From Crossiella sp. CA-258035 (lineage in GTDB: Bacteria; Actinomycetota; Actinomycetes; Mycobacteriales; Pseudonocardiaceae): a stretch of DNA of 64,000 nt. This document shows positions 1-64,000 of this stretch, piece after piece. Below the pieces are notes generated by a model. That model worked only from the letters and a program-made list of their open reading frames with translations. It did no database searches and was not told the DNA's origin. The stretch covers positions 5,488,001 to 5,552,000 of the forward strand of contig NZ_CP116413.1 in NCBI RefSeq assembly GCF_030064675.1, written 5' to 3'. Both the position numbers and the translations under genes were made by a program. How positions within the stretch are numbered: the stretch's first letter is position 1; every line of letters starts with the position of its first letter.

Positions 1-2
1 CG

Positions 3-377
3 CTGGTGCCGGTGCGCATCGACAGCCGTTCGCAGGACCCGACCCTGGCCTGGGCGGCCGGCGCGATGCACTCCACCGCGGTGGACGTGGCGAAGTTCCT
101 GGACCTGCTGCTCAAGGGCAAGCTGCTGCCGCCTGCCCAGCTGGAGGAGATGAAGAAGCCGTTCCCCGGCGGGTTCTACGGGCTCGGCCTGGCCAAGATC
201 GACCTGCCCTGCGGGGTCAGCGCCTACGGGCACAACGGCGCGATGGCCGGCTACACCACGTTCGGCTTCGCCACCGAGAACGGCAAGCAGTCGGTGGTGC
301 TGAGCAGTGTGACCCCGATGAGCAACGGCGGTCTCAAGCTCAACGACGACACCATGGCCGCGACTCTGTGTGCCTGA
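3..377 (+). CDS. Serine hydrolase (beta-lactamase/DD-peptidase family), C-terminal part
   Basis: Only the last ~124 codons lie in the window; the reading frame is open to the left edge. The HNGAMAGY stretch matches the third active-site motif (H/K-x-G) of class C beta-lactamase/D-Ala-D-Ala carboxypeptidase-like serine hydrolases. The SxxK and YxN motifs must lie upstream. It resembles the C-terminus of the complete serine hydrolase at 45414-46586, which has FHNGIATSGYTS at the same place. Natural substrate (peptidoglycan peptide, beta-lactam or ester) cannot be told. The stop codon falls inside the long alternative reading of the next gene, so the two may be cotranscribed. Confidence 0.75.
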   Translation: MVPVRIDSRSQDPTLAWAAGAMHSTAVDVAKFLDLLLKGKLLPPAQLEEMKKPFPGGFYGLGLAKIDLPCGVSAYGHNGAMAGYTTFGFATENGKQSVVLSSVTPMSNGGLKLNDDTMAATLCA

Positions 378-453
378 GCTACCCAGGTTGACCGTCGGCG
401 TCCCCGGCTCCTATGGTCCGGTCCGGGGCTCGGGGACGCGACGGGGGTGGACG

Positions 454-1416
454 GTGTTGGAGGCGCTGGACCCCGCCACCGAACACGGGCAGGTCTACCG
501 CGCGCTGGTCGCGCTGCCGCGCACCACGGTCGGCGCGCTGGCCGCCGAGACCGGCATCGAGGCCGAGCGGGTGCGCCAGGTGCTGCACGAGCTGGCCGGG
601 CTGCGCATCGCGGTGGCGCTCAACCTGGAGGGCACCGCGTGGGAGGCCAACTCCCCCACCGAGATCACCGAGTCCTTCCTGCAGCGCGACGCGGTGCGCC
701 GGGCCGAGCTGCGGCGCACCGGCACCGAGCTGGAGCGGCTGTTTCGCTTCGCCCGCAAGGAGAACGGCAGCTACGGCCCGCTGGAAGTGATCAGCGACAC
801 CGACCAGATCCTGGCCACCATGCAGCAGCTGCAACGGGCCGCCCGGCGCGAGGTGCGGGTGGTCGACCGGCCGCCGTACTTCGCCCCGCCCTCCTACTAC
901 GCCGCCCAGGAGAAGCTCCAGTACGAGCGGATGGCCGCCGGGGTCGCCTACCGCACGATCTACTACGAGGCGGCCTTCAGCGACACCACCGTGCCGGACA
1001 TCGCGGACATGGTGACCGCGGGTGAGCAGGCCCGCACGCTGGAGGACCTGCCGATGAAGCTGGTGATCGGCGACGACGAGCTGGCCGTGGTGACCCTGGA
1101 GGCGGACAGCGGTCCCGGTGTGGTCGCGCTGCTGGTGCGGACCTCCAGCCTGTTCACCGCGCTGTCCAACACCTTCGAGACGCTGTGGAAGCTGGCGGTC
1201 CCGGTCTCCGCGGCCGGGGTGGACGCCCCCGAGGATCCCCGGGACCGCCAGATCCTCACGCTGATGGCCATCGGCGCCACCGACGACGCGATCGCGCGCA
1301 GGCTGAACCTGTCCCGCCGCACGGTGGTCCGCCGGGTGGCCGTCCTGCAGGAACGGCTCGGCGCGACCACCCGGTTCCAGGCCGGGGTGCAGGCGGCGCG
1401 GCGCGGCTGGCTCTGA
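454..1416 (+). CDS. LuxR-type HTH transcriptional regulator with TrmB-like N-terminal region
   Basis: About 320 residues. The N-terminal ~70 residues read like a winged helix (VYRALVALPRTTVGALAAE), followed by a sensor-like middle with VRVVDRPPYF. The C-terminal ~60 residues are a LuxR-type HTH (RQILTLMAIGATDDAIARRL, then LSRRTVVRRV). This matches a common actinomycete family of TrmB/LuxR hybrid regulators of unknown ligand. An upstream GTG at 370 is in frame and overlaps the preceding stop. I prefer GTG 454 because GGGGG lies just ahead and the peptide before it (about 28 residues) has no domain character. The regulated genes are unknown. Confidence 0.7.
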   Translation: MLEALDPATEHGQVYRALVALPRTTVGALAAETGIEAERVRQVLHELAGLRIAVALNLEGTAWEANSPTEITESFLQRDAVRRAELRRTGTELERLFRFARKENGSYGPLEVISDTDQILATMQQLQRAARREVRVVDRPPYFAPPSYYAAQEKLQYERMAAGVAYRTIYYEAAFSDTTVPDIADMVTAGEQARTLEDLPMKLVIGDDELAVVTLEADSGPGVVALLVRTSSLFTALSNTFETLWKLAVPVSAAGVDAPEDPRDRQILTLMAIGATDDAIARRLNLSRRTVVRRVAVLQERLGATTRFQAGVQAARRGWL

Positions 1417-1421
1417 GGCGG

Positions 1422-2012
1422 CTACTTCGCCACCCGGTACTTCAGGTGAGTCACGCCGATGCCCTGCTCCACCGAGAACGGCCCGTCCACCGGTGTGGTG
1501 CCCAGCGACTGGAAGTACGGGGTGCCGCCGCCGAGCACCACCGGCACCAGGTCCACCCACAGCTCGTCCACCAGGCCCGCGGCCAGGGCCTGGCTGCCGA
1601 TGGTGCCCGCGGCCACGCCGACAATCTTGTCACCGGCAAGTTCACTGGCCCTGGCAACGGCCGCCTCGATGCCCTCGGTGACGAAGATGAAGTTCTTTCC
1701 TTCCCGCTCCCAGCCCTCGGGGACCTGGTGGGTGAGCACCACCACCGGGGAGCCCAGCGGGTGCAGGCCGCCCCAGCCGCCGGTGGTGTCGAACACGCCA
1801 CGGCCGACCACCAGCGCCGCGGTGTCCTCGATCTGACCGCGCACGTAGGCGGCGCTGGTCTCGGTGAGCCGGAAGGACAACTCGGGGTTGGTGGTGGTGA
1901 TTTCGATGTCACCGCTGTTGTACCACCGGAACAGCTGGTCGAAGCCGGAGTTCTCCGGCCCGGAGACGTAGCCGTCCAGGGACATGCTCGCGCCGACGAT
2001 CACCTTCGCCAT
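1422..2012 (-). CDS. Dihydrofolate reductase family protein (RibD C-terminal domain)
   Basis: 196 residues, starting MAKVIVGASMSLDGYVSGPE, the signature start of the RibD-C/DHFR-like reductase family (NADPH-dependent, substrate usually unknown). Other family features are VVVLTHQVPEG and the C-terminal VLGGGTPYFQSL loop. An AGGAG ribosome-binding site sits about 8 nt before the ATG. Convergent with the LuxR-type gene, with only 5 nt between stops. A second, more distant member of the same family is at 5237-5791. It is a reductase by family only; it is not the essential folA as far as sequence shows. Confidence 0.85.
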   Translation of the reverse strand: MAKVIVGASMSLDGYVSGPENSGFDQLFRWYNSGDIEITTTNPELSFRLTETSAAYVRGQIEDTAALVVGRGVFDTTGGWGGLHPLGSPVVVLTHQVPEGWEREGKNFIFVTEGIEAAVARASELAGDKIVGVAAGTIGSQALAAGLVDELWVDLVPVVLGGGTPYFQSLGTTPVDGPFSVEQGIGVTHLKYRVAK

Positions 2013-2177
2013 GGTCCTGCTCCTGTCTGTTCGAGGTCTTCACAGGGTTGGACCCGGGCCGCGGCGAAAACTCATCGGTCCCCGGCTCGGACCCGGCGAC
2101 CGGATCTGGCTGCCGGTGCCGCAACTGGACCGGGTGGCCCGCGGCGGTTGTCGGTGCACGTGGCTACGTTGTGCGCC

Positions 2178-3038
2178 GTGACGACGTGGAAGGACCGCCT
2201 CAGCGCGCTCGCCAGGGATCGCCTGCCCGCTGAGGCGGCGGAGAAGTGGATCGAGCTGTTCCAGCCCGGCATCCGGCTCACCGCCGGACCGGGGCCACGG
2301 GTGGCGCGGCTGGGTGGGAACCCGGCTCTGCCGCCCGGGGTGGACTGGCCGAGCTGGCCGGGCCACGGGCCGCTCAACTTCATCGCCTCGGTGGACTGCG
2401 CGGCGCTACCGCGCGAGTTCTTGCGCATTCCGCTGCCTGCCGCGGGCACGCTGCTGTTCTTCTACTTCGACGGCGAACGCCAGCCGGGTTGTCCCGACCC
2501 GGCCCTGGCCGAGGACGTCGAGGGCAGCCGGGTGATCTTCGTGCCGGCGGGCACGGCGGTCGCCGAACGGACGCCTCCCGGCATCGAGCCCTACCCGGGC
2601 GTTGACCTCGTCGCCGAGGTCGTGGCGACCGCCCCGGAGCGCGAGCACCTCCTGCTGGAGCAGACCCGGACGGCGAGCGGAGCCACGCTGGCCGAGGCCG
2701 TGCGGACGGTCCTCGGTCCGGGGCGGTCGGGCACCGACGTGTTCGGCGAGCTGCGCTGGGAGGTGGACCAAGGCCCGTTCCACCAGGTCGGCGGTTTCGC
2801 CGCGCCGGTGCAGGGTCCGGTGGAGAACGAGGTGGCCGCCCTGGAGCTCGCGGACTCCTGGCAGGACCCGGGTTTCGCCGAGGAGGCGGCGCGCTGGGTG
2901 CTGCTCGCCCAGATCGACAGCTGTCAGGAAGCCGACATGTGCTGGGGGGACGCCGGAATGCTCTACTGGGTGATCCGGGCCGAGGACCTGGCCGCGGGCC
3001 GGTTCGAGGCGGCTCGGTGCGCTCCGCAGTGCGGCTGA
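2178..3038 (+). CDS. DUF1963 (YwqG-like) protein
   Basis: 286 residues from GTG (MTTWKDRLSALARDRLPAEA). The body has the DUF1963/YwqG pattern: RLGGNPALPPGVDWP, PLNFIASVDCAAL, LLFFYFDGE, a Gln-Ile-Asp segment (WVLLAQIDSCQEADMCWGD) and a final MLYWVIRAEDLAAGRF. This family is widespread and cytoplasmic, with no assigned reaction. The frame stays open much further upstream, but that extension is antisense to the reductase gene at 1422-2012 and has shadow-like composition. GTG 2178 gives the usual family start. Convergent with the small membrane protein that follows. Confidence 0.8.
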   Translation: MTTWKDRLSALARDRLPAEAAEKWIELFQPGIRLTAGPGPRVARLGGNPALPPGVDWPSWPGHGPLNFIASVDCAALPREFLRIPLPAAGTLLFFYFDGERQPGCPDPALAEDVEGSRVIFVPAGTAVAERTPPGIEPYPGVDLVAEVVATAPEREHLLLEQTRTASGATLAEAVRTVLGPGRSGTDVFGELRWEVDQGPFHQVGGFAAPVQGPVENEVAALELADSWQDPGFAEEAARWVLLAQIDSCQEADMCWGDAGMLYWVIRAEDLAAGRFEAARCAPQCG

Positions 3039-3039
3039 C

Positions 3040-3309
3040 TCAGTCCACCGGCTCGGGGACCAGTTTCCGCTGCTCGCGCAGGATTCGCCGCTGCTCCATC
3101 AGCTCGGTGAGGCAGTGGTGGCAGCGCACCACGAACCAGCGGCGGGGGTGGTGTGCCAGGCGGTGCCACCGGGTGGGTCCACCGGTGAGCATCTTCTGGT
3201 GGGCCCGGTCCAGGGCCTGATCGGCCGCGATCAGCAACCGGCCCAGCACGAGGACCAGCGCACCTCCCGCAACGAGGATGACGAGCACGATGATCAGCGA
3301 CCAAGGCAT
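3040..3309 (-). CDS. Small single-pass membrane protein, unknown function
   Basis: 89 residues. One strong hydrophobic segment at residues 2-26 (PWSLIIVLVILVAGGALVLVL) is followed by a basic, His/Arg-rich cytoplasmic tail with a CHHC pair (VVRCHHCLTE) that could hold a metal, though only two cysteines are present. GGTAGGAAC lies upstream of the ATG as a ribosome-binding site. It ends 1 nt from the DUF1963 gene. I do not recognise a family; length, hydropathy and RBS support it as a real gene. Confidence 0.55.
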   Translation of the reverse strand: MPWSLIIVLVILVAGGALVLVLGRLLIAADQALDRAHQKMLTGGPTRWHRLAHHPRRWFVVRCHHCLTELMEQRRILREQRKLVPEPVD

Positions 3310-3370
3310 GAGAAGAAAGTTCCTACCGAACGGGCTTGAGTGCTCCCTCAGCTGAGGGACCGACGACGGT

Positions 3371-3414
3371 GGCGGCGACGACGCGCGCCCTCAACCTGGA
3401 CGCGCGTCGCCGCC
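3371..3414. other. GC-rich inverted repeat (hairpin), possible terminator or leader structure
   Basis: GGCGGCGACGACGCGCG (3371-3387) pairs with CGCGCGTCGCCGCC (3401-3414), with one ACG bulge and a 13-nt loop. It covers the end of the putative 34-residue ORF at 3391-3495 and lies upstream (on the minus strand) of the small membrane protein. No T-run follows. It could be a terminator or an attenuator; it could also be simple GC-rich sequence. Confidence 0.35.
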
Positions 3415-3495
3415 GCCGCCGGGTAAGGCCGATCTGCCCGCTGTGCGGACCAGCCGTGTGGCTGCCTCCTCCACGGCCCAACGGTCCACGTCCAT
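3391..3495 (-). CDS. Possible 34-residue ORF
   Basis: ATG is preceded by a strong GGAAGGGG ribosome-binding site at good spacing. The peptide begins MDVDRWAVEEAATRLVRTAG and ends in a Gly/Pro-rich tail. It is too short for codon statistics to help and matches nothing I know. It sits in the 848-base stretch (3310-4157) that holds no intact larger gene, upstream of and codirectional with the small membrane protein at 3040-3309. Confidence 0.25.
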   Translation of the reverse strand: MDVDRWAVEEAATRLVRTAGRSALPGGGGDARPG

Positions 3496-3683
3496 GCGTG
3501 GCCCCTTCCTTCCCTCGCACCCCGACTGTGTGCCGTCCGCACTGACGGCCAGAAAGCCCCCGTTGACCGGGGAAATCGCCCTGCGGCCAGTCGTTGCTGT
3601 TGATCAACATCCTAGGTAGCAGCGGAAATGCACGGCAAGGAGACAGGGGCAAACGGCACCTAAGGGGTGACAAGTGCGGGCCG

Positions 3684-3697
3684 GGAGAGCGCTTACC
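3684..3697. promoter_or_regulatory. LacI-box-like palindrome
   Basis: GGAGAGCGCTTACC has an AGCGCT palindromic core and differs at two positions from the perfect GGAAAGCGCTTTCC at 15051-15064. It lies ahead of the DUF1996 remnant and about 460 bp before the LacI gene at 4158. It may be the operator that once controlled the DUF1996 gene. Confidence 0.35.
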
Positions 3698-3769
3698 GAT
3701 TGTTGCCCTCTCATACGAACGGCGGCTGCCCGTTCGCGTCGGGCCCGATGCCGAGTGAAAGGGAGTTCC

Positions 3770-4075
3770 GCAAGGGCGGGCAACGCCAAGGCCACCGGCC
3801 CGAACGACAGCACCGCGCGCTGGTCCTGCCTGCCTGCCGGGCACGTGAGTCCCTCGAAGAACTTCGTGGAGTGCCCGCCGAACACCATGCTGGAGACCTG
3901 CCTGGACTTCCCGCAGTGCTGGAACGGCCGGGACCTGGACTCGCCCAACCACGCCAGCCACCTGGCCTAACCGGTGGCCGGTGGCTGCCCGTCCGCGCAC
4001 CCGGTGCCGGGGCCCAAGCTGCGCATGGTGCTGCGCTACCCGGTGACCGGCCCTGGTGCGCGGCGGGCCGGATGA
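3770..4075 (+). pseudogene. Decayed DUF1996 gene fragment
   Basis: The frame reads AGNAKATGPND, WSCLPAGHVSPSKNFVECPP and CLDFPQCWNGRDLDSPNHAS followed by HLA and a TAA at 3968-3970. It then continues as PVAGGCPSAHPVPGPKLRM and VLRYPVTG before a TGA. The pattern FPxCWxGxxLDSxxHxSHxAYP ... GxCPxxHPVPxPxL is the core of the secreted DUF1996 domain found in actinobacteria and fungi, where Tyr is expected at the stop. The start, signal peptide and the C-terminal part of the domain (usually ending near FFNAW) are missing. It is therefore a truncated remnant with an internal stop. Family recognition is from the Cys/Trp/His pattern. Confidence 0.65.
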
Positions 4076-4145
4076 GCCAGGGGCGCAAGCCGAGCTCGCC
4101 CGGTTGGACCAGCTCGAAGGCGGCTGAGCGGTCGGCGGGAGCCGG

Positions 4146-4157
4146 TATAAAGATCAG
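4146..4157 (+). promoter_or_regulatory. -10-like element directly before the LacI start (possible leaderless mRNA)
   Basis: TATAAAGAT at 4146-4154 ends 3 nt before the GTG at 4158, and no purine-rich ribosome-binding site is visible. TATAAA centred about 9 nt before the start codon is the layout of leaderless transcripts common in actinobacteria. No clear -35 box is seen. Confidence 0.4.
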
Positions 4158-5177
4158 GTGTCCGACTCCCGCCGTCCCTCGGCCGACCGCGTGACCCTGG
4201 AGGTCGTGGCGCGGGTCGCGGGGGTGTCGCGGGCGACGGTGTCCAGGGTGGTCAACGGCAAGGCCAGCGTGGACGAGGGGCTGCGCCAGGCGGTGGAGCG
4301 GGCCATCTCCGAGACCGGCTACCTGCCCAACCTGGCGGCCCGCTCGCTGGTCACCCGGCGCGCGGAGGCGATCGCGCTGGTGCTGCCGGAGGAGAGCCGG
4401 ATCCTGGGCGACCCGTTCTTCGGCCGGGTGGTCAGCGGGGTGACCAGCGTGCTCACCCCGCTCGGCCTGCACCTGGTGCTGCTGATGACCGGCCGGGACA
4501 CCAGGGAGCAGGTGGTCACCGACCTGCGCCAGGGCCGCCTGGACGGGGTGATCCTGATCCACACCTACCCGCAGGACCCGCTGCCCGGCCAGCTGGTCAA
4601 GGCCCGGCTGCCGGTGGTGCTGGCCGGGAAACCGCAGACCCCGGCCCGGATCACGCATGTGGACGTGGACCAGGCCGCGGGTGGCGCGCTGGCCGCCGAG
4701 CACCTGCACGCGCTGGGCCGCCGCCGCTTCGCCACCGTCACCGGGCCGCTGGACGCGCCGGCCGGTCAGGGCCGTCTGCGCGGTTTCCGGGACACCCTGC
4801 GCGCGCTCGGGCAGCCGGAGCCGCTGGTCGCCGAGGGCGACTTCAGCCGGGACGGCGGGGCCGCCGCGATGGGTCAGCTGCTGGCCGAGGAGCCGGCGCT
4901 GGACGCGGTGTTCGTGGCCTCGGACCTGATGGCGCAGGGCGCGCTGCCGGTGCTGCGGCGGCACGGGCGGCGGGTGCCCTCGGACGTGGCCGTGGTCGGC
5001 TTCGACGACAGCAGCGCGGCGCTGGCCTGCGAGCCGCCGCTGACCACGGTCCGCCAGCCGGTGGAGGACATGGCCGCCGAGCTGGCCAGACAGGTGCTGA
5101 CCAGGGTGGACAACCCCGAGGTGCCGCCGGCCGCGGTGGTGTTCGAGCCGACCCTGGTGCACCGGGAGTCGGCCTGA
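4158..5177 (+). CDS. LacI-family transcriptional regulator
   Basis: 339 residues. The N-terminal LacI HTH reads VTLEVVARVAGVSRATVSRVVNG with the hinge LPNLAARSLVTRRAEAIALVLP, followed by a PBP1-like sugar-binding domain ending in VAVVGFDDSSAALACEPPLTTVRQP. Length and order are normal for the family. It closely resembles the regulator at 13854-14896 (both have RSLVT hinge wording and DDSS ... PPLTT), so the two are likely paralogues. No sugar gene is adjacent apart from the DUF1996 remnant. Its targets are unknown and the ligand cannot be read from sequence. Confidence 0.9.
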   Translation: MSDSRRPSADRVTLEVVARVAGVSRATVSRVVNGKASVDEGLRQAVERAISETGYLPNLAARSLVTRRAEAIALVLPEESRILGDPFFGRVVSGVTSVLTPLGLHLVLLMTGRDTREQVVTDLRQGRLDGVILIHTYPQDPLPGQLVKARLPVVLAGKPQTPARITHVDVDQAAGGALAAEHLHALGRRRFATVTGPLDAPAGQGRLRGFRDTLRALGQPEPLVAEGDFSRDGGAAAMGQLLAEEPALDAVFVASDLMAQGALPVLRRHGRRVPSDVAVVGFDDSSAALACEPPLTTVRQPVEDMAAELARQVLTRVDNPEVPPAAVVFEPTLVHRESA

Positions 5178-5202
5178 CCGATGAGTTTTCGCCCTCGCCG
5201 CA

Positions 5203-5222
5203 GTCACAACTGGTGACGTCAC
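5203..5222. promoter_or_regulatory. Overlapping palindromes before the DHFR-like gene
   Basis: GTCACAACTGGTGAC (5203-5217) is a 5+5+5 inverted repeat, and GTGACGTCAC (5213-5222) is a perfect 10-bp palindrome sharing one arm. They lie just ahead of the AGGAGGA ribosome-binding site of the gene at 5237, a good place for a repressor operator. No adjacent regulator other than the LacI gene is seen. Confidence 0.35.
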
Positions 5223-5236
5223 AGCGAGGAGGACTC

Positions 5237-5791
5237 ATGCGGAAGCTGTACCTGTCGATCTCGATGAGCCTGGACGGGTTCGCCTGCGGGCCGGACGGCG
5301 AGCTGGACTGGATCATGGTGGACGATCCGGAGCTGTCGGAGCTGATGGCCGAGCAGCTGCGCGGCATCGACGCGATGATCTTCGGCCACACCGCCTACCG
5401 CGAGCTGGCCGGGTACTGGGTGGACGGGCCGACCGAGAAGCCGGTGGACCGCGAGCACACCCGCCTGATGAACTCGATCACCAAGCTGGTCCTCTCCAGG
5501 GGCGAGCCGGAGCTGCACTGGGCCCCGGCCCGGCGGATCGGCGCGGACCTGCACGCCGAGATCACCGAGCTGAAAGCCCAGCCGGGCAAGGACATCGCGG
5601 TCTTCGCCGGGGCCGAGACGGCCCGCGCGCTGGCGTCCTGTGTGGACGAGTACCGGCTGCTGGTCTACCCGCTGCGGCTGGGCGCGGGGCGCCCGGTGTT
5701 CACCGAGCGCCCGGAACGGCTGGAGTTGCTGGGCAGTCGCGAGTTCGCCGCCTCCGGGGTGGTGCAGCTCAGGTATCGGCCGGTGCGCTGA
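5237..5791 (+). CDS. Dihydrofolate reductase family protein
   Basis: 184 residues starting [20 protein letters not shown], the RibD-C/DHFR-like family start, with [24 protein letters not shown] and the C-terminal [12 protein letters not shown] loop. A strong AGGAGGA ribosome-binding site decides the ATG at 5237. It is presumably an NADPH-dependent reductase of unknown substrate. Its 3' end overlaps the convergent secA2-like gene by 23 bp. Confidence 0.85.
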
Positions 5792-8048
5792 CCTTGCCGG
5801 AGCGGCGGCGCATCAGCTTGGCGATGCCGTCGATGGAGCGGTCCAGCTCGGAGCCGCTGGGGTTGTCCTGCACCATGTAGGTCCAGGTGGAGTTGGGCCG
5901 GATGACCCCGGCCGCGGGCAGGTCGGCGCCCTCGGCGGTGATCGGCACCGCGGTGAAGGTCTCCACCACCCTGGCCTTCAGCTCGGCTGGCAGGTCCTGG
6001 CGGAAGGCCGGGATGGCCACCCGGTGGAACTCGTCCAGGGGGTTCTCCCTGGCCAGCGCGCGCAGGTGGATGGTCTCGCGCAGCTCGGCCAGCAGCGCGA
6101 GGTGGTCGGCCCAGCAGCGGTCCATGTGGTGCAGGGTGACCTGCCGGGCCGCCTCCACCAGGACCTCCTCCGGGATGTCCTGCTGGCGCAGCTCCTTGAG
6201 CCGCTCGGCGCAGGGCTCCGCCAGGTCCTTGAGCGCCCGGTCGGTGCGCAGCACCTCCTCGCGCTCCTTGGCCAGCTGGTCGCGCTGGTGCTCCAGCAGC
6301 TGGTTGTAGCGCCAGGTGTTGCTGTGCATGGTGAGCATCTCGGCGTCGGCCACCCGCTGCAGGTGGTCGATCATCTTGGCGTTGCGCACCGGGCCGTAGC
6401 GCAGCACCAGCTCGTCGGTGAGGCTGACGAAGAACACCGAGCGGCCGGGGTCGCCCTGCCGCCCTGCGCGGCCGCGGAGCTGGTCGTCCAGGCGGCGGCT
6501 GAGCTGGCGGCCGGTGCCGATGACGTAGAGGCCGCCGGTCTCCCGCACCCGCTCGGCGTCGCGCTGGTCCGCGCCACCCAGGCGGATGTCGGTGCCGCGC
6601 CCGGCCATCTGGGTGGACACGGTGACCGTGCCGTAGGTGCCGGCCTCGGCGATGATCGCGGCTTCCTTGGCGTCGTTCTTGGCGTTGAGCACCGTGCACT
6701 CGACCCCGGCCGCGCGCAGCCGCTCGGCCAGGCGCTCGGACTCGGCCACGTCCAGGGTGCCGAGCAGGATCGGCTGGCCGGTGGCGTGCACCTCCAGCAC
6801 GTGCTCGACGATCGCGGTCTCCTTCTCCTCGACGGTGTCGAAGAGGCGGTCCGGCTCGTCCACCCGCACGCACGGCTGGTGCGGCGGGATCTCGGCGACC
6901 TCCAGGTTGTAGAAGGTCTGGAGCTGCTCGGCGGCGACCACGGCGGTGCCGGTCATGCCGCAGACGGTGCGGTAGCGGCGGATGAAGCCCTGCACGGTCA
7001 TGGTGTCCAGCACCTCGCCGGACTCGCTGGGGGCCAGGCCCTCCTTGGCCTCCACCGCGGCCTGCAGGCCGTCCGGCCAGCGCTGCAGGTTGGCCACCCG
7101 GCCGCGGGACTCGTTGATCAGGTGCACCTGGCCGTCCTTGACCAGGTAGTGCACGTCCTTGACCAGCAGCACCCGGGCGTGCAGGGCCAGGTTGACCAGG
7201 GTGAGCGTGCTGGAGATGTGCTCCTCGGAGTAGAGGTCGATCTCCAGGGACGCCTCCACCACGGCCGCGCCGACGTCGGTGAGGGCCACGTTGCGGCCCT
7301 CCTGGTCGGCGGTGAAGTCCACGCCCGGCCGCAGCGTGCGGACCAGCTCGGTGATCGAACGGGAGGGCGCGACGCCCTCGGCGGCACCTGCCAGCACCAG
7401 CGGCACCCTGGCCTCGTCGACCAGCACCGAGTCGGCCTCGTCCACGATGGCCACGTCGTTGTCCGGCGCGACCAGGGCCGCCACCGAGGTGGCCAGCCGG
7501 TCGCGGAGCAGGTCGAAGCCGATCTCGCTGACCGGGGCGTAGGTGACCTGGGCGGCGTAGGCGGCGCGGCGCTCGGCCTTGGTGGACACCGAGCCGACCC
7601 AGCTGACCGAGACGCCGAGGAGCTGGTAGAGCGGGGCCATCCACTCCGCGTCGCGGCGGGCCAGGTAGTCGTTGACCGAGACCACGTGCACCGAGCGCCC
7701 GCGCAGCGCGAAGGCGGCTGCGGCGATCGCGCCGGCCAGGGTCTTGCCCTCGCCGGTGGCCATCTCCACCACGTCCCCGGCCAGCATCCGGGCCGCGCCC
7801 AGCAACTGCTCGTCGAAGGGCCGCTCGCCGATCGAGCGTTCGGCGGCCTCCCGGGCGATGGCGAGGAACTTCAGCAGGTCGTCCACGTGCTCGGCGGCGG
7901 CCGCGGTGAGCTCGGCATCGGTGAACCCGGCCGCCCACTCGGCGTGCGCGCCCGAGGCCACGACCAGCTTGGCCGACCGGGACCGCGCCCGCTCGGCCTT
8001 CCCACGCAGCAGCTTCCAGAACATCCGCCGCACCGGGTTCCCCCTCAT
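5769..8048 (-). CDS. secA2: Accessory Sec translocase ATPase SecA2
   Basis: 759 residues. The DEAD-motor Walker A (MATGEGKT, residues ~96-103) is followed by [46 protein letters not shown] and [10 protein letters not shown], all SecA motor motifs. It is shorter than housekeeping SecA and ends [10 protein letters not shown] without the C-terminal Cys-rich zinc tail. That is the layout of actinobacterial SecA2, which drives export of a small protein subset through the membrane Sec channel. No SecY2 or accessory Sec partner lies nearby. The downstream HIT gene starts 10 bp away on the same strand, upstream in transcription, so the pair may form an operon. Confidence 0.88.
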
Positions 8049-8058
8049 CCGCCTGCCC

Positions 8059-8487
8059 CTAGTCGGCAGGCACGTGTTCCTCGTGACCCAGCTCGCGCAG
8101 GGCCACCCGTAGCCGGTGCATCGCGTCGTCGAGCTTCGCGCCGTCCGATTCCATCTCTACCCGGCTGAAGTCGAAATCGTCCATGTCCCAGACTGGCGAC
8201 ACGTGCACGTGCAGGTGCGGAACCTCGAACCCGGCCACGATCAGCCCTGCCCTCGGCGCCGCCCACGCACGTTGCACACCCTGCCCGATGACCTGTGCGA
8301 TTGCCATACAGCGACCGAGCAGTTCCGGGTCGGCCGCGGTCCACTGGTCGACCTCGGCGTGCGGCACGACCAGGGTGTGGCCGGGCCGCAGCGGCGCGAT
8401 GCTCAGGAACGCGGAGACCTCGGCCTCGCGCCAGACGAAGCGGCCGGGCAGCTCACCGGCGATGATCCGGGAGAACAGAGTCGACAT
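8059..8487 (-). CDS. HIT-family protein (nucleotide hydrolase/transferase)
   Basis: 142 residues from ATG ([20 protein letters not shown]). It has [16 protein letters not shown] and the histidine triad HLHVHVSP, the catalytic signature of HIT proteins that cleave nucleoside phosphoramidates or related nucleotides in the cytoplasm. Length is normal for the family. The frame is open far upstream of the ATG but that part is antisense to the next gene. The stop is 10 bp from the secA2 start, suggesting cotranscription. Confidence 0.88.
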
Positions 8488-8583
8488 GCGCCCATTCTCG
8501 CCAACCCGCCGGACGGGGGCATATCGCGGGTGTATGGAAATCCGCATATGGGCTGGTAACACCGCACTGACTTGACTGGCGGC

Positions 8584-9873
8584 ATGACCTATCAGGGGAG
8601 ATGGGACCGGCGCACGGCATTGCGGGCCATGGCCGCACTGGCCGGCGTCGCCACGGCCGCGCCACTGCTGGGCGAGCCCGCCACGGCCCAGGCCAGTCCC
8701 GGCGGTGACGCGGACGCGCTGTTCAAGGCCGGGCATTTCGAGCAAGCCGGTCACGCGTACGAGGAAATCCTGAAGAAGGACCCGGGCAACGTGCACGCCG
8801 CCCGCCGCCGCGGCTATGTGGGGCTGCTGTCCAACAATTTCCCCGACGCCGAGAAATACCTCAAGACGGCCATCGCGCTGGCGCCCGGCGACCGGGAGGC
8901 CCACCGGTTCCTGGCCGACTGCTACACCCGGCAGGACAAGTTCGCCCTGGCCGCACCACACTGGCAGGGAGCCGACTACCAGGCTTATGCCACGTTGTTC
9001 GCGGCCTTCCGCGGCCAGCCGTATGAGATCCACGGCGACACCGGGCGGGCGCCCTTTCGGCAGCTCGACCCGATTCCGCAGGTGGAGGCATCACTCAACG
9101 GCGGACCACTGAAGAGGTTCTCGTTCTACACCCGGGTCGACTCGCTGGGCGTGTCGGCGAAAGCGGCCGAGGAAGCCGGACTGCGCGCGGTGGCCAAGGA
9201 AAAGGTCGAATACCTCGGCAAGACCTTCTGGTTCTACTACGGAATCCTGGACTCCTTCGCACTCGGCGGCATCGAGCTGCGCAACATTCCGGTGCGCTGG
9301 TCGGACGGGGACTCCGGCGAGCAGTCCGACGACGGCATGATCGGCACCTGGATCCTGTACCACTTCCTGACCACCATCGACTACGCGGGCCGGTCGCTGA
9401 TCCTGCGCCGCCGAACCCCCGAGACGGCCAGGAAGGCCCGCGCCGAGGCCGAACGGGCCGGCGCCCAGCCCCTGCCGCTGTGGCTGGCCCAGGAGCACCT
9501 GCTGTTCAGCCGGGGCAGCGTCGCGGGTTCCCCCGGGGTGGTGGCGGTGAACCTCGGCGGCACCGGCGAGGCGGTCGCGGCCATGCCCCAGGAGACGGCC
9601 AAGCGGCTGCGCGTCCGCGTCGACGAGGACCGCCCGATGGAGACCGCGGCCGGGGGCCAAGCGGTCACCGTCTACCCCTGCTACCCGAAGGAGGTCCGCC
9701 TCGGCAACGCCGTGGCCAGGGACGCCTACTGCTACGCGGGCGCACCGTCCGGGCCCGGTCGCGAGGGGTTCGAGCAGCTGGCCCACCTCTCGCACAGCTT
9801 CTACAAGCCCTTCCACGTCACCCTGGACTTCACCGGCATGAGCATCCACGTCGCGCGCGGCCCGGCCAGCTGA
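8584..9873 (+). CDS. Exported TPR protein with retropepsin/aspartyl-protease-like domain
   Basis: 429 residues. The N-terminus carries a Tat-like signal (WDRRTALRAMAALAGVATAA). Residues ~40-110 hold tetratricopeptide repeats (ALFKAGHFEQAGHAYEEILK, GLLSNNFPDAEKYLKTAIAL). The remainder looks like two copies of an aspartyl-protease-like beta domain: KRFSFYTRVDSLGVSAKAAEEA in the first half (Asp where the catalytic DSG/DTG would be) and VVAVNLGGTGEAV in the second, where Asp is not evident. Activity is therefore uncertain. A TTG 12 bp upstream is in frame, but ATG gives the better signal. It is divergent from the HIT gene. Confidence 0.6.
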   Translation: MTYQGRWDRRTALRAMAALAGVATAAPLLGEPATAQASPGGDADALFKAGHFEQAGHAYEEILKKDPGNVHAARRRGYVGLLSNNFPDAEKYLKTAIALAPGDREAHRFLADCYTRQDKFALAAPHWQGADYQAYATLFAAFRGQPYEIHGDTGRAPFRQLDPIPQVEASLNGGPLKRFSFYTRVDSLGVSAKAAEEAGLRAVAKEKVEYLGKTFWFYYGILDSFALGGIELRNIPVRWSDGDSGEQSDDGMIGTWILYHFLTTIDYAGRSLILRRRTPETARKARAEAERAGAQPLPLWLAQEHLLFSRGSVAGSPGVVAVNLGGTGEAVAAMPQETAKRLRVRVDEDRPMETAAGGQAVTVYPCYPKEVRLGNAVARDAYCYAGAPSGPGREGFEQLAHLSHSFYKPFHVTLDFTGMSIHVARGPAS

Positions 9874-9883
9874 GCCCGGCGCA

Positions 9884-9912
9884 GGACACTGGTGTCCCGA
9901 CTCGGGACACTA
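9884..9912. terminator. Inverted repeats between convergent genes
   Basis: GTGTCCCGACTCGGGACAC (9892-9910) is a perfect 9+1+9 inverted repeat, and GGACACTGGTGTCC (9884-9897) overlaps it. The hairpin lies exactly between the convergent ends of the TPR gene and the ATPase gene, where it could end both transcripts. There is no T-tract, as is common in actinomycetes. Confidence 0.5.
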
Positions 9913-11088
9913 GCGCTTCGGCCAGTGCCAGGAGGGCCGGTCGAGGCGGCCCTGGCCCTCGATCCGGGTCTCCCCCAGCTCCTTGACCAGCTCCACCGCG
10001 CCCAGGTCGGCCCCGGTCTCCTCGGCGCCCGCCTCGATCGCGGCGATCAGCGGCCGCGCGTGCGAGACCACCACGACCTGGGTGTTCTTCGCCGCGGTGA
10101 CGATCAGCCTGGCCAGCGAGGGCAGCAGGTCCGGGTGCAGGCTGGTCTCCGGCTCGTTGAGCACGAACAGCTCCGGCACCCTGGGGCTGAGCAGCGCGGC
10201 CACCCACAGCAGGTAGCGCAGCGTGCCGTCGGAGAGCTCGGCGGCGCGCAGCGGGCGCAGCAGCCCGTGCTGGCGCAGCGACAGCTCGAACCGCCCGTCG
10301 GCGTGCTCCACCGAGAGCCGCGAACCGGGGAAGGCGTCCTCGACGGCCAGACTCAGCGCGTCCGGGTCGCCGATCTCCAGGATGGTCTGCACCGCGGCGG
10401 CCAGGTCGGCGCCGTCCTGGCTGAGCACCGGGGTGCGGGTGCCCAGCCGGGCCTGCCGGGCCGGGGCGTCGGCGTCGGTGCGGAAGTGGTCGTAGAAGCG
10501 CCAGGACCGGATCCGCTCCCGCAGCAGCACCACCTCCGGCGCCACCCTCGGATCGGTGAACTCGCTGAGCAGGCTGTCGTAGGGCCGGATCCGGAAGGTG
10601 TCCTCGCCCCAGGACCCGGTGGCCCCGCGCAGCAGCACCGCCCCGTTGTGCCGCTGCGCGAACAGCTTCTGCCGCGCGAAGACCGGCCCCTGCCAGACCG
10701 CCTCGGACTTGATCTCGGGGTCCAGCGCGAACGCGGTCTCGCCGGGGATGGGCAGGCCGAGGTCGATCGCGTAGCCGAAGTCGTCCCCGGCGAAGCCCAG
10801 CCGCAGCCCGACCGGCTCCCTGCGCACCGTGCCCTGCACCGCGTACCGGCCCTCGCGCACACCCTTGCCGATCACCTCCGGCCCCGCCCACAGGGTGGAC
10901 TGCAGGCCGCCCTCCCTGGCCAGCGCGGCCACCGCGCCGTTGCGCGCGGCGTCGGCGAGTAGCCGCAGCGCCCGGTACAGGCTGGACTTGCCACTGCCGT
11001 TGGCGCCGGTGACCAGGTTCAGCTGACGCAGCGGCAGCACCAGCTCACGCAGGGACCGGTAGTTCTCAACAGCGATGGTTCTGAGCAC
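9910..11088 (-). CDS. AAA ATPase (SMC/ABC-type AAA_21 family)
   Basis: 392 residues from GTG (MLRTIAVENYRSLRELVLPL). Walker A is TGANGSGKSS (27-36). The ABC signature region is ELSDGTLRYLLW and Walker B is ELFVLNEPETSLHPD, followed by VVVVSHARPLI. Single-chain ATPases of this kind (RecF/OLD-like without a TOPRIM domain) occur both alone and in toxin or defence modules; no partner gene is adjacent here. The start was placed at GTG because the upstream extension is antisense to the antiporter gene. Confidence 0.8.
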   Translation of the reverse strand: MLRTIAVENYRSLRELVLPLRQLNLVTGANGSGKSSLYRALRLLADAARNGAVAALAREGGLQSTLWAGPEVIGKGVREGRYAVQGTVRREPVGLRLGFAGDDFGYAIDLGLPIPGETAFALDPEIKSEAVWQGPVFARQKLFAQRHNGAVLLRGATGSWGEDTFRIRPYDSLLSEFTDPRVAPEVVLLRERIRSWRFYDHFRTDADAPARQARLGTRTPVLSQDGADLAAAVQTILEIGDPDALSLAVEDAFPGSRLSVEHADGRFELSLRQHGLLRPLRAAELSDGTLRYLLWVAALLSPRVPELFVLNEPETSLHPDLLPSLARLIVTAAKNTQVVVVSHARPLIAAIEAGAEETGADLGAVELVKELGETRIEGQGRLDRPSWHWPKR

Positions 11089-11127
11089 AGGTGCGAACCT
11101 AACGCGCCGCCCTGACAGCGGTGGTTC

Positions 11128-12999
11128 ATGCTGTTGCCCATGGAGATCGCGGTGCAGATCATCGGGCTGGTCGTCGCGGTGCTCGCGGTGAGCTTCCTGG
11201 CGAAGGTGCTGAACCTGTCGGCTCCGCTGTGCCTGATCGTGGTCGGGGTCGCGCTGTCCTTCCTGCCGGGGGTGCCGGACTACGCGCTCAACCCGGACCT
11301 GGTGCTCATCGGCCTGCTGCCGCCGCTGCTCTACGCCACCGCGATCCGCACCTCGCTGATCGACTTCCGGGCCAACCGCGGCCCGATCGGGCTGCTGTCG
11401 GTCGGCCTGGTCGTGTTCACCACCCTCGGCGTCGGCGCGGTGGCCTGGCTGGCCATCCCGGGCGTGCCGCTGGCCGCGGCCTTCGCCCTCGGCGCGGTGG
11501 TGGCCCCGCCGGATGCGGTGGCGGCCACCGCGGTGGCCCGCAAGGTGGGCCTGCCGCGCACCATCGTGCGGGTGCTGGAGGGCGAGAGCCTGGTCAACGA
11601 CGCGGCCGCGCTGGTCGCGCTGCGCACCGCGATCGCGGCCATGGCCGGCGCGGTCAGCTTCTGGCAGGTCGGCGGGAACTTCCTGCTCGCGGCGGGCGCT
11701 GGCGTGCTGCTCGGGCTCCTCGTCGGCCAGGTGGCCAGTGTGCTGCGCACCCGGTTGCAGGACCCGGTCTTCGACACCGGCATGTCGCTGGTGGTGCCCT
11801 ACGTCGCCTACGTGGCCGCGGAGGCCGTGCACGGTTCCGGCGTGCTGGCGGTGGTGATCGCCGGGCTGATGCTGGGCCACCGGGAGCCGAGGATGCTCAA
11901 CGGCGCGGCCCGGATCGCGGGCACGGTGAACTGGCAGACCATCCAGTTCCTGCTGGAGAACGTGGTCTTCCTGCTCATCGGCCTGCAACTGCGCCGCATC
12001 CTCACCGAGGTCGGCGACACCGACCTGTCGCTGGGCACCCTGGTGCTGGCCTGCGCACTGGTGCTGCTCGCGACCATCCTCTGCCGGATCCTCTGGATGG
12101 TCGGGATCACGTTGCTGCGCAAGGCGTTCGGTCGCAAGGCCTGGCGCTGGCGGTACTCCGCGGTGACCGCGTGGGCCGGTATGCGCGGCGTGGTGACCCT
12201 GGCCGCGGTGTTCGTGCTGCCCGAGGACACCCCGCAGCGCCCGGTGCTGGTGCTGGCCGCGTTCGTGGTGGTGGCGGGCACCCTGCTGCTGCAAGGCGGC
12301 ACCCTGCCCTGGCTGGTCCGCAAGCTGCGGCTGCCCGCCCCCGACCCGGCCCAGGACGCCCTGCAGGAAGCGGTGCTGCTGCAGAACATGACCACCGCCG
12401 CCCTGGAGCGCCTGGAGCGGGAACGCCGCCCCGAGGACACCCCGGAGGTGCTGGACCGCCTGCGTTCCCGGATGAGCAACCGGGTCAACGCCGCCTGGGA
12501 GACCCTCGGCCGCTCCGAGGTGGACCTGGAAACCCCGAGCTTCGCCTACCGCCGCCTGCGCCGCGCCATGCTGGAGTCCGAAATGGACACTCTGCTGGAG
12601 GCCAGGGACAAGAAGGCGGCCGATGACGTGGTGCTGCGCAGGGTGCTGGACATGCTGGCCATCGAGGAGTCCATGTTGGACAGATCAACCCAGCTGGTCA
12701 ACGACCCGGCTTCGGGCTGGCTCAAGGCCCCGCCCAGCACCGCGGCCTGCAAGCACCTCAAGTCCGCGCCCTACCACGTCCCAGCGGACTCCGAGGAAGG
12801 CTGCCAGGACTGCCTCGCCGAAGGCACCACCTGGGTGCACCTGCGCCTGTGCCTGGCCTGCGGCCACGTCGCCTGCTGCGACTCCAGCCCCGCCCAGCAC
12901 GCGACCCGGCACTTCCGCGAGAGCCAGCACCCGGTGATGCGCAGCTTCGAGCCGGGCGAGAAGTGGCGCTGGTGCTTCGTGCACGGCTCGCTGGGATAG
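11128..12999 (+). CDS. CPA1-type Na+/H+ antiporter with C-terminal UBP zinc finger
   Basis: 623 residues. The first ~410 residues are a polytopic monovalent cation:proton antiporter domain with LPPLLYATAIRTSL, APPDAVAATAVARKVGLP, GESLVNDAAALVAL and AWAGMRGVVTLAAVFVLP, where the ND pair and the DAV segment form the family ion site. A long charged cytoplasmic region follows. The last ~85 residues are a ubiquitin-protease-type zinc finger (ZnF-UBP): CKHLK, GCQDCLAEGTTWVHLRLCLA, CGHVACCDSS, HATRHFRESQHPVM. In eukaryotes UBP fingers bind ubiquitin C-termini; in bacterial antiporters the partner is unknown. ATG 11140 is an alternative start. Confidence 0.87.
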   Translation: MLLPMEIAVQIIGLVVAVLAVSFLAKVLNLSAPLCLIVVGVALSFLPGVPDYALNPDLVLIGLLPPLLYATAIRTSLIDFRANRGPIGLLSVGLVVFTTLGVGAVAWLAIPGVPLAAAFALGAVVAPPDAVAATAVARKVGLPRTIVRVLEGESLVNDAAALVALRTAIAAMAGAVSFWQVGGNFLLAAGAGVLLGLLVGQVASVLRTRLQDPVFDTGMSLVVPYVAYVAAEAVHGSGVLAVVIAGLMLGHREPRMLNGAARIAGTVNWQTIQFLLENVVFLLIGLQLRRILTEVGDTDLSLGTLVLACALVLLATILCRILWMVGITLLRKAFGRKAWRWRYSAVTAWAGMRGVVTLAAVFVLPEDTPQRPVLVLAAFVVVAGTLLLQGGTLPWLVRKLRLPAPDPAQDALQEAVLLQNMTTAALERLERERRPEDTPEVLDRLRSRMSNRVNAAWETLGRSEVDLETPSFAYRRLRRAMLESEMDTLLEARDKKAADDVVLRRVLDMLAIEESMLDRSTQLVNDPASGWLKAPPSTAACKHLKSAPYHVPADSEEGCQDCLAEGTTWVHLRLCLACGHVACCDSSPAQHATRHFRESQHPVMRSFEPGEKWRWCFVHGSLG

Positions 13000-13025
13000 A
13001 CCGTCCACAATGGTCACCAAGCGGG

Positions 13026-13721
13026 TCAGTGGGTGAGCAGGACGGCGGTGGCGTTGTCAGTGGCGCCCCGGTCGATCGCGGTCGCGACCAGTTCCTGGGC
13101 GCGGGGGCCGAAGCGGGAGGGCCTGGCCACGATCGCGGTCATCGTGGCCGGGTCCAGGCTGCCGTAGACGCCGTCGCTGCACAGCAGCAGGCCGGTCTCC
13201 TCGCGGGTCTCCACCAGTCCGATGTCCCTCGGCCGGCCGGTGCGCACGCTCGCGGTCACGATGTGCTCCATCCTCGGCGTGGTGTCCATGCCCTGCCGCC
13301 GGAAGTACTCGGCCACGGTGTGGTCGCTGGTCAGGCGGGTCAGGGTGCGGCCGTCCCAGCGGTAGGCGCGGGCGTCGCCGACCCAGGCGATCCGGTAGCC
13401 GCCGCCGAGCTGGTCGGCGAAGGGCATGGCCACCACCAGCACGCAGTCGCCGGTGTGGCCCAGGGCGAGCACCGCGCGCTGGGCGGCCAGGACGGCCTCG
13501 GTGGGGCCGCGGGCGGGCAGGGTGCCGGTGGCGGCGGCGACCGCGACCCTGGCGGCGTCGGCGGCGGTCTCGGTGTCGCCGATGCCGTCGGCCAGGGCCA
13601 GGACGGGCTGCGTGCCGTCCCAGCCGGGGCGCACGGACACGGCGTCGGCGTTGACCCCTCGGTGGCCGGGGTCGGTGGCGGTTTCCCAGTGCACGCGGCT
13701 GCGGTTCTCCATCATGGTCAT
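13026..13721 (-). CDS. PP2C-family serine/threonine phosphatase
   Basis: 231 residues. Metal-binding and active-site motifs of PP2C are visible: RGVNADAVSVRPGWDG, VLALADGIGDTETA, IAWVGDARAYRWDG, LTSDHTVAEYF, GLLLCSDGVYGSLD and the final GATDNATAVLL. It is slightly short for the family and has no membrane segment, so it is a soluble cytoplasmic phosphatase reversing Ser/Thr kinase signalling. The start is the ATG preceded by GGAG. An in-frame upstream extension runs into the promoter of the divergent LacI gene and is discounted. Confidence 0.85.
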   Translation of the reverse strand: MTMMENRSRVHWETATDPGHRGVNADAVSVRPGWDGTQPVLALADGIGDTETAADAARVAVAAATGTLPARGPTEAVLAAQRAVLALGHTGDCVLVVAMPFADQLGGGYRIAWVGDARAYRWDGRTLTRLTSDHTVAEYFRRQGMDTTPRMEHIVTASVRTGRPRDIGLVETREETGLLLCSDGVYGSLDPATMTAIVARPSRFGPRAQELVATAIDRGATDNATAVLLTH

Positions 13722-13853
13722 GGCTCCAGCGTGGCCCCGTTTCCTAAGAACTTGCTGTGAGCGGGATAGCTCTTCGCTGTGGCCTCGTCGCAGGCAGGTC
13801 CGGTCACCGGGGCCGGTAAGATCATGGCCAGCAGCGACAGTGGATGAGGCCAG

Positions 13854-14896
13854 ATGACGGACACCGCGCCACAACGGCGAGCACGAGCGACCCGCCCGCC
13901 GACCATCCACGACGTCGCCGCGCACGCCGGCGTCTCCCGCGGCACCGTCTCCCGCGTCCTGCAGGGCGGCCACAACGTCAGCCCCGCCGCCCGGGAAGCC
14001 GTCACCACCGCGATCCGCAAACTCGGCTACGTGGTCAACCGGGCCGCGCGCGCAGCCTGGTCACCCAGCGCGCGGGCTCGGTGGCCTTCCTGCTCTCCGA
14101 GACCCAGGACCGGTTCTTCGAGGACCCCAACTTCACCACCCTGTTGCGCGCCTGCACCACCGCACTCGCCGAGCACGACCTGCCGCTCATCCTGATCACC
14201 GCGGGCACCGAGGCCGAGCGCCGCCGGATCGCGCCCTTCCTGTCCGCGCACCACGTCGACGGCGTGCTGCTGGTCTCCTCGCACCGCGGCAACCCGATGA
14301 TCGACCACCTCCGGCAGGCCAACCTGCCCTTCGTCTGCTGCGGCAAGCCCCTCGGCGAGCGCGGCGCGCTGTCCTACGTCGCCTCCGACGACCGCGAAGG
14401 CGCCAGGACCATGGTGCGCCACCTGCTGGACACCGGCCGCAGGCGCGTCGCGACCATCGCCGGTCCCCAGGACACCCCCGGCGGCCTGGACCGGCTGCAC
14501 GGCTACCGCGAGATGCTCGCCGAGCACGGCATCGCCCAGGACCAGCGGCTGGTCGCGGTCGGCGACTACAGCCGGGCCAGTGGTGAGTCCCGCATGCGAG
14601 AACTGCTGGCCACGGCACCGGATCTGGACGCGGTCTTCGTCGCCTCGGACCTGATGGCGGCGGGCGCGCTGGCCGCGCTCGAGCGGGCCGGCCTGCGCGT
14701 CCCGGAGGACATCGCGGTCGGTGGTTTCGACGACTCCTCGGTCGCCGCCACCACCCAGCCCCCACTGACCACGATCCGGCAGCCCTGGGGCCGGATCAGC
14801 GCGATGATGGTGCGCCAGCTGCTGGCCGAGATCAACGGCGAGGGACCGGCCACGGTCATCCTGCCCACCGAGCTGGTCGTCCGCGAGTCGGCCTGA
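13854..14896 (+). pseudogene. LacI-family regulator interrupted by a frameshift in a CG repeat
   Basis: The first frame starts at ATG 13854 and gives a good LacI HTH (TIHDVAAHAGVSRGTVSRVL) as far as the hinge YVVNRAAR. The +1 relative frame then carries RSLVTQRAGSVAFLLSETQD through a full PBP1-like domain to the end at 14896 (VAVGGFDDSSVAATTQPPLT). The switch falls in CGCGCGCGC (14045-14053). Removing one GC pair, or adding one base, restores the NRAARSLVT hinge seen in the paralogue at 4158. This is either a sequencing error, a null allele or a slippage site. If intact, it would be the local regulator of the cutinase gene downstream. Its ribosome-binding region is GATGAGGCC. Confidence 0.8.
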
Positions 14897-14915
14897 GGCC
14901 TGCCACGACCTACCT

Positions 14916-14929
14916 GTGCACGTTCACAG
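14916..14929. promoter_or_regulatory. Operator-like direct repeat, copy 1
   Basis: GTGCACGTTCACAG; its first 12 bases are a near palindrome (GTGnACGTnCAC). The same 14 bases recur at 15005-15018, 89 bp downstream. Both lie in the 236-bp region between the frameshifted LacI gene and the cutinase gene, which also holds a GTAAG...CTTAC repeat (14959-14974). Confidence 0.5.
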
Positions 14930-15004
14930 AATCCAACCGACATGCCCTTGAAACAATCGTAAGAATACGCTTACATCGAAGCGGTTCGCCGGTAGCACCG
15001 GTCC

Positions 15005-15018
15005 GTGCACGTTCACAG
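15005..15018. promoter_or_regulatory. Operator-like direct repeat, copy 2
   Basis: An exact second copy of GTGCACGTTCACAG. Together with the first copy it brackets the likely promoter of the cutinase gene, an arrangement consistent with looping or cooperative repressor binding. Confidence 0.5.
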
Positions 15019-15050
15019 TCCCGTTCGCCCTCCGCCGGTCATGGGCGATC

Positions 15051-15064
15051 GGAAAGCGCTTTCC
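15051..15064. promoter_or_regulatory. Perfect palindrome, LacI-type operator
   Basis: GGAAAGCGCTTTCC is a perfect 14-bp palindrome with a central CG, the form of LacI-family operators, lying 69 bp before the cutinase start. One-mismatch versions occur at 31985-31998 (before the SGNH esterase) and 38081-38094 (before the rhamnogalacturonan lyase). Confidence 0.65.
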
Positions 15065-15132
15065 GTCGACGAGCCCGATCGCGTTCTGCTGTTCCACATC
15101 TCCGCATTCCGCACAGGAAGAGGTACCGCACC

Positions 15133-16074
15133 ATGCCCGCAGCGTGCCTTGCACCCCAGCGATCCGACGCCGACGCCAGCCGCGGCTCCCGGCTCCCCTT
15201 GCTGCGACGAGCGGCGACCGTCCTCGCCGCCGTCCTGGGCGTCGTCACCTCCGGCGTAGCGGCGGTCCCGGCCTCGGCCGCGGACAACCCGTACCAGCGC
15301 GGTCCGAACCCGACCTCGGCCAGCGTCGCCGCCTCCCGCGGCACCTTCACCACCGCGGAGCTGACCGTCCCGCGCGGGCAGGGCTTCGGCGGCGGGAAGA
15401 TCTACTACCCGACCGACACCAGCCAGGGCACCTTCGCCGCGGTCGCCATCGTGCCCGGCTACACCGCCACCTGGGCCGCCGAAGGCGCCTGGATGGGACC
15501 CTGGCTGGCCTCCTTCGGTTTCGTGGTCATCGGCATCGACAGCAACGGGCGCAACGACTTCGACACCGCGCGCGGCACCCAGCTGCTGGCCGCGCTGGAC
15601 TACCTGACCCAGCGCAGCTCCGTGCGCGGCCGGGTCGACGCCAAGCGCCTCGCGGTGATGGGCCACTCCATGGGCGGCGGCGGGGCACTCGTCGCGGCGC
15701 AGCAACGTCCGTCGCTGAAGGCCGCGGTCGGGCTGGCGCCGTTCAAGCCCTCCGGCCCGCCGAGCGCCGACCGGGTGCCCACGATGGTCATCGCCGGTCA
15801 GCGCGACGGCACCTTCACTCCGTCCTATGTGGACGGTCTTTACCGGGCGATCCCGGCGGCCACGGAGAAGGCGTACCTGGAGTTCGCCGGGGCCGGGCAC
15901 GCCTTCCCGACCCGCCCGAACCCGTTGCAGATGCGGCTGGTGATCCCGTGGCTGAAGAGCTTCACCGACCACGACACCCGCTACCACCAGTTCCTGTGCC
16001 CGCTGAAGGACCGGACCGGCGTCACCGCCTACCGCAGCACCTGCCCGCTCGTGGCGCCCGGAGCCCACGCCTAG
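15133..16074 (+). CDS. Secreted cutinase/PET-hydrolase-type polyesterase (dienelactone-hydrolase fold)
   Basis: 313 residues. A signal peptide ends near ASAA (residue 50), and the mature protein begins DNPYQRGPNPT, as in Thermobifida-type cutinases. The nucleophile Ser179 is in GHSMGGGG, with the acid Asp225 (AGQRDGTFTP) and base His256 (AGAGHAFP). The oxyanion Tyr110 is in PGYTAT. The C-terminus keeps YHQFLCP and RSTCP, whose Cys289 and Cys304 would form the family disulfide. Family members hydrolyse cutin and aliphatic or aromatic polyesters outside the cell. A notable change is Phe204 (LAPFKP) where the substrate-clamp tryptophan usually sits. GGAAGAGG serves as the ribosome-binding site. 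The GH2 gene follows after a 49-bp gap and may be cotranscribed. Confidence 0.9.
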   Translation: MPAACLAPQRSDADASRGSRLPLLRRAATVLAAVLGVVTSGVAAVPASAADNPYQRGPNPTSASVAASRGTFTTAELTVPRGQGFGGGKIYYPTDTSQGTFAAVAIVPGYTATWAAEGAWMGPWLASFGFVVIGIDSNGRNDFDTARGTQLLAALDYLTQRSSVRGRVDAKRLAVMGHSMGGGGALVAAQQRPSLKAAVGLAPFKPSGPPSADRVPTMVIAGQRDGTFTPSYVDGLYRAIPAATEKAYLEFAGAGHAFPTRPNPLQMRLVIPWLKSFTDHDTRYHQFLCPLKDRTGVTAYRSTCPLVAPGAHA

Positions 16075-16123
16075 GCGGGGCGTGCAGCCGATATCAGTGC
16101 AGAGATCACCATGGGATGGTGCG

Positions 16124-19100
16124 ATGTTGTCGAAACCACGAGCACGACGATCGTGGAGCCTGCTCCTCGGCTGCGGGATGCTGGCCGGGCTGCTCAGCGC
16201 TCCCGCGGTAGCAGAACCCGCTGCGGCGGAACAGATCAAGCCCGCCGGGCGGACCGTCGACTTCACCGGCGGCTGGCAGTTCTCCTTGGTCAACACCACC
16301 GGCGCGGAGGCGCCACAGCCGGGTGCGGGTGATCCGTCCTGGCGGAACGTGCGGCTGCCGCACGACTGGAGCATCGGGCTCAACCCGGTGCAGAACGCGC
16401 ACACCACCGCGGGCACCGCGTTCCTGCCCGGCGGCCTTGGCTGGTACCGCAAGACCTTCACCCTGCCGCCCACGGTGGCGGGCAAGAAGGTGGCGGTCGA
16501 GTTCGACGGTGTCTACATGGACGCCGAGGTCTACCTCAACGGCAAGCTGATCGGCCGCCATCCCTACGGCTACACCGGCTTCGCCCTCGACCTCACCCCG
16601 CACGCCCACACCAACGGCACCCCCGACCTGCTCAGCGTCCGGGCCCGCAACCAGATCCCCAGCAGCCGCTGGTACTCCGGCAGCGGCATCTACCGCGACG
16701 TCCGCCTCACCGTCACCGATCCCGTGCACATCACCCGCCACGGCGTCACCGTGACCACCCCCGACCTGGCCAACACCATCGGCTCCGGCTTCGCCACCAT
16801 GCGCGTGCAGACCAGCGCCGTGAGCGAGAACTCCCCAGCCCAGGCCGAAATCGTCGCCACGGTCAAGGACGCCACCGGCAAGGTCGTCGGGCAGGGCACC
16901 ACCCGCGCCGAACTGGCCGCGCAACCGCGCACCGCGAGCACCGATGTGCGGATCGAGCAGCCGGTGCTGTGGTCGGCCGAGCGGCCACATCTGTACACAG
17001 TGGACACTGAGGTCCGGGTGGGCGGGAAGACCGTGGACACGGTGTCCACCCGCACCGGCATCCGGTACTTCGCCTTCCACCCGGACAACGGCTTCTCCCT
17101 CAACGGCAAGAAGTCCAAGCTCAAGGGCGTCAACCTGCACCACGACCTCGGTGCTCTCGGTTCCGCGGTCAGCAAGGACGCGATCGTCCGGCAGTTGCAG
17201 ATCATGAAGAGCATGGGCGTCAACGCCGTGCGCACCTCGCACAACCCGCCCGCCCCGGAGTTCATCCAGGCCTGCGAGGAAATGGGCCTGCTGTTGCAGA
17301 TCGAGGCGTTCGACACCTGGCGCACGCCGAAGACCCAGTTCGACTACGGCCGCTTCTTCGACGCGCACAGCAGCGCCGACATCCGGGAGATGGTGCACGC
17401 GGCCAAGAACTCCCCCTCTGTGGTGATGTGGTCCATCGGCAACGAGATCCCCGACTCCACCGCGGCGATCGGGGTGCCGATCGCCAAGCGGCTCATCGCG
17501 GACGTGCGGGCGGTGGATGCCACCAGGCCGATCGTGATGGGCTCGGACAAGTACCGCAGGGTGCCCGCGGCCGGATCACCGCAGGACGAGATCATGAAAC
17601 TGCTCGACGGGATGGGACTGAACTACAACACGGCGGCTTCCACCGACGCGCTGCACGCCGCCTACCCGACCAAGTTCTTCTTCGAGAGCGAGTCCTCCTC
17701 CTCCACTTCCACCCGTGGCCACTACCAGGACCCGGACCAGCTCAACACCGGCGAGAACTTCACACCGGGGCGGCGCAACACGTCCTCCTACGACAACAAC
17801 CTGGAGACCTGGACCTACAGCGGCGAGTACGGGCTGAAGAAGGACCGTGACCGCAAGTGGTTCGCCGGACAGTTCCTCTGGACCGGCATCGACTACCTCG
17901 GCGAGCCCACGCCCTACAACGTGTTCCCGGTGAAGGCATCCTTCTTCGGCGCGGTGGACACCGCCGGGTTCGCCAAGGACTTCTACCACCTGTTCCGCAG
18001 CCAGTGGACCACCGAACCGATGGTCCACCTGCTCCCGATGAACTGGACCGACCACAAACCCGGCGACCCGGTCTCGGTCTGGGCCTACAGCAACGCCGAC
18101 ACCGTGGAACTGCTCCTCAACGGCAAGTCCTTGGGAGAACGCAAGTTCGACACCAAGACCACTGTTGATGGCACCCGCTACCTGGAGACCACCGAGGCGA
18201 CCGGGGACGACAAGACCGTCACCTCCGGCCGTTTCCCGGGCAGCTACACCAGCCCCAACGGCAGCGCGGGCAAGCTCCACCTCACTTGGTCAGTGCCGTT
18301 CCAGCCCGGTCGGTTGGTCGCGGTCGCCAAGCGCGGCGGCACCGAGGTCGCCAGGGACGAGCTCCGCACCGCGGGCACACCACACGCCATCAAACTGACC
18401 CCGGACCGCAAGACCACCAAGGCCGATGGCAAGTCGCACACCTTCGTCACCGCCGAGGTCGTCGACGAGGCTGGGGTGGTCGTGCCGGGGGCGGACAACC
18501 TGATCTCCTTCCGGGTCAACGGCGGCAGCCTGGCCGGGCTGGACAACGGTCGCCAGGAAAGCGCCGAGAACTACCAGGCGGGCTCGCGAACCGCGTTCAA
18601 CGGCAAGGCACTGGCCATCGTCCGATCAGGACAAACCTCGCCGGTCATGCAGGTGACGGCCAGCGCGCCAGGCCTGCGCAGCGGGACCGCGATCGTCGCG
18701 GCCACCGGTGCCAGCCCGGGAGCCGCCGAACCCGAACTTCCGGCCGCACCAACGGATGTCGCGGCCGCGCCCGCGGCGGATGCGAGCTACTCGGGCCGGG
18801 CGGACACGCTCCCGGCCGCGATGCTCGACGGCAACCCGGCCACCGCCTGGTCCAACTACTACCTCAAGCGCGCCACCGCTCTGCTGCCCGAGGTGAGTCG
18901 CGCGCACCAGCGGGAGTGGGTGTCGGTGTCCACTTCAGGCACCGGCCGGACGGGCTCGGTGGCGGCTTCGTTCGTCACCGATGCCGCGCACGCCCTGCCT
19001 GCGAGCATCGGAGTGTCCTATTGGGACGGACGTGCGTTCGTCCCGGTGCGCAACGCCCGGATCGAGTGGGCGACGGGGTCGGGGCAGCCGACCAGGGTGA

Positions 19101-19207
19101 CCTTCGACCCGGTGCGCACCGGTCACATCCGGCTGGATCTGACCAGTCGCGCACCGGGTACCGGTCGTGGCTTCCTCCGGATCGCGGAAGTGGTGGCCGG
19201 GCGCTAG
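16124..19207 (+). CDS. Secreted GH2 beta-galactosidase-like glycoside hydrolase with C-terminal binding modules
   Basis: About 1027 residues with a signal peptide (RRSWSLLLGCGMLAGLLSAP). The sugar-binding jelly roll (WRNVRLPHDWSI, GWYRKTFTLP, VYMDAEVYLNGKLIGRHPYG) is followed by Ig-like domains and a TIM barrel with NAVRTSHNPP. The acid/base is Glu441 (WSIGNEIPDS) and the nucleophile is probably Glu521 (KFFFESESSS). After the barrel come a galactosidase-type Ig domain (VWAYSNADTVELLLNGKSLG), a bacterial Ig-like domain and a final discoidin-like carbohydrate-binding region (SYSGRADTLPAAMLDGNPAT). It probably removes galactose from plant polysaccharide side chains; beta-galactosidase is a family inference. 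GTG 16082 is an alternative start with a better RBS. The stop overlaps the convergent esterase stop. Confidence 0.85.
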   Translation: MLSKPRARRSWSLLLGCGMLAGLLSAPAVAEPAAAEQIKPAGRTVDFTGGWQFSLVNTTGAEAPQPGAGDPSWRNVRLPHDWSIGLNPVQNAHTTAGTAFLPGGLGWYRKTFTLPPTVAGKKVAVEFDGVYMDAEVYLNGKLIGRHPYGYTGFALDLTPHAHTNGTPDLLSVRARNQIPSSRWYSGSGIYRDVRLTVTDPVHITRHGVTVTTPDLANTIGSGFATMRVQTSAVSENSPAQAEIVATVKDATGKVVGQGTTRAELAAQPRTASTDVRIEQPVLWSAERPHLYTVDTEVRVGGKTVDTVSTRTGIRYFAFHPDNGFSLNGKKSKLKGVNLHHDLGALGSAVSKDAIVRQLQIMKSMGVNAVRTSHNPPAPEFIQACEEMGLLLQIEAFDTWRTPKTQFDYGRFFDAHSSADIREMVHAAKNSPSVVMWSIGNEIPDSTAAIGVPIAKRLIADVRAVDATRPIVMGSDKYRRVPAAGSPQDEIMKLLDGMGLNYNTAASTDALHAAYPTKFFFESESSSSTSTRGHYQDPDQLNTGENFTPGRRNTSSYDNNLETWTYSGEYGLKKDRDRKWFAGQFLWTGIDYLGEPTPYNVFPVKASFFGAVDTAGFAKDFYHLFRSQWTTEPMVHLLPMNWTDHKPGDPVSVWAYSNADTVELLLNGKSLGERKFDTKTTVDGTRYLETTEATGDDKTVTSGRFPGSYTSPNGSAGKLHLTWSVPFQPGRLVAVAKRGGTEVARDELRTAGTPHAIKLTPDRKTTKADGKSHTFVTAEVVDEAGVVVPGADNLISFRVNGGSLAGLDNGRQESAENYQAGSRTAFNGKALAIVRSGQTSPVMQVTASAPGLRSGTAIVAATGASPGAAEPELPAAPTDVAAAPAADASYSGRADTLPAAMLDGNPATAWSNYYLKRATALLPEVSRAHQREWVSVSTSGTGRTGSVAASFVTDAAHALPASIGVSYWDGRAFVPVRNARIEWATGSGQPTRVTFDPVRTGHIRLDLTSRAPGTGRGFLRIAEVVAGR

Positions 19208-20070
19208 CGCAGGTACGAGGCGAGGCCGATCCGCTGGTCGCGCAACGCCTTGGCCACCACGCCGGCGATCCGCTGGGCACCGGCCCGTTCGAAGTGGGTG
19301 TGGTCGTTGCAGAAGAACGCACCCACCGGGCCGGTGTTCCAGTTCCCGTTGTGCGGGCAGAACTTCAGCGAGTTGTACAGGGTGTAGCTCAGCCGGTGCA
19401 GGTCGATCAGCGGCGCCCCGGAGCGGGTGGCCGCGTCCGCGGTCTCCCGGAGGAAGCCACGGCTGCCGACCGCGGTGCCGCCCTGGCAGCGGAGTGCCGA
19501 GACCGGTGTCAGCAGCACCGGGTGCGCGCCGCGGTCCTTGGCCGCCTTGGCCATCATGGACAACAGCTCTTGGTAGCGGGCCGATCCGACGTGCCGGGGA
19601 CAGGACGAACTGCCGTCGTTGATGCCGAACTGGATGATCAGGTAGTCACCCGCCCGCATGCCGGTGGCCGGGTTGAGCATGTCCAGCCAGCGCTTGGCGA
19701 AGGTCTTCGGAGAGACCACGCACTCACCGTCCGGACCCTTGGTGCTCTTGACGTTGGACTCGTACAGCCAGGTCTGCACACTGCGCCCGCCGACGGCGCT
19801 GTTGACCACGGTGGCATCGCCGGTGAACAACGAGCCGAACTGGCTGCCCCAGCCCGCTGGGCAGTTGCCGTTCGGGTTGGCCATTGTGGAGTCACCGGCG
19901 AGCCAGACCTTGATCTTCGGCGCGGCGGCGGTGCTCGCGGCGGGCGCGCAGTCGGCCGCGCGGTCTGGTCCGGTTTGGGCGGCCAGCGCGTCGCCCGCGC
20001 CTGCCGTCAAGGTGAACTGGATGATGAGGACTGCCAGGGGCAGCAGGAGTCGCTTTCGAAAGAAGGTCAT
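19204..20070 (-). CDS. Secreted rhamnogalacturonan acetylesterase-like SGNH hydrolase (CE12 type)
   Basis: 288 residues with a signal peptide (residues 1-30, ending GDALA). Block I is WLAGDSTM (Ser61), block II is VNSAVGGRS, block III is QFGINDGSS (Asn151) and block V is NDHTHFERAG (Asp256, His259). The GDST...VGGRS pattern is that of rhamnogalacturonan acetylesterases, which remove acetyl groups from the pectin backbone outside the cell. Cysteines suggest disulfides. It sits downstream of a LacI gene on the same strand (130 bp gap) and beside the rhamnose operon, which fits a pectin role. Confidence 0.85.
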   Translation of the reverse strand: MTFFRKRLLLPLAVLIIQFTLTAGAGDALAAQTGPDRAADCAPAASTAAAPKIKVWLAGDSTMANPNGNCPAGWGSQFGSLFTGDATVVNSAVGGRSVQTWLYESNVKSTKGPDGECVVSPKTFAKRWLDMLNPATGMRAGDYLIIQFGINDGSSSCPRHVGSARYQELLSMMAKAAKDRGAHPVLLTPVSALRCQGGTAVGSRGFLRETADAATRSGAPLIDLHRLSYTLYNSLKFCPHNGNWNTGPVGAFFCNDHTHFERAGAQRIAGVVAKALRDQRIGLASYLR

Positions 20071-20200
20071 TGTCTCTCCACGGCAGGGGGCCAGGATCAC
20101 GATGACTGTCACCAGCCGGTTTCGCCCTGTCAACGCGCACTGCGCCAGGTGAGCTGGATTCGACTCGGTTCGACCACAGCGCGGGAATGTTCGACGCCGT

Positions 20201-21241
20201 TCAGGATCGCGGCCGACGGCCCCTGCTCACCGTGGTCGAGGCGCGCACCACGAGCTCCGGCTGGAACTTCACGTGCCGGTGCACGTGGTCGGGATCGCCC
20301 TCGGCCTCTTCCAGCAGGAGTTGCGCGGCGGTGCGGCCGAGTTGCTCGCGCGGCTGGCGGACCGAGGTGAGCGGGACGGCCGCGGCGGCGGCGAACTCGA
20401 TGTCGTCGTAGCCCACCACGGCGAGGTCCTCCGGCACGGCCAGGCCCTGCTGGGTCATGGACTGGAGCAGGCCGAGCGCGAGCAGGTCGTTGGCGCAGAA
20501 CGCGGCGGTGGGACGGCGCGCGGACGGCAGGCCCACCAGCCGCTCCCCCGCGCTGCGGCCTTCGGCCACCCGCAAACCCTTGGTCTCCAACAGGGTCAGC
20601 GCGTCGGGCGGCAGACCGGCCTGCGCCAGCGCCCGCAACGCGCCTTCGTGGCGGTCGCGCACCTGCTGGATGGACAGCGGGCCGCCGACCATCGCGATCC
20701 GGGTGTGGCCGGTCTCGATCAGGTGTGTCATCGCCAGCTCGCCGCCGAGCACGTCGTCCACCGCCACCGAGCACCGGGTGCCGTCCTGCGACTCGCGGTC
20801 GACCAGCACCACCGGCGTGCCCCGGCTCAGCAGCTCCGCGAACCGCTCGGCCTCCGCGTCCACCGGCGTGATCAGGATGCCCTCGACCCGCTGTTCGTGC
20901 AGCAGCTCCAGGTACTCGCGTTCGCGGCCGGCGTCGGAGGCGCTGTTGCACAGGTACACCGCGAGGCCGGCCGCCCGCGCGGTGTCCTCCACGCTGCGGG
21001 CCACGTCGGTGAAGAACGGGTTCGCCGCGTCCAGCACCACGTAGGCGATGACCCGGCTGCGACCAGCGCGCAGCTGGCGCGCGGACTCGTTGCGCACGAA
21101 GCCGAGCTCGGAGATCGCGGCCAGCACCCGCAGCCGCGTGGCGGGCGCGACCACCTCCGGCCGGTTCAGCACGTTGGAGACGGTCGCGTTCGAGACGCCG
21201 GCGCGCCGCGCGACCTCGCGGATGCCGACGGCAGGTTTCAC
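20201..21241 (-). CDS. LacI-family regulator, probable repressor of the rhamnose operon
   Basis: 346 residues from GTG with GAGGAG upstream. The HTH is GIREVARRAGVSNATVSNVL with hinge RNESARQLRAG, and the sensor domain ends VAVVGYDDIEFAAAAAVPLT. It is divergent from the rhamnose transport operon with 122 bp between starts, which hold two operator-like sites. Control of the operon in response to rhamnose is inferred from position. It is most similar, within the window, to the regulator at 38214-39236 (same NVLNRPE and VGYDDI wording). Confidence 0.88.
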   Translation of the reverse strand: MKPAVGIREVARRAGVSNATVSNVLNRPEVVAPATRLRVLAAISELGFVRNESARQLRAGRSRVIAYVVLDAANPFFTDVARSVEDTARAAGLAVYLCNSASDAGREREYLELLHEQRVEGILITPVDAEAERFAELLSRGTPVVLVDRESQDGTRCSVAVDDVLGGELAMTHLIETGHTRIAMVGGPLSIQQVRDRHEGALRALAQAGLPPDALTLLETKGLRVAEGRSAGERLVGLPSARRPTAAFCANDLLALGLLQSMTQQGLAVPEDLAVVGYDDIEFAAAAAVPLTSVRQPREQLGRTAAQLLLEEAEGDPDHVHRHVKFQPELVVRASTTVSRGRRPRS

Positions 21242-21256
21242 GAGCAGCTCCTCAGC

Positions 21257-21270
21257 TTGAAACGTGACAG
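21257..21270. promoter_or_regulatory. Operator-like site, LacI-proximal
   Basis: TTGAAACGTGACAG keeps the left half of the TTGAAnCGnTTCAA palindrome and lies 16 bp upstream of the LacI start, where binding would repress the regulator's own promoter. The right half is degenerate. Confidence 0.4.
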
Positions 21271-21336
21271 CGAATCGTACCTCCGTCGTCTTGACACTGA
21301 GCCCCTTCCGCACCCAGGCTGCTCCTAGCCGGACCT

Positions 21337-21350
21337 TTAAAACGTTTCAA
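21337..21350. promoter_or_regulatory. Operator-like palindrome before the rhamnose operon
   Basis: TTAAAACGTTTCAA is a near-perfect palindrome with a central ACGT, immediately upstream of the GAGGAG ribosome-binding site of the ABC ATPase gene. Position fits a repressor operator for the whole operon. Confidence 0.6.
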
Positions 21351-21363
21351 CGAGGAGACGGAC

Positions 21364-22866
21364 GTGGACCGACCTCCCCTGGTGGCGCTGGACGAGGTGA
21401 GCAAGGCCTTCGGCGCGGTGCGCGCGCTCTCCGGTGTGTCGCTCCAGCTGCTGCCCGGTGAGGCGCACGCGCTGCTCGGGGAGAACGGCGCTGGCAAGTC
21501 GACCCTGATCAAGACGCTGGCCGGGGTGCACCGGCCGGACTCCGGACGGGTGCTGGTCGACGGTCAGCAGCAGCGGTTCGCCGGTCCCGCGGGCGCGCTC
21601 GCCGCGGGCATCGCGGTGATCTACCAGGAGCCGACGCTCTTCGGTGACCTGTCGGTGGCGGAGAACGTGTTCATGGGCCGTCAGCCACTGCGGTTCGGCA
21701 GGCGGGTCGACGTGGCCCTGATGCACGCCCGCACGGAGGAGCTGTTCGCCCGCCTCGGGGTGCGGCTGGACCCGGCGCGGCCCGCGCGCGGGCTCTCCAT
21801 CGCGGACCAGCAGCTGGTGGAGATCGCCAAGGCGTTGTCCTTCGACGCCCGCGTGATCGTCATGGACGAGCCGACCGCGGCCCTGTCCGCGCACGAGGTG
21901 CAGCGACTCTTCGGTGTGGTACGGGCGTTGCGCGAGCAGCGGGCCGCGGTGCTGTTCGTCTCGCACCGGTTGGCGGAGGTCTTCGCGCTGTGCCAGCGGG
22001 CCACCGTGCTGCGCGACGGCGAGCTGGTCTGGTCCGGCCCGCTCGACGGCGAGACGCCGGACTCCCTGGTGCGCCGGATGGTCGGCCGCGAGCTGTCCCA
22101 GCTGTTCCCCGAGCAGGACACCACCGCGGGCGAGGTGCTGCTCTCGGTGCGGCGGCTCACCCGCGAAGGCGTGTTCACCGACGTCTCCTTCGAGGTCAGG
22201 GCGGGCGAGATCGTCGCGCTGTCCGGGCTGGTCGGCGCCGGTCGCAGCGAGGTCGCGCGGGCGGTGTTCGGCATCGACCGGCCCGACGCGGGCGAGGTGC
22301 TGGTGGGCGGTCGGCGGCTGAAACCCGGCTCCCCTGCCGCCGCGATGGCCGCGGGCATCGGGTTCGTGCCGGAGGACCGCCGTCAGCAGGGCCTGGTGAT
22401 GGACGCTTCCATCGAACGCAACACCGCACTCGCCTCGCTGGCCCGGCTGTCCACCTTCGGACTGCTGCGGCGGCGCGGCGAACGCGCGCTGGCCCAGGAC
22501 TGGGCGGTTCGGCTGCGGCTGAAGTTCGCCCGGCTGAGCGACCCGGTGGGCGTGCTCTCCGGCGGCAACCAGCAGAAGGTGGTGCTGGCCAAGTGGCTGG
22601 CCAGAGCGCCTTCGGTACTGATCGTGGACGAGCCCACCCGCGGCATCGACGTGGGCACCAAGGCCGAGGTGCACCGGCTGCTCGCCGAGCTGGCCGCACG
22701 CGGCGTGGCGGTGCTGATGATCTCCTCCGAGCTGCCGGAGGTGCTCGGCATGGCCGACCGGGTGCTGGTCATGCATGAGGGCCGCCTGGCCGAGGAGCTC
22801 TCCCGGGCCGAAGCCACCGAAGAGCGGGTGGCGCTGGCCGCGGCCGGGCGGACGGTGGCCCGATGA
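21364..22866 (+). CDS. rhaT: Rhamnose ABC transporter ATP-binding protein
   Basis: 500 residues from GTG. Two fused ABC ATPase domains are present, as in carbohydrate-uptake (CUT2/RbsA-type) importers. The first has Walker [11 protein letters not shown] and Walker [14 protein letters not shown]. The second has a degenerate Walker A ([10 protein letters not shown]), then LSGGNQQKV and [14 protein letters not shown]. It is the first gene of a tightly packed operon, overlapping the next gene by 4 bp. Assignment to L-rhamnose rests on the catabolic genes that follow; the domain alone would only say sugar. Confidence 0.88.
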
Positions 22867-23897
22867 CGCCACTGACCAAGGCCGCGCCCCGCCTCAGCGC
22901 GGCCCGGCGGCTCAGCGACCGCGTCGGCCGGGTGCGTGAGCTCGGCATCCTGGTCGCGCTCGCGCTGGTGGTGATCCCGACCGCGGTGGTGAACCCGAGG
23001 TTCGTGCAGGCGCAGAGCATCCGCGACCTGCTGCTCAACGCCTCGATCGTGGCGCTGCTCGCGGTTGGCCAAACCCTGGTGGTGGTGACCCGCAACGTCG
23101 ACCTGTCCGTGGGCTCGGTGCTGGGCCTGTCCGCCTTCCTCACCGCGCGGCAGTTCGCCGAGCACCCCGGCACTCCGCTGCTGGTAGGCATCGGGTTCGG
23201 TGTCGCGGTGGGGCTGGCCTGCGGTCTGCTCAACGGCGCGCTGGTCGCCCTCGGCAACGTGCCCAGCCTGGTGGTCACCCTCGGCACCCTGTACGTCTTC
23301 CGCGGCCTGGACTACGCGCTGGCCCAGGGCAGGCAGGTCAACGCGGCGAACCTGCCGGACGCGCTGCTCGACCTCGGCAGCAGCCGGGTGCTGGGCATCC
23401 CGGTGCTGGTGCTGGCCACGGTGCTCATCATCGCGGTCGCCGCGGTGTACCTGCGCTCCTACCGCTCCGGCCGCGAGCTGTACGCGATCGGCTCGAACCC
23501 GCGGGCCGCGGTGCTGGCCGGTATCCCGGTGGCCAGGCGCACACTGACCGCCTTCGCCCTCTCCGGACTCATCGCCGGGCTGGCCGGCGCGCTGTGGGTG
23601 GCCCGCTACGGCACCGTGGACGCGGCCACCGGCACCGGGCTGGAGCTCCAGGTGGTCGCGGCCGTGGTGGTCGGCGGCGTGGCGATCTTCGGCGGCTCCG
23701 GCACGGTGGCGGGCGCGGCGCTCGGCGCGTTGCTGCTGGCCACCATCACCAGTTGCCTGGTGGTGCTGCAGATCCCCGCGTTCTGGCAGCAGGCGATCGC
23801 GGGCGCGCTGCTGCTCAGCGCGATCACCGTGGACCGCCTGCTGGCCATCCGCCTGGGGAAGGCGTTGCGCCGCACCGAAGGGACCAGCCATGCGTGA
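22863..23897 (+). CDS. rhaP: Rhamnose ABC transporter permease
   Basis: 344 residues, with 8-10 hydrophobic segments and the CUT2 permease wording: [59 protein letters not shown] and [17 protein letters not shown]. Starts at an ATGA overlap with the ATPase gene (translational coupling) and overlaps the second permease by 8 bp. It would form the channel with the next gene product. Confidence 0.88.
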
Positions 23898-24864
23898 GTT
23901 CCTGCGCTGGGAGACGGCGCTGGTGGTGCTGTTGCTGGTGGTCGCGGTCACCGGGCAGCTCAGCACCGGCGGCTCGTTCCTAGCCGGTGGCAACCTGTTC
24001 TACCTCGGGCTGGACATCGGCGAGATCGCGCTGATCGCGCTGCCGCTGACGCTGGTCGTGGTGGCAGGCCAGATCGACCTGTCCGTGGCCTCGGTGCTCG
24101 GGCTGTCCAGCGCGCTGGTCGGTGCGCTGTGGAACGCGGGCTGGCCGCTGGAGACGATCCTGCCGTTCGTGGTCGTGGTGGGCGCGGTGTGCGGCGCGGT
24201 CAACGGCCTGCTGGTCACCCGGCTCGGGTTGCCCTCGCTCGCGGTCACCATCGGCACCCTCGCGCTCTACCGCGGCCTGGCGCTGGTGGTGCTGGGCGAC
24301 ACCGCGGTCGCGGACTTCCCGGCGAGCTACACCGCCTTCGGCTCGGCACCGGTGCCTGGCACCGACATCCCCTACCCCATCGCGCTGGCCGCGGTGCTCG
24401 CCGTGCTGTTCGGGATCACGTTGCACGCCAGCTCGTTCGGGCGGTCGGTGTTCGCCATCGGCGCCAACGAGGAAGCGGCCCGCTTCTCCGGCATCCGGGT
24501 CAAGCGGGTCAAGCTGGTGCTGTTCGTGCTCACCGGCGCGGTGGCCGCGGTGGCCGGCATCGTCTACACGTTCCGCTTCTCCAGCGCTCGCGCGGACAAC
24601 GGCTCCGGGCTCGAACTGGCCGTGGTGGCCGCGGTGCTGCTCGGCGGCGTGTCCATCTTCGGCGGCCGGGGATCGCTGTTCGGCGTGCTCGCCGGCGTGC
24701 TGCTGCTGGGGGGTCTGCGCAACCTGCTGATCCTGCGGGACACCTCCACCGAGGTGCTCACCATCGTCACCGGCCTGCTGTTGCTGGTGAGCGTGCTCGC
24801 CCCCTCGATCACCCGGGCCGTGTCCAGCCGACGAGCCGGAAACCCAGGAAAGGCAACGCCATGA
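23890..24864 (+). CDS. rhaQ: Rhamnose ABC transporter permease
   Basis: 324 residues of the same CUT2 permease family as its neighbour (LVVVAGQIDLSVASVLGLSS, LGLPSLAVTIGTLALYRGLA, VVAAVLLGGVSIFGGRGS). Two different permeases plus a fused ATPase are typical of rhamnose importers of the RhaSTPQ type. Couples to the next gene through a 4-bp ATGA overlap. Confidence 0.88.
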   Translation: MREFLRWETALVVLLLVVAVTGQLSTGGSFLAGGNLFYLGLDIGEIALIALPLTLVVVAGQIDLSVASVLGLSSALVGALWNAGWPLETILPFVVVVGAVCGAVNGLLVTRLGLPSLAVTIGTLALYRGLALVVLGDTAVADFPASYTAFGSAPVPGTDIPYPIALAAVLAVLFGITLHASSFGRSVFAIGANEEAARFSGIRVKRVKLVLFVLTGAVAAVAGIVYTFRFSSARADNGSGLELAVVAAVLLGGVSIFGGRGSLFGVLAGVLLLGGLRNLLILRDTSTEVLTIVTGLLLLVSVLAPSITRAVSSRRAGNPGKATP

Positions 24865-25922
24865 ACCCACGTCTTGTGCTCGCCCTTGCGGTGTCCGGGG
24901 CACTCGCGCTCACCGCCTGTGGCGGCACCACGAAGGACAACGCGAGCCAGCAGACCGGAGGCCCGGCGAACACCGCCGCGGCGAACCCGGGTGCGCCGCT
25001 GCGGGAGGGCCTGAAGATCACTTTCTTGCCCAAGCAGGTGAACAACCCGTACTTCACCGTCGCGCAGAAGGGCGCCGAGCGGGCGGGCACGGCGATCAAG
25101 GCCGAGCTGAAGGCGACCGGTCCCTCCGACGCCGCCGCCTCCTCGCAGGTCACCTACATCAACACCGCCGGGCAGCAACGGCAGCACGCGCTGGTGCTCT
25201 CCGCCAACGACGCCAACGCGGTCGCCCCCGCGCTCAAGTCCGCCCGCGGCCAAGGGCTGAAGGTGGTCACCTTCGACTCTGACGCGGCGCAGGACGCCCG
25301 GGACGTCTTCGTCAACCAGGCCAGCCCGCAGGACATCGCCGTCGGCCAGGTGAAGCTGATCTCCGAGGCCGTCGGCGGTGCCGGTGAGATCGCGATCCTG
25401 TCGGCCACGCCGAACGCCACCAACCAGAACGCCTGGATCGAGCTGATGAAGGCCGAGCTGGCCAAGCCCGAGCACGCCGGGCTGAAGCCGGTGGAGACCG
25501 CCTACGGCAACGACGACGACCAGACCTCGTTCCAGAAGACCCAGGGCCTGCTCCAGGCGCACCCGAACCTCAAGGGCATCATCTCCCCCACCACGGTCGG
25601 CGTGGCCGCGGCCGCGCGGTACCTCAGCTCCTCGGAGTACCGGGGCAAGGTCGCGCTGACCGGGCTGGGCACGCCCAACCAGCTGCGCAAGTTCACCCAC
25701 GACGGCACGGTCCGCGCCTTCGCCCTGTGGGACCCGGACAAGCTCGGCTACCTCGCCACCTACGCCGCCGCCGCGCTGGCCTCCGGGCAGCTCACCGGCG
25801 CGCAGGGCGAGAAGTTCACCGCGGGCGACCTGGGTGAGTACACCGTCGGGGCCAAGGGCGAGCTGGTGCTCGGTCCGCCGACGGTGTTCACCAAGGACAA
25901 CGTCGACCAGTTCGACTTCTGA
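24861..25922 (+). CDS. rhaS: Rhamnose-binding lipoprotein of the ABC transporter
   Basis: 353 residues. A lipoprotein signal ends in the lipobox LTAC (Cys at residue ~19), so the protein is anchored outside the membrane. A PBP1-type sugar-binding domain follows: ITFLPKQVNNPYFTVAQKG, QHALVLSANDANAVAPALKS, GLKVVTFDSDAAQDARDVFV and GIISPTTVGVAAAARYL. This is the pattern of RhaS-like rhamnose receptors. It starts within the previous gene's stop and is followed 1 nt later by the mutarotase. Confidence 0.88.
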   Translation: MNPRLVLALAVSGALALTACGGTTKDNASQQTGGPANTAAANPGAPLREGLKITFLPKQVNNPYFTVAQKGAERAGTAIKAELKATGPSDAAASSQVTYINTAGQQRQHALVLSANDANAVAPALKSARGQGLKVVTFDSDAAQDARDVFVNQASPQDIAVGQVKLISEAVGGAGEIAILSATPNATNQNAWIELMKAELAKPEHAGLKPVETAYGNDDDQTSFQKTQGLLQAHPNLKGIISPTTVGVAAAARYLSSSEYRGKVALTGLGTPNQLRKFTHDGTVRAFALWDPDKLGYLATYAAAALASGQLTGAQGEKFTAGDLGEYTVGAKGELVLGPPTVFTKDNVDQFDF

Positions 25923-25923
25923 C

Positions 25924-26241
25924 ATGCGGGTCTGTTTCACGCTGCGGGTCCGGCCGGACCGGATCGCGGAGTACCGGGAACGGCACCGCGAGGTCTGGCC
26001 GGAGATGCTGGCCGCACTGCGCGCGGCGGGCTGGCGCGACTACTCCCTCTTCCTCGGCGAGGACGGGCTGCTGGTCGGCTACCTCGAATGCGAGGACTTC
26101 GGCACCGCGCTCGCCGAGATGGCGCGCACCGAGGTCAACGCCCGCTGGCAGGCCGAGATGGCGGAGTTCTTCGTCGATCTCGGCGAGGCCAAGGCCGACG
26201 AACGCATGCGGACACTCGACGAGGTCTTCCACCTCGACTGA
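25924..26241 (+). CDS. rhaM: L-rhamnose mutarotase
   Basis: 105 residues, the normal size. The family pattern is clear: VCFTLRVRPDRIAEYRERHR, VWPEMLAALRAAGWRDYSLF and WQAEMAEFF. It interconverts alpha and beta anomers of L-rhamnose in the cytoplasm so that uptake can feed the isomerase. Located 1 nt after the binding-protein gene, so it is part of the operon. Confidence 0.9.
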   Translation: MRVCFTLRVRPDRIAEYRERHREVWPEMLAALRAAGWRDYSLFLGEDGLLVGYLECEDFGTALAEMARTEVNARWQAEMAEFFVDLGEAKADERMRTLDEVFHLD

Positions 26242-26259
26242 GCACTTCCAGGAGAGAAC

Positions 26260-27414
26260 ATGAGTGTCAAGGCCGCGCTGCGGGAGCAGCGGATCGAGAC
26301 GCCCTCGTGGGCGTACGGGAACTCGGGGACCCGGTTCAAGGTCTTCGCCCAGCAGGGGGTGCCGCGCACGCCGTTCGAGAAGATCGACGACGCGGCGGAG
26401 GTGCACCGGTTCACCGGCATCGCGCCCACGGTGGCGCTGCACATCCCCTGGGACAAGGTTGAGGACTACGGCGAGCTGGCCGGGTACGCGCGGGACCGCG
26501 GCGTCGAGCTGGGCACCATCAACGCCAACGTCTTCCAGGACGACGACTACCGGCTGGGCAGCGTCACGCATCCGGACGCGGCGGTGCGGCGCAAGGCGAT
26601 CGGGCACCTGCTCGAATGTGTCGACATCATGGACCAGACCGGGTCGCGGGACCTGAAGCTGTGGTTCGCCGACGGGCTGAACTACCCCGGCCAGGACAAT
26701 CTCAAGGCCAGGCAGGACCGGCTCGCCGAGGCACTGCACGAGACCTACCAGCGGCTGGGCGCTGATCAGCGGATGTTGTTGGAGTACAAGCTCTTCGAGC
26801 CCGCCTTCTACGCCACCGACGTGCCGGACTGGGGCACCGCGTACGCGCACTGCGTGCAACTCGGTGACCAGGCCCAGGTCGTCATCGACACCGGGCACCA
26901 CGCGCCGGGCACGAACATCGAGTTCATCGTCTCGGTCCTGCTGCGCGCCGGGAAGCTGGGCGCCTTCGACTTCAACTCCCGGTTCTACGCCGACGACGAC
27001 CTGATGGCCGGCGCGGCCGACCCGTTCCAGCTGTTCCGGATCATGCACGAGATCGTGCTGGCCGACGCGCTGAAACCGGCCGCGGGCATCGCGTTCATGC
27101 TCGACCAGTGCCACAACATCGAGCCGAAGATCCCGGCGATCATCCGTTCGGTGCTCAACGTGCAGGAGGCCACCGCCAAGGCGCTGCTGGTCGATGCGGA
27201 GGCGTTGTCGGCCGCGCAGCGCACCGGAGACGTGCTGGCCGCCAACGGCGCGCTGATGGATGCCTACAACACCGATGTCCGGCCACTGCTGCGCGAGCTG
27301 CGCGCGGAGCTGGGCCTGGATCCCGACCCGATGGCGGCCTACCGGCGGTCGGGCTACGCCGAGTGGATCATCCGGGAACGAGTCGGCGGCCAGGCCGCCG
27401 GATGGGGTGCGTGA
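26260..27414 (+). CDS. rhaI: L-rhamnose isomerase
   Basis: 384 residues with AGGAGAG before the ATG. It is a TIM-barrel sugar isomerase of the RhaI type: WAYGNSGTRFKVFAQQGVPR, TVALHIPWDK, MLLEYKLFEPAFYATDVPDW, VVIDTGHHAPGTNIEFIV, LGAFDFNSRFYADDDLM and FMLDQCHNIEPKIPAI. The metal-binding Glu, Asp and His residues are in these blocks. It converts L-rhamnose to L-rhamnulose and is unrelated in sequence to E. coli RhaA. Confidence 0.9.
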   Translation: MSVKAALREQRIETPSWAYGNSGTRFKVFAQQGVPRTPFEKIDDAAEVHRFTGIAPTVALHIPWDKVEDYGELAGYARDRGVELGTINANVFQDDDYRLGSVTHPDAAVRRKAIGHLLECVDIMDQTGSRDLKLWFADGLNYPGQDNLKARQDRLAEALHETYQRLGADQRMLLEYKLFEPAFYATDVPDWGTAYAHCVQLGDQAQVVIDTGHHAPGTNIEFIVSVLLRAGKLGAFDFNSRFYADDDLMAGAADPFQLFRIMHEIVLADALKPAAGIAFMLDQCHNIEPKIPAIIRSVLNVQEATAKALLVDAEALSAAQRTGDVLAANGALMDAYNTDVRPLLRELRAELGLDPDPMAAYRRSGYAEWIIRERVGGQAAGWGA

Positions 27415-27415
27415 G

Positions 27416-29440
27416 ATGAACCAGGTGGCAGCGCTGCTGGGGCGGAGCAACCGGCTCGGCGCGGATCCACGCAACACCAACTACGCCGGCGGCAACACCT
27501 CCGCGAAGGACTCGGCGACCGACCCGGTCACCCAGCAGCCGGTGGAACTGTTGTGGGTCAAGGGATCCGGCGGCGACCTGGGCACGCTCACCGAGGCCGG
27601 GCTGGCCGTGCTGCGGCTGGACCGGCTGCGCGCGCTGGCCGAGGTCTACCCGGGGGTGGACCGCGAGGACGAGATGGTCGCCGCCTTCGACTACTGCCTG
27701 CACGGCAAGGGCGGCGCGGCGCCCTCGATCGACACCGCGATGCACGGCCTGGTGGACGCCGCGCACGTGGACCACCTGCACCCGGACGCGGGCATCGCCT
27801 TCGCCACCGCCGAGGACGGCGAGGAGCTGGTGCGAGCCTGCTTCGGCGACCGGGTGGTGTGGGTGCCGTGGCGGCGGCCCGGTTTCCAGCTGGGGCTGGA
27901 CATCGCCGAGGTGAAGCGGGCCAACCCGCAGGCCATCGGCGTGGTCCTGGGCGGGCACGGGATCACCGCCTGGGGCGAGACCAGCCAGGAGTGCGAGGCC
28001 AACTCGCTGGAGATCATCCAGACCGCGCAGCGCTACCTCGACCAGCACGGCCGCGCCGAACCGTTCGGGCCGGTGACCCACGAACCGTTGCCAGCCAAGG
28101 AACGCCGGGTGCGGGCGGCCGAGCTGGCCCCGGTCATCCGCGGCCTGGCCGCCACCGACCACCCGCAGGTCGGTCACTTCACCGACACCGAGGTGGTGCT
28201 CGACTTCCTTTCCCGGGCAAGGCATCCCGAGCTGGCCGCACTCGGCACCTCCTGTCCCGACCACTTCCTGCGCACCAAGGTCCGGCCGATGGTGCTCGAC
28301 CTGCCGCCGGCCGCGCCCCTGGACGAGGCGATCGCCCGGCTGCGCGAGCTGCACGATGCCTACCGCGCGGACTACCGGGCCTACTACGAGCGGCACGCCG
28401 AGCCGGACAGCCCGCCGATGCGCGGCGCGGACCCGGCGATCGTGCTCGTGCCCGGTGTCGGCATGTTCAGCTTCGGCAAGGACAAGCAGACCGCGCGGGT
28501 GGCCGGCGAGTTCTACCTCAACGCCATCAACGTGATGCGCGGCGCGGAGTCGGTGTCCCGGTACGCCCCGATCGAGGAACGGGAGAAGTTCCGCATCGAG
28601 TACTGGGCGCTGGAAGAGGCGAAGCTGCGCAGGCTGCCCAAGCCGAGGCCGCTGGCCACCAGGGTGGCACTGGTCACCGGTGGCGGCTCGGGCATCGGCA
28701 AGGCGATCGCCCGGCGGCTGGCCGCCGAGGGCGCGTGCGTGGTGGTCGCCGACCGCGACGGCGCGGCCGCGCGGATGGTCGCGGAGGGCATCGGCTCTGC
28801 CGACGTGGCCGTGCCGGTCACCGTCGACGTCACCGACGCGGCGGCGGTCGCCGAGGCGTTCCGCACCGCGGTGCTGGCCTTCGGCGGGGTGGACCTGGTG
28901 GTCAACAACGCCGGGCTGTCGATCTCCAAGTCGCTCGCCGAGACCACCGAGGCGGACTGGGACCTCCAGCACGACGTGATGGCCAAGGGCTCGTTCCTGG
29001 TGTCCCAGCAGGCCGCAAAGGTCATGCGCGGGCAAGGCATGGGCGGCGACCTGGTCTACATCTCCAGCAAGAACTCGGTGTTCGCCGGGCCGAACAACAT
29101 CGCCTACGGCGCGGCCAAGGCCGACCAGGCGCACCAGGTGCGGCTGCTGGCCGCGGAGCTGGGCGCGGACGGCATCCGGGTCAACGGGGTCAACCCGGAC
29201 GGCGTGGTGCGGGGTTCCGGCATCTTCGCCGGTGGCTGGGGCGCCCAGCGCGCGGCGGTCTACGGCGTGCCGGAGGAGGAGCTGGGCGCGTTCTACGCCC
29301 AGCGCACCCTGCTCAAGCGCGAGGTGCTGCCCGAGCACGTGGCGGCCGCGGTGTTCGCGCTCACCGGTGGCGAGCTGTCGCTGACCACCGGGCTGCACGT
29401 GCCGGTGGACGCCGGTGTGGCCGCGGCGTTCCTGCGATGA
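27416..29440 (+). CDS. rhaD: Bifunctional rhamnulose-1-phosphate aldolase/lactaldehyde dehydrogenase
   Basis: 674 residues in two parts. Residues ~1-400 are a class II aldolase with GGNTSAKDSA, AHVDHLHPDAGIAFA (metal-binding His) and VVLGGHGITAWG. From ~415 a short-chain dehydrogenase begins (VALVTGGGSGIGKAIARRLA), with LVVNNAGLS, LVYISSKNSVFAGPNN and the catalytic YGAAK. The aldolase splits rhamnulose-1-phosphate into DHAP and L-lactaldehyde; the second domain would oxidise lactaldehyde to lactate. This fusion is well known in bacterial rhamnose operons. 1 nt after the isomerase stop and 4-bp overlap with the kinase. Confidence 0.9.
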   Translation: MNQVAALLGRSNRLGADPRNTNYAGGNTSAKDSATDPVTQQPVELLWVKGSGGDLGTLTEAGLAVLRLDRLRALAEVYPGVDREDEMVAAFDYCLHGKGGAAPSIDTAMHGLVDAAHVDHLHPDAGIAFATAEDGEELVRACFGDRVVWVPWRRPGFQLGLDIAEVKRANPQAIGVVLGGHGITAWGETSQECEANSLEIIQTAQRYLDQHGRAEPFGPVTHEPLPAKERRVRAAELAPVIRGLAATDHPQVGHFTDTEVVLDFLSRARHPELAALGTSCPDHFLRTKVRPMVLDLPPAAPLDEAIARLRELHDAYRADYRAYYERHAEPDSPPMRGADPAIVLVPGVGMFSFGKDKQTARVAGEFYLNAINVMRGAESVSRYAPIEEREKFRIEYWALEEAKLRRLPKPRPLATRVALVTGGGSGIGKAIARRLAAEGACVVVADRDGAAARMVAEGIGSADVAVPVTVDVTDAAAVAEAFRTAVLAFGGVDLVVNNAGLSISKSLAETTEADWDLQHDVMAKGSFLVSQQAAKVMRGQGMGGDLVYISSKNSVFAGPNNIAYGAAKADQAHQVRLLAAELGADGIRVNGVNPDGVVRGSGIFAGGWGAQRAAVYGVPEEELGAFYAQRTLLKREVLPEHVAAAVFALTGGELSLTTGLHVPVDAGVAAAFLR

Positions 29441-30762
29441 GGGTGACCGTGGCCGCGGTCGACCTCGGCGCGTCCAGCGGGCGGGTGGTCCGGGGGCTGG
29501 CCGGGGACGGCGCGCTGGCGATCGAGGAGGTGCACCGGTTCCCGAACGGGCCGGTGCGCCTGCGCGGGACCCTGCACTGGGACGTGCTCGGGCTGTACCG
29601 GGAAGTGCTCGCCGGTCTGCGCCGGGCCGGCGAGATCGACAGCATCGGCATCGACAGCTGGGCGGTGGACTACGGCCTGCTCGACGAGCGCGGGGCGCTG
29701 CTGGGCAACCCGGTGCACTACCGCGACGCGCGCACCGACGGCATCATCCCGCCGATCGACCCCGACCGGCTGTACCGGCTCAACGGCTTGCAGTTCCAGC
29801 CGTTCAACACGATGTTCCAGCTCGCCGCCGAACCGCTGCTGGCGCACGCGGCGCAGCTGCTGCTCATCCCGGACCTGCTCTCCTACTGGCTGACCGGGGA
29901 ACGCGGCGCCGAGTACACCAACGCGACCACCACCGGCCTCATCGACGTCCGAAGTGGACAGTGGTCGGCGGAGCTGGCGCGCGGTCTGCCGCCGGGGCTG
30001 CTGCCCGATCTCCGCCAGCCCGGCGACCCGGCAGGCGAGCACGAGGGCGTCCCGGTCACCGCGGTCGGCTCGCACGACACCGCCTCGGCCGTGGTCGCGG
30101 TGCCCGCCGAGGGCGAGGCGTTCGCCTACATCTCCTGCGGCACCTGGTCGCTGGTCGGCGTGGAGCTGACCGCGCCGGTGCTGACCGCGGAGAGCAGGGC
30201 GGCCAACTTCACCAACGAGGGCGGGGTGGACGGCACGATCCGCTACCTGCGCAACGTCATGGGCCTGTGGCTGCTCCAGGAATGCCTGCGCTGCTGGGAC
30301 ACCGAACTGGAGCCGGTGCTGCGGGCGGCCGCGGGCGCGCGGGGCTCGGTGTTCGACCCGAACGACCCGGTGTTCCTGCCGCCAGGCGACATGCCCGCGC
30401 GGATCCAACGGTGGTGCCGCGAGGCGGGCGAACGGGTGCCGGAGACGCCCGGTGAGATCGCTCGGTCCATTGTGGACAGTCTCGCACTGGCCCACCGGGA
30501 CGCGGTCGTGGCCGCGCAGCGGTTGTCCGGCAAGGAGGTCGCGGTCGTGCACGTGGTCGGCGGCGGCTCGCGCAACGAACTGCTGTGTCAGCTCACCGCC
30601 GACGCCTGCGGTCTCCCGGTCATCGCGGGGCCTGCCGAGGCGACCGCGCTGGGCAACGTGCTCGTGCAGGCCCGGGCCGCCGGAGCGGTGCCCGGCGCCC
30701 TGGGCGAGCTCAGAGCGCTCGTGCGGGAGACCCAGCCATTGCGGCGCTACCTCCCCCGGTGA
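29437..30762 (+). CDS. rhaB: Rhamnulokinase
   Basis: 441 residues of the FGGY sugar kinase family: AAVDLGASSGRVV at the start, IGIDSWAVDYGLLD, HYRDARTDG, FQPFNTMFQLAA, TAVGSHDTASAVVAVP, AYISCGTWSLVGVE and VVGGGSRNELLCQLTADACG. These are rhamnulokinase-specific blocks. It phosphorylates L-rhamnulose with ATP. Coupled to the aldolase gene by an ATGA overlap. Its 3' end overlaps the convergent LacI gene by 53 bp. Confidence 0.92.
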   Translation: MRVTVAAVDLGASSGRVVRGLAGDGALAIEEVHRFPNGPVRLRGTLHWDVLGLYREVLAGLRRAGEIDSIGIDSWAVDYGLLDERGALLGNPVHYRDARTDGIIPPIDPDRLYRLNGLQFQPFNTMFQLAAEPLLAHAAQLLLIPDLLSYWLTGERGAEYTNATTTGLIDVRSGQWSAELARGLPPGLLPDLRQPGDPAGEHEGVPVTAVGSHDTASAVVAVPAEGEAFAYISCGTWSLVGVELTAPVLTAESRAANFTNEGGVDGTIRYLRNVMGLWLLQECLRCWDTELEPVLRAAAGARGSVFDPNDPVFLPPGDMPARIQRWCREAGERVPETPGEIARSIVDSLALAHRDAVVAAQRLSGKEVAVVHVVGGGSRNELLCQLTADACGLPVIAGPAEATALGNVLVQARAAGAVPGALGELRALVRETQPLRRYLPR

Positions 30763-31762
30763 ACGCCGGGCCGGGCGCGGAGCTGGCGCGGGTGCGCAGT
30801 TTTGGCGGCAGCAGGGTCAGCGCCGGCGTCGGCAGCCCGTTCACCTTCGCCACCAGCAGGTCCACCGCCTGCCGGGCCAGCTCCTCCGCTGGCAGCCGCA
30901 CCGAGGTCAGGAACAGCTGCTCGGCCAGCTCGTCCGGGCAGATGGCGACCACGGCCACGTCCTCGGGCACCCGCCGGCCCAGCGCGCGCAGGCTGCTCGC
31001 GACCCAGCCCAGCGCCGCCTCGTTGTGCACCACCAGCGCGGTCATCGCCGGTTGCGCGCGCAGCAGTGCCCGCGTGCTGATCAGCACCGACTCGTAGTCG
31101 TCCTCGGCGGGCAGCGCGGTGGAGGCGATGCCGCGGCGCATGGCCGCCGCGCCGAAACCCGCCATCGTGCGCTGCGCGTACCCGGTGTTGCGCTGGTACA
31201 CCACGCTCGGCGCGCCGAGGAAGCCGATGTAGCGGTGGCCGAGGTCGGCGAGGTGATCGACGCACCGGGCGGCCGCGGCCTCGAAGTCCAGGTCAACACA
31301 GGTCAGCCCGTTGGTGGTGGCCGGATGCCCGATCAGCACGGAGGGCTGGGCGAGCTGGCGCAGCAGGGGCACCCGCTCGTCGTCCAGCTCCACGTCCATC
31401 ACCAGGAACCCGTCGACCTGGGCGCTGCCCGCGATCCGCCGCAGCCCCTGCGCGCCCTGGTCCGCGGTCACCACCAGCACGTCCAGCTCGTGCCTGCGGG
31501 CCTCGGCGATCGCCGAGGCGACGAACCGCATCAGCACCGGCAGGTACGCCCCGCGACGCAACGGCAGCACCAGCGCCACCACGTTGGTCCGGCTGGTCGA
31601 CAGCGCCCGCCTGCCCGCGTGCGGACGGTAGCCGAGCAGCCGGATGCTCTCGGTGACCCTGGACCGGGTCTGCGCCGAGATCGACCGCCTGCCGGTCAGC
31701 ACGTACGAGACCGTGCTCGGCGCGACACCGGCGTGCCGCGCCACATCCGCGATGGTGACCAC
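30710..31762 (-). CDS. LacI-family transcriptional regulator
   Basis: 350 residues from GTG 31762, chosen because GGAGG lies 7 nt upstream; the open frame runs further but across an operator palindrome. The HTH is VTIADVARHAGVAPSTVSYVL and the hinge is YRPHAGRRALSTSRTNVVAL. The sensor domain is somewhat atypical at its end (VAVVAICPDELAEQLFLTSV instead of the usual GFDD/GYDD block). It is divergent from the SGNH esterase gene across a 329-bp region rich in operator-like palindromes, so it probably controls that gene and itself. Convergent overlap of 53 bp with rhaB. Confidence 0.87.
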   Translation of the reverse strand: MVTIADVARHAGVAPSTVSYVLTGRRSISAQTRSRVTESIRLLGYRPHAGRRALSTSRTNVVALVLPLRRGAYLPVLMRFVASAIAEARRHELDVLVVTADQGAQGLRRIAGSAQVDGFLVMDVELDDERVPLLRQLAQPSVLIGHPATTNGLTCVDLDFEAAAARCVDHLADLGHRYIGFLGAPSVVYQRNTGYAQRTMAGFGAAAMRRGIASTALPAEDDYESVLISTRALLRAQPAMTALVVHNEAALGWVASSLRALGRRVPEDVAVVAICPDELAEQLFLTSVRLPAEELARQAVDLLVAKVNGLPTPALTLLPPKLRTRASSAPGPAFTGGGSAAMAGSPARAL

Positions 31763-31779
31763 GTTGGCACCTCCGTGCG

Positions 31780-31793
31780 TTGAAGCGCTTCGA
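31780..31793. promoter_or_regulatory. LacI-type operator overlapping the LacI promoter
   Basis: TTGAAGCGCTTCGA is one base from a perfect palindrome (TTGAAGCGCTTCAA). It lies 17 bp upstream of the GTG of the LacI gene at 30710-31762, consistent with autoregulation. Confidence 0.6.
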
Positions 31794-31885
31794 CGACTTT
31801 CCGGCCGCTCAGCATGCACGTTCGGAACCGGAAATGTAAGCGCCGAAGGTCAGCGGTTCGACCTGTTCGACCCGGCTCCGTCGAA

Positions 31886-31902
31886 TGACCGTCGAACGGT
31901 CA
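31886..31902. promoter_or_regulatory. Perfect inverted repeat in the divergent control region
   Basis: TGACCGTCGAACGGTCA is a perfect 7+3+7 inverted repeat. It differs in sequence from the LacI-type boxes nearby and may bind another regulator or form a small hairpin. Confidence 0.45.
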
Positions 31903-31925
31903 CCGTCCACTTGCGACCAGAAGGA

Positions 31926-31939
31926 TTGAATCGTTACAA
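31926..31939. promoter_or_regulatory. LacI-type operator-like site
   Basis: TTGAATCGTTACAA matches the perfect palindrome TTGAATCGATTCAA at 38137-38150 in 12 of 14 bases. Confidence 0.45.
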
Positions 31940-31984
31940 CAAAAGGCTACGTGCGCTGCTCCGAGGGCGTCAACCGCCGATCAG

Positions 31985-31998
31985 GGAAAGCGCCTTCC
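31985..31998. promoter_or_regulatory. Second copy of the GGAAAGCGCTTTCC box
   Basis: GGAAAGCGCCTTCC differs by one base from the palindrome at 15051-15064. It lies about 94 bp before the SGNH esterase start. A GGCAA...TTGCC inverted repeat follows at 32008-32022. Confidence 0.55.
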
Positions 31999-32036
31999 AG
32001 CCTATCTGGCAACGCTTTTGCCTCTTGCGCCAAGAC

Positions 32037-32050
32037 TTGAAACGGTTCAT
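32037..32050. promoter_or_regulatory. LacI-type operator-like site close to the esterase start
   Basis: TTGAAACGGTTCAT fits the TTGAAnCGnTTCAA pattern at 13 of 14 positions and lies 41 bp before the esterase ATG, where a bound repressor would block the promoter. Confidence 0.5.
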
Positions 32051-32091
32051 CGTCACCAAGCGACAGCGCCGTCCGCTCCCGGAGGAACGAC

Positions 32092-33093
32092 ATGAAGCTA
32101 CTCGTCGCGGCAGCACTTCTGGCCAGTGTGGTGCTCCCGGTCCCGGCGGCGCAGGCCGCGACCACGGGTTCGCCCACTGACCCGAACGTCAAGTACTTCG
32201 GCCGGTGGAACACCAGCTCCGCCAGCGCCTACACCTCCGAGTGGGCAGGCGGGTACCTGGTCGTCGGCTTCACCGGCACCACGCTGAAGCTCAAGCAGCG
32301 CAGGGCGATCGACTTCTTCGTCAGCATCGACGGCGGCCCCGACGTCTCCTACGTCAACCGCAGCGGCACGGTGGACCTCACGCCGAACAAGCTCCCGCCG
32401 GGCAGGCACACGGTGCGCGTGTCCTACCGGCCGATCGCCGGGTCCTACCGGGGTGACGCGGTGTTCCAGGGCATCACCCTGGACGCGGGCGCGACCACGT
32501 TCGCGCCGAGCGTGCCGTCGAAGATCATCGAGTTCGTCGGCGACTCGATCACCGTCGGACAGCGGTCCTCCAAGCAGGCGCTCACCGCCTACGGCTGGCT
32601 CACCGGCGAGAAGCTGAAGGCCGGGCACACCCAGATCGCGGTCGGCGGGGCCTGCCTGCACCCGGCCGCCGACGGCTGCCTGAGCATGCGCGAGGGGTTC
32701 CTGCGCACCGGCCTCGCGGCCGACGCGCCCGCGTGGAACTTCAACCGCTACCGGGCGAACGCCGTGGTGATCAACCTCGGCACCAACGACGTCGGGCACA
32801 ACGTGAGCAAGGAGCAGTTCCGCTCCTCCTACGTCACGCTGCTGCGGCGGGCCCGGGAGAAGTACCCGACCGCGGCGATCTTCGCCATGGGCTCCTTCCG
32901 CAAGCGGTACCTGCCGGAGACGCAGGCGGCGGTGCGCACGCTCAACGACGGCGGCGACCGCAACGTCCACTTCGTCGGCACCGAAGGCTGGATCAACGAG
33001 GCCACCGACACCGTGGACAACGTGCACCCCAACGACCAGGGCCACCGCAAGATCGCCGACCGCCTGGCGCCGATCGTCGGCGCGAAGCTCTAG
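32092..33093 (+). CDS. Secreted two-domain SGNH esterase (CE2-like)
   Basis: 333 residues with GGAGGA before the ATG and a signal peptide ending AAQAA (residue ~23). Residues ~30-135 form a beta-sandwich domain (FGRWNTSSASAYTSEWAGGY). The SGNH hydrolase domain follows: FVGDSITVG (Ser152), GTNDVGHN (Asn232) and DNVHPNDQGH (Asp309, His312). This beta-sandwich plus SGNH order is that of carbohydrate esterase family 2, which deacetylates plant polysaccharides outside the cell. The exact substrate is not evident. The gene stands alone between a divergent LacI regulator and a convergent GH12 gene. Confidence 0.82.
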   Translation: MKLLVAAALLASVVLPVPAAQAATTGSPTDPNVKYFGRWNTSSASAYTSEWAGGYLVVGFTGTTLKLKQRRAIDFFVSIDGGPDVSYVNRSGTVDLTPNKLPPGRHTVRVSYRPIAGSYRGDAVFQGITLDAGATTFAPSVPSKIIEFVGDSITVGQRSSKQALTAYGWLTGEKLKAGHTQIAVGGACLHPAADGCLSMREGFLRTGLAADAPAWNFNRYRANAVVINLGTNDVGHNVSKEQFRSSYVTLLRRAREKYPTAAIFAMGSFRKRYLPETQAAVRTLNDGGDRNVHFVGTEGWINEATDTVDNVHPNDQGHRKIADRLAPIVGAKL

Positions 33094-33117
33094 GCCGCAC
33101 CCGGGAGGGTCATGGCC

Positions 33118-33154
33118 GTGGGCAGGCGGGCTGATCTCACGCCCGCCTGCCCAC
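33118..33154. terminator. Perfect 14-bp stem hairpin between convergent genes
   Basis: GTGGGCAGGCGGGC (33118-33131) pairs perfectly with GCCCGCCTGCCCAC (33141-33154) around a 9-nt loop. It lies between the ends of the SGNH esterase and the GH12 gene and should terminate transcription from both sides. No T-tract. Confidence 0.75.
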
Positions 33155-33168
33155 ACGTCAACCGCGGA

Positions 33169-33861
33169 TCAGCCGCCCGAGACCGAGTAGCTGTTGGTGG
33201 TGAAGTTCATGCCACCGCTGGAGGAGGTGATCTCGTAGCCGAACTGGACGTCGCCGACGGTCACGTCGCCGTACCAGCCGCGGCCGCGGATCCAGTCCAG
33301 CACCGCCTTGATGTCGACCGTGCCGGCCGAGGTGTTGGAGGTGCGCAGGAAGGAGAACACCGCGTTGCTGCCGTTGGAGCCGCGGTAGACGTCCCAGGTG
33401 TGGCCGCCGACGCTGGCCCGGACCTGGAAGGAGCCGATGGCGCCGACCGGGCCGGTCTTGTTCATCCACAGCATGATCTCGTAGGCGTTGTTGTTGGCCC
33501 AGATGTCATAGGCGGTCGCATAGGCGCCCGACCCCGGCACATTCACGTTGAAACTGCTGCGCAGGGAACCGATCGAGCTGATCCGCTTGTTGATCGCCTT
33601 GCCCGCGTGCGGGTACGACTTGACCCCGCCGGTGTTGGGGTGGTTCGCCCACACGCCCCAGTTGCTGTACGAGTTCGCCCAGATCGACTGCGCGCCCGCG
33701 CCGCCGCCCCAGACGTTGTTGCGGACGGTGTAGCCACCGTTCGACCAGGTGCCCCACTTGTCCGAGGACGACCAGGACGCCGCGGACGCGGCAGGCGCTC
33801 CCAGCGAGACGGCCAGTGCCGCGGCCACCGCCACCACGAGCGCGCGAATTAGTTTGTTCAT
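33169..33861 (-). CDS. Secreted GH12 endoglucanase/xyloglucanase
   Basis: 230 residues with AGGACGAG before the ATG and a signal peptide ending PAASAA (~28). The single catalytic domain has DKWGTWSNGGYTVRNNVWGG, SNWGVWANHPNTGGVKSYPH, AYEIMLWM (nucleophile Glu128) and VQFGYEITSSSGG (acid/base Glu210), the GH12 arrangement. Members cut beta-1,4-glucan or xyloglucan chains. No carbohydrate-binding module is attached. It lies 157 bp downstream of the GH35 gene on the same strand, with operator-like sites in between, so it likely has its own promoter. Confidence 0.9.
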   Translation of the reverse strand: MNKLIRALVVAVAAALAVSLGAPAASAASWSSSDKWGTWSNGGYTVRNNVWGGGAGAQSIWANSYSNWGVWANHPNTGGVKSYPHAGKAINKRISSIGSLRSSFNVNVPGSGAYATAYDIWANNNAYEIMLWMNKTGPVGAIGSFQVRASVGGHTWDVYRGSNGSNAVFSFLRTSNTSAGTVDIKAVLDWIRGRGWYGDVTVGDVQFGYEITSSSGGMNFTTNSYSVSGG

Positions 33862-33911
33862 CAACTCGTCCTTTCCGCACAGCATTGAACGGAATGCGAT
33901 CCGCTGCGAAA

Positions 33912-33924
33912 TCGAAGCGGTTCA
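33912..33924. promoter_or_regulatory. Operator-like site upstream of the GH12 gene
   Basis: TCGAAGCGGTTCA resembles TTGAAGCGCTTCGA at 31780-31793 read on the other strand. It lies about 50 bp upstream of the GH12 start in a stretch unusually rich in TCGA. Confidence 0.4.
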
Positions 33925-33979
33925 CCGGACCTTAGAGATCGAATGTGTCGAATGCAACGAAAAGTTCGTTCGACGTGCG

Positions 33980-33992
33980 TTCGACAGTCGAA
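33980..33992. promoter_or_regulatory. Perfect 6+1+6 inverted repeat among TCGA repeats
   Basis: TTCGACAGTCGAA is a perfect inverted repeat. It is one of about eight TCGA-containing half-sites in roughly 100 bp between the GH35 stop and GH12 start, an AT-richer stretch than its surroundings. Confidence 0.4.
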
Positions 33993-34018
33993 ACGGTCGA
34001 TTCGACGGAAGAAAGGAG

Positions 34019-35773
34019 TCAGGCCTCGGTGTGGCCGGGCAGCGGTTCGGGCACGAACCGCACGACCGGCTCGGCCATGGCGTCGAGCTCTAGCACGACC
34101 ACCTCGTTCTCCCCGGCGCGGACCACCGGGCCGGGCAGGTAGAGCGTGCGCTGCGGGGTGCGCGACCAGTACCGGCCGAGGCAGAAACCGTTGACCCACA
34201 CCACACCCTTGCCCCAGCCCCGCGTGTCCAGGTGCAGGTCGGCCGGCTCCGGCAGGCTGAACCCGGCGCGCAGCAGCACCGGTCCGGCGACCGCGCCGGT
34301 CACCGGCGTGCGCTGCTCGCCTGCCCACACCGGCGGCGGGCAGCTGAGGTCGATCGGCAGGACCTCCCACCCGGTGAGGGGAATGCCGTTGAGCGTCGCG
34401 CCGCCGATCAGGCCCTTGGGCTCACCGATGCGCGGGCCGTAGTTGACCCGGCCCTGGTCCTCGACGAGCACCGACAGCGATCCCGTGCCGCTGCCGAGTC
34501 CGAGCACCCGCTGGTGGTGCTCGCGCAGCAGGGTGCCGACCGGCCGGTCGTCCAGGAACACCGAGGCCCGGTCCCGCACCTCGCCAAAACCGAGCACCGC
34601 GGCCCCGGGCACGTCGATCCGGGTGCGCAGCAGGGCCAGCCGCGGCGCGCCGTCGAGGTCGTCCAGGCGCGGCAGGGCGTGGTGGCGCTGCCAGGTTCCC
34701 CAGGCATCCGGGTTGTCGAACAGGTGGACCGGGTCGCCGAGCGGGGTCGCCAGCGACGGCGCGGGCGGCACCGGCGGCGGCGCGTCCGGCACCGGGTGGT
34801 ACTTGGCGATCACCTCGCGGAAGGCGTGGTACTTGGCGGTCGGCCTGCCCGCCTCGTCCAGCGGGGCGTCGTAGTCGTAGGAGGTGACCGTGGGCTGGTA
34901 GACGCCCTTGTCGCTGGCGCCGCTGGTGAGCCCGAAGTTGGTGCCGCCGTGCACCAGGTAGATGTTGACCGAGGCGCCGGCGGCGAGCAGCGTGTCCAGC
35001 TCGGCGGCCGCCTCCTCCACCGGTGTGGTGTGGTGGTGCGCGCCCCAGTGGTCGAACCAGCCGACCCAGAACTCCGAGCACATCAGCGGCCCGGTCGGCT
35101 GGTGCCTGCGCAGGGTGGCCAGGCGTTCCGCGGCACGGGAACCGAACGAGGCGGTCATGTGCACGCCGTCGATCCGCCCGGCCACCATCATCTCGTCGAT
35201 GGGCTGGTCCACTGTGGTCAGTGGCACGGTGATGCCCGCGTCGCTGGTGTAGTCGACCAGCGTCTTGAGGTAGACCTTGTCGCTGCCGTACGCGCCGTAC
35301 TCGTTCTCGATCTGCACCAGGATCACCGGGCCGCCCCGGTGCACCTGCAACGGCGCGACGACCTCGTGCACCCGGCGCAGGTACTCGCGCACCGCGGCGA
35401 GGTAGCGGTGCTCGGTGCGGCGGATGCCGGTCTCGGGGTCGCGGAAGAGCCAGGCGGGCAGGCCGCCGTTGTCCCACTCGGCGCAGATGTAGGGGCCGGG
35501 GCGGACGATCGCGTACATGCCCGCCTCGCCGACCAGGCGCAGGAACCGGCCGAGGTCGAGCCCGCCGGTCAGGTCGAACTCCCCCGGCGTCGGCGCGTGC
35601 GCGTTCCAGGGGACGTAGGTCTCGATCGTGTTGAGCCCCATCCGCCGGGCCTTGTCGATGCGGTCGGCCCACTGCCCTGGATGCACGCGGAAGTAGTGCA
35701 GCGCACCGGAAAGGACGCGGAACGGCTGGCCGTCGAGCAGGAAGTCCTGCTCGCCGATGCGGAACTCAGGCAC
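34019..35773 (-). CDS. GH35 beta-galactosidase (cytoplasmic)
   Basis: 584 residues from GTG. The GH35 barrel has LLDGQPFRVLSGALHYFRVH, NTIETYVPWNAHAP, RPGPYICAEWDNGGLPAWL, VQIENEYGAYG (acid/base Glu158) and LMCSEFWVGWFDHWG (nucleophile Glu234). C-terminal beta domains end with VWVNGFCLGRYW. There is no signal peptide, so it acts inside the cell on imported galactosides. It starts 3 nt after the stop of the rhamnogalacturonan lyase gene and is surely in its operon, fitting removal of galactan side-chain fragments. Confidence 0.92.
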   Translation of the reverse strand: MPEFRIGEQDFLLDGQPFRVLSGALHYFRVHPGQWADRIDKARRMGLNTIETYVPWNAHAPTPGEFDLTGGLDLGRFLRLVGEAGMYAIVRPGPYICAEWDNGGLPAWLFRDPETGIRRTEHRYLAAVREYLRRVHEVVAPLQVHRGGPVILVQIENEYGAYGSDKVYLKTLVDYTSDAGITVPLTTVDQPIDEMMVAGRIDGVHMTASFGSRAAERLATLRRHQPTGPLMCSEFWVGWFDHWGAHHHTTPVEEAAAELDTLLAAGASVNIYLVHGGTNFGLTSGASDKGVYQPTVTSYDYDAPLDEAGRPTAKYHAFREVIAKYHPVPDAPPPVPPAPSLATPLGDPVHLFDNPDAWGTWQRHHALPRLDDLDGAPRLALLRTRIDVPGAAVLGFGEVRDRASVFLDDRPVGTLLREHHQRVLGLGSGTGSLSVLVEDQGRVNYGPRIGEPKGLIGGATLNGIPLTGWEVLPIDLSCPPPVWAGEQRTPVTGAVAGPVLLRAGFSLPEPADLHLDTRGWGKGVVWVNGFCLGRYWSRTPQRTLYLPGPVVRAGENEVVVLELDAMAEPVVRFVPEPLPGHTEA

Positions 35774-35776
35774 GCG

Positions 35777-38037
35777 TCACCGTCCCACCGGCCGTGGCAC
35801 CCGTTGCCAGTCCACATCGGAGGCGAGGTAGAAGCCCGGGTAGGCCGGTTGGTTGTAGCCGGTCTGCTGGCGCGCCACGTCCACGCGGTACTGCCTGTCG
35901 TGCATGAGCGTGTACATCTTGTGCTTCGTCGGCTCGGTGCTGGTGAAGATCCGCAGCGCCGAGCTGTCCACGGTGCGCACCAGCATCTCCTCGCGCCAGT
36001 CGCCGAAGACGTCCGCGACCAGGGCGGGCGTGCCCTTGGTGTGGTTGTTGGTGCGCGTGCCCTCGGCGGTGAGCAGCCTGCCCCGCCGCCAGTCGTCGAT
36101 GGCCGGTGTCTCCTCGATCGCGCCGCTGACCAGCTGCGTGGTCAGGTCACCGGCCCAGCGGATGCTCATGTTCGTGCCGGGAGAACGCTCCTCGACCAGC
36201 CTGCCGTCCGCGCTCCAGATGCCGACCGCGCCGGAACCGCCCGGCATCGACGCCCAGGTCTCGATGCCCGGCACGTCCGGCCGGACGTCGCCGATCATGC
36301 CGCGGCCGGTGTCGCGGCCGGAGTAGCCGCCGTACCGGGTCTCGCCGGTGGCGGCGTCCCGCATGGCGTGACCGTAAGGCGCCCACCGCCCGCCTTCGTG
36401 CACCATGTAGATCTCCAGGCCCGGCCGTTCCGGGTCGATGTCGGTGACGTGCAAGGCATCCCCGTGCCCGACCCGCGCGCGGGCGCCCGGATCCGCGCTG
36501 CCCGGCGGCAGGATCCCGGTGGAGCTGTACTTCAGGCTGCCGTCGTCATCCAGGGTCGCGCCGCCGTAGACGATCTCCTGCCTGCCGTCGCCGTCCACAT
36601 CGGCCACGCTCAGCGAGTGCGCGCCCTGACCGGTCAGCTCGGCGTGGCTGGGGTTCTCGCCGTCGCGGCCGTGCGGTGCGTCGTTGAACGGGTTGCTCAT
36701 CGGCGTCCAGCCGCTGTCGGCCAGCCAGCGCTGTTTGAGCCGCCTGCCGTCCCAGTCGTAGCTGGCCACCGCGGCCCGGGTGTAGTAGCCGCGGGCGAAG
36801 ATCGCCGACGGGCGTCTGCCGTCGAGGTAGGCGACACCGGAGAGGAAGCGGTCCACCCGGTTGCCCGGCTCGATCCGGTTCATCGCGTAGTCGCCCCAGC
36901 GCAGCCCGTCGTCGGCCCGGCCCGGCTGGTAGCGCACCGTCTGCAGCTCGCGGCCGGTGGCGCCGTCGAAAACGGTGAGGTACTCGGGTCCGTCCAGGAT
37001 GAACCCGGCGAACTCCCTGAGCTTGTTGTTCGGGCTGCGGCCCGGCGCGTAGACGTCGATGAAGTGGTCGGCCAGCGCCCTGGCGTCCTTGTCGGACAAC
37101 GGGTACTGGTAGCGCGGTTCAAGGCCGAGGGCCTGTTCCAGCGTCTTCGGCCACCGCCCGGCCAGCACCTCCGGATGCCGGTCCCAGCCCCGGAACACGG
37201 TCACCAGGTGCTGGTAGTAGCCCGCGGCGCTCAGCCGGTAGTCGTCGGTGTGCCGGTAACCGGCGCGGACGTCCTCTGCTGGCAGCGTGATGTGCCGTTC
37301 GCGGCCGTCGCGGCCGGTCGACTTGGTGCCCGGCGCGGTCTTGACCATCAGCTCCGAGCGGCCGTCGCCGTCGAAGTCGTAGACCAGGAACTGGGTGTAG
37401 TGCGCGCCCGCCCGGATGTTGACCCCGAGGCTGACGCGGTTGAGCAGCGTGCCGTCGAGCCGGTAGGTGTCCAGGTGCACCGGGCCGGTGTAGCCGACCT
37501 GCGAGACGTCCTTGGCGTTGCTGGGTTCCCACTTCACCACGTACTCGTACTGCCCGTCGCCGTCCACGTCGCCGACACTCACGTCGTTGGCCAGGTAGGT
37601 GTAGCTCTCCCCGCCGGCGTCACGCCGTCGGCGGGCTTGCGCAGCGGCAGGTCGTGGAAGGAGGCGGCCCACGCGGTCACCGGTTTCGACCACCGGAGCG
37701 GCACGCCCCGCACCAGTGGCGCGACCCGGTACCGGGCGCCGGGCCGCGCGGCAGGGTCGAGGTAGGTGGTGCTCGCCGACACCGTGGCCAGCCGGGTGCC
37801 GTCGCGGTACACGGCGAACTCCGGCCCGGCCATGCCGGTGGCGGTGGCGCCGGTGACCTCCTCGCCGAGCAGCCGCCAGCTCAGCTGCACGCCCCGGTCC
37901 GTGGTGGCGGCGACCAGACCGCGGTCGAGCTGTTCCAGCCGGGGGCGGCCGGGTCCGGGTCCGGCCGCCGCGGTCGCGGGCAGCAGCAGTGCCACCGCCA
38001 GGGCCGCCGCGTGCACAGCCAATCGTCGCGAACCCAC
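35777..38037 (-). pseudogene. Secreted PL11 rhamnogalacturonan lyase, interrupted by a single-base frameshift
   Basis: The start is GTG 38037 with GAGGAGGAA upstream. The first frame gives a signal peptide (LAVHAAALAVALLLPATAAA) and an FN3-like domain to PLRKPADGVTPAG. The frame then changes at a CCCC run (37609-37612). The second frame carries ESYTYLANDVSVGDVDGDGQ and a complete beta-propeller with many DxDxDG calcium-site motifs (FDGDGRSELMVKTAPGT, VADVDGDGRQEIVYGG), ending LASDVDWQRVPRP at 35777. One extra G on the coding strand would join them. Family 11 lyases cut the rhamnogalacturonan I backbone by beta-elimination. The body is otherwise intact, so a sequencing error is plausible. First gene of the operon with GH35. 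Confidence 0.85.
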
Positions 38038-38080
38038 GGCGGTTCCTCCTCGCTCCGGCGACTTCCTTACCCTGCAACAT

Positions 38081-38094
38081 GGAATGCGCTTTCC
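38081..38094. promoter_or_regulatory. Third copy of the GGAAAGCGCTTTCC box
   Basis: GGAATGCGCTTTCC differs by one base from the palindrome at 15051-15064. It lies 43 bp upstream of the rhamnogalacturonan lyase start, in the divergent region shared with the LacI gene at 38214. Confidence 0.55.
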
Positions 38095-38136
38095 GCAACG
38101 GGTTGACGTCAGCCCGGCCGCTGCCCTAGCTTGTCT

Positions 38137-38150
38137 TTGAATCGATTCAA
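38137..38150. promoter_or_regulatory. Perfect LacI-type operator palindrome
   Basis: TTGAATCGATTCAA is a perfect 14-bp palindrome with a central CG. It is placed between the divergent starts of the lyase operon and the LacI gene at 38214, so one bound repressor could control both. Confidence 0.7.
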
Positions 38151-38213
38151 CACCCACCTCACCTGATCTTCGGGCCTACACTCCGCCATGGAACCCGGAG
38201 GACAGGAGCGGCG

Positions 38214-39236
38214 GTGCGGCCACAGGTGAGCATTCGCGACGTGGCGACACGCGCGAAGGTGTCCGTCGGCACCGTGTCCAACGTGCTGAACCGGCCGGAG
38301 ATCGTCGCGCCGGGCACCAGGGAACGGGTTCAGCACGCCATCGTCGAACTGGGTTTTGTCCGCAACGACGCCGCGCGGCAGCTGCGCTCCGGCACCCCGA
38401 AGGCCATCGGCCTGGTGGTGCTCGACGTCGGCAACCCGTTCTTCACCGATGTGGCCAGGGGCGCGGAGGAGGCGGCCAGCGAGGCGGGCCACGCGGTGGT
38501 CCTGTGCAACAGCGACGAGTCGCCGCAGCGCGAGGCCAGGCACGTCGAGCTGCTCACCGAGCAGCGCGTGCACGGCGTGCTGATCACGCCGGTGGCCACC
38601 GACCTGGCCTCGGTGCGCAGGCTGCGCGAGTGCGGGCTCTCCGTCGTGCTGGTGGACCACCCGACCACGGACCTCGGCCTGTGCTCGGTCGCGGTGGACG
38701 ACCGCGCGGGCGGACGGCTCGCGGTCACCCACCTGCTCGCCGAGGGGTATGAGCGGCTGGTGATGGTCAACGGCCCCGCGCACGTGCACCAGGCGCGGGA
38801 GCGGTACCGGGGCGCGCTGGACGCCGTGCGCGCGGCACGCAGGCCGAAGAGCGTGCTGGAGGAGCTGACCATGCCCGCGCTCAACGTCGCCTCCGGGCAG
38901 CGCGCGGGCGAGCAGATCCTGGCTCGGGCCACCCGGCCGGACGCGGTGTTCTGCGCCAACGACCTGCTCGCCCTCGGCATGCTGCAAACCTTCGTGCGCA
39001 CGGGTGTCCGGGTGCCGGCGGACATCGCGATCGTCGGCTACGACGACATCGACTTCGCCGCCTCGGCCGCGGTTCCACTGACCTCCGTGCGCCAGCCGAG
39101 GCAGCTCATCGGCCGCACCGCGGCGGAACTGGTGATCGCGGAAACCATGACGCCTGACGAACACGAGCACCAGCACGTGCTGTTCGCGCCGGAGCTCGTC
39201 GTGCGGGAGTCCAGCCTGCGCGCGCGGGGGCGGTGA
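38214..39236 (+). CDS. LacI-family regulator, probable controller of the rhamnogalacturonan lyase operon
   Basis: 340 residues from GTG with GGAGGACAGGAG upstream. The HTH is VSIRDVATRAKVSVGTVSNVL, hinge RNDAARQLRSG, and the sensor domain ends IAIVGYDDIDFAASAAVPLT. It is divergent from the lyase-GH35 operon (176 bp) with a perfect palindrome between. It is close to the rhamnose-operon regulator at 20201-21241 in the HTH and the VGYDDI block, so a rhamnose-related ligand is plausible but unproven. Convergent with the LAL regulator, 6 nt apart. Confidence 0.9.
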   Translation: MRPQVSIRDVATRAKVSVGTVSNVLNRPEIVAPGTRERVQHAIVELGFVRNDAARQLRSGTPKAIGLVVLDVGNPFFTDVARGAEEAASEAGHAVVLCNSDESPQREARHVELLTEQRVHGVLITPVATDLASVRRLRECGLSVVLVDHPTTDLGLCSVAVDDRAGGRLAVTHLLAEGYERLVMVNGPAHVHQARERYRGALDAVRAARRPKSVLEELTMPALNVASGQRAGEQILARATRPDAVFCANDLLALGMLQTFVRTGVRVPADIAIVGYDDIDFAASAAVPLTSVRQPRQLIGRTAAELVIAETMTPDEHEHQHVLFAPELVVRESSLRARGR

Positions 39237-39242
39237 CCGCCG

Positions 39243-42077
39243 CTACAGCCGGATGTCGTGGCGGGAGGCGGCGTTGAGCTTGCGGCACACCTTGGCCACG
39301 TACTCCTCCACCGTGCGCCGGGAGATGAACAGGGCCTGGGCGATCTCCCGGTTGGTGCGGCCGCTGGCCACCAGGCGGGCGATGTCCTGTTCGCGCGGGG
39401 ACAGCTGGCTGCCGTAGCCGCGCCGGCCCCGTGGCGAGGGCGTGGGCACGCCGATGCTGCGGATGTGGTGGCGGCAGCGGGCGGCGTCGACGGTGGCGCC
39501 GAGGGCGTCGTAGGTCTGGGCGAGCGAGCCGAGGGCGGCGGTGTCGGGCGGCGCCGCGCGCAGGGCCGCTTCGGTGAGCTGGGTGGCGCGGTAGGTCAGT
39601 CCCAGTTCGCGGTGCTGGTCGACCGCGGCCTGGTAGAGCCGTTGGGTCTCACCGCGGTCGCCGGCGGCCGCGGCCAGCCTGGCCCGGCAGGCGGTCAGCG
39701 TCGCCTCGGCGAACGGGGCGTCGGTGCCGGTCAGGCCGTCGGCCAGCTCGGCGAGCAGGTCGCGGGCGGCCTCGGGGCGCTGGCCGGCCAGGTAGCAGTC
39801 GACCGCGTGCGGCACCACCTCACCTGCCCAGACCCAGGCCCCCTTGCCGCGCAGCAGGGCCACCCCGCGCTCGGCCTGCTGCTCGGCCGCCGCGGTCTCG
39901 CCCCGGCTGAGCAGCATGGCGGCCAGGCCGCCGACCGCGGCGATCCGCACCGGGATGGTCGCCGCCGCCGGGTGTGCGCCCTCGGCGGCCTGGAACCCCG
40001 CCTCGGCGCGGGCCCAGTCGCCGCGCGCGGTGGCCAGCCAGCCGCAGGCCAGGTTCAGCTCGGTGGTGACCGGCGGCAGGTGCGCGTAGGTCCGCAGCAG
40101 CTCGGCGATCCGCTCCTCCAGCCCTGACCACTGCCCGGTGAGCCAGTCCAGCCGGACCGCGGTGGCCTCGGCGGCGCCGATCACGTACGGCGCGCCGACC
40201 CTGGCGGCGAGGGTGAGCCCGGTGCGCAGGAAGGCCCTGGCCCGCTGGTGGTGGCCGATCCAGGAGCAGGCGTCGGCCAGGTTGCAGTGCGCGCGGGCCA
40301 GGTGGCGCACCTCCTCCGGGTCGCGCACCTCGGCCGGGGCGGGCAGTCGCGCGGCGCGGTCCCAGGCGCTGGGGTCGCCCGCGATCAGCCTGCCGCCGAG
40401 GGTGGTGGCCAGCACGGCCAGGCGCAGGGCGCGGGCGGGCAGGTGGTCCAGCACGCCTTCCACCCGGTCCAGCCAGGCCTGGTGCTCGGCGAGGGGCGCG
40501 GTGTTCAGGTAGGGCACGGCCAGCACCGCCATGCCGCGCGCGATCCGGCCGGGCTGGTCGGCCAGCAGCTCGACCGCGTGCGCGATCTCCGCTTCGGCGC
40601 GGTCGGACTCGCCCGTCTGGCGGAGCAGCAGCAGGCCGAACCACAGGTGCACCTCGCCGCGCACGTCGGCGGTCAGCCGGGGGTCGGAGAGCAGGTCCTC
40701 GACCCTGGCCAGCGCCGAGGGGCTGTGCAACCCGGCCACCGCGTGGTCGCACAGCTTCATCGCCAGCCGGTTCACGTCCTCGGCGCGGGCGTCCGCATCG
40801 GAGATCACCTGGCAGAGCAGGTCGATCGCGGTGGGCACGTCCCGGCCCTCGACCGCGGCGTCGGCGGCCAGCTCGCTGTAGCGGAGCCAGTCGGCGACCA
40901 GGCCACCGGCCTTGGCGTGCGCGGCCAGCCGGGCCAGCGGCTTGCGGTCGAGCCCGGACAGCACCCGGATGGCCCGCTTGTGCAGCTCGCTGCGCCACGG
41001 GCCGGGGGTCGACTCGCGCACCGCGCGCGCGGCCATCGGCGACCGGAACCCGTAGCGGTCCGCCGATTCCTCGACCAGCACGGCCGAGCGCACGAGCATG
41101 GTCAGCTGGTCCAGATCGGCCTCGCCCGCGACCGCGGCCAGGGTGTCGGCCGACTCCGCGACGTCGAGCACCGCGGCCGCCTCGGCGAGCGCGCGGGCGG
41201 CGGGCGGCAGGCCCCGCACGCGCTCCTGGACCGCCTCCCGCACCAACGCCGGCACCCCGGTCTCGGCCAGCACCCAGCGCGCGGCCGTCTCGTCGGTGCG
41301 CACGTCCCGTTCCGGCGCGGGCAGTGCCCGCACCGTCTCCTCGACCACGAACGGGACACCGCCCGTCTCCTGCCACACCGCCTCGGCGAACGGCACGGAG
41401 GCCAGCGGCGCGCCCAGCACGGCGTTGACCATCGCGCGCACCTCCCCCGCGTCGAGCGGGCGCAGGGTGAGGTGCACCCCGGTCACCCCGGGCGGGATGC
41501 GCAGGGCGCGGCCGAGCGGGGCCTGGGCCGGAAGGTCCTCGGGCCGGTAGGTGGCCACGACGGACAGCTCCGGCGGCGGGTCGGCGAGCACGAAGCGCAG
41601 CACCTGGCGGGTCCGCTCATCCGCCCAGTGCAGGTCCTCGACCACGAGCACGGCCGGGCCCAGCGCGGCGAGCAGCTGCCGGATGGCGCGGAACACCCGG
41701 TGCCGTTCGGCCACCGGATCGCCCAGCGGCGGCGGCGCTGGCGGCAGGAGCGCGGCCAGCTCGGGCAGGTGGTCGCGCAGCGCGCCGGTCACCGGTCCCG
41801 GATCGCGCAGCCGGTCCCCGCACCGGCTGAGACAGTCCAGCAGCACGCCGTAGGGGAACGGGTCGGCCAGCGGCTGGCAGGCGGCCATCACCACCTGGGC
41901 CGGGCCACTGCGCGCGGCCAGCTCGGCGACCAGTCTGGTCTTGCCGATCCCCGCCTCACCCGCCACGAAGGCCACCGAGGGCGGGCGCGCGGTGGCGGCG
42001 CGCAGGGCGGCCAGCTCCGCGTCCCGGCCGATCAACGGCGGCGGACCGGAGCGGGTTCGCACGGCATCGTCGAGCAT
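39243..42077 (-). CDS. LAL-type (large ATP-binding LuxR) transcriptional regulator
   Basis: 944 residues. An N-terminal AAA module has LIGRDAELAALRAA, Walker A GEAGIGKTR (40-48), VLVVEDLHWADERTRQ and VVATYRPEDL. A long TPR-like helical region follows (AHCNLADACSWIGHHQRARA). The C-terminal LuxR HTH reads LSPREQDIARLVASGRTNRE then FISRRTVEEYVAKVCRKL. This is the standard LAL/MalT-like layout of actinomycete activators. The start is ATG with GGGAG upstream. It is divergent from the subtilisin-like protease gene; the 177-bp gap holds a CCCC-TAC-GGGG repeat. Its regulon is unknown. Confidence 0.9.
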   Translation of the reverse strand: MLDDAVRTRSGPPPLIGRDAELAALRAATARPPSVAFVAGEAGIGKTRLVAELAARSGPAQVVMAACQPLADPFPYGVLLDCLSRCGDRLRDPGPVTGALRDHLPELAALLPPAPPPLGDPVAERHRVFRAIRQLLAALGPAVLVVEDLHWADERTRQVLRFVLADPPPELSVVATYRPEDLPAQAPLGRALRIPPGVTGVHLTLRPLDAGEVRAMVNAVLGAPLASVPFAEAVWQETGGVPFVVEETVRALPAPERDVRTDETAARWVLAETGVPALVREAVQERVRGLPPAARALAEAAAVLDVAESADTLAAVAGEADLDQLTMLVRSAVLVEESADRYGFRSPMAARAVRESTPGPWRSELHKRAIRVLSGLDRKPLARLAAHAKAGGLVADWLRYSELAADAAVEGRDVPTAIDLLCQVISDADARAEDVNRLAMKLCDHAVAGLHSPSALARVEDLLSDPRLTADVRGEVHLWFGLLLLRQTGESDRAEAEIAHAVELLADQPGRIARGMAVLAVPYLNTAPLAEHQAWLDRVEGVLDHLPARALRLAVLATTLGGRLIAGDPSAWDRAARLPAPAEVRDPEEVRHLARAHCNLADACSWIGHHQRARAFLRTGLTLAARVGAPYVIGAAEATAVRLDWLTGQWSGLEERIAELLRTYAHLPPVTTELNLACGWLATARGDWARAEAGFQAAEGAHPAAATIPVRIAAVGGLAAMLLSRGETAAAEQQAERGVALLRGKGAWVWAGEVVPHAVDCYLAGQRPEAARDLLAELADGLTGTDAPFAEATLTACRARLAAAAGDRGETQRLYQAAVDQHRELGLTYRATQLTEAALRAAPPDTAALGSLAQTYDALGATVDAARCRHHIRSIGVPTPSPRGRRGYGSQLSPREQDIARLVASGRTNREIAQALFISRRTVEEYVAKVCRKLNAASRHDIRL

Positions 42078-42171
42078 CCGCACTCCCGTCGTCGACCGCC
42101 AGCGTAGGTCGGCGGATCTGCCGCCATAACCCCGAATTCGGCTGGTCCGCCGGGTGCGGGCAAGTCGGGTA

Positions 42172-42182
42172 CCCCTACGGGG
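42172..42182. promoter_or_regulatory. CCCC-TAC-GGGG inverted repeat
   Basis: A perfect 4+3+4 repeat lying between divergent LAL and protease genes, further bracketed by AAGT (42162) and ACTT (42183). LuxR-type activators often use sites with CCCC/GGGG arms; binding by the adjacent LAL protein is inference. Confidence 0.35.
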
Positions 42183-42254
42183 ACTTACCACGGTTGTTCC
42201 CCCTCCGCCGACGCCGAATGGTGATGTCCACCCACTGCGGAATGGAGGAAACCG

Positions 42255-43787
42255 ATGCACAGGACGCGAAGAACAGCGGCCCTGCTGGCCGTCGCCGCGG
42301 TCGCGATGACCGTGACCGCGGGAGTAGCGACCGCCCAGCCGGAAGCCGCCGTCGTCCAGGCCGACGAGCACATCGCCGGGCGTTACCTGGTGGTGCTGAA
42401 GGACAGTGCCCGTGCGGCCCAGGGCCACGCGAGCACGCTCACCCAGCGCTACGGCGGGGTGGTCGCGGACACCTACTCGGCCACGCTGAACGGGTTCGCG
42501 GTCCGCGATCTGCCCGAGCGGCAGGCGAAGCTGCTGGCCGCCGACCCCTCGGTCAAGGCGGTGCACGAGGACGGCACGACCAGGGCGGTCGCCGAGGAGC
42601 AGCCGAACCCGCCGTCCTGGGGGCTGGACCAGATCGACCAGCGGACCACCAGCCTGGACAAGAAGTACACCTACCCGAACAAGGCGGACAACACCACCGC
42701 CTACGTCATCGACTCCGGGGTGCGCATCCAGCACTCGGAGTTCGAGGGCAGGGCCAGCCACGGCTACGACTTCATCGACAACGACAACGACGCCAGCGAC
42801 TGCTTCTGGCACGGCACCCACGTGGCCGGCACCATCGCGGGCAAGACCGTCGGGGTGGCCAAGAAGGCCAAGGTGGTCGCGGTCCGTTCGCTGAACTGCG
42901 GCGGTTCGGGCCCGGACTCGGCCACGGTCAGCGCGCTGGAATGGGTGGCCAAGAACGGCGTCAAGCCGGGCGTGGTCAACCTCAGCCTGGTGATGGACAC
43001 CGTCGGCGTCGGCGACGAGCAGGTCAAGGCGTTGGTGGCCAAGGGCTTTGTGGTCGCGGTGGCGGCGGGCAACAACGGTCAGGACGCCTGCACGGCCAGC
43101 CCCGGCCGCACCCCGGAGGCGTTCACCATCGGCTGGATCAACCAGGGCGGCGGCCGCAGCGGCAACTACGGCCGCTGTGTCGACCTGTTCGCACCTGGCG
43201 GCAACATCTACTCCACCGACCACACCGGCGCCTACCGCACCGGCAGCGGCACCTCGATGGCCTCCCCGCACGGCGCGGGCGCGGCCGCGCTGTACCTGGG
43301 CGCGAACCCGGGTGCGACCCCGCAGCAGGTCCGGGACGCGTTGGTGGACAACGCGACCCCGGACCTGGTGACCAACCCGGGGGCGGGCTCGCCGAACAAG
43401 CTGCTCTACACCGGGTTCATCGGCGGCGGCCCGACCAAGTGCGGGGTCAAGGCCAACGACGAGGACGTGTCCATTCCGGACGCCGGTGCCGCGGTCGGCA
43501 GCAGCGTCACGCAGAACTCCTGTGAGGGCAAGGCTTCCGCGACCCTGCCGGTCCGGGTGGACATCGAGCACGGCTACACCGGCGACCTCGCCATCGACCT
43601 GATCGGCCCGAGCGGAGCCACCTTCCCGCTGCACCGCGCCGGCGGCGTCGGCGAGGCGGGTGGCGTGCACCAGAGCTTCACCGTGGACGCCTCCCGCGAG
43701 GAGGCCAACGGCACCTGGCGGCTCTCCGTCCGCGATGTGCACCGCTTCGACACCGGAACCCTGACCGGGTGGTCGATCACCTTCTGA
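42255..43787 (+). CDS. Secreted subtilisin-like serine protease with P-domain
   Basis: 510 residues with GGAGG before the ATG. The signal peptide (1-27) is followed by an inhibitor I9-type propeptide (YLVVLKDSARAAQGHA). The S8 domain has Asp153 (YVIDSGVRI), His186 (WHGTHVAGTIAG), AAGNNGQDAC and Ser334 (GTSMASPHGAGAAAL), as in proteinase K-like enzymes. Residues ~400-510 are a proprotein convertase P-domain (VRVDIEHGYTGDLAIDLIGP, GTWRLSVRDVHRFDTGTLTG). It is an extracellular protease. The S1 protease gene follows after 34 bp and may share its transcript. Confidence 0.93.
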   Translation: MHRTRRTAALLAVAAVAMTVTAGVATAQPEAAVVQADEHIAGRYLVVLKDSARAAQGHASTLTQRYGGVVADTYSATLNGFAVRDLPERQAKLLAADPSVKAVHEDGTTRAVAEEQPNPPSWGLDQIDQRTTSLDKKYTYPNKADNTTAYVIDSGVRIQHSEFEGRASHGYDFIDNDNDASDCFWHGTHVAGTIAGKTVGVAKKAKVVAVRSLNCGGSGPDSATVSALEWVAKNGVKPGVVNLSLVMDTVGVGDEQVKALVAKGFVVAVAAGNNGQDACTASPGRTPEAFTIGWINQGGGRSGNYGRCVDLFAPGGNIYSTDHTGAYRTGSGTSMASPHGAGAAALYLGANPGATPQQVRDALVDNATPDLVTNPGAGSPNKLLYTGFIGGGPTKCGVKANDEDVSIPDAGAAVGSSVTQNSCEGKASATLPVRVDIEHGYTGDLAIDLIGPSGATFPLHRAGGVGEAGGVHQSFTVDASREEANGTWRLSVRDVHRFDTGTLTGWSITF

Positions 43788-43821
43788 GTCCCCGCCAATC
43801 CCCTGCAAGTCGAGGAGCACC

Positions 43822-45273
43822 ATGAGAACACCACGTCTGGTCACCGCCCTGTGCGTGGCACTGGCCGCGCTGGCCATGCCGGTGGCCGCGGCGGCCGAGC
43901 CCGCCCCGATCAGCACCGCCGCCATCCCGACCGATGAGCTCAAAGCCGGTGACGCGGGTGCGAACGTCATCAACGGGCAGCGCACCACGGTCAAGGAGAA
44001 CCCCTTCGTCATCGCCGGTGTCCGCGCCGGCGGCGGCGGGCCGCAGGGCCAGTCCTGCACCGCCGCGGTGGTGGGCAAGCGCAAGATCCTCACCGCCGCG
44101 CACTGCATGATCGACGTCGGCGGGGCCAAGAGCTACATCTACGGCGACGACGACCTCACCACCGCCGGTGATGAGACCTTCCGCACCAACGTCACCTCCT
44201 TCAAGGCGCACCCGCGCTACACCGGCCCGAACTCCTGGCAGACCGGCTACGACGTCGCGGTGATCACCACCGCGGACGACCTGCCCGTGCCGGAGAGCCA
44301 GTGGGCGAAGGTGGCGGGTTCCGGCGACACCGGGCTCACCCAGCCCGGCAAGTCCGGCACCGTCTTCGGCTACGGCCGGACCACCTCCAGCGGCGGCTCG
44401 GGCGCGCTGTACAAGACCACGTTGCCGGTCAACGACGCCAAGGACTGCCAGGTGTTCAACGTCCGGGTCAACCCGGATGTGATGGTGTGCACCGGTTACG
44501 ACAACGGCCGCACCGCGACCTGTAGCGGCGACAGCGGCGGTCCGTACATTGTGGACGGTGTGGTGGCCGGGGTCGTGTCCTGGGGCGCCGGCGGCTGCGA
44601 CCGTTACAGCATCATGGCGCGGCTGACCAACGAGATGGGCGACTGGGCCAGGAAGGAGATCGGCGGGCAGCCCGGCGACGGCAAGTTCACCGTGGGCCTC
44701 TCGCCCTCCTCCGGCAAGGTGGAGCCCGGCAAGCACATCTCCACCAGCGTCACCAGCAAGGCCGGCGACCAGGGTGCGGAGAAGCTGGAGCTCAGCGCCG
44801 CCGGCCTGCCCGGCGGGGCCACCGCCACCTTCCAGCCGGCCTCGATCACCTCGGGTGAGGTCGCCAAGCTGACCATCGAGACCGCGACGAGCACGCCGAA
44901 GGGCACGCACAAGGTCACCGTCACGGCCAAGGGCGGCTCCGGCGCGAAGACCGCCGAGTACACCCTGACCGTCGGCGAGGGCGGCTCCACCGAGGGCCCG
45001 AAGCCCGTTGCCACCCCGAGTTCGGCCACCTCCGGGCCGGGCGGGTTCATCAACACCACGGTCGCCGTCACCGGCGGCACCGGCTCGATCACCCTCAGCG
45101 CCGAGGGCCTGCCCTCGCGGCCGATGTTCATGCCCTCGACGGTCAACCCTGGCGGCAGCTCGAAGATGAGCGTCGGCGTCCCGTTCCAGACCGGCACCTA
45201 CAAGATCACCATCACCGCCACCGACAGCGCGGGCAAGTCCGGCAGCACTGAGTTCACCCTCACCGTGCGCTGA
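43822..45273 (+). CDS. Secreted trypsin-like serine protease with C-terminal Ig-like domains
   Basis: 483 residues with GAGGAG before the ATG. The signal peptide ends VAAAAEP (~25) and a short propeptide precedes VINGQRTTVKENPF. The S1 triad is His94 (LTAAHC), Asp144 (YDVAVI) and Ser238 (CSGDSGGPYI). From ~270 there are two Ig-like repeats (LSPSSGKVEPGKHISTSVTS, then ATPSSATSGPGGFINTTVAV) of the kind seen in secreted actinomycete hydrolases, joined by a Gly/Ser linker. It is an extracellular protease of trypsin/snapalysin-like context; cleavage specificity is not assigned. Confidence 0.92.
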   Translation: MRTPRLVTALCVALAALAMPVAAAAEPAPISTAAIPTDELKAGDAGANVINGQRTTVKENPFVIAGVRAGGGGPQGQSCTAAVVGKRKILTAAHCMIDVGGAKSYIYGDDDLTTAGDETFRTNVTSFKAHPRYTGPNSWQTGYDVAVITTADDLPVPESQWAKVAGSGDTGLTQPGKSGTVFGYGRTTSSGGSGALYKTTLPVNDAKDCQVFNVRVNPDVMVCTGYDNGRTATCSGDSGGPYIVDGVVAGVVSWGAGGCDRYSIMARLTNEMGDWARKEIGGQPGDGKFTVGLSPSSGKVEPGKHISTSVTSKAGDQGAEKLELSAAGLPGGATATFQPASITSGEVAKLTIETATSTPKGTHKVTVTAKGGSGAKTAEYTLTVGEGGSTEGPKPVATPSSATSGPGGFINTTVAVTGGTGSITLSAEGLPSRPMFMPSTVNPGGSSKMSVGVPFQTGTYKITITATDSAGKSGSTEFTLTVR

Positions 45274-45285
45274 CCCCCGCGGGCC

Positions 45286-45318
45286 GGAGCCCGTGCCGCC
45301 GCCCGCGGCACGGGCTCC
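45286..45318 (+). terminator. Perfect 14-bp stem hairpin after the S1 protease gene
   Basis: GGAGCCCGTGCCGC (45286-45299) and GCGGCACGGGCTCC (45305-45318) pair perfectly with a 5-nt loop, 13 bp after the stop. It is a convincing intrinsic terminator of the GC-rich, T-less type. Confidence 0.75.
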
Positions 45319-45378
45319 TCCGCACCCGCCACGACCAGCCATCTCATCCGGATTTCAGCGCAGGCTGGGACGCTGCGC

Positions 45379-45398
45379 CGGTAGCACGACAGCTACCG
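45379..45398. promoter_or_regulatory. 7+6+7 inverted repeat before the serine hydrolase gene
   Basis: CGGTAGC and GCTACCG flank a 6-nt loop, just upstream of the GGGGG ribosome-binding site and GTG at 45414. It could be a repressor site or a leader hairpin. Confidence 0.4.
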
Positions 45399-45413
45399 AG
45401 ATGGGGGTTCTTC

Positions 45414-46586
45414 GTGATCAAGAGACTCGGGCGCAGACCGGTGGCGGCGGCACTGGCCGCACTCGCCGCGGCGGGTTCGGTGCTGGCGGGCGGCACCGCG
45501 CACGCCGCCGACGGCCACGCCGACACCCAGGCGCTGCTCAACGGCTACCAGTCACACGCGGGACCGGGCGCGGCGGTGTACGCGGGCAACCGGACCGGTT
45601 CCTGGCACCTGAGCGCGGGCACCGCCTCGATCATCGGACCGGCCCGGCCGATCCGGCCGGACGAGCACTTCCGGGTGGGCAGCCAGACCAAGACCTTCAC
45701 CGCCGCGGTGGTCCTGCAGCTGGTCGACGAGGGCAAGGTGGCGCTGGATGAGCCGATCGAGCGCTACCTGCCAGGTCTGGTGCAGGGCAACGGTTATGAC
45801 GGCAACCGGATCACCGTGCGGCAGCTGCTCCAGCACACCGGCGGGGTGGCCAACCCGAACGTGCTGACCTACGCCCAGAACGCCGCCGGGCTGCTCAAGC
45901 CGGACGGCAGCGTGGAGCTGCGGCCTCTGGTCGAGGTCGGCCTGCGGACCTTCCCGCCGGTGGCCGAGCCGGGCGCGAAGGTGGAGTACTCCAACCTGGG
46001 TTACATGATCAACGGACTGCTGATCGAGAAGCTCACCGGTGTCTCCATCGGCGAGGCCATCACCAGCCGGATCATCAACCGGCTCGGCCTGACCAGGACC
46101 ACCTTCCCCGGCCCCGGCGACCGCTCGCTGCCCGCGCCCTACCTCTCCGGCTACCGGGGTGTGCGGGCCGGTCCGTTCTTCTTCTGGACCGAGACCACCT
46201 CGGCGCCGCTCATTTCCGAGCCGTCCCTGGGCAGCCCGGCTGGCGCGGTCATCTCCTCGCTGGCCGACCTGTCGAAGTTCTACCGGGCGGTGGTGGACGG
46301 CGGGCTGTTCTCCGCGGCCACCGGTGCGGAGATGCGCCGGATCGCGACCATGCCCAACCCGTCCGACCCGCGCTGGCTCGGGGTGGGTCTCGGCGTGCAG
46401 CTGCTCTCGCTCTCCTGCGGCAACGCCTGGTTCCACAACGGCATCGCCACCTCCGGCTACACCTCGTTGACCGCGGTGACCGAGGACGGCAGGCACGCCT
46501 CGCTGATGACCAACGCCTGGGAGGCCACTTCGATCAAGCCCACCCCGGTGGACGTGATCGAGTCCGCGCTCTGCGGCAGCCGGTGA
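45414..46586 (+). CDS. Secreted serine hydrolase (beta-lactamase/D-Ala-D-Ala carboxypeptidase family)
   Basis: 390 residues from GTG. The signal peptide ends TAHAA (~32). Active-site motifs are Ser90-x-x-Lys93 (GSQTKTF), Tyr192-Ser-Asn (YSNLGY) and WFHNGIATSGYTS in the H/K-x-G position. The typical MIN-GLLIEKLTG and LGLTRTTFPG wording is present. This family includes DD-peptidases, esterases and class C beta-lactamases; the sequence does not decide. Same family as the partial gene at 1-377. Convergent with the LuxR-SARP regulator, 4 nt apart. Confidence 0.88.
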   Translation: MIKRLGRRPVAAALAALAAAGSVLAGGTAHAADGHADTQALLNGYQSHAGPGAAVYAGNRTGSWHLSAGTASIIGPARPIRPDEHFRVGSQTKTFTAAVVLQLVDEGKVALDEPIERYLPGLVQGNGYDGNRITVRQLLQHTGGVANPNVLTYAQNAAGLLKPDGSVELRPLVEVGLRTFPPVAEPGAKVEYSNLGYMINGLLIEKLTGVSIGEAITSRIINRLGLTRTTFPGPGDRSLPAPYLSGYRGVRAGPFFFWTETTSAPLISEPSLGSPAGAVISSLADLSKFYRAVVDGGLFSAATGAEMRRIATMPNPSDPRWLGVGLGVQLLSLSCGNAWFHNGIATSGYTSLTAVTEDGRHASLMTNAWEATSIKPTPVDVIESALCGSR

Positions 46587-46590
46587 GGCG

Positions 46591-47652
46591 TCACGGGGTG
46601 GCGGGGTCGCCCGCCACCCCGTGCAGCACGGCCTGCCGCATCCGGCGCAGCTCCGGCCCCGGCCGCGCGGCCAGGTCGGCGGCCAGCCGGTCGCGCACCC
46701 GGTCGTACAGGGCCAGCGCGTCTGCCTGCCTGCCGCCGGCGCTCAGTGCCCGCATGAGCAGTGCGGCCACCGGTTCGTGGTGCGGGTGCACCGAGGCCAG
46801 CGCCCACAGCTCGTCCAGGGTCTCGGCGTGCCTGCCCAGGCTCAGCTGGCAGTGCGCCGCGCGCAGGGCGAGGTGCACGCCCCGGTCGGTCAGCCGGAGC
46901 CGTTCGGTCTCCGCGAACGGTCCCAGCAGCCCGGCCAGCGGGTCGCCGCGGAACAGGGCCAGCGCCCGGCGGTAGGCCCGCACCGCCTCGGCCAGGTCAC
47001 CCGCGCGCTCGGCCGTGGCCGCCTCCGCGGCGATCCGGGCCAGCCCGGTCAGGTCGAGGTCCACCGCGGTGGCGCGGAAACGGTAGCCCCGCTGATCCCG
47101 TTCGATCACCGGGTCCCCGCCGCGGTGCAGGCATTTGCGCAGCCGGTAGACGTAGACCGGGACCACGTTGCCCAGCGGCGGTTCCAGCCCCCACACCCGG
47201 TGCAGCAGCTCGGCCTGGCTGACCGGGATGTCCGGGCGCAGCACCAGCGCGGCCAGCAGGCTCTGCTGCCGGACCGGCCCGAGGTCCAGCGCTTCCGCGC
47301 CGTGCCAGGCCCGCACCGGTCCGAGCACCGAGATCCGCAGCCGCGCGGCCGGGACCGGGGCGGTGAGCGGGAGGGTGATGCCGTGGTCGAAGGCGTAGAC
47401 GATGGCCGCGGCCCGATCGCGCAGGCCGAGCTTGGCCTGGATGCGCCGGACGTGCTCGGTCACCGCCTGCTCCGCGACCGCGAGCGCGCGGCCGATCTCG
47501 GCGTCGGTGCGGCCGCGGCCGAGCGCGCGCAACACCTCGCGTTCGGTTCCGGTCAGCTCTTCGGTGGTGAGGCTGGGCACTCGCTGAGCGTGCGGTCCGG
47601 TCCGGGCGGCCGACCAGGCCATGAACCGGCCAATTGTGGCCGGTCCGATCAC
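46591..47652 (-). CDS. Regulator combining LuxR HTH, OmpR-type winged helix and BTAD domain
   Basis: 353 residues from GTG 47652, whose GTGA overlaps the upstream gene's stop and implies translational coupling. ATG 47622 is an alternative start. Residues ~30-95 form a LuxR HTH (LTGTEREVLRALGRGRTDAE, VTEHVRRIQAKLGLRDRA). Then comes a SARP-type winged helix (ISVLGPVRAWHGAEALDLGP, VYVYRLRKCLHRGG) and a BTAD domain (YRRALALFRGDPLAG, LMRALSAGGRQADALALYDR). SARPs usually activate antibiotic or other secondary pathways; the extra N-terminal LuxR HTH gives two DNA-binding modules. Targets are unknown. Confidence 0.82.
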   Translation of the reverse strand: MIGPATIGRFMAWSAARTGPHAQRVPSLTTEELTGTEREVLRALGRGRTDAEIGRALAVAEQAVTEHVRRIQAKLGLRDRAAAIVYAFDHGITLPLTAPVPAARLRISVLGPVRAWHGAEALDLGPVRQQSLLAALVLRPDIPVSQAELLHRVWGLEPPLGNVVPVYVYRLRKCLHRGGDPVIERDQRGYRFRATAVDLDLTGLARIAAEAATAERAGDLAEAVRAYRRALALFRGDPLAGLLGPFAETERLRLTDRGVHLALRAAHCQLSLGRHAETLDELWALASVHPHHEPVAALLMRALSAGGRQADALALYDRVRDRLAADLAARPGPELRRMRQAVLHGVAGDPATP

Positions 47653-49802
47653 CGCTGCGGTCTGCGCCCCTGCCGCCGGTACAGCCGCAGCGCCTGCCGC
47701 CACACGTCCCCGGCCGGTCCGGACTCGCCGAGCGCGAGCTGGGCCTCGGCCAGTTTCGCCAGGGTGTTGGCTTCCTCGTAGGTGTTGCCGAGCTCGCGGT
47801 ACACGGTCAGCGCCTGCCGGTAGTAGTCCAGGGCGTCGGCGTGCCTGCCGGTGTGCTGGGCGATGTAGCCCAGGCTGTCCAGGGTGTAGCCGAGACTGTC
47901 CGGCGCTGCGCTGTCATGGTGCTGCCGGAGCAGGGACAACGCGCTCTCGCAGTGCGCGCGGGCCTGCTCGAAGTCGGTCAGCAGGGCGTGGTACCAGCCC
48001 ACCGCGTTGAGCGCCTGAGCTTCCCGCAGCGGCAGGCCGAGCCCCCGGTACAGCTCCAGCGCGCGGGTGGCGTGCGCCAGCGCGTGCTCGTTGTCCCCCA
48101 ACTGTTCCCTGGCCCAGGCGAGGGTGTGCTGGGTGTGTGCCTGAGCCAGCGCGTCGCCGCTCTGCTCGGCCAGCTCCAGCGCCTGCCGGAGGTGCCGCAC
48201 CGCCTCCTCGTGCTGCCCCGCCCTGGCGTGGGCGTGCCCGAGCAGCCGGTGCGCCCTGGCCCGCGCGGCCGGATCGCCCAGTGCCTCGGCCGCGGCCAGC
48301 CCGGCCTGCCACAGCGCGAGCGCCCCGTGCAGCCGCCCGCGCCGCCGGTGCACCACGTCCAGCGCACCGGCCAGCTGCCACACCAGCAGGTGCCACCCCC
48401 GGTCCCTGGCCAACCGGTGCACCGCCGCCAGGTTGCCCTCCTCGGCATCGAACCAGGCCAGCGCCGCGGCCTCGTCCCGCAGGTGGCTGTCGGTGGCGGG
48501 CGGTTCCAGCGGGATCGGCTCGCGGTGCGGGGCCAGCAGCCGGTCCGCGGCGTGCGCGGTGCTCAGGTAGTGCCCGGCCAACGCGGCCTCCCGGTCCGCA
48601 TCGCCCGCCGCCAGGCGCTGGGCGTACTGCCGCACCAGGTCGTGGAAGCGGTACCGGCCGGGCACGGGCTGCTGGAGCAGGTGCGCGTCCACCAGCTCTT
48701 CCAGCAACTCCTCGGCAGCGGCCACCTCGATCCCGGCGAGCGCGGCCGCGGCCCGCCGTTCGATGTCCGGCCCGGGATGCAGCCCCAGCAGCCGGAACAG
48801 CCGCTGCTGCGCATCCGTGAGCTGCCGGTAGGACACCTCGAACGCCGCACCCACCCCCGCCAGCCGACCCTCCCGCAGCCGCTCGGTCAGATCCGCCACC
48901 GTCCACGCCGGACGCCCGCGCAACCGGGCGGCCGCGATCCGGACCGCCAGCGGCAGGAACCCGCAGCACCGCACCAGCTCCGCCACGGCTTCCCGTTGTC
49001 CGGCAACACGTTCCGCCCCCGCCACCCGCTCGAACAACGCGACCGCGTCCGCGGCGGACAACACGTCCAGCGACACCGCCCGCCCACTGCCCAACCCCGC
49101 GAGCCGCCCCCGGCTGGTCACCAGCGCCAGACACCCGGCCGCCCCCGGCAACAACGGCCGCACCTGCGCCGCGCTCACCGCGTTGTCCAGCACCACCAGC
49201 ACCCGCCGCCCGGCCAGCTCCGCCCGCCACAACGAGGCCCGCTCATCCAGCCCAGCCGGAATCCGCTCCCCGCCAACCCCCAACGCGCGCAACAACATCT
49301 CCAGCGCCGCCGCCGGATCGGTGGCCTCCCGCTCACTGGCGTGCCCGTGCAGGTCGATGAACAGCGCGCCGTCGGGATAACGCCCGGCCAGCCGGTGCGC
49401 GACGTGCACGGCCAGCGTGGTCTTGCCCACCCCGGCCATCCCGTCGATCGCGTCGATCACCACCGTCCGCGGCCTGCCGTCACCCAGCTCCGCCAGCAGC
49501 CGCTCAACCTCCTCGGCCCGCCCGGTGAACTCCGCGGTGTCCCCCGGCAGGTCGTTGCGACCACCGGCGGGCGGCGCGGGATCATCCACGGCCGCGGCCA
49601 GCAACTGACCGCGTTCGGCCGGTGCCAACTCCAGCGCGTCGGCCAGCCGCCGGGCCGTGGACGGCCGGGGATCGGCCCGCCTACCGGTCTCCAGCCCGCC
49701 GATGGTGCGCACACCGACCCCGGACCGCTGCGCCAACTGCTCCTGGGTGAGCCCCGCCAGCACCCTGAACTGCCGCAGCCGCAAGCCGAACCGGCCCGTC
49801 AC
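47649..49802 (-). CDS. XRE-NB-ARC-TPR regulator
   Basis: 717 residues from GTG. The XRE HTH is at the N-terminus (LRQFRVLAGLTQEQLAQRSG, IGGLETGRRADPRPSTARRL). The NB-ARC ATPase has Walker A GMAGVGKTT (121-129), VLVVLDNAVSAAQVRPLLPG and LPLAVRIAAARLRGRP. TPR repeats fill the second half (ARAHRLLGHAHARAGQHEEA, LDSLGYIAQHTGRHADALDY). This is the AfsR-like sensor layout without its own SARP domain, which instead is encoded by the coupled downstream gene. It is divergent from the FAD monooxygenase, a possible target. Confidence 0.9.
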   Translation of the reverse strand: MTGRFGLRLRQFRVLAGLTQEQLAQRSGVGVRTIGGLETGRRADPRPSTARRLADALELAPAERGQLLAAAVDDPAPPAGGRNDLPGDTAEFTGRAEEVERLLAELGDGRPRTVVIDAIDGMAGVGKTTLAVHVAHRLAGRYPDGALFIDLHGHASEREATDPAAALEMLLRALGVGGERIPAGLDERASLWRAELAGRRVLVVLDNAVSAAQVRPLLPGAAGCLALVTSRGRLAGLGSGRAVSLDVLSAADAVALFERVAGAERVAGQREAVAELVRCCGFLPLAVRIAAARLRGRPAWTVADLTERLREGRLAGVGAAFEVSYRQLTDAQQRLFRLLGLHPGPDIERRAAAALAGIEVAAAEELLEELVDAHLLQQPVPGRYRFHDLVRQYAQRLAAGDADREAALAGHYLSTAHAADRLLAPHREPIPLEPPATDSHLRDEAAALAWFDAEEGNLAAVHRLARDRGWHLLVWQLAGALDVVHRRRGRLHGALALWQAGLAAAEALGDPAARARAHRLLGHAHARAGQHEEAVRHLRQALELAEQSGDALAQAHTQHTLAWAREQLGDNEHALAHATRALELYRGLGLPLREAQALNAVGWYHALLTDFEQARAHCESALSLLRQHHDSAAPDSLGYTLDSLGYIAQHTGRHADALDYYRQALTVYRELGNTYEEANTLAKLAEAQLALGESGPAGDVWRQALRLYRRQGRRPQR

Positions 49803-49861
49803 CCGTCACTCCCCCTGGGGAAAGCGGAGCAGCTACTCCGTCCCACTCCAACATATAGCGC

Positions 49862-49889
49862 ACCGGGGGCCTTGCGGCAAGGCCCCGGT
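49862..49889. other. Long inverted repeat in the divergent region before the FAD monooxygenase
   Basis: ACCGGGGGCCTTGC pairs with GCAAGGCCCCGGT with one bulged G and a 1-nt centre, so the arms nearly touch. It resembles a terminator but sits upstream of both divergent genes, next to TATAGC (49855-49860), which looks like a -10 box. It may act as an attenuator, operator or cruciform. Confidence 0.45.
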
Positions 49890-49943
49890 CATGCCGCAGA
49901 ATCTCCCGCCGTAGCCACAACCAGCGAAAACGGGAGTACCCAG

Positions 49944-51491
49944 GTGCGAATGACGGACGCCGACGTGATCATCGTGGGCGCGGGCCCCACCGGGCTGATG
50001 CTGGCCGGTGAACTGCGGCTGACCGGGGTGCGGCCGCTGGTGCTGGAGCGGCAGCCGGAGCTGCGGGACATCCCGAAGGCCGGTGGGCTGGGCGGGCAGG
50101 TCCTGGAGCTGTTGCGCTACCGGGGTGTGCTGGACAAGCTGGTCGCGGCCACCACCGGTCCGCTGCCGCCGCCCCGGTTCCCCTTCGGCGGGGTGCACGT
50201 GGACCTCACCCGCCTGCCGGACCCGCCGATGCACGCGCTGCCGCTGCCGCAGGCGCGACTGGAGCGGGTGCTGGAGGACCACGCCCTGGCGGTTGGCACC
50301 GAGATCCGGCGCGGGCACGAGGTGCTCGGGGTGAGTCAGGACGAGGACGGGGTCACCGCGGAGGTGCGCGGGCCGGACGGGCCGTACGAGGTGCGGGGCA
50401 GGTACCTGGTGGGCTGTGACGGGCCGCGCAGCCCGGTGCGGGAGCTGGCCGGGATTCCATTCCCCGGCACCACCTATCCGGAGGTGAACCGGTTCGCGCA
50501 CGTGACCTTGCCGGAGTCGGTGCGGGTGCTGGACGACGGCGATCTGGACATCGCCGGGCAGCGCCGGATCGCCGCCGGTTTCACCCGGACCGAGCGGGGT
50601 GTGTTCGCCTTCGGGCCGCTCTCCCCCGGGTCGGTGATGGTCTACACCACCGAGGACGAGTTCACCCAGCCCGAGGACGACGCGCCGATGACGCTGGCCG
50701 AGGTCAGCGAGAGCGTGCGCCGGGTGCTGGGCATCGACCTGCCCATGGGCGAAGCCAGCAGGCTCTCCCGCTACCGCCACCAGGCGCGGCAGGCCGAGCG
50801 GTACCGGGACGGCCGGATCCTGCTCGCCGGTGATGCGGCGCACCAGTTCCCGGCCACCGGGGTCGGGCTCAACGCCGGGATGCTGGACGCGGTCAACCTG
50901 GCCTGGAAGCTGGCCGCCGCACTGCAAGGCTGGGCTCCGGACGGGCTGTTGGAGACCTACCACCAGGAGCGGCACTTCGCCGGGGCGCGCACCCTCCAGC
51001 ACACCCAGGCCCAGGTGGCGTTGCGGCGCACCCAGGACGCGGCCGCCGACGCGCTGCGCGCGGTGTTCCAGGAACTGCTCGCCGACGAGCCCGCGGCCCG
51101 GCGGATCGGCGCCATGATCGCGGGTTCGGACTTCCGCTACCCGCTGCCCGGCGCCGACCGGCACCCCTTGGTCGGCGCGTTCGCCCCCGACCTCGCCCTG
51201 CACACCGACCAGGGCGGCACCAGCGTCGCCGAACTGCTCGCCGCCGCGCGGCCGGTGCTGCTCGACCTGACCGGGCGGGCCGACCTGCACGAGGTCGCCG
51301 GGGACTGGCGGCACCGGGTCGACCTGGTCACCGCCAAGACCGAGGACCGGCCGGCCGACCTGCTGCTGATCCGCCCGGACGCGCACATCGCCTGGGCGGC
51401 AAGCCTCGACGAGCCCGCGGACACCGCGGCACCCGCACTGCGCGAGGCCCTCGCCACCTGGTTCGGCGACCCGGTCGCTGAGCTCGGCTAG
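49944..51491 (+). CDS. FAD-dependent monooxygenase (aromatic hydroxylase family)
   Basis: 515 residues from GTG, preferred over ATG 49950 because GGGAG is 7 nt away. The FAD/NAD(P)H motifs are DVIIVGAGPTGLMLAGELRL, YLVGCDGPRSPVRELAG and GRILLAGDAAHQFPATGVGL, and the C-terminal thioredoxin-like tail is DLLLIRPDAHIAW. Such class A flavin monooxygenases hydroxylate phenols, polyketides or drugs (rifampicin monooxygenase-like enzymes belong here). No PKS is adjacent, so detoxification is as likely as biosynthesis. The coupled regulators upstream may control it. Confidence 0.88.
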   Translation: MRMTDADVIIVGAGPTGLMLAGELRLTGVRPLVLERQPELRDIPKAGGLGGQVLELLRYRGVLDKLVAATTGPLPPPRFPFGGVHVDLTRLPDPPMHALPLPQARLERVLEDHALAVGTEIRRGHEVLGVSQDEDGVTAEVRGPDGPYEVRGRYLVGCDGPRSPVRELAGIPFPGTTYPEVNRFAHVTLPESVRVLDDGDLDIAGQRRIAAGFTRTERGVFAFGPLSPGSVMVYTTEDEFTQPEDDAPMTLAEVSESVRRVLGIDLPMGEASRLSRYRHQARQAERYRDGRILLAGDAAHQFPATGVGLNAGMLDAVNLAWKLAAALQGWAPDGLLETYHQERHFAGARTLQHTQAQVALRRTQDAAADALRAVFQELLADEPAARRIGAMIAGSDFRYPLPGADRHPLVGAFAPDLALHTDQGGTSVAELLAAARPVLLDLTGRADLHEVAGDWRHRVDLVTAKTEDRPADLLLIRPDAHIAWAASLDEPADTAAPALREALATWFGDPVAELG

Positions 51492-51500
51492 ACGGTGCGC

Positions 51501-51529
51501 CCGCGCTGCCTCCGCCAGGGGCAGCGCGG
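51501..51529. terminator. 10-bp stem hairpin between convergent genes
   Basis: CCGCGCTGCC (51501-51510) pairs with GGCAGCGCGG (51520-51529) around a 9-nt loop. It lies between the convergent stops of the monooxygenase and the oxidoreductase and would act in both directions. Confidence 0.65.
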
Positions 51530-51539
51530 CCGCCACTGC

Positions 51540-52526
51540 CTACTGGAGACCAACTCTGACCACGAGTTTCCCCACCGCGCCGCCGTCCTCCATCAGCTGG
51601 TGGGCCTCGCGGATCTCGGTCAGCGCGAACACCCGGTGGATGCGCACCGGCAGCGTCCCGGCCTCGATCAGCTCCAGGTAGCGCTGGAGGTCGGCCCGCG
51701 GCAGGTCGCTGCTCTCGCCGCCGTAGGCGGTGAGGCGGACGCCGTTGGGCAGGTAGTCCATCGGGTAGAAGTCCGGGATGGTCCACTGGTCGCTGAGCAT
51801 GCCGGTGAAGCAGACCGTGCCGTGCTTTCCGGTGGCGCGCAACGTGTCCGGCAGGGTGTTGGTGCCCACCAGCTCCAGCGCGGCGTGCACACCCCCGGGC
51901 CGGATCTCCCTCACCCGGTCGGCGATCCGGCCGTCGTCGAGGAGCGGGTGGTCGACGCCGAGGTCCCGCAACGCGGCCAACTTGGCCGGATTCCTGGTGG
52001 TGGACAACACTTCCAGCCCGTGCTCCTTGGCCAGCACCGCGGCCGCCACGCCCACCGAGGAGGTGCCGCCGCGGACCAGGAAGCTCTGGCCGGGCTGGAT
52101 CGCCAGTCCGGTGTGCAGCGAGCCGTGCGCGGTCTGCAACATCTCCGGCAGCGCGCCGAGGGTGGCCCAGTCCAGGCTGGTCCGCACCGGGATGACACAA
52201 CTCGCCGGCACCAGGGTGTACTCGGCGTAACCGCCGTCGAAGGCCCGGCCCATGCCGCCCATCATCGCCACCACCGGCTGGCCCGGCTCGAACTCACCGC
52301 CCGGCGCGGCATCCACGGTGCCCACGGCCTCGATGCCGGGCACGATCGGAAATACCGGGTTGGTGGCCAATCCGGTGCGCAGGTGCTGCTCGGAACGGTT
52401 GAGTCCGAAGGCTTCCACCTTGATCCGCACCCACCCCTCGCGGGCCTCCGGCACCGGCACCTCGCGCAACTGGAGCGCCTCCACCGGCCCCGGCCCGTCC
52501 AGCACCACCGCACGCATCATCCTCAT
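51540..52526 (-). CDS. Zinc-type alcohol dehydrogenase/quinone oxidoreductase family protein
   Basis: 328 residues. The MDR pattern is MRAVVLDGPGPVEALQLREV, EAFGLNRSEQHLR, IVPGIEAVGTVDAAPGGEFE, FLVRGGTSSVGVAAAVLAKE (NADPH site) and VFALTEIREAHQLMEDGGAV. It lacks the structural-zinc cysteines, so it is more like a quinone reductase than a zinc alcohol dehydrogenase. Three ATGs lie close together (52526, 52520, 52517); the first is chosen. Downstream of a MerR gene on the same strand with 58 bp between, so probably under its control. Confidence 0.85.
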   Translation of the reverse strand: MRMMRAVVLDGPGPVEALQLREVPVPEAREGWVRIKVEAFGLNRSEQHLRTGLATNPVFPIVPGIEAVGTVDAAPGGEFEPGQPVVAMMGGMGRAFDGGYAEYTLVPASCVIPVRTSLDWATLGALPEMLQTAHGSLHTGLAIQPGQSFLVRGGTSSVGVAAAVLAKEHGLEVLSTTRNPAKLAALRDLGVDHPLLDDGRIADRVREIRPGGVHAALELVGTNTLPDTLRATGKHGTVCFTGMLSDQWTIPDFYPMDYLPNGVRLTAYGGESSDLPRADLQRYLELIEAGTLPVRIHRVFALTEIREAHQLMEDGGAVGKLVVRVGLQ

Positions 52527-52584
52527 GCCGTGGTGCAACCCGCCCCGGTCCGGAAAAGTTCCCGGACCGGGGCGGATCATGCGA

Positions 52585-53505
52585 TCAGTGCGAGGCCCGC
52601 AACGCGGCGATCACCCATTCGAAGGCGGGCACCGCGGGCCCGGCCGGCCGCGGCGGCCACCCGTTGAGCACACCCAGCAGGTGCCAGTACCGCTCCACCC
52701 TGCCGTCGGTGAAGGTCGCCAGCTGCTCGGCCACCCCAGCCCGCTCGGACACCGGTAGCGTCGGCGCGATCCGGTCCAGGTAGGCCCCGGCCTCCGGCGC
52801 GTCCGGCGCGACCCCGGCGGCCAGCGCCGCACCCGCGTGCTCGATCACCAGCTCCGCCGAGATCCCGAAGTCCGGCGACTGCTGGTGCGCCTGCTCGGAC
52901 CCGGCCACCGCCATCTCCCGGACCCGGCGCTGGAAGTCCTCGTCCCGCACCAGCTCCGCCAGCTCCACCCAGGCGTTGACCTGCTCGTCGGTGGGGTCGT
53001 CCGGCAGCTCGGCAGGCAGCTGCCGCATGGAGTCCGCGAGCCCAGCCCCGGGTGCCGCCGGGTCGGTGCCGTCGAACGCGCGCTCGACGAACTCGTCCAG
53101 GATGCGCTGCCGCTCCCCCGCGGACAGTCGCGCCAGTTCGTGCATGAGTTTCATCTCCTCGGTAGTTCCGCCACGTCGAACGACCGCCCGCAGCACCGCC
53201 CGCCGCACCCGCAAGGTGCGGATCTCGGCATCCAGCGCGGTCACGTGCGTCCGCGCCACATCGGTCACCGTGACCTGCTCGGCCAGCACCTTGGCCACCG
53301 TGTCCAGGTCCATCCCCAGCTCACGCAGGGTGCGCACCAGCTCAAGCCGGCCGACCGCGGCCGCGTCGTAGAGCCGGTAACCCCCATAGGACCTGGCGGT
53401 GGGCGGCAGCAGTCCGCTGTCGGACCAGAACCGGATGGTCCTGGTCGACAGACCGGTGCTGCGGGAGAGCTGTCCGATGGTGAACAGCTCGTCTTCGTCG
53501 TTCAC
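52585..53505 (-). CDS. MerR-family transcriptional regulator
   Basis: 306 residues from GTG. The MerR HTH is LFTIGQLSRSTGLSTRTIRF then SGLLPPTARSYGGYRLYDAA, followed by a coiled dimerisation helix. A long C-terminal region (~190 residues, GERQRILDEFVERAF onward) resembles the helical domain of MerR regulators with attached effector domains of unknown ligand. Likely regulates itself and the downstream oxidoreductase. Confidence 0.88.
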   Translation of the reverse strand: MNDEDELFTIGQLSRSTGLSTRTIRFWSDSGLLPPTARSYGGYRLYDAAAVGRLELVRTLRELGMDLDTVAKVLAEQVTVTDVARTHVTALDAEIRTLRVRRAVLRAVVRRGGTTEEMKLMHELARLSAGERQRILDEFVERAFDGTDPAAPGAGLADSMRQLPAELPDDPTDEQVNAWVELAELVRDEDFQRRVREMAVAGSEQAHQQSPDFGISAELVIEHAGAALAAGVAPDAPEAGAYLDRIAPTLPVSERAGVAEQLATFTDGRVERYWHLLGVLNGWPPRPAGPAVPAFEWVIAALRASH

Positions 53506-53687
53506 GAGGAGCAGCCTGAACCTTCCAGCAGGTGGAAACTCAAGCCCATTCTCACCGTCGCGCCGCCGCCCGCAACGGGGAGGCCCCCGCGTGCGATCCC
53601 ACCGCCGACGATGACTCCGCCGAGGAGGAAGTCGATATTGAGGGACAATGGCCCGCATCGAGATCTTGCGGGAGGGGAGTTTTCGAG

Positions 53688-54764
53688 ATGGCGTGGCTTG
53701 ACCGGGATCGAATGCCAGTGCGGTTCACCGTGGGGACCTCCGTCCTGAGCGGCCTCATCCTGACGACAATCCTGAAAGCACTACAGACAGATATCCCCAA
53801 CAGCGTCATCTTCATCTGGTTCGCTCTGACCTCCGGCGGTGTCGCGGTGATCTCCTGGGTCACCTTCTCAATACTTCAGACCACGCGAAAACGCTCAAGA
53901 CGAGCCTTCCTGATGACCTCGGCGTTCAGCCAGAAGTACTACGTGGCCGCGCTCGTGCACCGCCTGCACAGCGCATTCGACCAGGACGGCATCGACCTGG
54001 TGCTCAAAGTGCCGGATCGGGACTACGACGCGGGGGCGCAGTCCCAGCACCTGGAAAGGCTCCTGGACAGACGGCGTGACTACCTGGGCGGCGTGATCGT
54101 GGCCAGCGAGGTGCACCGGCTCCGCGACGACCTGACGAGGTTCTGCCAGAAATCCCGGCTGCCCATTGTCTTCACCGATCTGGAGCCCTTTGAGAACGAG
54201 TCCGAATATCCGGACAACAGCGCTTTCATCGGGTACGACACGGGCGAACTCGGCGACCTGGCCGGAAAATGGCTGGCCAAGCGCCTCCGCGGAAAGAAGC
54301 GCCCACGTGTCCTCATCATCGCCAGCCGCGAGCACCGGAGCCGGCAAGAACGCTGCGCGCAGGTCCTGCGCCGCGAGCTCGACGGTGTGGCGATCACCGT
54401 TGAGGACCGCTGCGACTTCGTGCGTTCTCGCGCGTACGACGCGGTGCACTCCCATGTCCGGCAACTGGAGTCCCGCCAGTGCCTCAACGCGATCTTCTGC
54501 ACCAACGACGAGATGGCCCTGGGCGCTGTTGACGCCCTCTCGGCGACCTTGCCGGCCACGCACAACACGGTCGTCGTCGGCGTCGATGGAGTGCTGGAAG
54601 CGAAAGCGCTCATCAACACCGCGAACAGCCCGCTGCGCGCCACCGTCGTCCAGGACACCCACCGCCTAGCCGTGAGCGTCGCCAACCTCTTGGTCAAGAT
54701 GCACCGCGGCCGCCCGGTGCCGAAGCGAACGATCCTGAACGCTGAGGTGTACGAGGCCGAGTGA
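53688..54764 (+). CDS. Membrane-anchored protein with a LacI/PBP1-type sugar-binding domain
   Basis: 358 residues with a strong GGGAGGGGAG before the ATG. Two hydrophobic segments (~13-31, TVGTSVLSGLILTTILKAL; ~39-63, VIFIWFALTSGGVAVISWVT) are followed by TRKRSRR. By the positive-inside rule, the rest would lie in the cytoplasm. Residues ~78-358 read as a PBP1/LacI effector domain (SAFSQKYYVAALVHRLHSAF, YLGGVIVASEVHRLRDDLTR, LNAIFCTNDEMALGAVDAL, NTVVVGVDGVLEAKALI). No DNA-binding domain is present. The codon use is less GC-rich than neighbours. The last 99 bp overlap the convergent HAD-like gene. I know of no characterised protein with this layout; a sugar-responsive sensor or scaffold is only a guess. 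Confidence 0.8.
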   Translation: MAWLDRDRMPVRFTVGTSVLSGLILTTILKALQTDIPNSVIFIWFALTSGGVAVISWVTFSILQTTRKRSRRAFLMTSAFSQKYYVAALVHRLHSAFDQDGIDLVLKVPDRDYDAGAQSQHLERLLDRRRDYLGGVIVASEVHRLRDDLTRFCQKSRLPIVFTDLEPFENESEYPDNSAFIGYDTGELGDLAGKWLAKRLRGKKRPRVLIIASREHRSRQERCAQVLRRELDGVAITVEDRCDFVRSRAYDAVHSHVRQLESRQCLNAIFCTNDEMALGAVDALSATLPATHNTVVVGVDGVLEAKALINTANSPLRATVVQDTHRLAVSVANLLVKMHRGRPVPKRTILNAEVYEAE

Positions 54765-55253
54765 CCACTCGGTCAGGGTGGCGTAGTCGGCGTCGGTGAG
54801 GCCGTGCCGCGGGTCGACCCGGTGCAGCAGCGCGGTTCCCGGGTGGTGGGCGGACACCCAGGCCCGGTCGGGATCGGTGATCTCGTCGTCGACCCAGGCG
54901 AACGCGCGTCCGGCGGCGAAGGCGACCAGGGCGCGGGTCTTCCAGTGCAGGCCGATCCGCTCGTCGCGTTCGTCCACATCGGACGGTTCCGGCCAGTCGA
55001 CCACCGGCAGCCGGGGCAGGCCGAGCAGCGGGGTGAGGCACTCGTTGGCCTCTTCCATCCAGGTGGTGGCCCAGACCAGTTCGCAGGGCAGGGCGGCGAG
55101 GCGGGGGCCGTGGGCGGGATTGAGCCTGGACAGCAACGGGTTCGCTGTTGCTACCGGGCCGGTTGGGTAGGTCGGGTAGGACTGCCCGCCGAAGGGGATG
55201 AGGGGGCCGTCGACGTCGAGGAACAGCAGCGGAGGTGGGGCGGCGCCGGTCAC
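54666..55253 (-). CDS. HAD-like phosphatase-family protein
   Basis: 195 residues from GTG. The HAD motif I is LLFLDVDGPLIPFGG, then LVWATTWMEEANECLTPLLG, HWKTRALVAFAAGRAFAWVD and DDEITDPDRAWV. This is the pattern of a small actinobacterial HAD group of unknown substrate. Homologous proteins usually end soon after the LTEW segment. Here the frame continues about 30 more residues (SLGLVHLSVQDRSLRHRAAA) antisense to the end of the membrane-sensor gene. The native stop may have been lost when that gene came to lie here. Confidence 0.75.
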   Translation of the reverse strand: MTGAAPPPLLFLDVDGPLIPFGGQSYPTYPTGPVATANPLLSRLNPAHGPRLAALPCELVWATTWMEEANECLTPLLGLPRLPVVDWPEPSDVDERDERIGLHWKTRALVAFAAGRAFAWVDDEITDPDRAWVSAHHPGTALLHRVDPRHGLTDADYATLTEWSLGLVHLSVQDRSLRHRAAAVHLDQEVGDAHG

Positions 55254-55271
55254 GGACGCACGATAGCGAGG

Positions 55272-56393
55272 TCAGGCCGCGCGGGGGGTGGCCCTGAGGA
55301 GTTGGGTGAGGAACTCGGTGTTGGTCGGGGTGGCGCGCAGGCCGTCCAGGAGCTTGTCCACGGCCTGGTGGGGTTCGCAGGTGTGCAGGGCGCGGCGCAG
55401 GGCGCGGGTGGCGGCGATTTCCGTTGCGGAGCACAGGATCTCGTCCTTGCGGGTGCCGGTGCGGCGGATGTCGACGGCGGGGTGGCGGCGCTGGTTGGCG
55501 ATGCCCCGGTCCAGCACGAGCTCGGCGTTGCCGGTGGCCTTGTACTCCTCGAAGATCAGGTTGTCGCCCGCGGAGCCGGTGTCGACGAGGGCGGTGGCGA
55601 AGATGGTGAGGGAGCCGCCCTGCTCGATCGCCCTTGCCGCGCCGAGGAACCGCTTCGGCGGGGTCAGGGCGGCGGCGTCGATGCCGCCGGAGAGGATGCG
55701 GCCGGAGGCGGGGGCGGCCAGGTTGTAGGCGCGGCCCAGGCGGGTCAGGGAATCCAGCAGCACCACCACGTCCTGGCCCAGTTCGACCAGGCGTTTGGCG
55801 CGTTCGATGGCGAGCTCGGCCAGTGCGGTGTGCTCGCGGGGCGGCCGGTCGAAGGTGGCGCCGATGACCTCGCCGGGCACGGTGCGGGCGAAGTCGGTGA
55901 CCTCCTCCGGGCGTTCGCCGACCAGGACCGCCATCAGGTGGCATTCCGGGTGGTTGTGGCTGATCGCGTGCGCGATCGCGTGCAGCACCGTGGTTTTGCC
56001 CGCTTTGGGCGGGGCCACGATCAGCGCGCGCTGGCCCTTGCCGACCGGCATGAGCAGGTCGATCACCCTGGTGGTCAGCGCCTGCGGGGTGGTTTCCAGG
56101 CGCAGGCGGTCGCGGGGGTGGATGGGGGTCAGGTCGGTGAAGGCCGGGCGGGTGGCCGCGCGCAGCGGGTCCTGGCCGTTGATCGTCTCGACCTGGGCCA
56201 GGCGGAGCCTGCCGTTTCCGGCCGGCTGCGCGACTCCGGTGACGCGGTCGCCCCGGCGTAGCTTGCAGGCACCGGCGATGGCTTGCGGGACAAGGACATC
56301 GTCGGGGGTGGGCAGGTAGGAGTGGTCGCGGAGGTAGCTGCGGTTGTCCTGGGTGTCGAGCACCCCGGACACCGTGAAGGTGTTGTCGGACAT
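55272..56393 (-). CDS. Short Rho transcription termination factor paralogue
   Basis: 373 residues, much shorter than actinobacterial housekeeping Rho. The N-terminus is the cold-shock-like RNA-binding domain (YLPTPDDVLVPQAIAGACKL, RRGDRVTGVAQP) without the usual helical extension. In the RNP1-like segment the usual GFGFLR reads NRSYLR. The ATPase core is intact: Walker A APPKAGKTT (127-135), VGERPEEVTDFAR, LLDSLTRLGRAYN (Asp214, Ser215, Arg218) and LSGGIDAAAL. It would act as a ring helicase on RNA. Located alone; 188 bp of leader upstream shows nothing I recognise. It is a paralogue by length; the main rho must lie elsewhere, which this window cannot show. Confidence 0.88.
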   Translation of the reverse strand: MSDNTFTVSGVLDTQDNRSYLRDHSYLPTPDDVLVPQAIAGACKLRRGDRVTGVAQPAGNGRLRLAQVETINGQDPLRAATRPAFTDLTPIHPRDRLRLETTPQALTTRVIDLLMPVGKGQRALIVAPPKAGKTTVLHAIAHAISHNHPECHLMAVLVGERPEEVTDFARTVPGEVIGATFDRPPREHTALAELAIERAKRLVELGQDVVVLLDSLTRLGRAYNLAAPASGRILSGGIDAAALTPPKRFLGAARAIEQGGSLTIFATALVDTGSAGDNLIFEEYKATGNAELVLDRGIANQRRHPAVDIRRTGTRKDEILCSATEIAATRALRRALHTCEPHQAVDKLLDGLRATPTNTEFLTQLLRATPRAA

Positions 56394-56581
56394 GGGTTTT
56401 CTTTCCGTGAGGTGGTTCGCCGGGGAAGGCGGGTAGCCACGTCCGGCGAGGGGGAACCGTGAAATCGGAAACCGGCTGTTGGGGGACGACTGTCCAGAAC
56501 CCGCGAGCGGTAGACGCCTTCACGGTAGCAGACCGCGCGCCGCTCGCCCAGTGAGTTGTCCCACGGCACCCCCGCCCCAGG

Positions 56582-57214
56582 TCAGTGGCGGCCCACCCGG
56601 TCCGGACGCGGCGCGGTCGCGGCGTGCGGCCGTCGGCGGTACCACATCGTCCACGCCACCAGCAGCCCGACCGCGACCAGCTCGATCACCTGGCTGAGAC
56701 CGGCCATCACCTCGATCGGCAGCCGGTAGACCAGCACCGCCCTGACCGCGGAGGCAGCCAGCAGGCCCCCGGCCCAGACCGTGGTCAGCAGCAGGAACAG
56801 GCGGCGGAACGCGGGTTCCTCGGCGATGCGCTGGTCCCAGTCCTCGGCGCCGGTGCCGCGCATGCGCCTGGCCACGTGGAAGATGGCGGGCCGGGTGGTC
56901 AGGCAGGTGCCGAGGAAGACCAGCGCGACCACGGTGGTGATCAGCGGTTCGCGCAGCAGCATGAGCCGGGGGTCGCTGGTCAGCAGGGCGCCGATGAGGC
57001 TGAGCAGGCTGGTCAGCAGCATGAGCAGGACCAGTGGCTCGACCCGGCGGCGGGCGCAGAGCAGGTAGCCGGCGCGTAGCCCCACCGCGATGGTGCCGGC
57101 CAGCAGGCAGGTCAGGTTGTCGAAGCCGAGCAGGCGGGCGGCGTAGAAGGTCAGCGGGGACAGGCCGATGTCCAGCACCAGTCCCAGCAGCCAGGTGAAC
57201 CGGTTGTGCGGCAT
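56582..57214 (-). CDS. Polytopic membrane protein (VC0807-like family)
   Basis: 210 residues with about six hydrophobic segments. The sequence (NRFTWLLGLVLDIGLSPLTF, LVLLMLLTSLLSLIGALLTS, FLGTCLTTRPAIFHVARRM) matches a family of unannotated bacterial inner-membrane proteins named after VC0807. GTG 57220 is in frame and overlaps the P450 stop by 3 bp (GTGA), so the gene is translationally coupled to the cytochrome P450 whichever start is used. Function is unknown. Confidence 0.7.
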   Translation of the reverse strand: MPHNRFTWLLGLVLDIGLSPLTFYAARLLGFDNLTCLLAGTIAVGLRAGYLLCARRRVEPLVLLMLLTSLLSLIGALLTSDPRLMLLREPLITTVVALVFLGTCLTTRPAIFHVARRMRGTGAEDWDQRIAEEPAFRRLFLLLTTVWAGGLLAASAVRAVLVYRLPIEVMAGLSQVIELVAVGLLVAWTMWYRRRPHAATAPRPDRVGRH

Positions 57215-57216
57215 GG

Positions 57217-58428
57217 TCACCACCCCACCGGCAGGCGGTCCAGGCCGAAGACCTGCGCCTGCTGTTTGTAGCGCGGTTCCGCCGAGGTCAGGTGCAGCGT
57301 GGGCAGCCGGGTGAGCAGGCGGGTGAAGGCGATCTCCAGTTCGGCGCGGGCCAGGTGCGCGCCGATGCACTGGTGCGGACCGTGTCCGAAGGCGAGGTGG
57401 TGCCGGGCCGGGCGGGACGGGTCGAACTCGTCGGGGCGGTCGAGGAAATCGGGATCGCGGTTGGCGGACAGGCCGAGGGTGAGCACGCCCTCCCCCGCCC
57501 GGATGAGCCTGCCGCCCAGCTCGACGTCGGCGGTGGCGACCCTGGCGGCCACCGTGTCGGCGACGGAGAGGAAGCGGAGCAGCTCCTCGACCACCGCGGG
57601 CATACGCCGGGGATCTTCGCGGAGTTCCCGGCACAGCTCAGGTTCACCGAGCAGGGTGAGCAGGCCGAGGGAGATCATGTTCGCGGTGGTCTCGTGCCCG
57701 GCGACCAGCAGGATCAGCAGCATGCCCACCGCGCCGGGCCTGCTCAGGCTGCCCTCGGCGACCGGTCCCGCAACGAGCCTGCTCACCAGATCTCCGGCGA
57801 CCGGCTCGGCAGCCAGCCCGCTCACCAGGTCCCCAGCGGTTTCGCGCTGCCGCCGCTCGAACAGCGCGTCCAGGTAGCCGAACAGCTCCCCCGTGGCCGC
57901 GCCCGACTCCTCGGCACTACTGGCCTGGCTCAACGCGACACGAGTCCGCGACTCGAAGAACTCGTGGTCGGCATAGGGCACCCCGAGCATCCGGCAGATC
58001 ACCAGCGAGGGCAGTGGCAGCGCGAACGCCGACACCAGGTCCGCCTCCGGCCCACTCGCCACCATCTCGTCGATGAGCCGGTCGGCCACCCGTTCGATCT
58101 CCGGCCGCAGCGCGCTCACCCGGCGCACGGTGAACTCGGCGTTGAGCATCCGCCGGTACACCCCGTGCTCGGGCGGGTCGGTGTCCAGGAACGGTCGCCG
58201 CCGCGCGGGTGGACCGTCGCCTTCGCGTCTGCGGGGGAAGCCGGGGCGGGTGGCGTCGATGCTGAAGCGCGGGTCGGTGAGCACCGTGCGCACGTCGGCA
58301 TGCCTGCTGACCAGCCAGACCCGGTCGCCGCTGGGCAGGGTGGCCCTGGCGACCGGGTCGGTGGCGCGCAGCCGGGCGTACTCCGGCGGCTCGGTGTGCG
58401 GACAGGTGCGCGGGATCGGGAGTTTCAC
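57217..58428 (-). CDS. Cytochrome P450
   Basis: 403 residues. The I-helix is LILLVAGHETTANMI, the K-helix is VVEELLRFLS (ExxR), and the heme ligand loop is FGHGPHQCIGAHLARAELEI. The front of the protein has the CYP105/107-like wording PFLDTDPPEHGVYRRMLNAE. There is an unusual 13-residue tandem duplication (AGDLVSGLAAEPV/AGDLVSRLVAGPV) before the I-helix. GTG 58428 gives a normal start. No ferredoxin gene is adjacent. Substrate cannot be inferred; it could modify a secondary metabolite or a xenobiotic. Confidence 0.92.
   Translation of the reverse strand: MKLPIPRTCPHTEPPEYARLRATDPVARATLPSGDRVWLVSRHADVRTVLTDPRFSIDATRPGFPRRREGDGPPARRRPFLDTDPPEHGVYRRMLNAEFTVRRVSALRPEIERVADRLIDEMVASGPEADLVSAFALPLPSLVICRMLGVPYADHEFFESRTRVALSQASSAEESGAATGELFGYLDALFERRQRETAGDLVSGLAAEPVAGDLVSRLVAGPVAEGSLSRPGAVGMLLILLVAGHETTANMISLGLLTLLGEPELCRELREDPRRMPAVVEELLRFLSVADTVAARVATADVELGGRLIRAGEGVLTLGLSANRDPDFLDRPDEFDPSRPARHHLAFGHGPHQCIGAHLARAELEIAFTRLLTRLPTLHLTSAEPRYKQQAQVFGLDRLPVGW
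57760..57837 (-). repeat. 39-bp imperfect tandem duplication inside the P450 gene
   Basis: 57799-57837 and 57760-57798 encode AGDLVSGLAAEPV and AGDLVSRLVAGPV. The two copies are in frame and directly adjacent. They lie in the loop before the I-helix, so the change probably lengthens a surface or substrate-access region without breaking the fold. Confidence 0.7.
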
Positions 58429-58485
58429 GAACGCGACGCTAGGGACGGGCCGGGTGGAGTTGCCTCGGCGCACGGGTGGGTTCGC

Positions 58486-60726
58486 TCAGCCGGGGATCTC
58501 CACCCCGGGGTGGAGGGCGGCCGCCGTGGCGGTGCCGGTGAGGTCGGCGACCCGGCCCTGGAACAGGATCCGGCCGCCGTGCCTGCCCGGTCCGGGGCCG
58601 AGGTCGATCAGCCAGTCGGCGCGCCGGATCACGTCCAGGTTGTGCTCGATGACCAGCACGGTGTGGCCCTGCTCGACCAGGTCGTCCAGCACGGAGAGCA
58701 GGTTGTCGATGTCGCTCAGGTGCAGGCCGGTGGTGGGCTCGTCCAGCACGTACAGGGTGGGCGCGGTGGTCTCGCGCAGCTCCTTGGCGATCTTGACGCG
58801 CTGGCACTCGCCACCGGAGAGGGTGGTCAGCGGCTGGCCGAGACGGAGGTAGCCGAGGCCGACCTGGTCCAGGTGGCGCAGGGAGCTCGCGATCGCCGGG
58901 TCGGTCAGGCGGTGGATGGCCTCGGTGATGGTCAGGTCGTCGATGTCGGCGATGGACAGGCCGTCCACCTTGTGCCGCAACACTTCCGGCGTGAAGCGGC
59001 GGCCGTGACAGGTCTGGCAGACCGTCTCCTGGCCATCCAGGAACGCCAGGTCGGTGTAGATGACGCCCAGGCCCGCGCAGTCGGGGCAGGCACCCGCGGA
59101 GTTGGCGCTGAACAGGGTGGCGGGGACGTTGTTGGTGCGGGCGAACAGTTTCCGGACGGGGGTGGCGATGCCGGTGTAGGTGATGGGGGTGGAACGGCGG
59201 TTGGTGCTGACCGGTTTCTGGTCGATGACGATGGCCTCGTGCTGGGCCAGCAGCTCGGCGGCCAGGCTGGACTTGCCCGATCCGGCCACGCCGGTGAGCA
59301 CGGTCAGCACACCGGTGGGGATGTCGGCGGTGACGTTGTCCAGGTTGTTGCGGGTGGCGTTGGCGATCGTCAGCCAGCCGCGCGGGTTCCTGGGCTGGGT
59401 CTTGATCGGGCGGGGCCGGGACAGCGCGGCCGCGGTGGGGGTGGTGGCTTGCTGGAGCTCGGCGAAGGTGCCTTGGAAGACCAGGGTTCCGCCGTGTTCG
59501 CCCGCGTGCGGGCCGATCTCGATGATCTGGTCGGCGATGGCCATCACCTCGGGGTCGTGCTCGACGACGAGGACGCTGTTCCCCTTGTCCCGCAGCTGTT
59601 CGAGCAGGGTGGTCATCGCGGCCACGTCGTGCGGGTGCAGGCCGACGGTGGGCTCGTCGAAGACGTAGAGCATCTCGATCAGGCTGCTGCCCAGGTGTTT
59701 CACCGTCTTGATGCGCTGGGACTCGCCGCCGGAGAGGGTGGTGGTGGCCCGGCCCAGGTGCAGGTAGCCGAGGCCGATGGTGACCATCGCGGCCAGGCGG
59801 TCCCGCAACGCGTCCAGCACCGGCCGCACCGTCGGCTCGGTCAGTTCCGCCACCAGGTTGGCCAGTTCGCTGATCTCCATCCTGGCCAGCTCGCCGATGG
59901 TGTGGCCGCGCACGGTGGCGGTGCGGGCCGCCTCGTTCAGCCGGTCGCCGTGGCAGTCCGGGCACCGCTCGGCGCGGGTGAACCGGGCCAGGGTCTCCTT
60001 CTTGCGGTCGGAGAGGTCGTCGCTGGTGTGCAGGTAGATCCGCTCGAACCGCTCCACCACACCCTCGTAGTCCTTGGGCGGCTTGGTGCCCAGCCGCGCG
60101 GCGTGCTCGCCGCCGTAGAGCAGCGCGTCCCGCTCGGCCTTGGACCACTCGCGCAGCGGGGTGTGCACGTCGAAGGAGCCGATGTCGGCGTACTGGGAGT
60201 ACCAGTAGCCGCCGTTCCCGAAGCCGGGCAACAGGATCGCGCCGTCGGCCAGTGAGCGGTCCAGGTCCACGAAGCGGTCCACCGCGCTGGCCACCACCTC
60301 GCCGAGGCCGGCGCAGGTCTGGCACATGCCCGCCTGGTCGTTGAAGGAGAAGTGGTTCGACTCGCCCACGTGCGGGGTGCTCAGCCGGGAGAACAGCAGG
60401 CGCAGGTAGGTCCAGGCGTCGGTGATCGTGCCGACGGTGGAGCGGGCGTTGCCGCCGAGGCGGCGCTGGTCGATCACCACCACCGGGGACAGGCCGTCGA
60501 TCTGGCCGACCTCGGGCCTGGTCCACTTCGGCAGCCGGTTGCGGGTGAACGGCGGGAAGGTCTCGGTGAGCTGGAAGCCCGCCTCGGCCGCGATCGTGTC
60601 GAACACCAGGGAGGACTTGCCGGAGCCGGACAGGCCGACGAACACCACCACCTGCCCGCGCGGCACGTCCACATCGAGCGACTTCAGGTTGTTGGTCCGG
60701 GCGTCCCGGATGCGGATGGTCGACAT
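58486..60726 (-). CDS. UvrA-like ABC ATPase (excinuclease subunit A paralogue)
   Basis: 746 residues, shorter than canonical UvrA (~950). Two ABC cassettes are present with Walker A GLSGSGKSS (34-42) and GVAGSGKSS. There are signature loops TTLSGGESQRIK and TTLSGGECQRVK, and four CxxC pairs (CQTCAGLG, CPDCHG, CPDCAGLG, CQTCHG) for zinc. Its short insert lengths fit the UvrA2/DrrC-like class that lacks the full UvrB-binding region. Such proteins have been linked to drug self-resistance and DNA repair. ATG 60726 was preferred to an in-frame GTG 9 bp upstream. Divergent from a WYL regulator. Confidence 0.9.
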   Translation of the reverse strand: MSTIRIRDARTNNLKSLDVDVPRGQVVVFVGLSGSGKSSLVFDTIAAEAGFQLTETFPPFTRNRLPKWTRPEVGQIDGLSPVVVIDQRRLGGNARSTVGTITDAWTYLRLLFSRLSTPHVGESNHFSFNDQAGMCQTCAGLGEVVASAVDRFVDLDRSLADGAILLPGFGNGGYWYSQYADIGSFDVHTPLREWSKAERDALLYGGEHAARLGTKPPKDYEGVVERFERIYLHTSDDLSDRKKETLARFTRAERCPDCHGDRLNEAARTATVRGHTIGELARMEISELANLVAELTEPTVRPVLDALRDRLAAMVTIGLGYLHLGRATTTLSGGESQRIKTVKHLGSSLIEMLYVFDEPTVGLHPHDVAAMTTLLEQLRDKGNSVLVVEHDPEVMAIADQIIEIGPHAGEHGGTLVFQGTFAELQQATTPTAAALSRPRPIKTQPRNPRGWLTIANATRNNLDNVTADIPTGVLTVLTGVAGSGKSSLAAELLAQHEAIVIDQKPVSTNRRSTPITYTGIATPVRKLFARTNNVPATLFSANSAGACPDCAGLGVIYTDLAFLDGQETVCQTCHGRRFTPEVLRHKVDGLSIADIDDLTITEAIHRLTDPAIASSLRHLDQVGLGYLRLGQPLTTLSGGECQRVKIAKELRETTAPTLYVLDEPTTGLHLSDIDNLLSVLDDLVEQGHTVLVIEHNLDVIRRADWLIDLGPGPGRHGGRILFQGRVADLTGTATAAALHPGVEIPG

Positions 60727-60788
60727 GCCGGCCACGCTACGAGCAGATGTGGCCAGAATCTGACCGCGATTCGCGCGAGAATGTCGGC

Positions 60789-61730
60789 ATGGCGGATGTG
60801 TTGCACCGGGTGCTCTCGCTGCTGGCCGAACTCCAGACCGGCAAGGCGTTCACCGGCGAGGAGCTGGCGGCCCGGCTCGCGGTCGCCCCGCGCACGCTGC
60901 GCCGGGACGTGGACCGGCTGCGCAGCTACGGCTACCCGGTGCAGACCCAGCCGGGGCCGGGCGGCTACTACCGGCTGGCCGCCGGGCGGGCCATGCCGCC
61001 GCTGCTGCTGGACGACGACGAGGCCATCGCCACCCTGCTCGGCCTGGCCACGCTGGCCGCCGTCGGCCAGGCGGGCGAGGGCAGCGTGGACGACGCGGCC
61101 ACCCGCGCCTACGGCAAGGTCGACCAGTACCTGCCCAAGCGGCTGCGGCCCCGCGCGGCGGCCCTGCGCGCCAGCCTGGAGACCACCGCCACGCCCGCGC
61201 CGAGCACCAGCGCGGAGACGATGAGCACGCTCGCCGAGGCCATCCAGCACCACCACCTGGTGTCCTTCGACTACACCCGCGCGAACGGAACCGCGAGCAC
61301 CCGCCGGGTGGAGCCACACCGCCAGCTGCACCTGCACCTGCGCTGGTACCTGCTGGCCTGGGACACCGACCGGGCGGACTGGCGGGTCTTCCGCATCGAC
61401 CGCATCGCCGAGCCGAGGGACCTCGGCCGGACCTTCGCGCCCCGGCCGCTGCCCGCCGACAGCGGGATCGACTACGTGCGCCAAGGCATGCGGCGGCAGC
61501 GGCAGCGCGTGGTGCTCACCGTGCAGGCCCCGCTGGAGGTGGTAGCGGACGCGTTCAAGTACCAGGACGTCGAGCTCAGCCCGCTCCCCGAGGGCACCAG
61601 AGCCGTGCTGTACCTGGATTCCTGGCAGTGGCTGGTGCAGGGCCTGGCGTTCCTGGACGCGGACTTCACCATCCACGAACCGGCGGAGTTCCGCCAGGCC
61701 TGCCAACGGTTCGGTGCGCGGCTCAGGTGA
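60789..61730 (+). CDS. WYL-domain HTH regulator (YafY/DeoR type)
   Basis: 313 residues. The N-terminal HTH is LHRVLSLLAELQTGKAFTGE, then VAPRTLRRDVDRLRSYGYPV and GGYYRLAAG. The WYL domain has LVSFDYTRANG, RRVEPHRQLHLHLRWYLLAW and WRVFRIDRIAEP. WYL regulators sense nucleic-acid or small ligands and often answer DNA damage or drug stress. Divergent from the UvrA-like gene with 62 bp between starts, so both are likely under its control. Its 3' end overlaps the convergent SDR gene by 8 bp. Confidence 0.9.
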   Translation: MADVLHRVLSLLAELQTGKAFTGEELAARLAVAPRTLRRDVDRLRSYGYPVQTQPGPGGYYRLAAGRAMPPLLLDDDEAIATLLGLATLAAVGQAGEGSVDDAATRAYGKVDQYLPKRLRPRAAALRASLETTATPAPSTSAETMSTLAEAIQHHHLVSFDYTRANGTASTRRVEPHRQLHLHLRWYLLAWDTDRADWRVFRIDRIAEPRDLGRTFAPRPLPADSGIDYVRQGMRRQRQRVVLTVQAPLEVVADAFKYQDVELSPLPEGTRAVLYLDSWQWLVQGLAFLDADFTIHEPAEFRQACQRFGARLR

Positions 61731-62622
61731 GCGGTTTGCCGCCGGTGACCGCGAGCACCTCGCCGGTGATGTAGCTGGACTCCTGGGAGGCGAAGAACAC
61801 GTAGGCCGGGGCCAGCTCGGCGGGCTGGCCGGCGCGGCCCATCGGGGTGTTGCCACCGAAGGAGTCCACCTTCTCCTCGGGCATGGTGGCCGGGATCAGC
61901 GGTGTCCAAACAGGACCGGGGGCCACCGCGTTGACCCGGATGCCCTGCTCGATCAGGTCGTTGGACAGGGCCTTGGTGAAGGTGACGATGCCGCCCTTGG
62001 TGGTGGCGTAGTCCAGCAGCTCGGCGGAGGGCTGGGAGGCCTGGATGGAGGCGGTGTTGATGATCGCGCCGCCGGGCGGCATGTGCGGCACGGTGGCCTT
62101 GCACAGCCAGAACATCGCGTACAGGTTGGTCTTGAGCACCCGGTCGAACTGCTCGGTGCTGATGCCGAGGATGCCCTCGTCCTGGGACATCTGGTAGGCG
62201 GCGTTGTTGACCAGCACGTCGATGTGACCGAACTCCTGCACCGCCCGCGCGACCAGGTGCTGGCAGTGCTCCTCGGACTGGATGTCCCCCGGCACGCACA
62301 CCGCCTCGCGACCGGCCTCGCGCACCAGCTCGGCCGTGCTCTGCGCGTCCTCTTCCTCCTCGGGCAGGTAGGACAGCAGCAGGTCGGCCCCTTCGCGGGC
62401 GAAGGCGATGGCCACCGCGCGGCCGATGCCGGAGTCGCCGCCGGTGATCAGCGCCTTGCGGCCGGCCAGGCGGGCGCTGCCGCGGTAGGTGCGCTCGCCG
62501 TGGTCGGGTTGTGGGCCCATGGCCTCGCCGGTGCCGGGGTGCGACTGCTCCTGGCCCTGCTGCTGTCCTGGGCGCGGGTACTGGGTTCGCGGGTCCTGCT
62601 GGGTGTACTGGTCCTCGGCCAT
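61723..62622 (-). CDS. Short-chain dehydrogenase/reductase
   Basis: 299 residues. A Gln-rich polar N-terminal extension (~50 residues) precedes the Rossmann fold: ALITGGDSGIGRAVAIAFAR, DVLVNNAAYQMSQ, INTASIQASQPSA, the catalytic YATTKGGIV and VNAVAPGPVWTPLIPAT. The extension and the core wording are typical of the YghA/general stress SDR group that acts on small alcohols or sugars with NAD(P). Cytoplasmic. Substrate unknown. Confidence 0.9.
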   Translation of the reverse strand: MAEDQYTQQDPRTQYPRPGQQQGQEQSHPGTGEAMGPQPDHGERTYRGSARLAGRKALITGGDSGIGRAVAIAFAREGADLLLSYLPEEEEDAQSTAELVREAGREAVCVPGDIQSEEHCQHLVARAVQEFGHIDVLVNNAAYQMSQDEGILGISTEQFDRVLKTNLYAMFWLCKATVPHMPPGGAIINTASIQASQPSAELLDYATTKGGIVTFTKALSNDLIEQGIRVNAVAPGPVWTPLIPATMPEEKVDSFGGNTPMGRAGQPAELAPAYVFFASQESSYITGEVLAVTGGKPLT

Positions 62623-62642
62623 GCGGTGGTCTTACCCCGTGT

Positions 62643-63341
62643 TCATCCGGCCAATCCCAGGTAGTCGCTCAGTTGGGTGGCCGCGCGCAGCATGGCCAGG
62701 CCCTGCGCGGTGAGCTTGCGCTGCCAGTCTTCCAGCGCGCCGGCCAGGGAGTCGGTGCCGCCCGCGGTGCGGATCTGGTGGACCACGGTGGCGATGTGCG
62801 CGAGCGGGTAGCCGCCGCGGCGGAGCAGGTGGGCCAGTTCGGCGTCGCGGCGGTCCTCGGCGGTGTAGACCCGGTAGCCGGTGGCCGGATCCCGTGCGGG
62901 AGTGAGGATTCCGGCCTGTTCCCAGTTGCGCACGGTGGCCGGGGTGACGCCGAGCTGGTGGGCCAGCTCGCCGATGCTGCGCGGTCCCGGTGACGGCGGC
63001 GCGGCGGGTTGCCCGGTCAGGTGGGCGACCGCTTCGCGAACCGCGGCCAGGGTTTCCTGGTCGCGCAGGGACTGGCTGTGACCGCGGTGGATTGTCAGCA
63101 GCACCTCGTTGAGCTCGCCGTGGTGCACCGTGCGCATGATCTGGCCGCCGAGGGCGTGCCCGTAGGCGCCGACCAGGGCTAGGTAGGCGCGCAGCGCGGC
63201 GGCGTGCCGCTCGGTGTAGATCCGGTAGCCGCTGGCGGTGCGCTCGGCCGGCGGCAGGAAGCCGTCGCGCTCGTAGTTGCGCACCGCCTGGGTGGACAGG
63301 CCGTGCTCCCGCGCGAGGTCGGCTGGTCGTAGGGTTCTCAC
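62643..63341 (-). CDS. Regulator with two MerR-type HTH domains
   Basis: 232 residues. The first MerR HTH is at residues ~1-70 (LRPADLAREHGLSTQAVRNY, GFLPPAERTASGYRIYTERH). A helical linker follows, then a second HTH (SIGELAHQLGVTPATVRNWE, GILTPARDPATGYRVYTAED). The duplicated architecture resembles TioE-type MerR proteins of secondary-metabolite loci. Divergent from the erythromycin-esterase-family gene with 82 bp between starts; it probably controls that gene. Confidence 0.88.
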   Translation of the reverse strand: MRTLRPADLAREHGLSTQAVRNYERDGFLPPAERTASGYRIYTERHAAALRAYLALVGAYGHALGGQIMRTVHHGELNEVLLTIHRGHSQSLRDQETLAAVREAVAHLTGQPAAPPSPGPRSIGELAHQLGVTPATVRNWEQAGILTPARDPATGYRVYTAEDRRDAELAHLLRRGGYPLAHIATVVHQIRTAGGTDSLAGALEDWQRKLTAQGLAMLRAATQLSDYLGLAG

Positions 63342-63388
63342 CGCTTTGAGACTTTACCGCAGCCTCGCTGAGGCCAGCGCGCTGGAAG

Positions 63389-63423
63389 TTTCAACCGGTC
63401 TTTCAAAGTTACGATTGAGACCT
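63389..63423 (+). promoter_or_regulatory. Promoter region of the erythromycin-esterase-family gene
   Basis: TACGAT (63410-63415) is a good -10 candidate 8 bp before the ATG, and TTTCAA (63389-63394) lies 15 bp further upstream. The stretch between is AT-rich relative to its surroundings and contains TTTCAACC and TTTCAAAG. There is little room for a ribosome-binding site, so the transcript may be leaderless or nearly so. Confidence 0.4.
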
Positions 63424-64000
63424 ATGAGTCAGGACATTCGAGACTTCGTGACCACGGCCGAGCTGGTGGCGCTGGGCGAGCCGACCCACCAGGAACCGGC
63501 CTTCGGGCACCTGCGCAACGAGCTGTTCGCCCAGCTGGCCGCGCACGGCTTCCGCTCGATCGCGCTGGAGACCTGCCGGGTGGCCGCCCTCGCGGTCAAC
63601 GACTTCGTCCAGGAGGGCGTCGGCACCCTCGATTCGGTGCTGGCGGAGGGCTTCACGCACAACTTCGGTGAGCTGGCGGCCAACCGGGAGCTGGTGGCCT
63701 GGATGCGCGAGTACAACGAGGGCAGGCCACCGGCGGACCGGCTGGCCTTCCACGGCTTCGACGCCGCGATGGAGACCTTCAGCGTGCCCAGCCCCCGGCG
63801 CTTCCTCGAACACGCCCGCGACTACCTGGGACTCGACCTCGACTTCGCCGGTCTGCTGGGCGCGGACGAGCAGTGGAGCGACACCGCGGCGGTGATGGAC
63901 CCCGACCAGTCGCCGGGGGCCACCCCCGAGGCGGCGCGGGCGCGGGTGCTCGCCGACGAGCTGCTCACCATGCTCGACCAGTGCGCCCCGGGGTTGATCG
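63424..64000 (+). CDS. Erythromycin esterase family protein, N-terminal part
   Basis: The window ends after 192 codons. The N-terminal pattern LVALGEPTHQEPAFGHLRNE matches the GExxH catalytic start of the erythromycin-esterase (Ere) family, followed by FRSIALETCR, FTHNFGELAANRELVAWMRE and LAFHGFDAAMETF. True Ere enzymes hydrolyse the macrolactone ring of erythromycin; many relatives have other roles, so resistance is not proven. The ATG at 63424 is fixed by the family start. The neighbouring MerR-type regulator is likely its controller. Confidence 0.85.
   Translation, partial: MSQDIRDFVTTAELVALGEPTHQEPAFGHLRNELFAQLAAHGFRSIALETCRVAALAVNDFVQEGVGTLDSVLAEGFTHNFGELAANRELVAWMREYNEGRPPADRLAFHGFDAAMETFSVPSPRRFLEHARDYLGLDLDFAGLLGADEQWSDTAAVMDPDQSPGATPEAARARVLADELLTMLDQCAPGLI

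What the first reader, a model, noticed from the sequence alone, without database searches (positions are those of the whole stretch)
14897..16074. PET-hydrolase-type cutinase placed inside a pectin/rhamnose utilisation locus
The protein at 15133-16074 has the full Thermobifida-cutinase pattern (NPYxRGPNP start, GHSMGGGG, PGYT oxyanion loop, C-terminal disulfide). It is unusual in having Phe204 where the substrate-clamp Trp normally sits. It is controlled from a region full of LacI-type operators and precedes a GH2 galactosidase. That suggests a coordinated plant-cuticle plus pectin programme and a polyesterase with altered aromatic clamp.
Basis: partly seen in the sequence, partly recalled or inferred. 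Interest (0 to 1): 0.75.

Follow-up and report, generated by a model that had tools for sequence, protein, structure and literature searches.

The report
PETase-like esterase in pectin-degradation locus
A soil actinomycete carries a secreted enzyme of the plastic-degrading (PET hydrolase) family inside a gene set for digesting the hairy regions of plant pectin; its supposedly odd active-site residue turns out to be the rule in its branch of the family, and its neighbours hint at what that branch may do in nature.

Summary
15133-16074 encodes a PF12740 (PETase) serine hydrolase with triad S179/D225/H256, one C-terminal Cys pair, and Phe204 at the clamp-Trp position. It lies behind LacI-type operators and in front of a GH2 gene.

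Phe204 is not an oddity of this protein. In a tree of 83 sequences, all 46 with Trp fall on one side of one branch (100/100); the 37 on the other side (F20, Y9, A7, H1) lack Trp. Solved relatives without Trp exist: 9xv6/9xv7 ("C3 cluster PET hydrolase") and DP043.

The pectin half of the reading is supported, and narrowed to rhamnogalacturonan-I/galactan. In Lentzea, Amycolatopsis and other Crossiella the gene sits in gan-type loci with varying sets of LacI, two CTGTGCACGTTCACAG-type operators 86-90 bp apart, GH53, SGNH esterase and GH42. RG-I marker genes lie in 22 of 35 Trp-less loci but 0 of 44 Trp-type loci. In a follow-up sample, 1 of 23 new Trp-less loci (17 from one genus) was linked, so the linkage is lineage-specific. 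In the window, rhamnose catabolism, a CE2-type esterase and a PL11 lyase follow.

No evidence of cuticle as such was found. The natural ester is unknown. The local LacI frame is broken in this assembly.

The parts
13855..14896 (+). GanR-like LacI-family regulator; HTH part (frame of 13855) and sensor part (frame of the 13844-14896 ORF) lie in different frames in this assembly, break near 14050
   Evidence: sensor domains only in the open frame; 62-96% identical relatives beside cutinases; L009, L013, L023 in frame; window differs by 2 nt in length
14914..14929 (+). operator 1, CTGTGCACGTTCACAG
   Evidence: same pair upstream of relatives
15004..15018 (+). operator 2, CGTGCACGTTCACAG, 89 bp from operator 1
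15050..15065 (.). perfect palindrome CGGAAAGCGCTTTCCG, second LacI-type operator candidate; near-copies precede the CE2-type esterase and the PL11 lyase of this window
15133..16074 (+). PETase-family (PF12740) serine esterase, Trp-less clade, secretion judged by eye; S179, D225, H256, Y110, M180, F204, C289-C304
16124..19207 (+). GH2 beta-galactosidase-like enzyme (open frame from 16082; likely start ATG 16124 judged by eye)
   Evidence: best NCBIfam GalB 667 and GalA 646 bits, both below cut-off 900
19204..20133 (-). SGNH/GDSL esterase, weakly like pectin acetylesterase PaeY
   Evidence: 38.6 bits, cut-off 1000
20201..21313 (-). LacI-family regulator beside the sugar transporter
21364..24864 (+). 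sugar ABC transporter: ATPase and two permeases; a frame that looks like its binding protein follows at 24861
   Evidence: for the binding protein, by eye
26260..27414 (+). L-rhamnose isomerase RhaI (639 bits, cut-off 531)
27260..29440 (+). rhamnulose-1-phosphate aldolase/dehydrogenase RhaD (over cut-off)
30710..31819 (-). LacI-family regulator, divergent from the CE2-type esterase
32092..33093 (+). SGNH esterase with CE2 N-terminal domain; GGAAAGCGCCTTCC about 94 bp upstream
35777..38098 (-). PL11 rhamnogalacturonan lyase; GGAATGCGCTTTCC at its 5' end
38214..39236 (+). LacI-family regulator, divergent from the PL11 gene

Best explanation
A secreted alpha/beta serine esterase of the Trp-less (C3) branch of the PET-hydrolase/bacterial cutinase family. 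It works as an accessory of rhamnogalacturonan-I/galactan breakdown. Shown by sequence: family, catalytic residues, clade, operators, conserved neighbours. Inferred: a GanR-like LacI repressor binds the two operators 89 bp apart, perhaps by looping; galacto-oligosaccharides released from RG-I side chains relieve it; the esterase then cuts ester bonds (cutin/suberin-type polyester, or acyl groups on the pectin) that shield the polysaccharide; PL11, GH53/GH2 and SGNH deacetylases process the chain, and rhamnose is imported and catabolised. In this assembly the local LacI is frame-broken, so either the strain is derepressed there, another LacI acts, or the break is a sequencing error.
For: Family, fold and triad. 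Trp-less clade 37 rows, Trp side 46 rows, 100/100; the residue rule held in 33 of 33 further regions (24 Trp-less at 59% identity or more, 9 Trp at 57% or less; 3 of the 33 repeat first-set contigs). Neighbours: a LacI 80-96% identical lies upstream on the same strand (directly, or with a whole or remnant GH53 between) in L009, L013, L021, L023, L024, L026, L028, L030, L032, and in L198 at 84%. GH53 lies between LacI and cutinase in L021, L030, L032, with pieces of it in L013, L023, L028, L009. At least one of GH53/PL11/SGNHc5/GH42 lies in 22 of 35 Trp-less loci against 0 of 44 Trp loci (one-sided Fisher 7.5e-11, not corrected for kinship). Seed-free Pfam tally of immediate neighbours of up to 1100 aa: GH53 10, RGL11 6, GDSL 6, LacI 5 of 65 proteins (first 25 of 60 families shown), against none of these among the first 25 of 78 families for 83 control neighbours. 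Operator pair 86-90 bp apart upstream of 14 of 36 Trp-less genes; any site in 16 of 36, against 0 of 45 controls. In its own genome the only exact copies of the 14-mer outside the window form a pair 88 bp apart before an SGNH esterase, 79% identical to the one downstream of the cutinase in L013. CBM tails: 30 of 36 Trp-less proteins carry 75 or more extra residues, 0 of 45 controls more than 23; 21 of 37 match ricin-B/CBM13 and 6 of 37 CBM2. Precedent: B. subtilis GanR binds paired inverted repeats, inducer galactobiose (PMC5472308, passages).
Against: In the follow-up sample only 1 of 23 new Trp-less loci (L198) had these markers; 17 of the 23 come from one genus, and 5 of the 6 others were unlinked too. 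13 of 35 loci of the first set show none of the markers. The window's own genome has no GH53 match. The window's LacI is frame-broken. The window protein lacks the CBM. The supposed sugar-binding protein of L013 matched no Pfam family at 1e-5. No substrate, expression or binding data exist here. The LacI-to-operator assignment rests on proximity and conservation.
Confidence: 0.6

Rival explanations
1. Esterase of pectin itself: the Trp-less clade removes feruloyl, acetyl or other acyl esters from RG-I or its galactan/arabinan side chains, and cutin or PET activity is a by-product.
For: Conserved partners act on RG-I and galactan, not on cutin. CBM13/CBM2 tails point to polysaccharide as the anchoring surface. 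The cleft is altered against Trp-type cutinases.
Against: SGNH esterases in the same loci already look like deacetylases, though only weakly by model score. The fold and cleft are those of polyesterases, and the Trp-less relative DP043 is reported as a PET hydrolase (PMC12455559, section 16 and passages; its activity value was not seen). No assay.
Confidence: 0.3
2. Ordinary soil cutinase/lipase whose place in the pectin locus is incidental; the first reader's programme is a coincidence of neighbourhood.
For: Most follow-up Trp-less loci and 13 of 35 of the first set are not linked by the markers used. GH2, SGNH and rhamnose-side genes recur as a set only in Crossiella L009.
Against: 22 of 35 against 0 of 44 loci, eight genera; operator pair at conserved spacing 14 of 36 against 0 of 45; GH53 remnants show that the LacI-cutinase order outlived the loss of GH53 between them.
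Confidence: 0.2
3. Relic: in this strain the regulator is broken and GH53 lost, so the module is decaying and the cutinase is constitutive or unused.
For: Frame break in LacI; no GH53 match in the genome; missing CBM; the first part of the PL11 frame also looks out of frame.
Against: The cutinase frame, the operators and the GH2 frame are intact; cutinase and GH2 are 92-94% identical to those of Crossiella sp. SN42, whose LacI is in frame. Two frame breaks in one 64-kb window may be assembly errors.
Confidence: 0.15

Closest known systems
C3 cluster PET hydrolases (PDB 9xv6, 9xv7)
   Same: Nearest solved sequences (430 and 423 bits, 259 residues aligned), same GLAPF clamp region, same triad and Cys pair
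   Different: No paper on them was found in the library; that 'C3' comes from the cluster framework of Seo et al. 2025 is my guess (seen only as a citation); activity of the window protein unknown; genomic context of those two not examined
DP043 from Actinoplanes sp. DH11 (PDB 9o9w; PMC12455559)
   Same: Nearest fold match (TM-scores 0.94-0.97, 62% identity); no Trp at the clamp (GNAPY); reported as a PET hydrolase
   Different: Tyr in place of Phe; PGLNGTW oxyanion loop in place of PGYTATW
Type I bacterial cutinases (TfCut2, Cut190, BgP, PETase SM14)
   Same: Fold, GHSMG, oxyanion loop, C-terminal Cys pair
   Different: They carry Trp at the clamp (W181 in SM14; Trp155/Trp201 in BgP/Cut190). 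The Trp-type genome sequences compared here mostly have an HFAPN-like loop after the catalytic His, no long C-terminal tail, and no RG-I marker neighbours
gan galactan-utilisation operon with GanR (Bacillus subtilis; PMC5472308)
   Same: LacI-family regulator beside the operon, paired inverted repeats at the promoter, endo-galactanase, beta-galactosidase, sugar transporter parts (Lentzea and Amycolatopsis loci)
   Different: Actinomycete version carries a PETase-family esterase and SGNH esterases; operators 86-90 bp apart with another sequence; in the window no GH53 or GH42 lies beside it

Membership tests
PF12740 PETase / bacterial cutinase-like PET hydrolase | Pfam model over curated cut-off | tested here: met
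   290 bits, cut-off 28
PF12740 PETase / bacterial cutinase-like PET hydrolase | Ser-Asp-His triad and GxSxG in register | tested here: met
   S179, D225, H256 aligned in all 83 sequences
PF12740 PETase / bacterial cutinase-like PET hydrolase | C-terminal disulfide cysteines | tested here: met
   C289 and C304 invariant; the bond itself not tested
Type I PET hydrolase (Thermobifida type) | Trp in the substrate clamp | tested here: not met
   Phe204; the whole 37-row clade lacks Trp
Type I PET hydrolase (Thermobifida type) | PET or polyester hydrolysis | not testable with these tools
   no assay; relative DP043 is reported as a PET hydrolase (PMC12455559)
C3 cluster / Trp-less clade | groups with 9xv6/9xv7 and has a non-Trp clamp | tested here: met
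   best PDB hits, GLAPF shared; clade support 100/100 on genome sequences (PDB chains were not in that tree)
bis(hydroxyethyl) terephthalate hydrolase (NF051441) | score over curated cut-off | tested here: not met
   331.6 bits, cut-off 520
gan-type galactan locus | LacI regulator with paired operators at the target promoter | tested here: inconclusive
   operators met; LacI present but its frame is broken in this assembly; binding untested
gan-type galactan locus | GH53 endo-galactanase | tested here: not met
   no match in G000; present in L009 of the same genus and in L198
RG-I utilisation locus | rhamnogalacturonan lyase plus rhamnose catabolism in the same region | tested here: met
   PL11 at 35777-38098; RhaI and RhaD over cut-off

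The most novel reading that the evidence does not exclude
The Trp-less branch of the PET-hydrolase family did not arise as a cutinase for the plant surface. In the gan-type lineages it is a pectin-side-chain esterase: its cleft was reshaped (Trp lost, Phe moved one place after the catalytic His) for esters carried on RG-I/galactan, most members are anchored by a carbohydrate-binding tail, and it is switched on by galactan fragments. PET hydrolysis by this branch would then be a by-product of a pectin esterase.
Probability: 0.27. Interest if true: 0.75.

Novelty: new variant of a known kind. Interest (0 to 1): 0.5.

Why it matters
What PET hydrolases do in nature is largely guessed. A branch of the family that in several lineages shares an operator pair and a locus with galactanase and rhamnogalacturonan-I genes gives a concrete, testable natural substrate class and an inducer to try. 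It also shows that one organism keeps both types: a Trp-type cutinase at C1:4065103 and this Trp-less one. For enzyme engineers, it says that the clamp Trp divides the sampled family cleanly in two, and that Trp-less enzymes with carbohydrate-binding tails are worth assaying on pectin-rich walls.

Tried and rejected
Rejected: Phe204 as a singular feature. Rejected: GH2 and rhamnose-side genes as the conserved partners; as a set they recur only in L009. Considered and weakened: RG-I linkage as a rule for the whole clade; the follow-up gave 1 of 23 new loci. Considered: bis(hydroxyethyl) terephthalate hydrolase family; below cut-off. Promoter and terminator scan of 14800-16300 gave no promoter-like site and one terminator-like site on the minus strand (shuffle mean 0.5). 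Literature: three searches for a published link between PET hydrolases or cutinases and galactan/RG-I loci listed nothing whose title or abstract start states it, and searches for the C3 cluster listed no paper on 9xv6/9xv7; the library lacks most subscription journals. The search on cutin-pectin links and the one on galactan regulators (apart from PMC5472308) were read in the listing only. PMC11485624 was seen in passages and gave nothing on the clamp.

Rows dropped before counts: L002 (the window copy), three hits (G320, G326, G278) were not fetched. G182 (L197) has the contig length of L012, and L208 and L209 have those of L056 and L043, so they are taken as repeats. Control genes were the Trp-type ones among the best 79 loci, so they are the nearest Trp-type relatives and not a random sample. 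Marker seeds for one search came from Trp-less loci and the window; repeat the comparison without seeds, on immediate neighbours of up to 1100 aa only, with the first 25 families shown. Gene calls in the scripts use open frames and codon-position GC, not a trained gene finder.

Full report
Observation. Pfam gives PETase PF12740 at 290 bits. The nearest solved sequences are 9xv6 and 9xv7, deposited as 'C3 cluster PET hydrolase', then 9xv5/9xv8 and 9o9w. The AlphaFold model (35-row alignment, pLDDT 92) matches 9o9w at TM-scores of 0.94-0.97 and PHL7, Cut190 and TfCut entries at 0.91-0.96, depending on the length used. Ser179, Asp225, His256 and cysteines 289 and 304 are in register in all 83 aligned sequences. 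That the N-terminal stretch is a signal peptide is judged by eye.

The clamp. Clamp positions in the literature: W181 in PETase SM14 and W185 in IsPETase (PMC12117601, section on structural features); Trp155 in BgP, equivalent to Trp201 in Cut190, whose mutation lowers activity (PMC9039725, passages). Of 83 sequences (the window, 36 proteins of 35 loci at 58% identity or more, 45 proteins of 44 loci and the own-genome paralogue at 54% or less), 46 have Trp and sit on one side of a branch with support 100/100; the 37 others have F 20, Y 9, A 7, H 1. In 33 further regions, all 24 at 59% identity or more have F, Y, A or G and all 9 at 57% or less have Trp (one of the 24 and two of the 9 repeat first-set contigs). 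So a non-Trp residue is the rule of this clade. Most of the clade also has HGFPT or a near form after the catalytic His where most Trp-type sequences have HFAPN or a near form, so an aromatic residue moves one place. Solved members exist; DP043 (9o9w), with GNAPY at this place, is reported as a PET hydrolase, chosen from the most performant first-round enzymes (PMC12455559, section 16 and passages; its activity value was not seen).

Context in the window. Upstream is a LacI-family gene; downstream a GH2 beta-galactosidase-like gene, an SGNH esterase, a second LacI, a sugar ABC transporter, RhaI and RhaD over their curated cut-offs, an SGNH esterase with a CE2 N-terminal domain and a PL11 rhamnogalacturonan lyase at 35777-38098. 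Two more LacI genes stand divergent from the CE2-type and PL11 genes. This is a rhamnogalacturonan-I utilisation region.

Conserved partners. The upstream LacI recurs beside the cutinase in other genera: 80-87% identical in Amycolatopsis vastitatis and Lentzea, 96% in Crossiella sp. SN42, 62% in Allorhizocola, where it lies downstream. GH2, SGNH, second LacI and transporter recur together only in L009; L027 has a GH2 homologue at 76% and L017 an SGNH homologue at 69%. In Lentzea L021, L030 and L032 a GH53 endo-galactanase lies between LacI and cutinase; L013, L023, L028 and L009 keep pieces of it, so the LacI-cutinase order survived its loss. L009 has a GH53 directly after the cutinase, which the window lacks. 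L198, another Crossiella species, has LacI, operator pair, cutinase, GH53, SGNH and GH43 in a row. GH42 lies on the other side of the LacI in L013, L023, L028, L030 and L032, with transporter permeases in L023 and L024; the supposed binding protein of L013 matched no Pfam family.

Statistics. At least one of GH53, PL11, the SGNH type of L013, or GH42 at 40% identity or more lies in 22 of 35 Trp-less loci, from 8 of 10 genera, and in 0 of 44 Trp-type loci (one-sided Fisher 7.5e-11, kinship not corrected). Genera with both types include Crossiella, Amycolatopsis, Micromonospora and Streptomyces. A seed-free Pfam tally of immediate neighbours agrees (GH53 10, RGL11 6, GDSL 6, LacI 5 of 65 proteins; PucR, LuxR, SDR and TetR families lead among 83, with no pectin family among the first 25 of 78). 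The follow-up was less kind: of 23 new Trp-less loci, 1 had the markers, and of 9 Trp loci none; 17 of the 23 are from one unnamed genus, g60. Of 23 genomes searched, 17 have GH53 and 22 have PL11, but GH53 lies beside the cutinase only in G182 and G016. The link is therefore a property of some lineages, the window's among them, and not of the whole clade.

Operators. CTGTGCACGTTCACAG or a near copy occurs twice, 86-90 bp apart, upstream of 14 of 36 Trp-less genes; one or more sites in 16 of 36, and 0 of 45 controls. L010, L011, L019, L020 and L054 have the pair without an adjacent close LacI. In the own genome the 14-mer has 3 exact copies and two at one mismatch; four of these five make two pairs: this promoter, and C1:4449622/4449710 in front of an SGNH esterase that is 79% identical to the one after the cutinase in L013. 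The fifth, at 3479178, lies at the start of a sugar kinase, aldolase and L-arabinose isomerase run. At up to 2 mismatches there are 63 strand-matches, against 6 for the reversed control pattern. The palindrome GGAAAGCGCTTTCC has 13 sites at up to 1 mismatch in the genome, control 0; three are in the window, before the cutinase, the CE2-type gene and PL11; another precedes a GH30 gene upstream of a PL11; others stand by unrelated-looking genes. Different LacI proteins may share such sites, so this is weaker evidence. B. subtilis GanR, a LacI-type repressor, binds paired inverted repeats at the gan promoter and answers to galactobiose (PMC5472308, passages).

CBM. 30 of 36 Trp-less proteins have 75 or more residues after the catalytic domain, 0 of 45 controls more than 23. 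21 of 37 match ricin-B/CBM13 and 6 of 37 CBM2. PMC12455559 reports that CBM13-bearing PET hydrolases form one branch and suggests cutin or suberin near carbohydrate; that this is the same branch is my inference. Window, L009 and L010 have no such tail.

The LacI frame. The window's LacI reads HTH and sensor in two frames, with a length difference of 2 nt against L009, L013 and L023. The PL11 frame also looks wrong in its first part (by eye). Either may be assembly error.

Verdict. An established enzyme kind in a setting that narrows its natural role. Most likely: a secreted polyesterase-type hydrolase serving RG-I/galactan breakdown, controlled by a GanR-like repressor. Whether it cuts cutin-type polyester or esters on the pectin is open.

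Noticed in passing
window 13855-14896: LacI regulator upstream of the cutinase is split over two frames in this assembly, whereas relatives in SN42, Lentzea L023 and Amycolatopsis L013 are in frame.
   Followed up: partly
window 35777-38098: PL11 lyase: the C-terminal domain is found, the N-terminal RGI_lyase domain is not, and the first part of the translation looks out of frame.
   Followed up: no
L013 9436-9861, L023 and L028 between LacI and cutinase: Internal deletions of the GH53 gene that leave its ends behind, different in each locus.
   Followed up: partly
G000:C1:4449622-4449723 (L117 13622-13723): Second operator pair in the genome, before an SGNH esterase 79% identical to that of L013: a distant member of the same putative regulon.
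   Followed up: yes
G000:C1:3764603-3770000 (L006, L192): Another RG-I-like cluster: GH30, PL11, an alpha/beta hydrolase and a GH43-like frame; in SN42 L010 a PL11 and a similar-looking hydrolase stand beside a further Trp-less cutinase (likeness of L006 by eye).
   Followed up: partly
L200, L201, L226-L229: Trp-less relatives with Gly at the clamp column (pairwise alignment, could be a shifted gap); 4 of these 6 lie near an SGNH gene of the L010 type at 37-39% identity.
   Followed up: no
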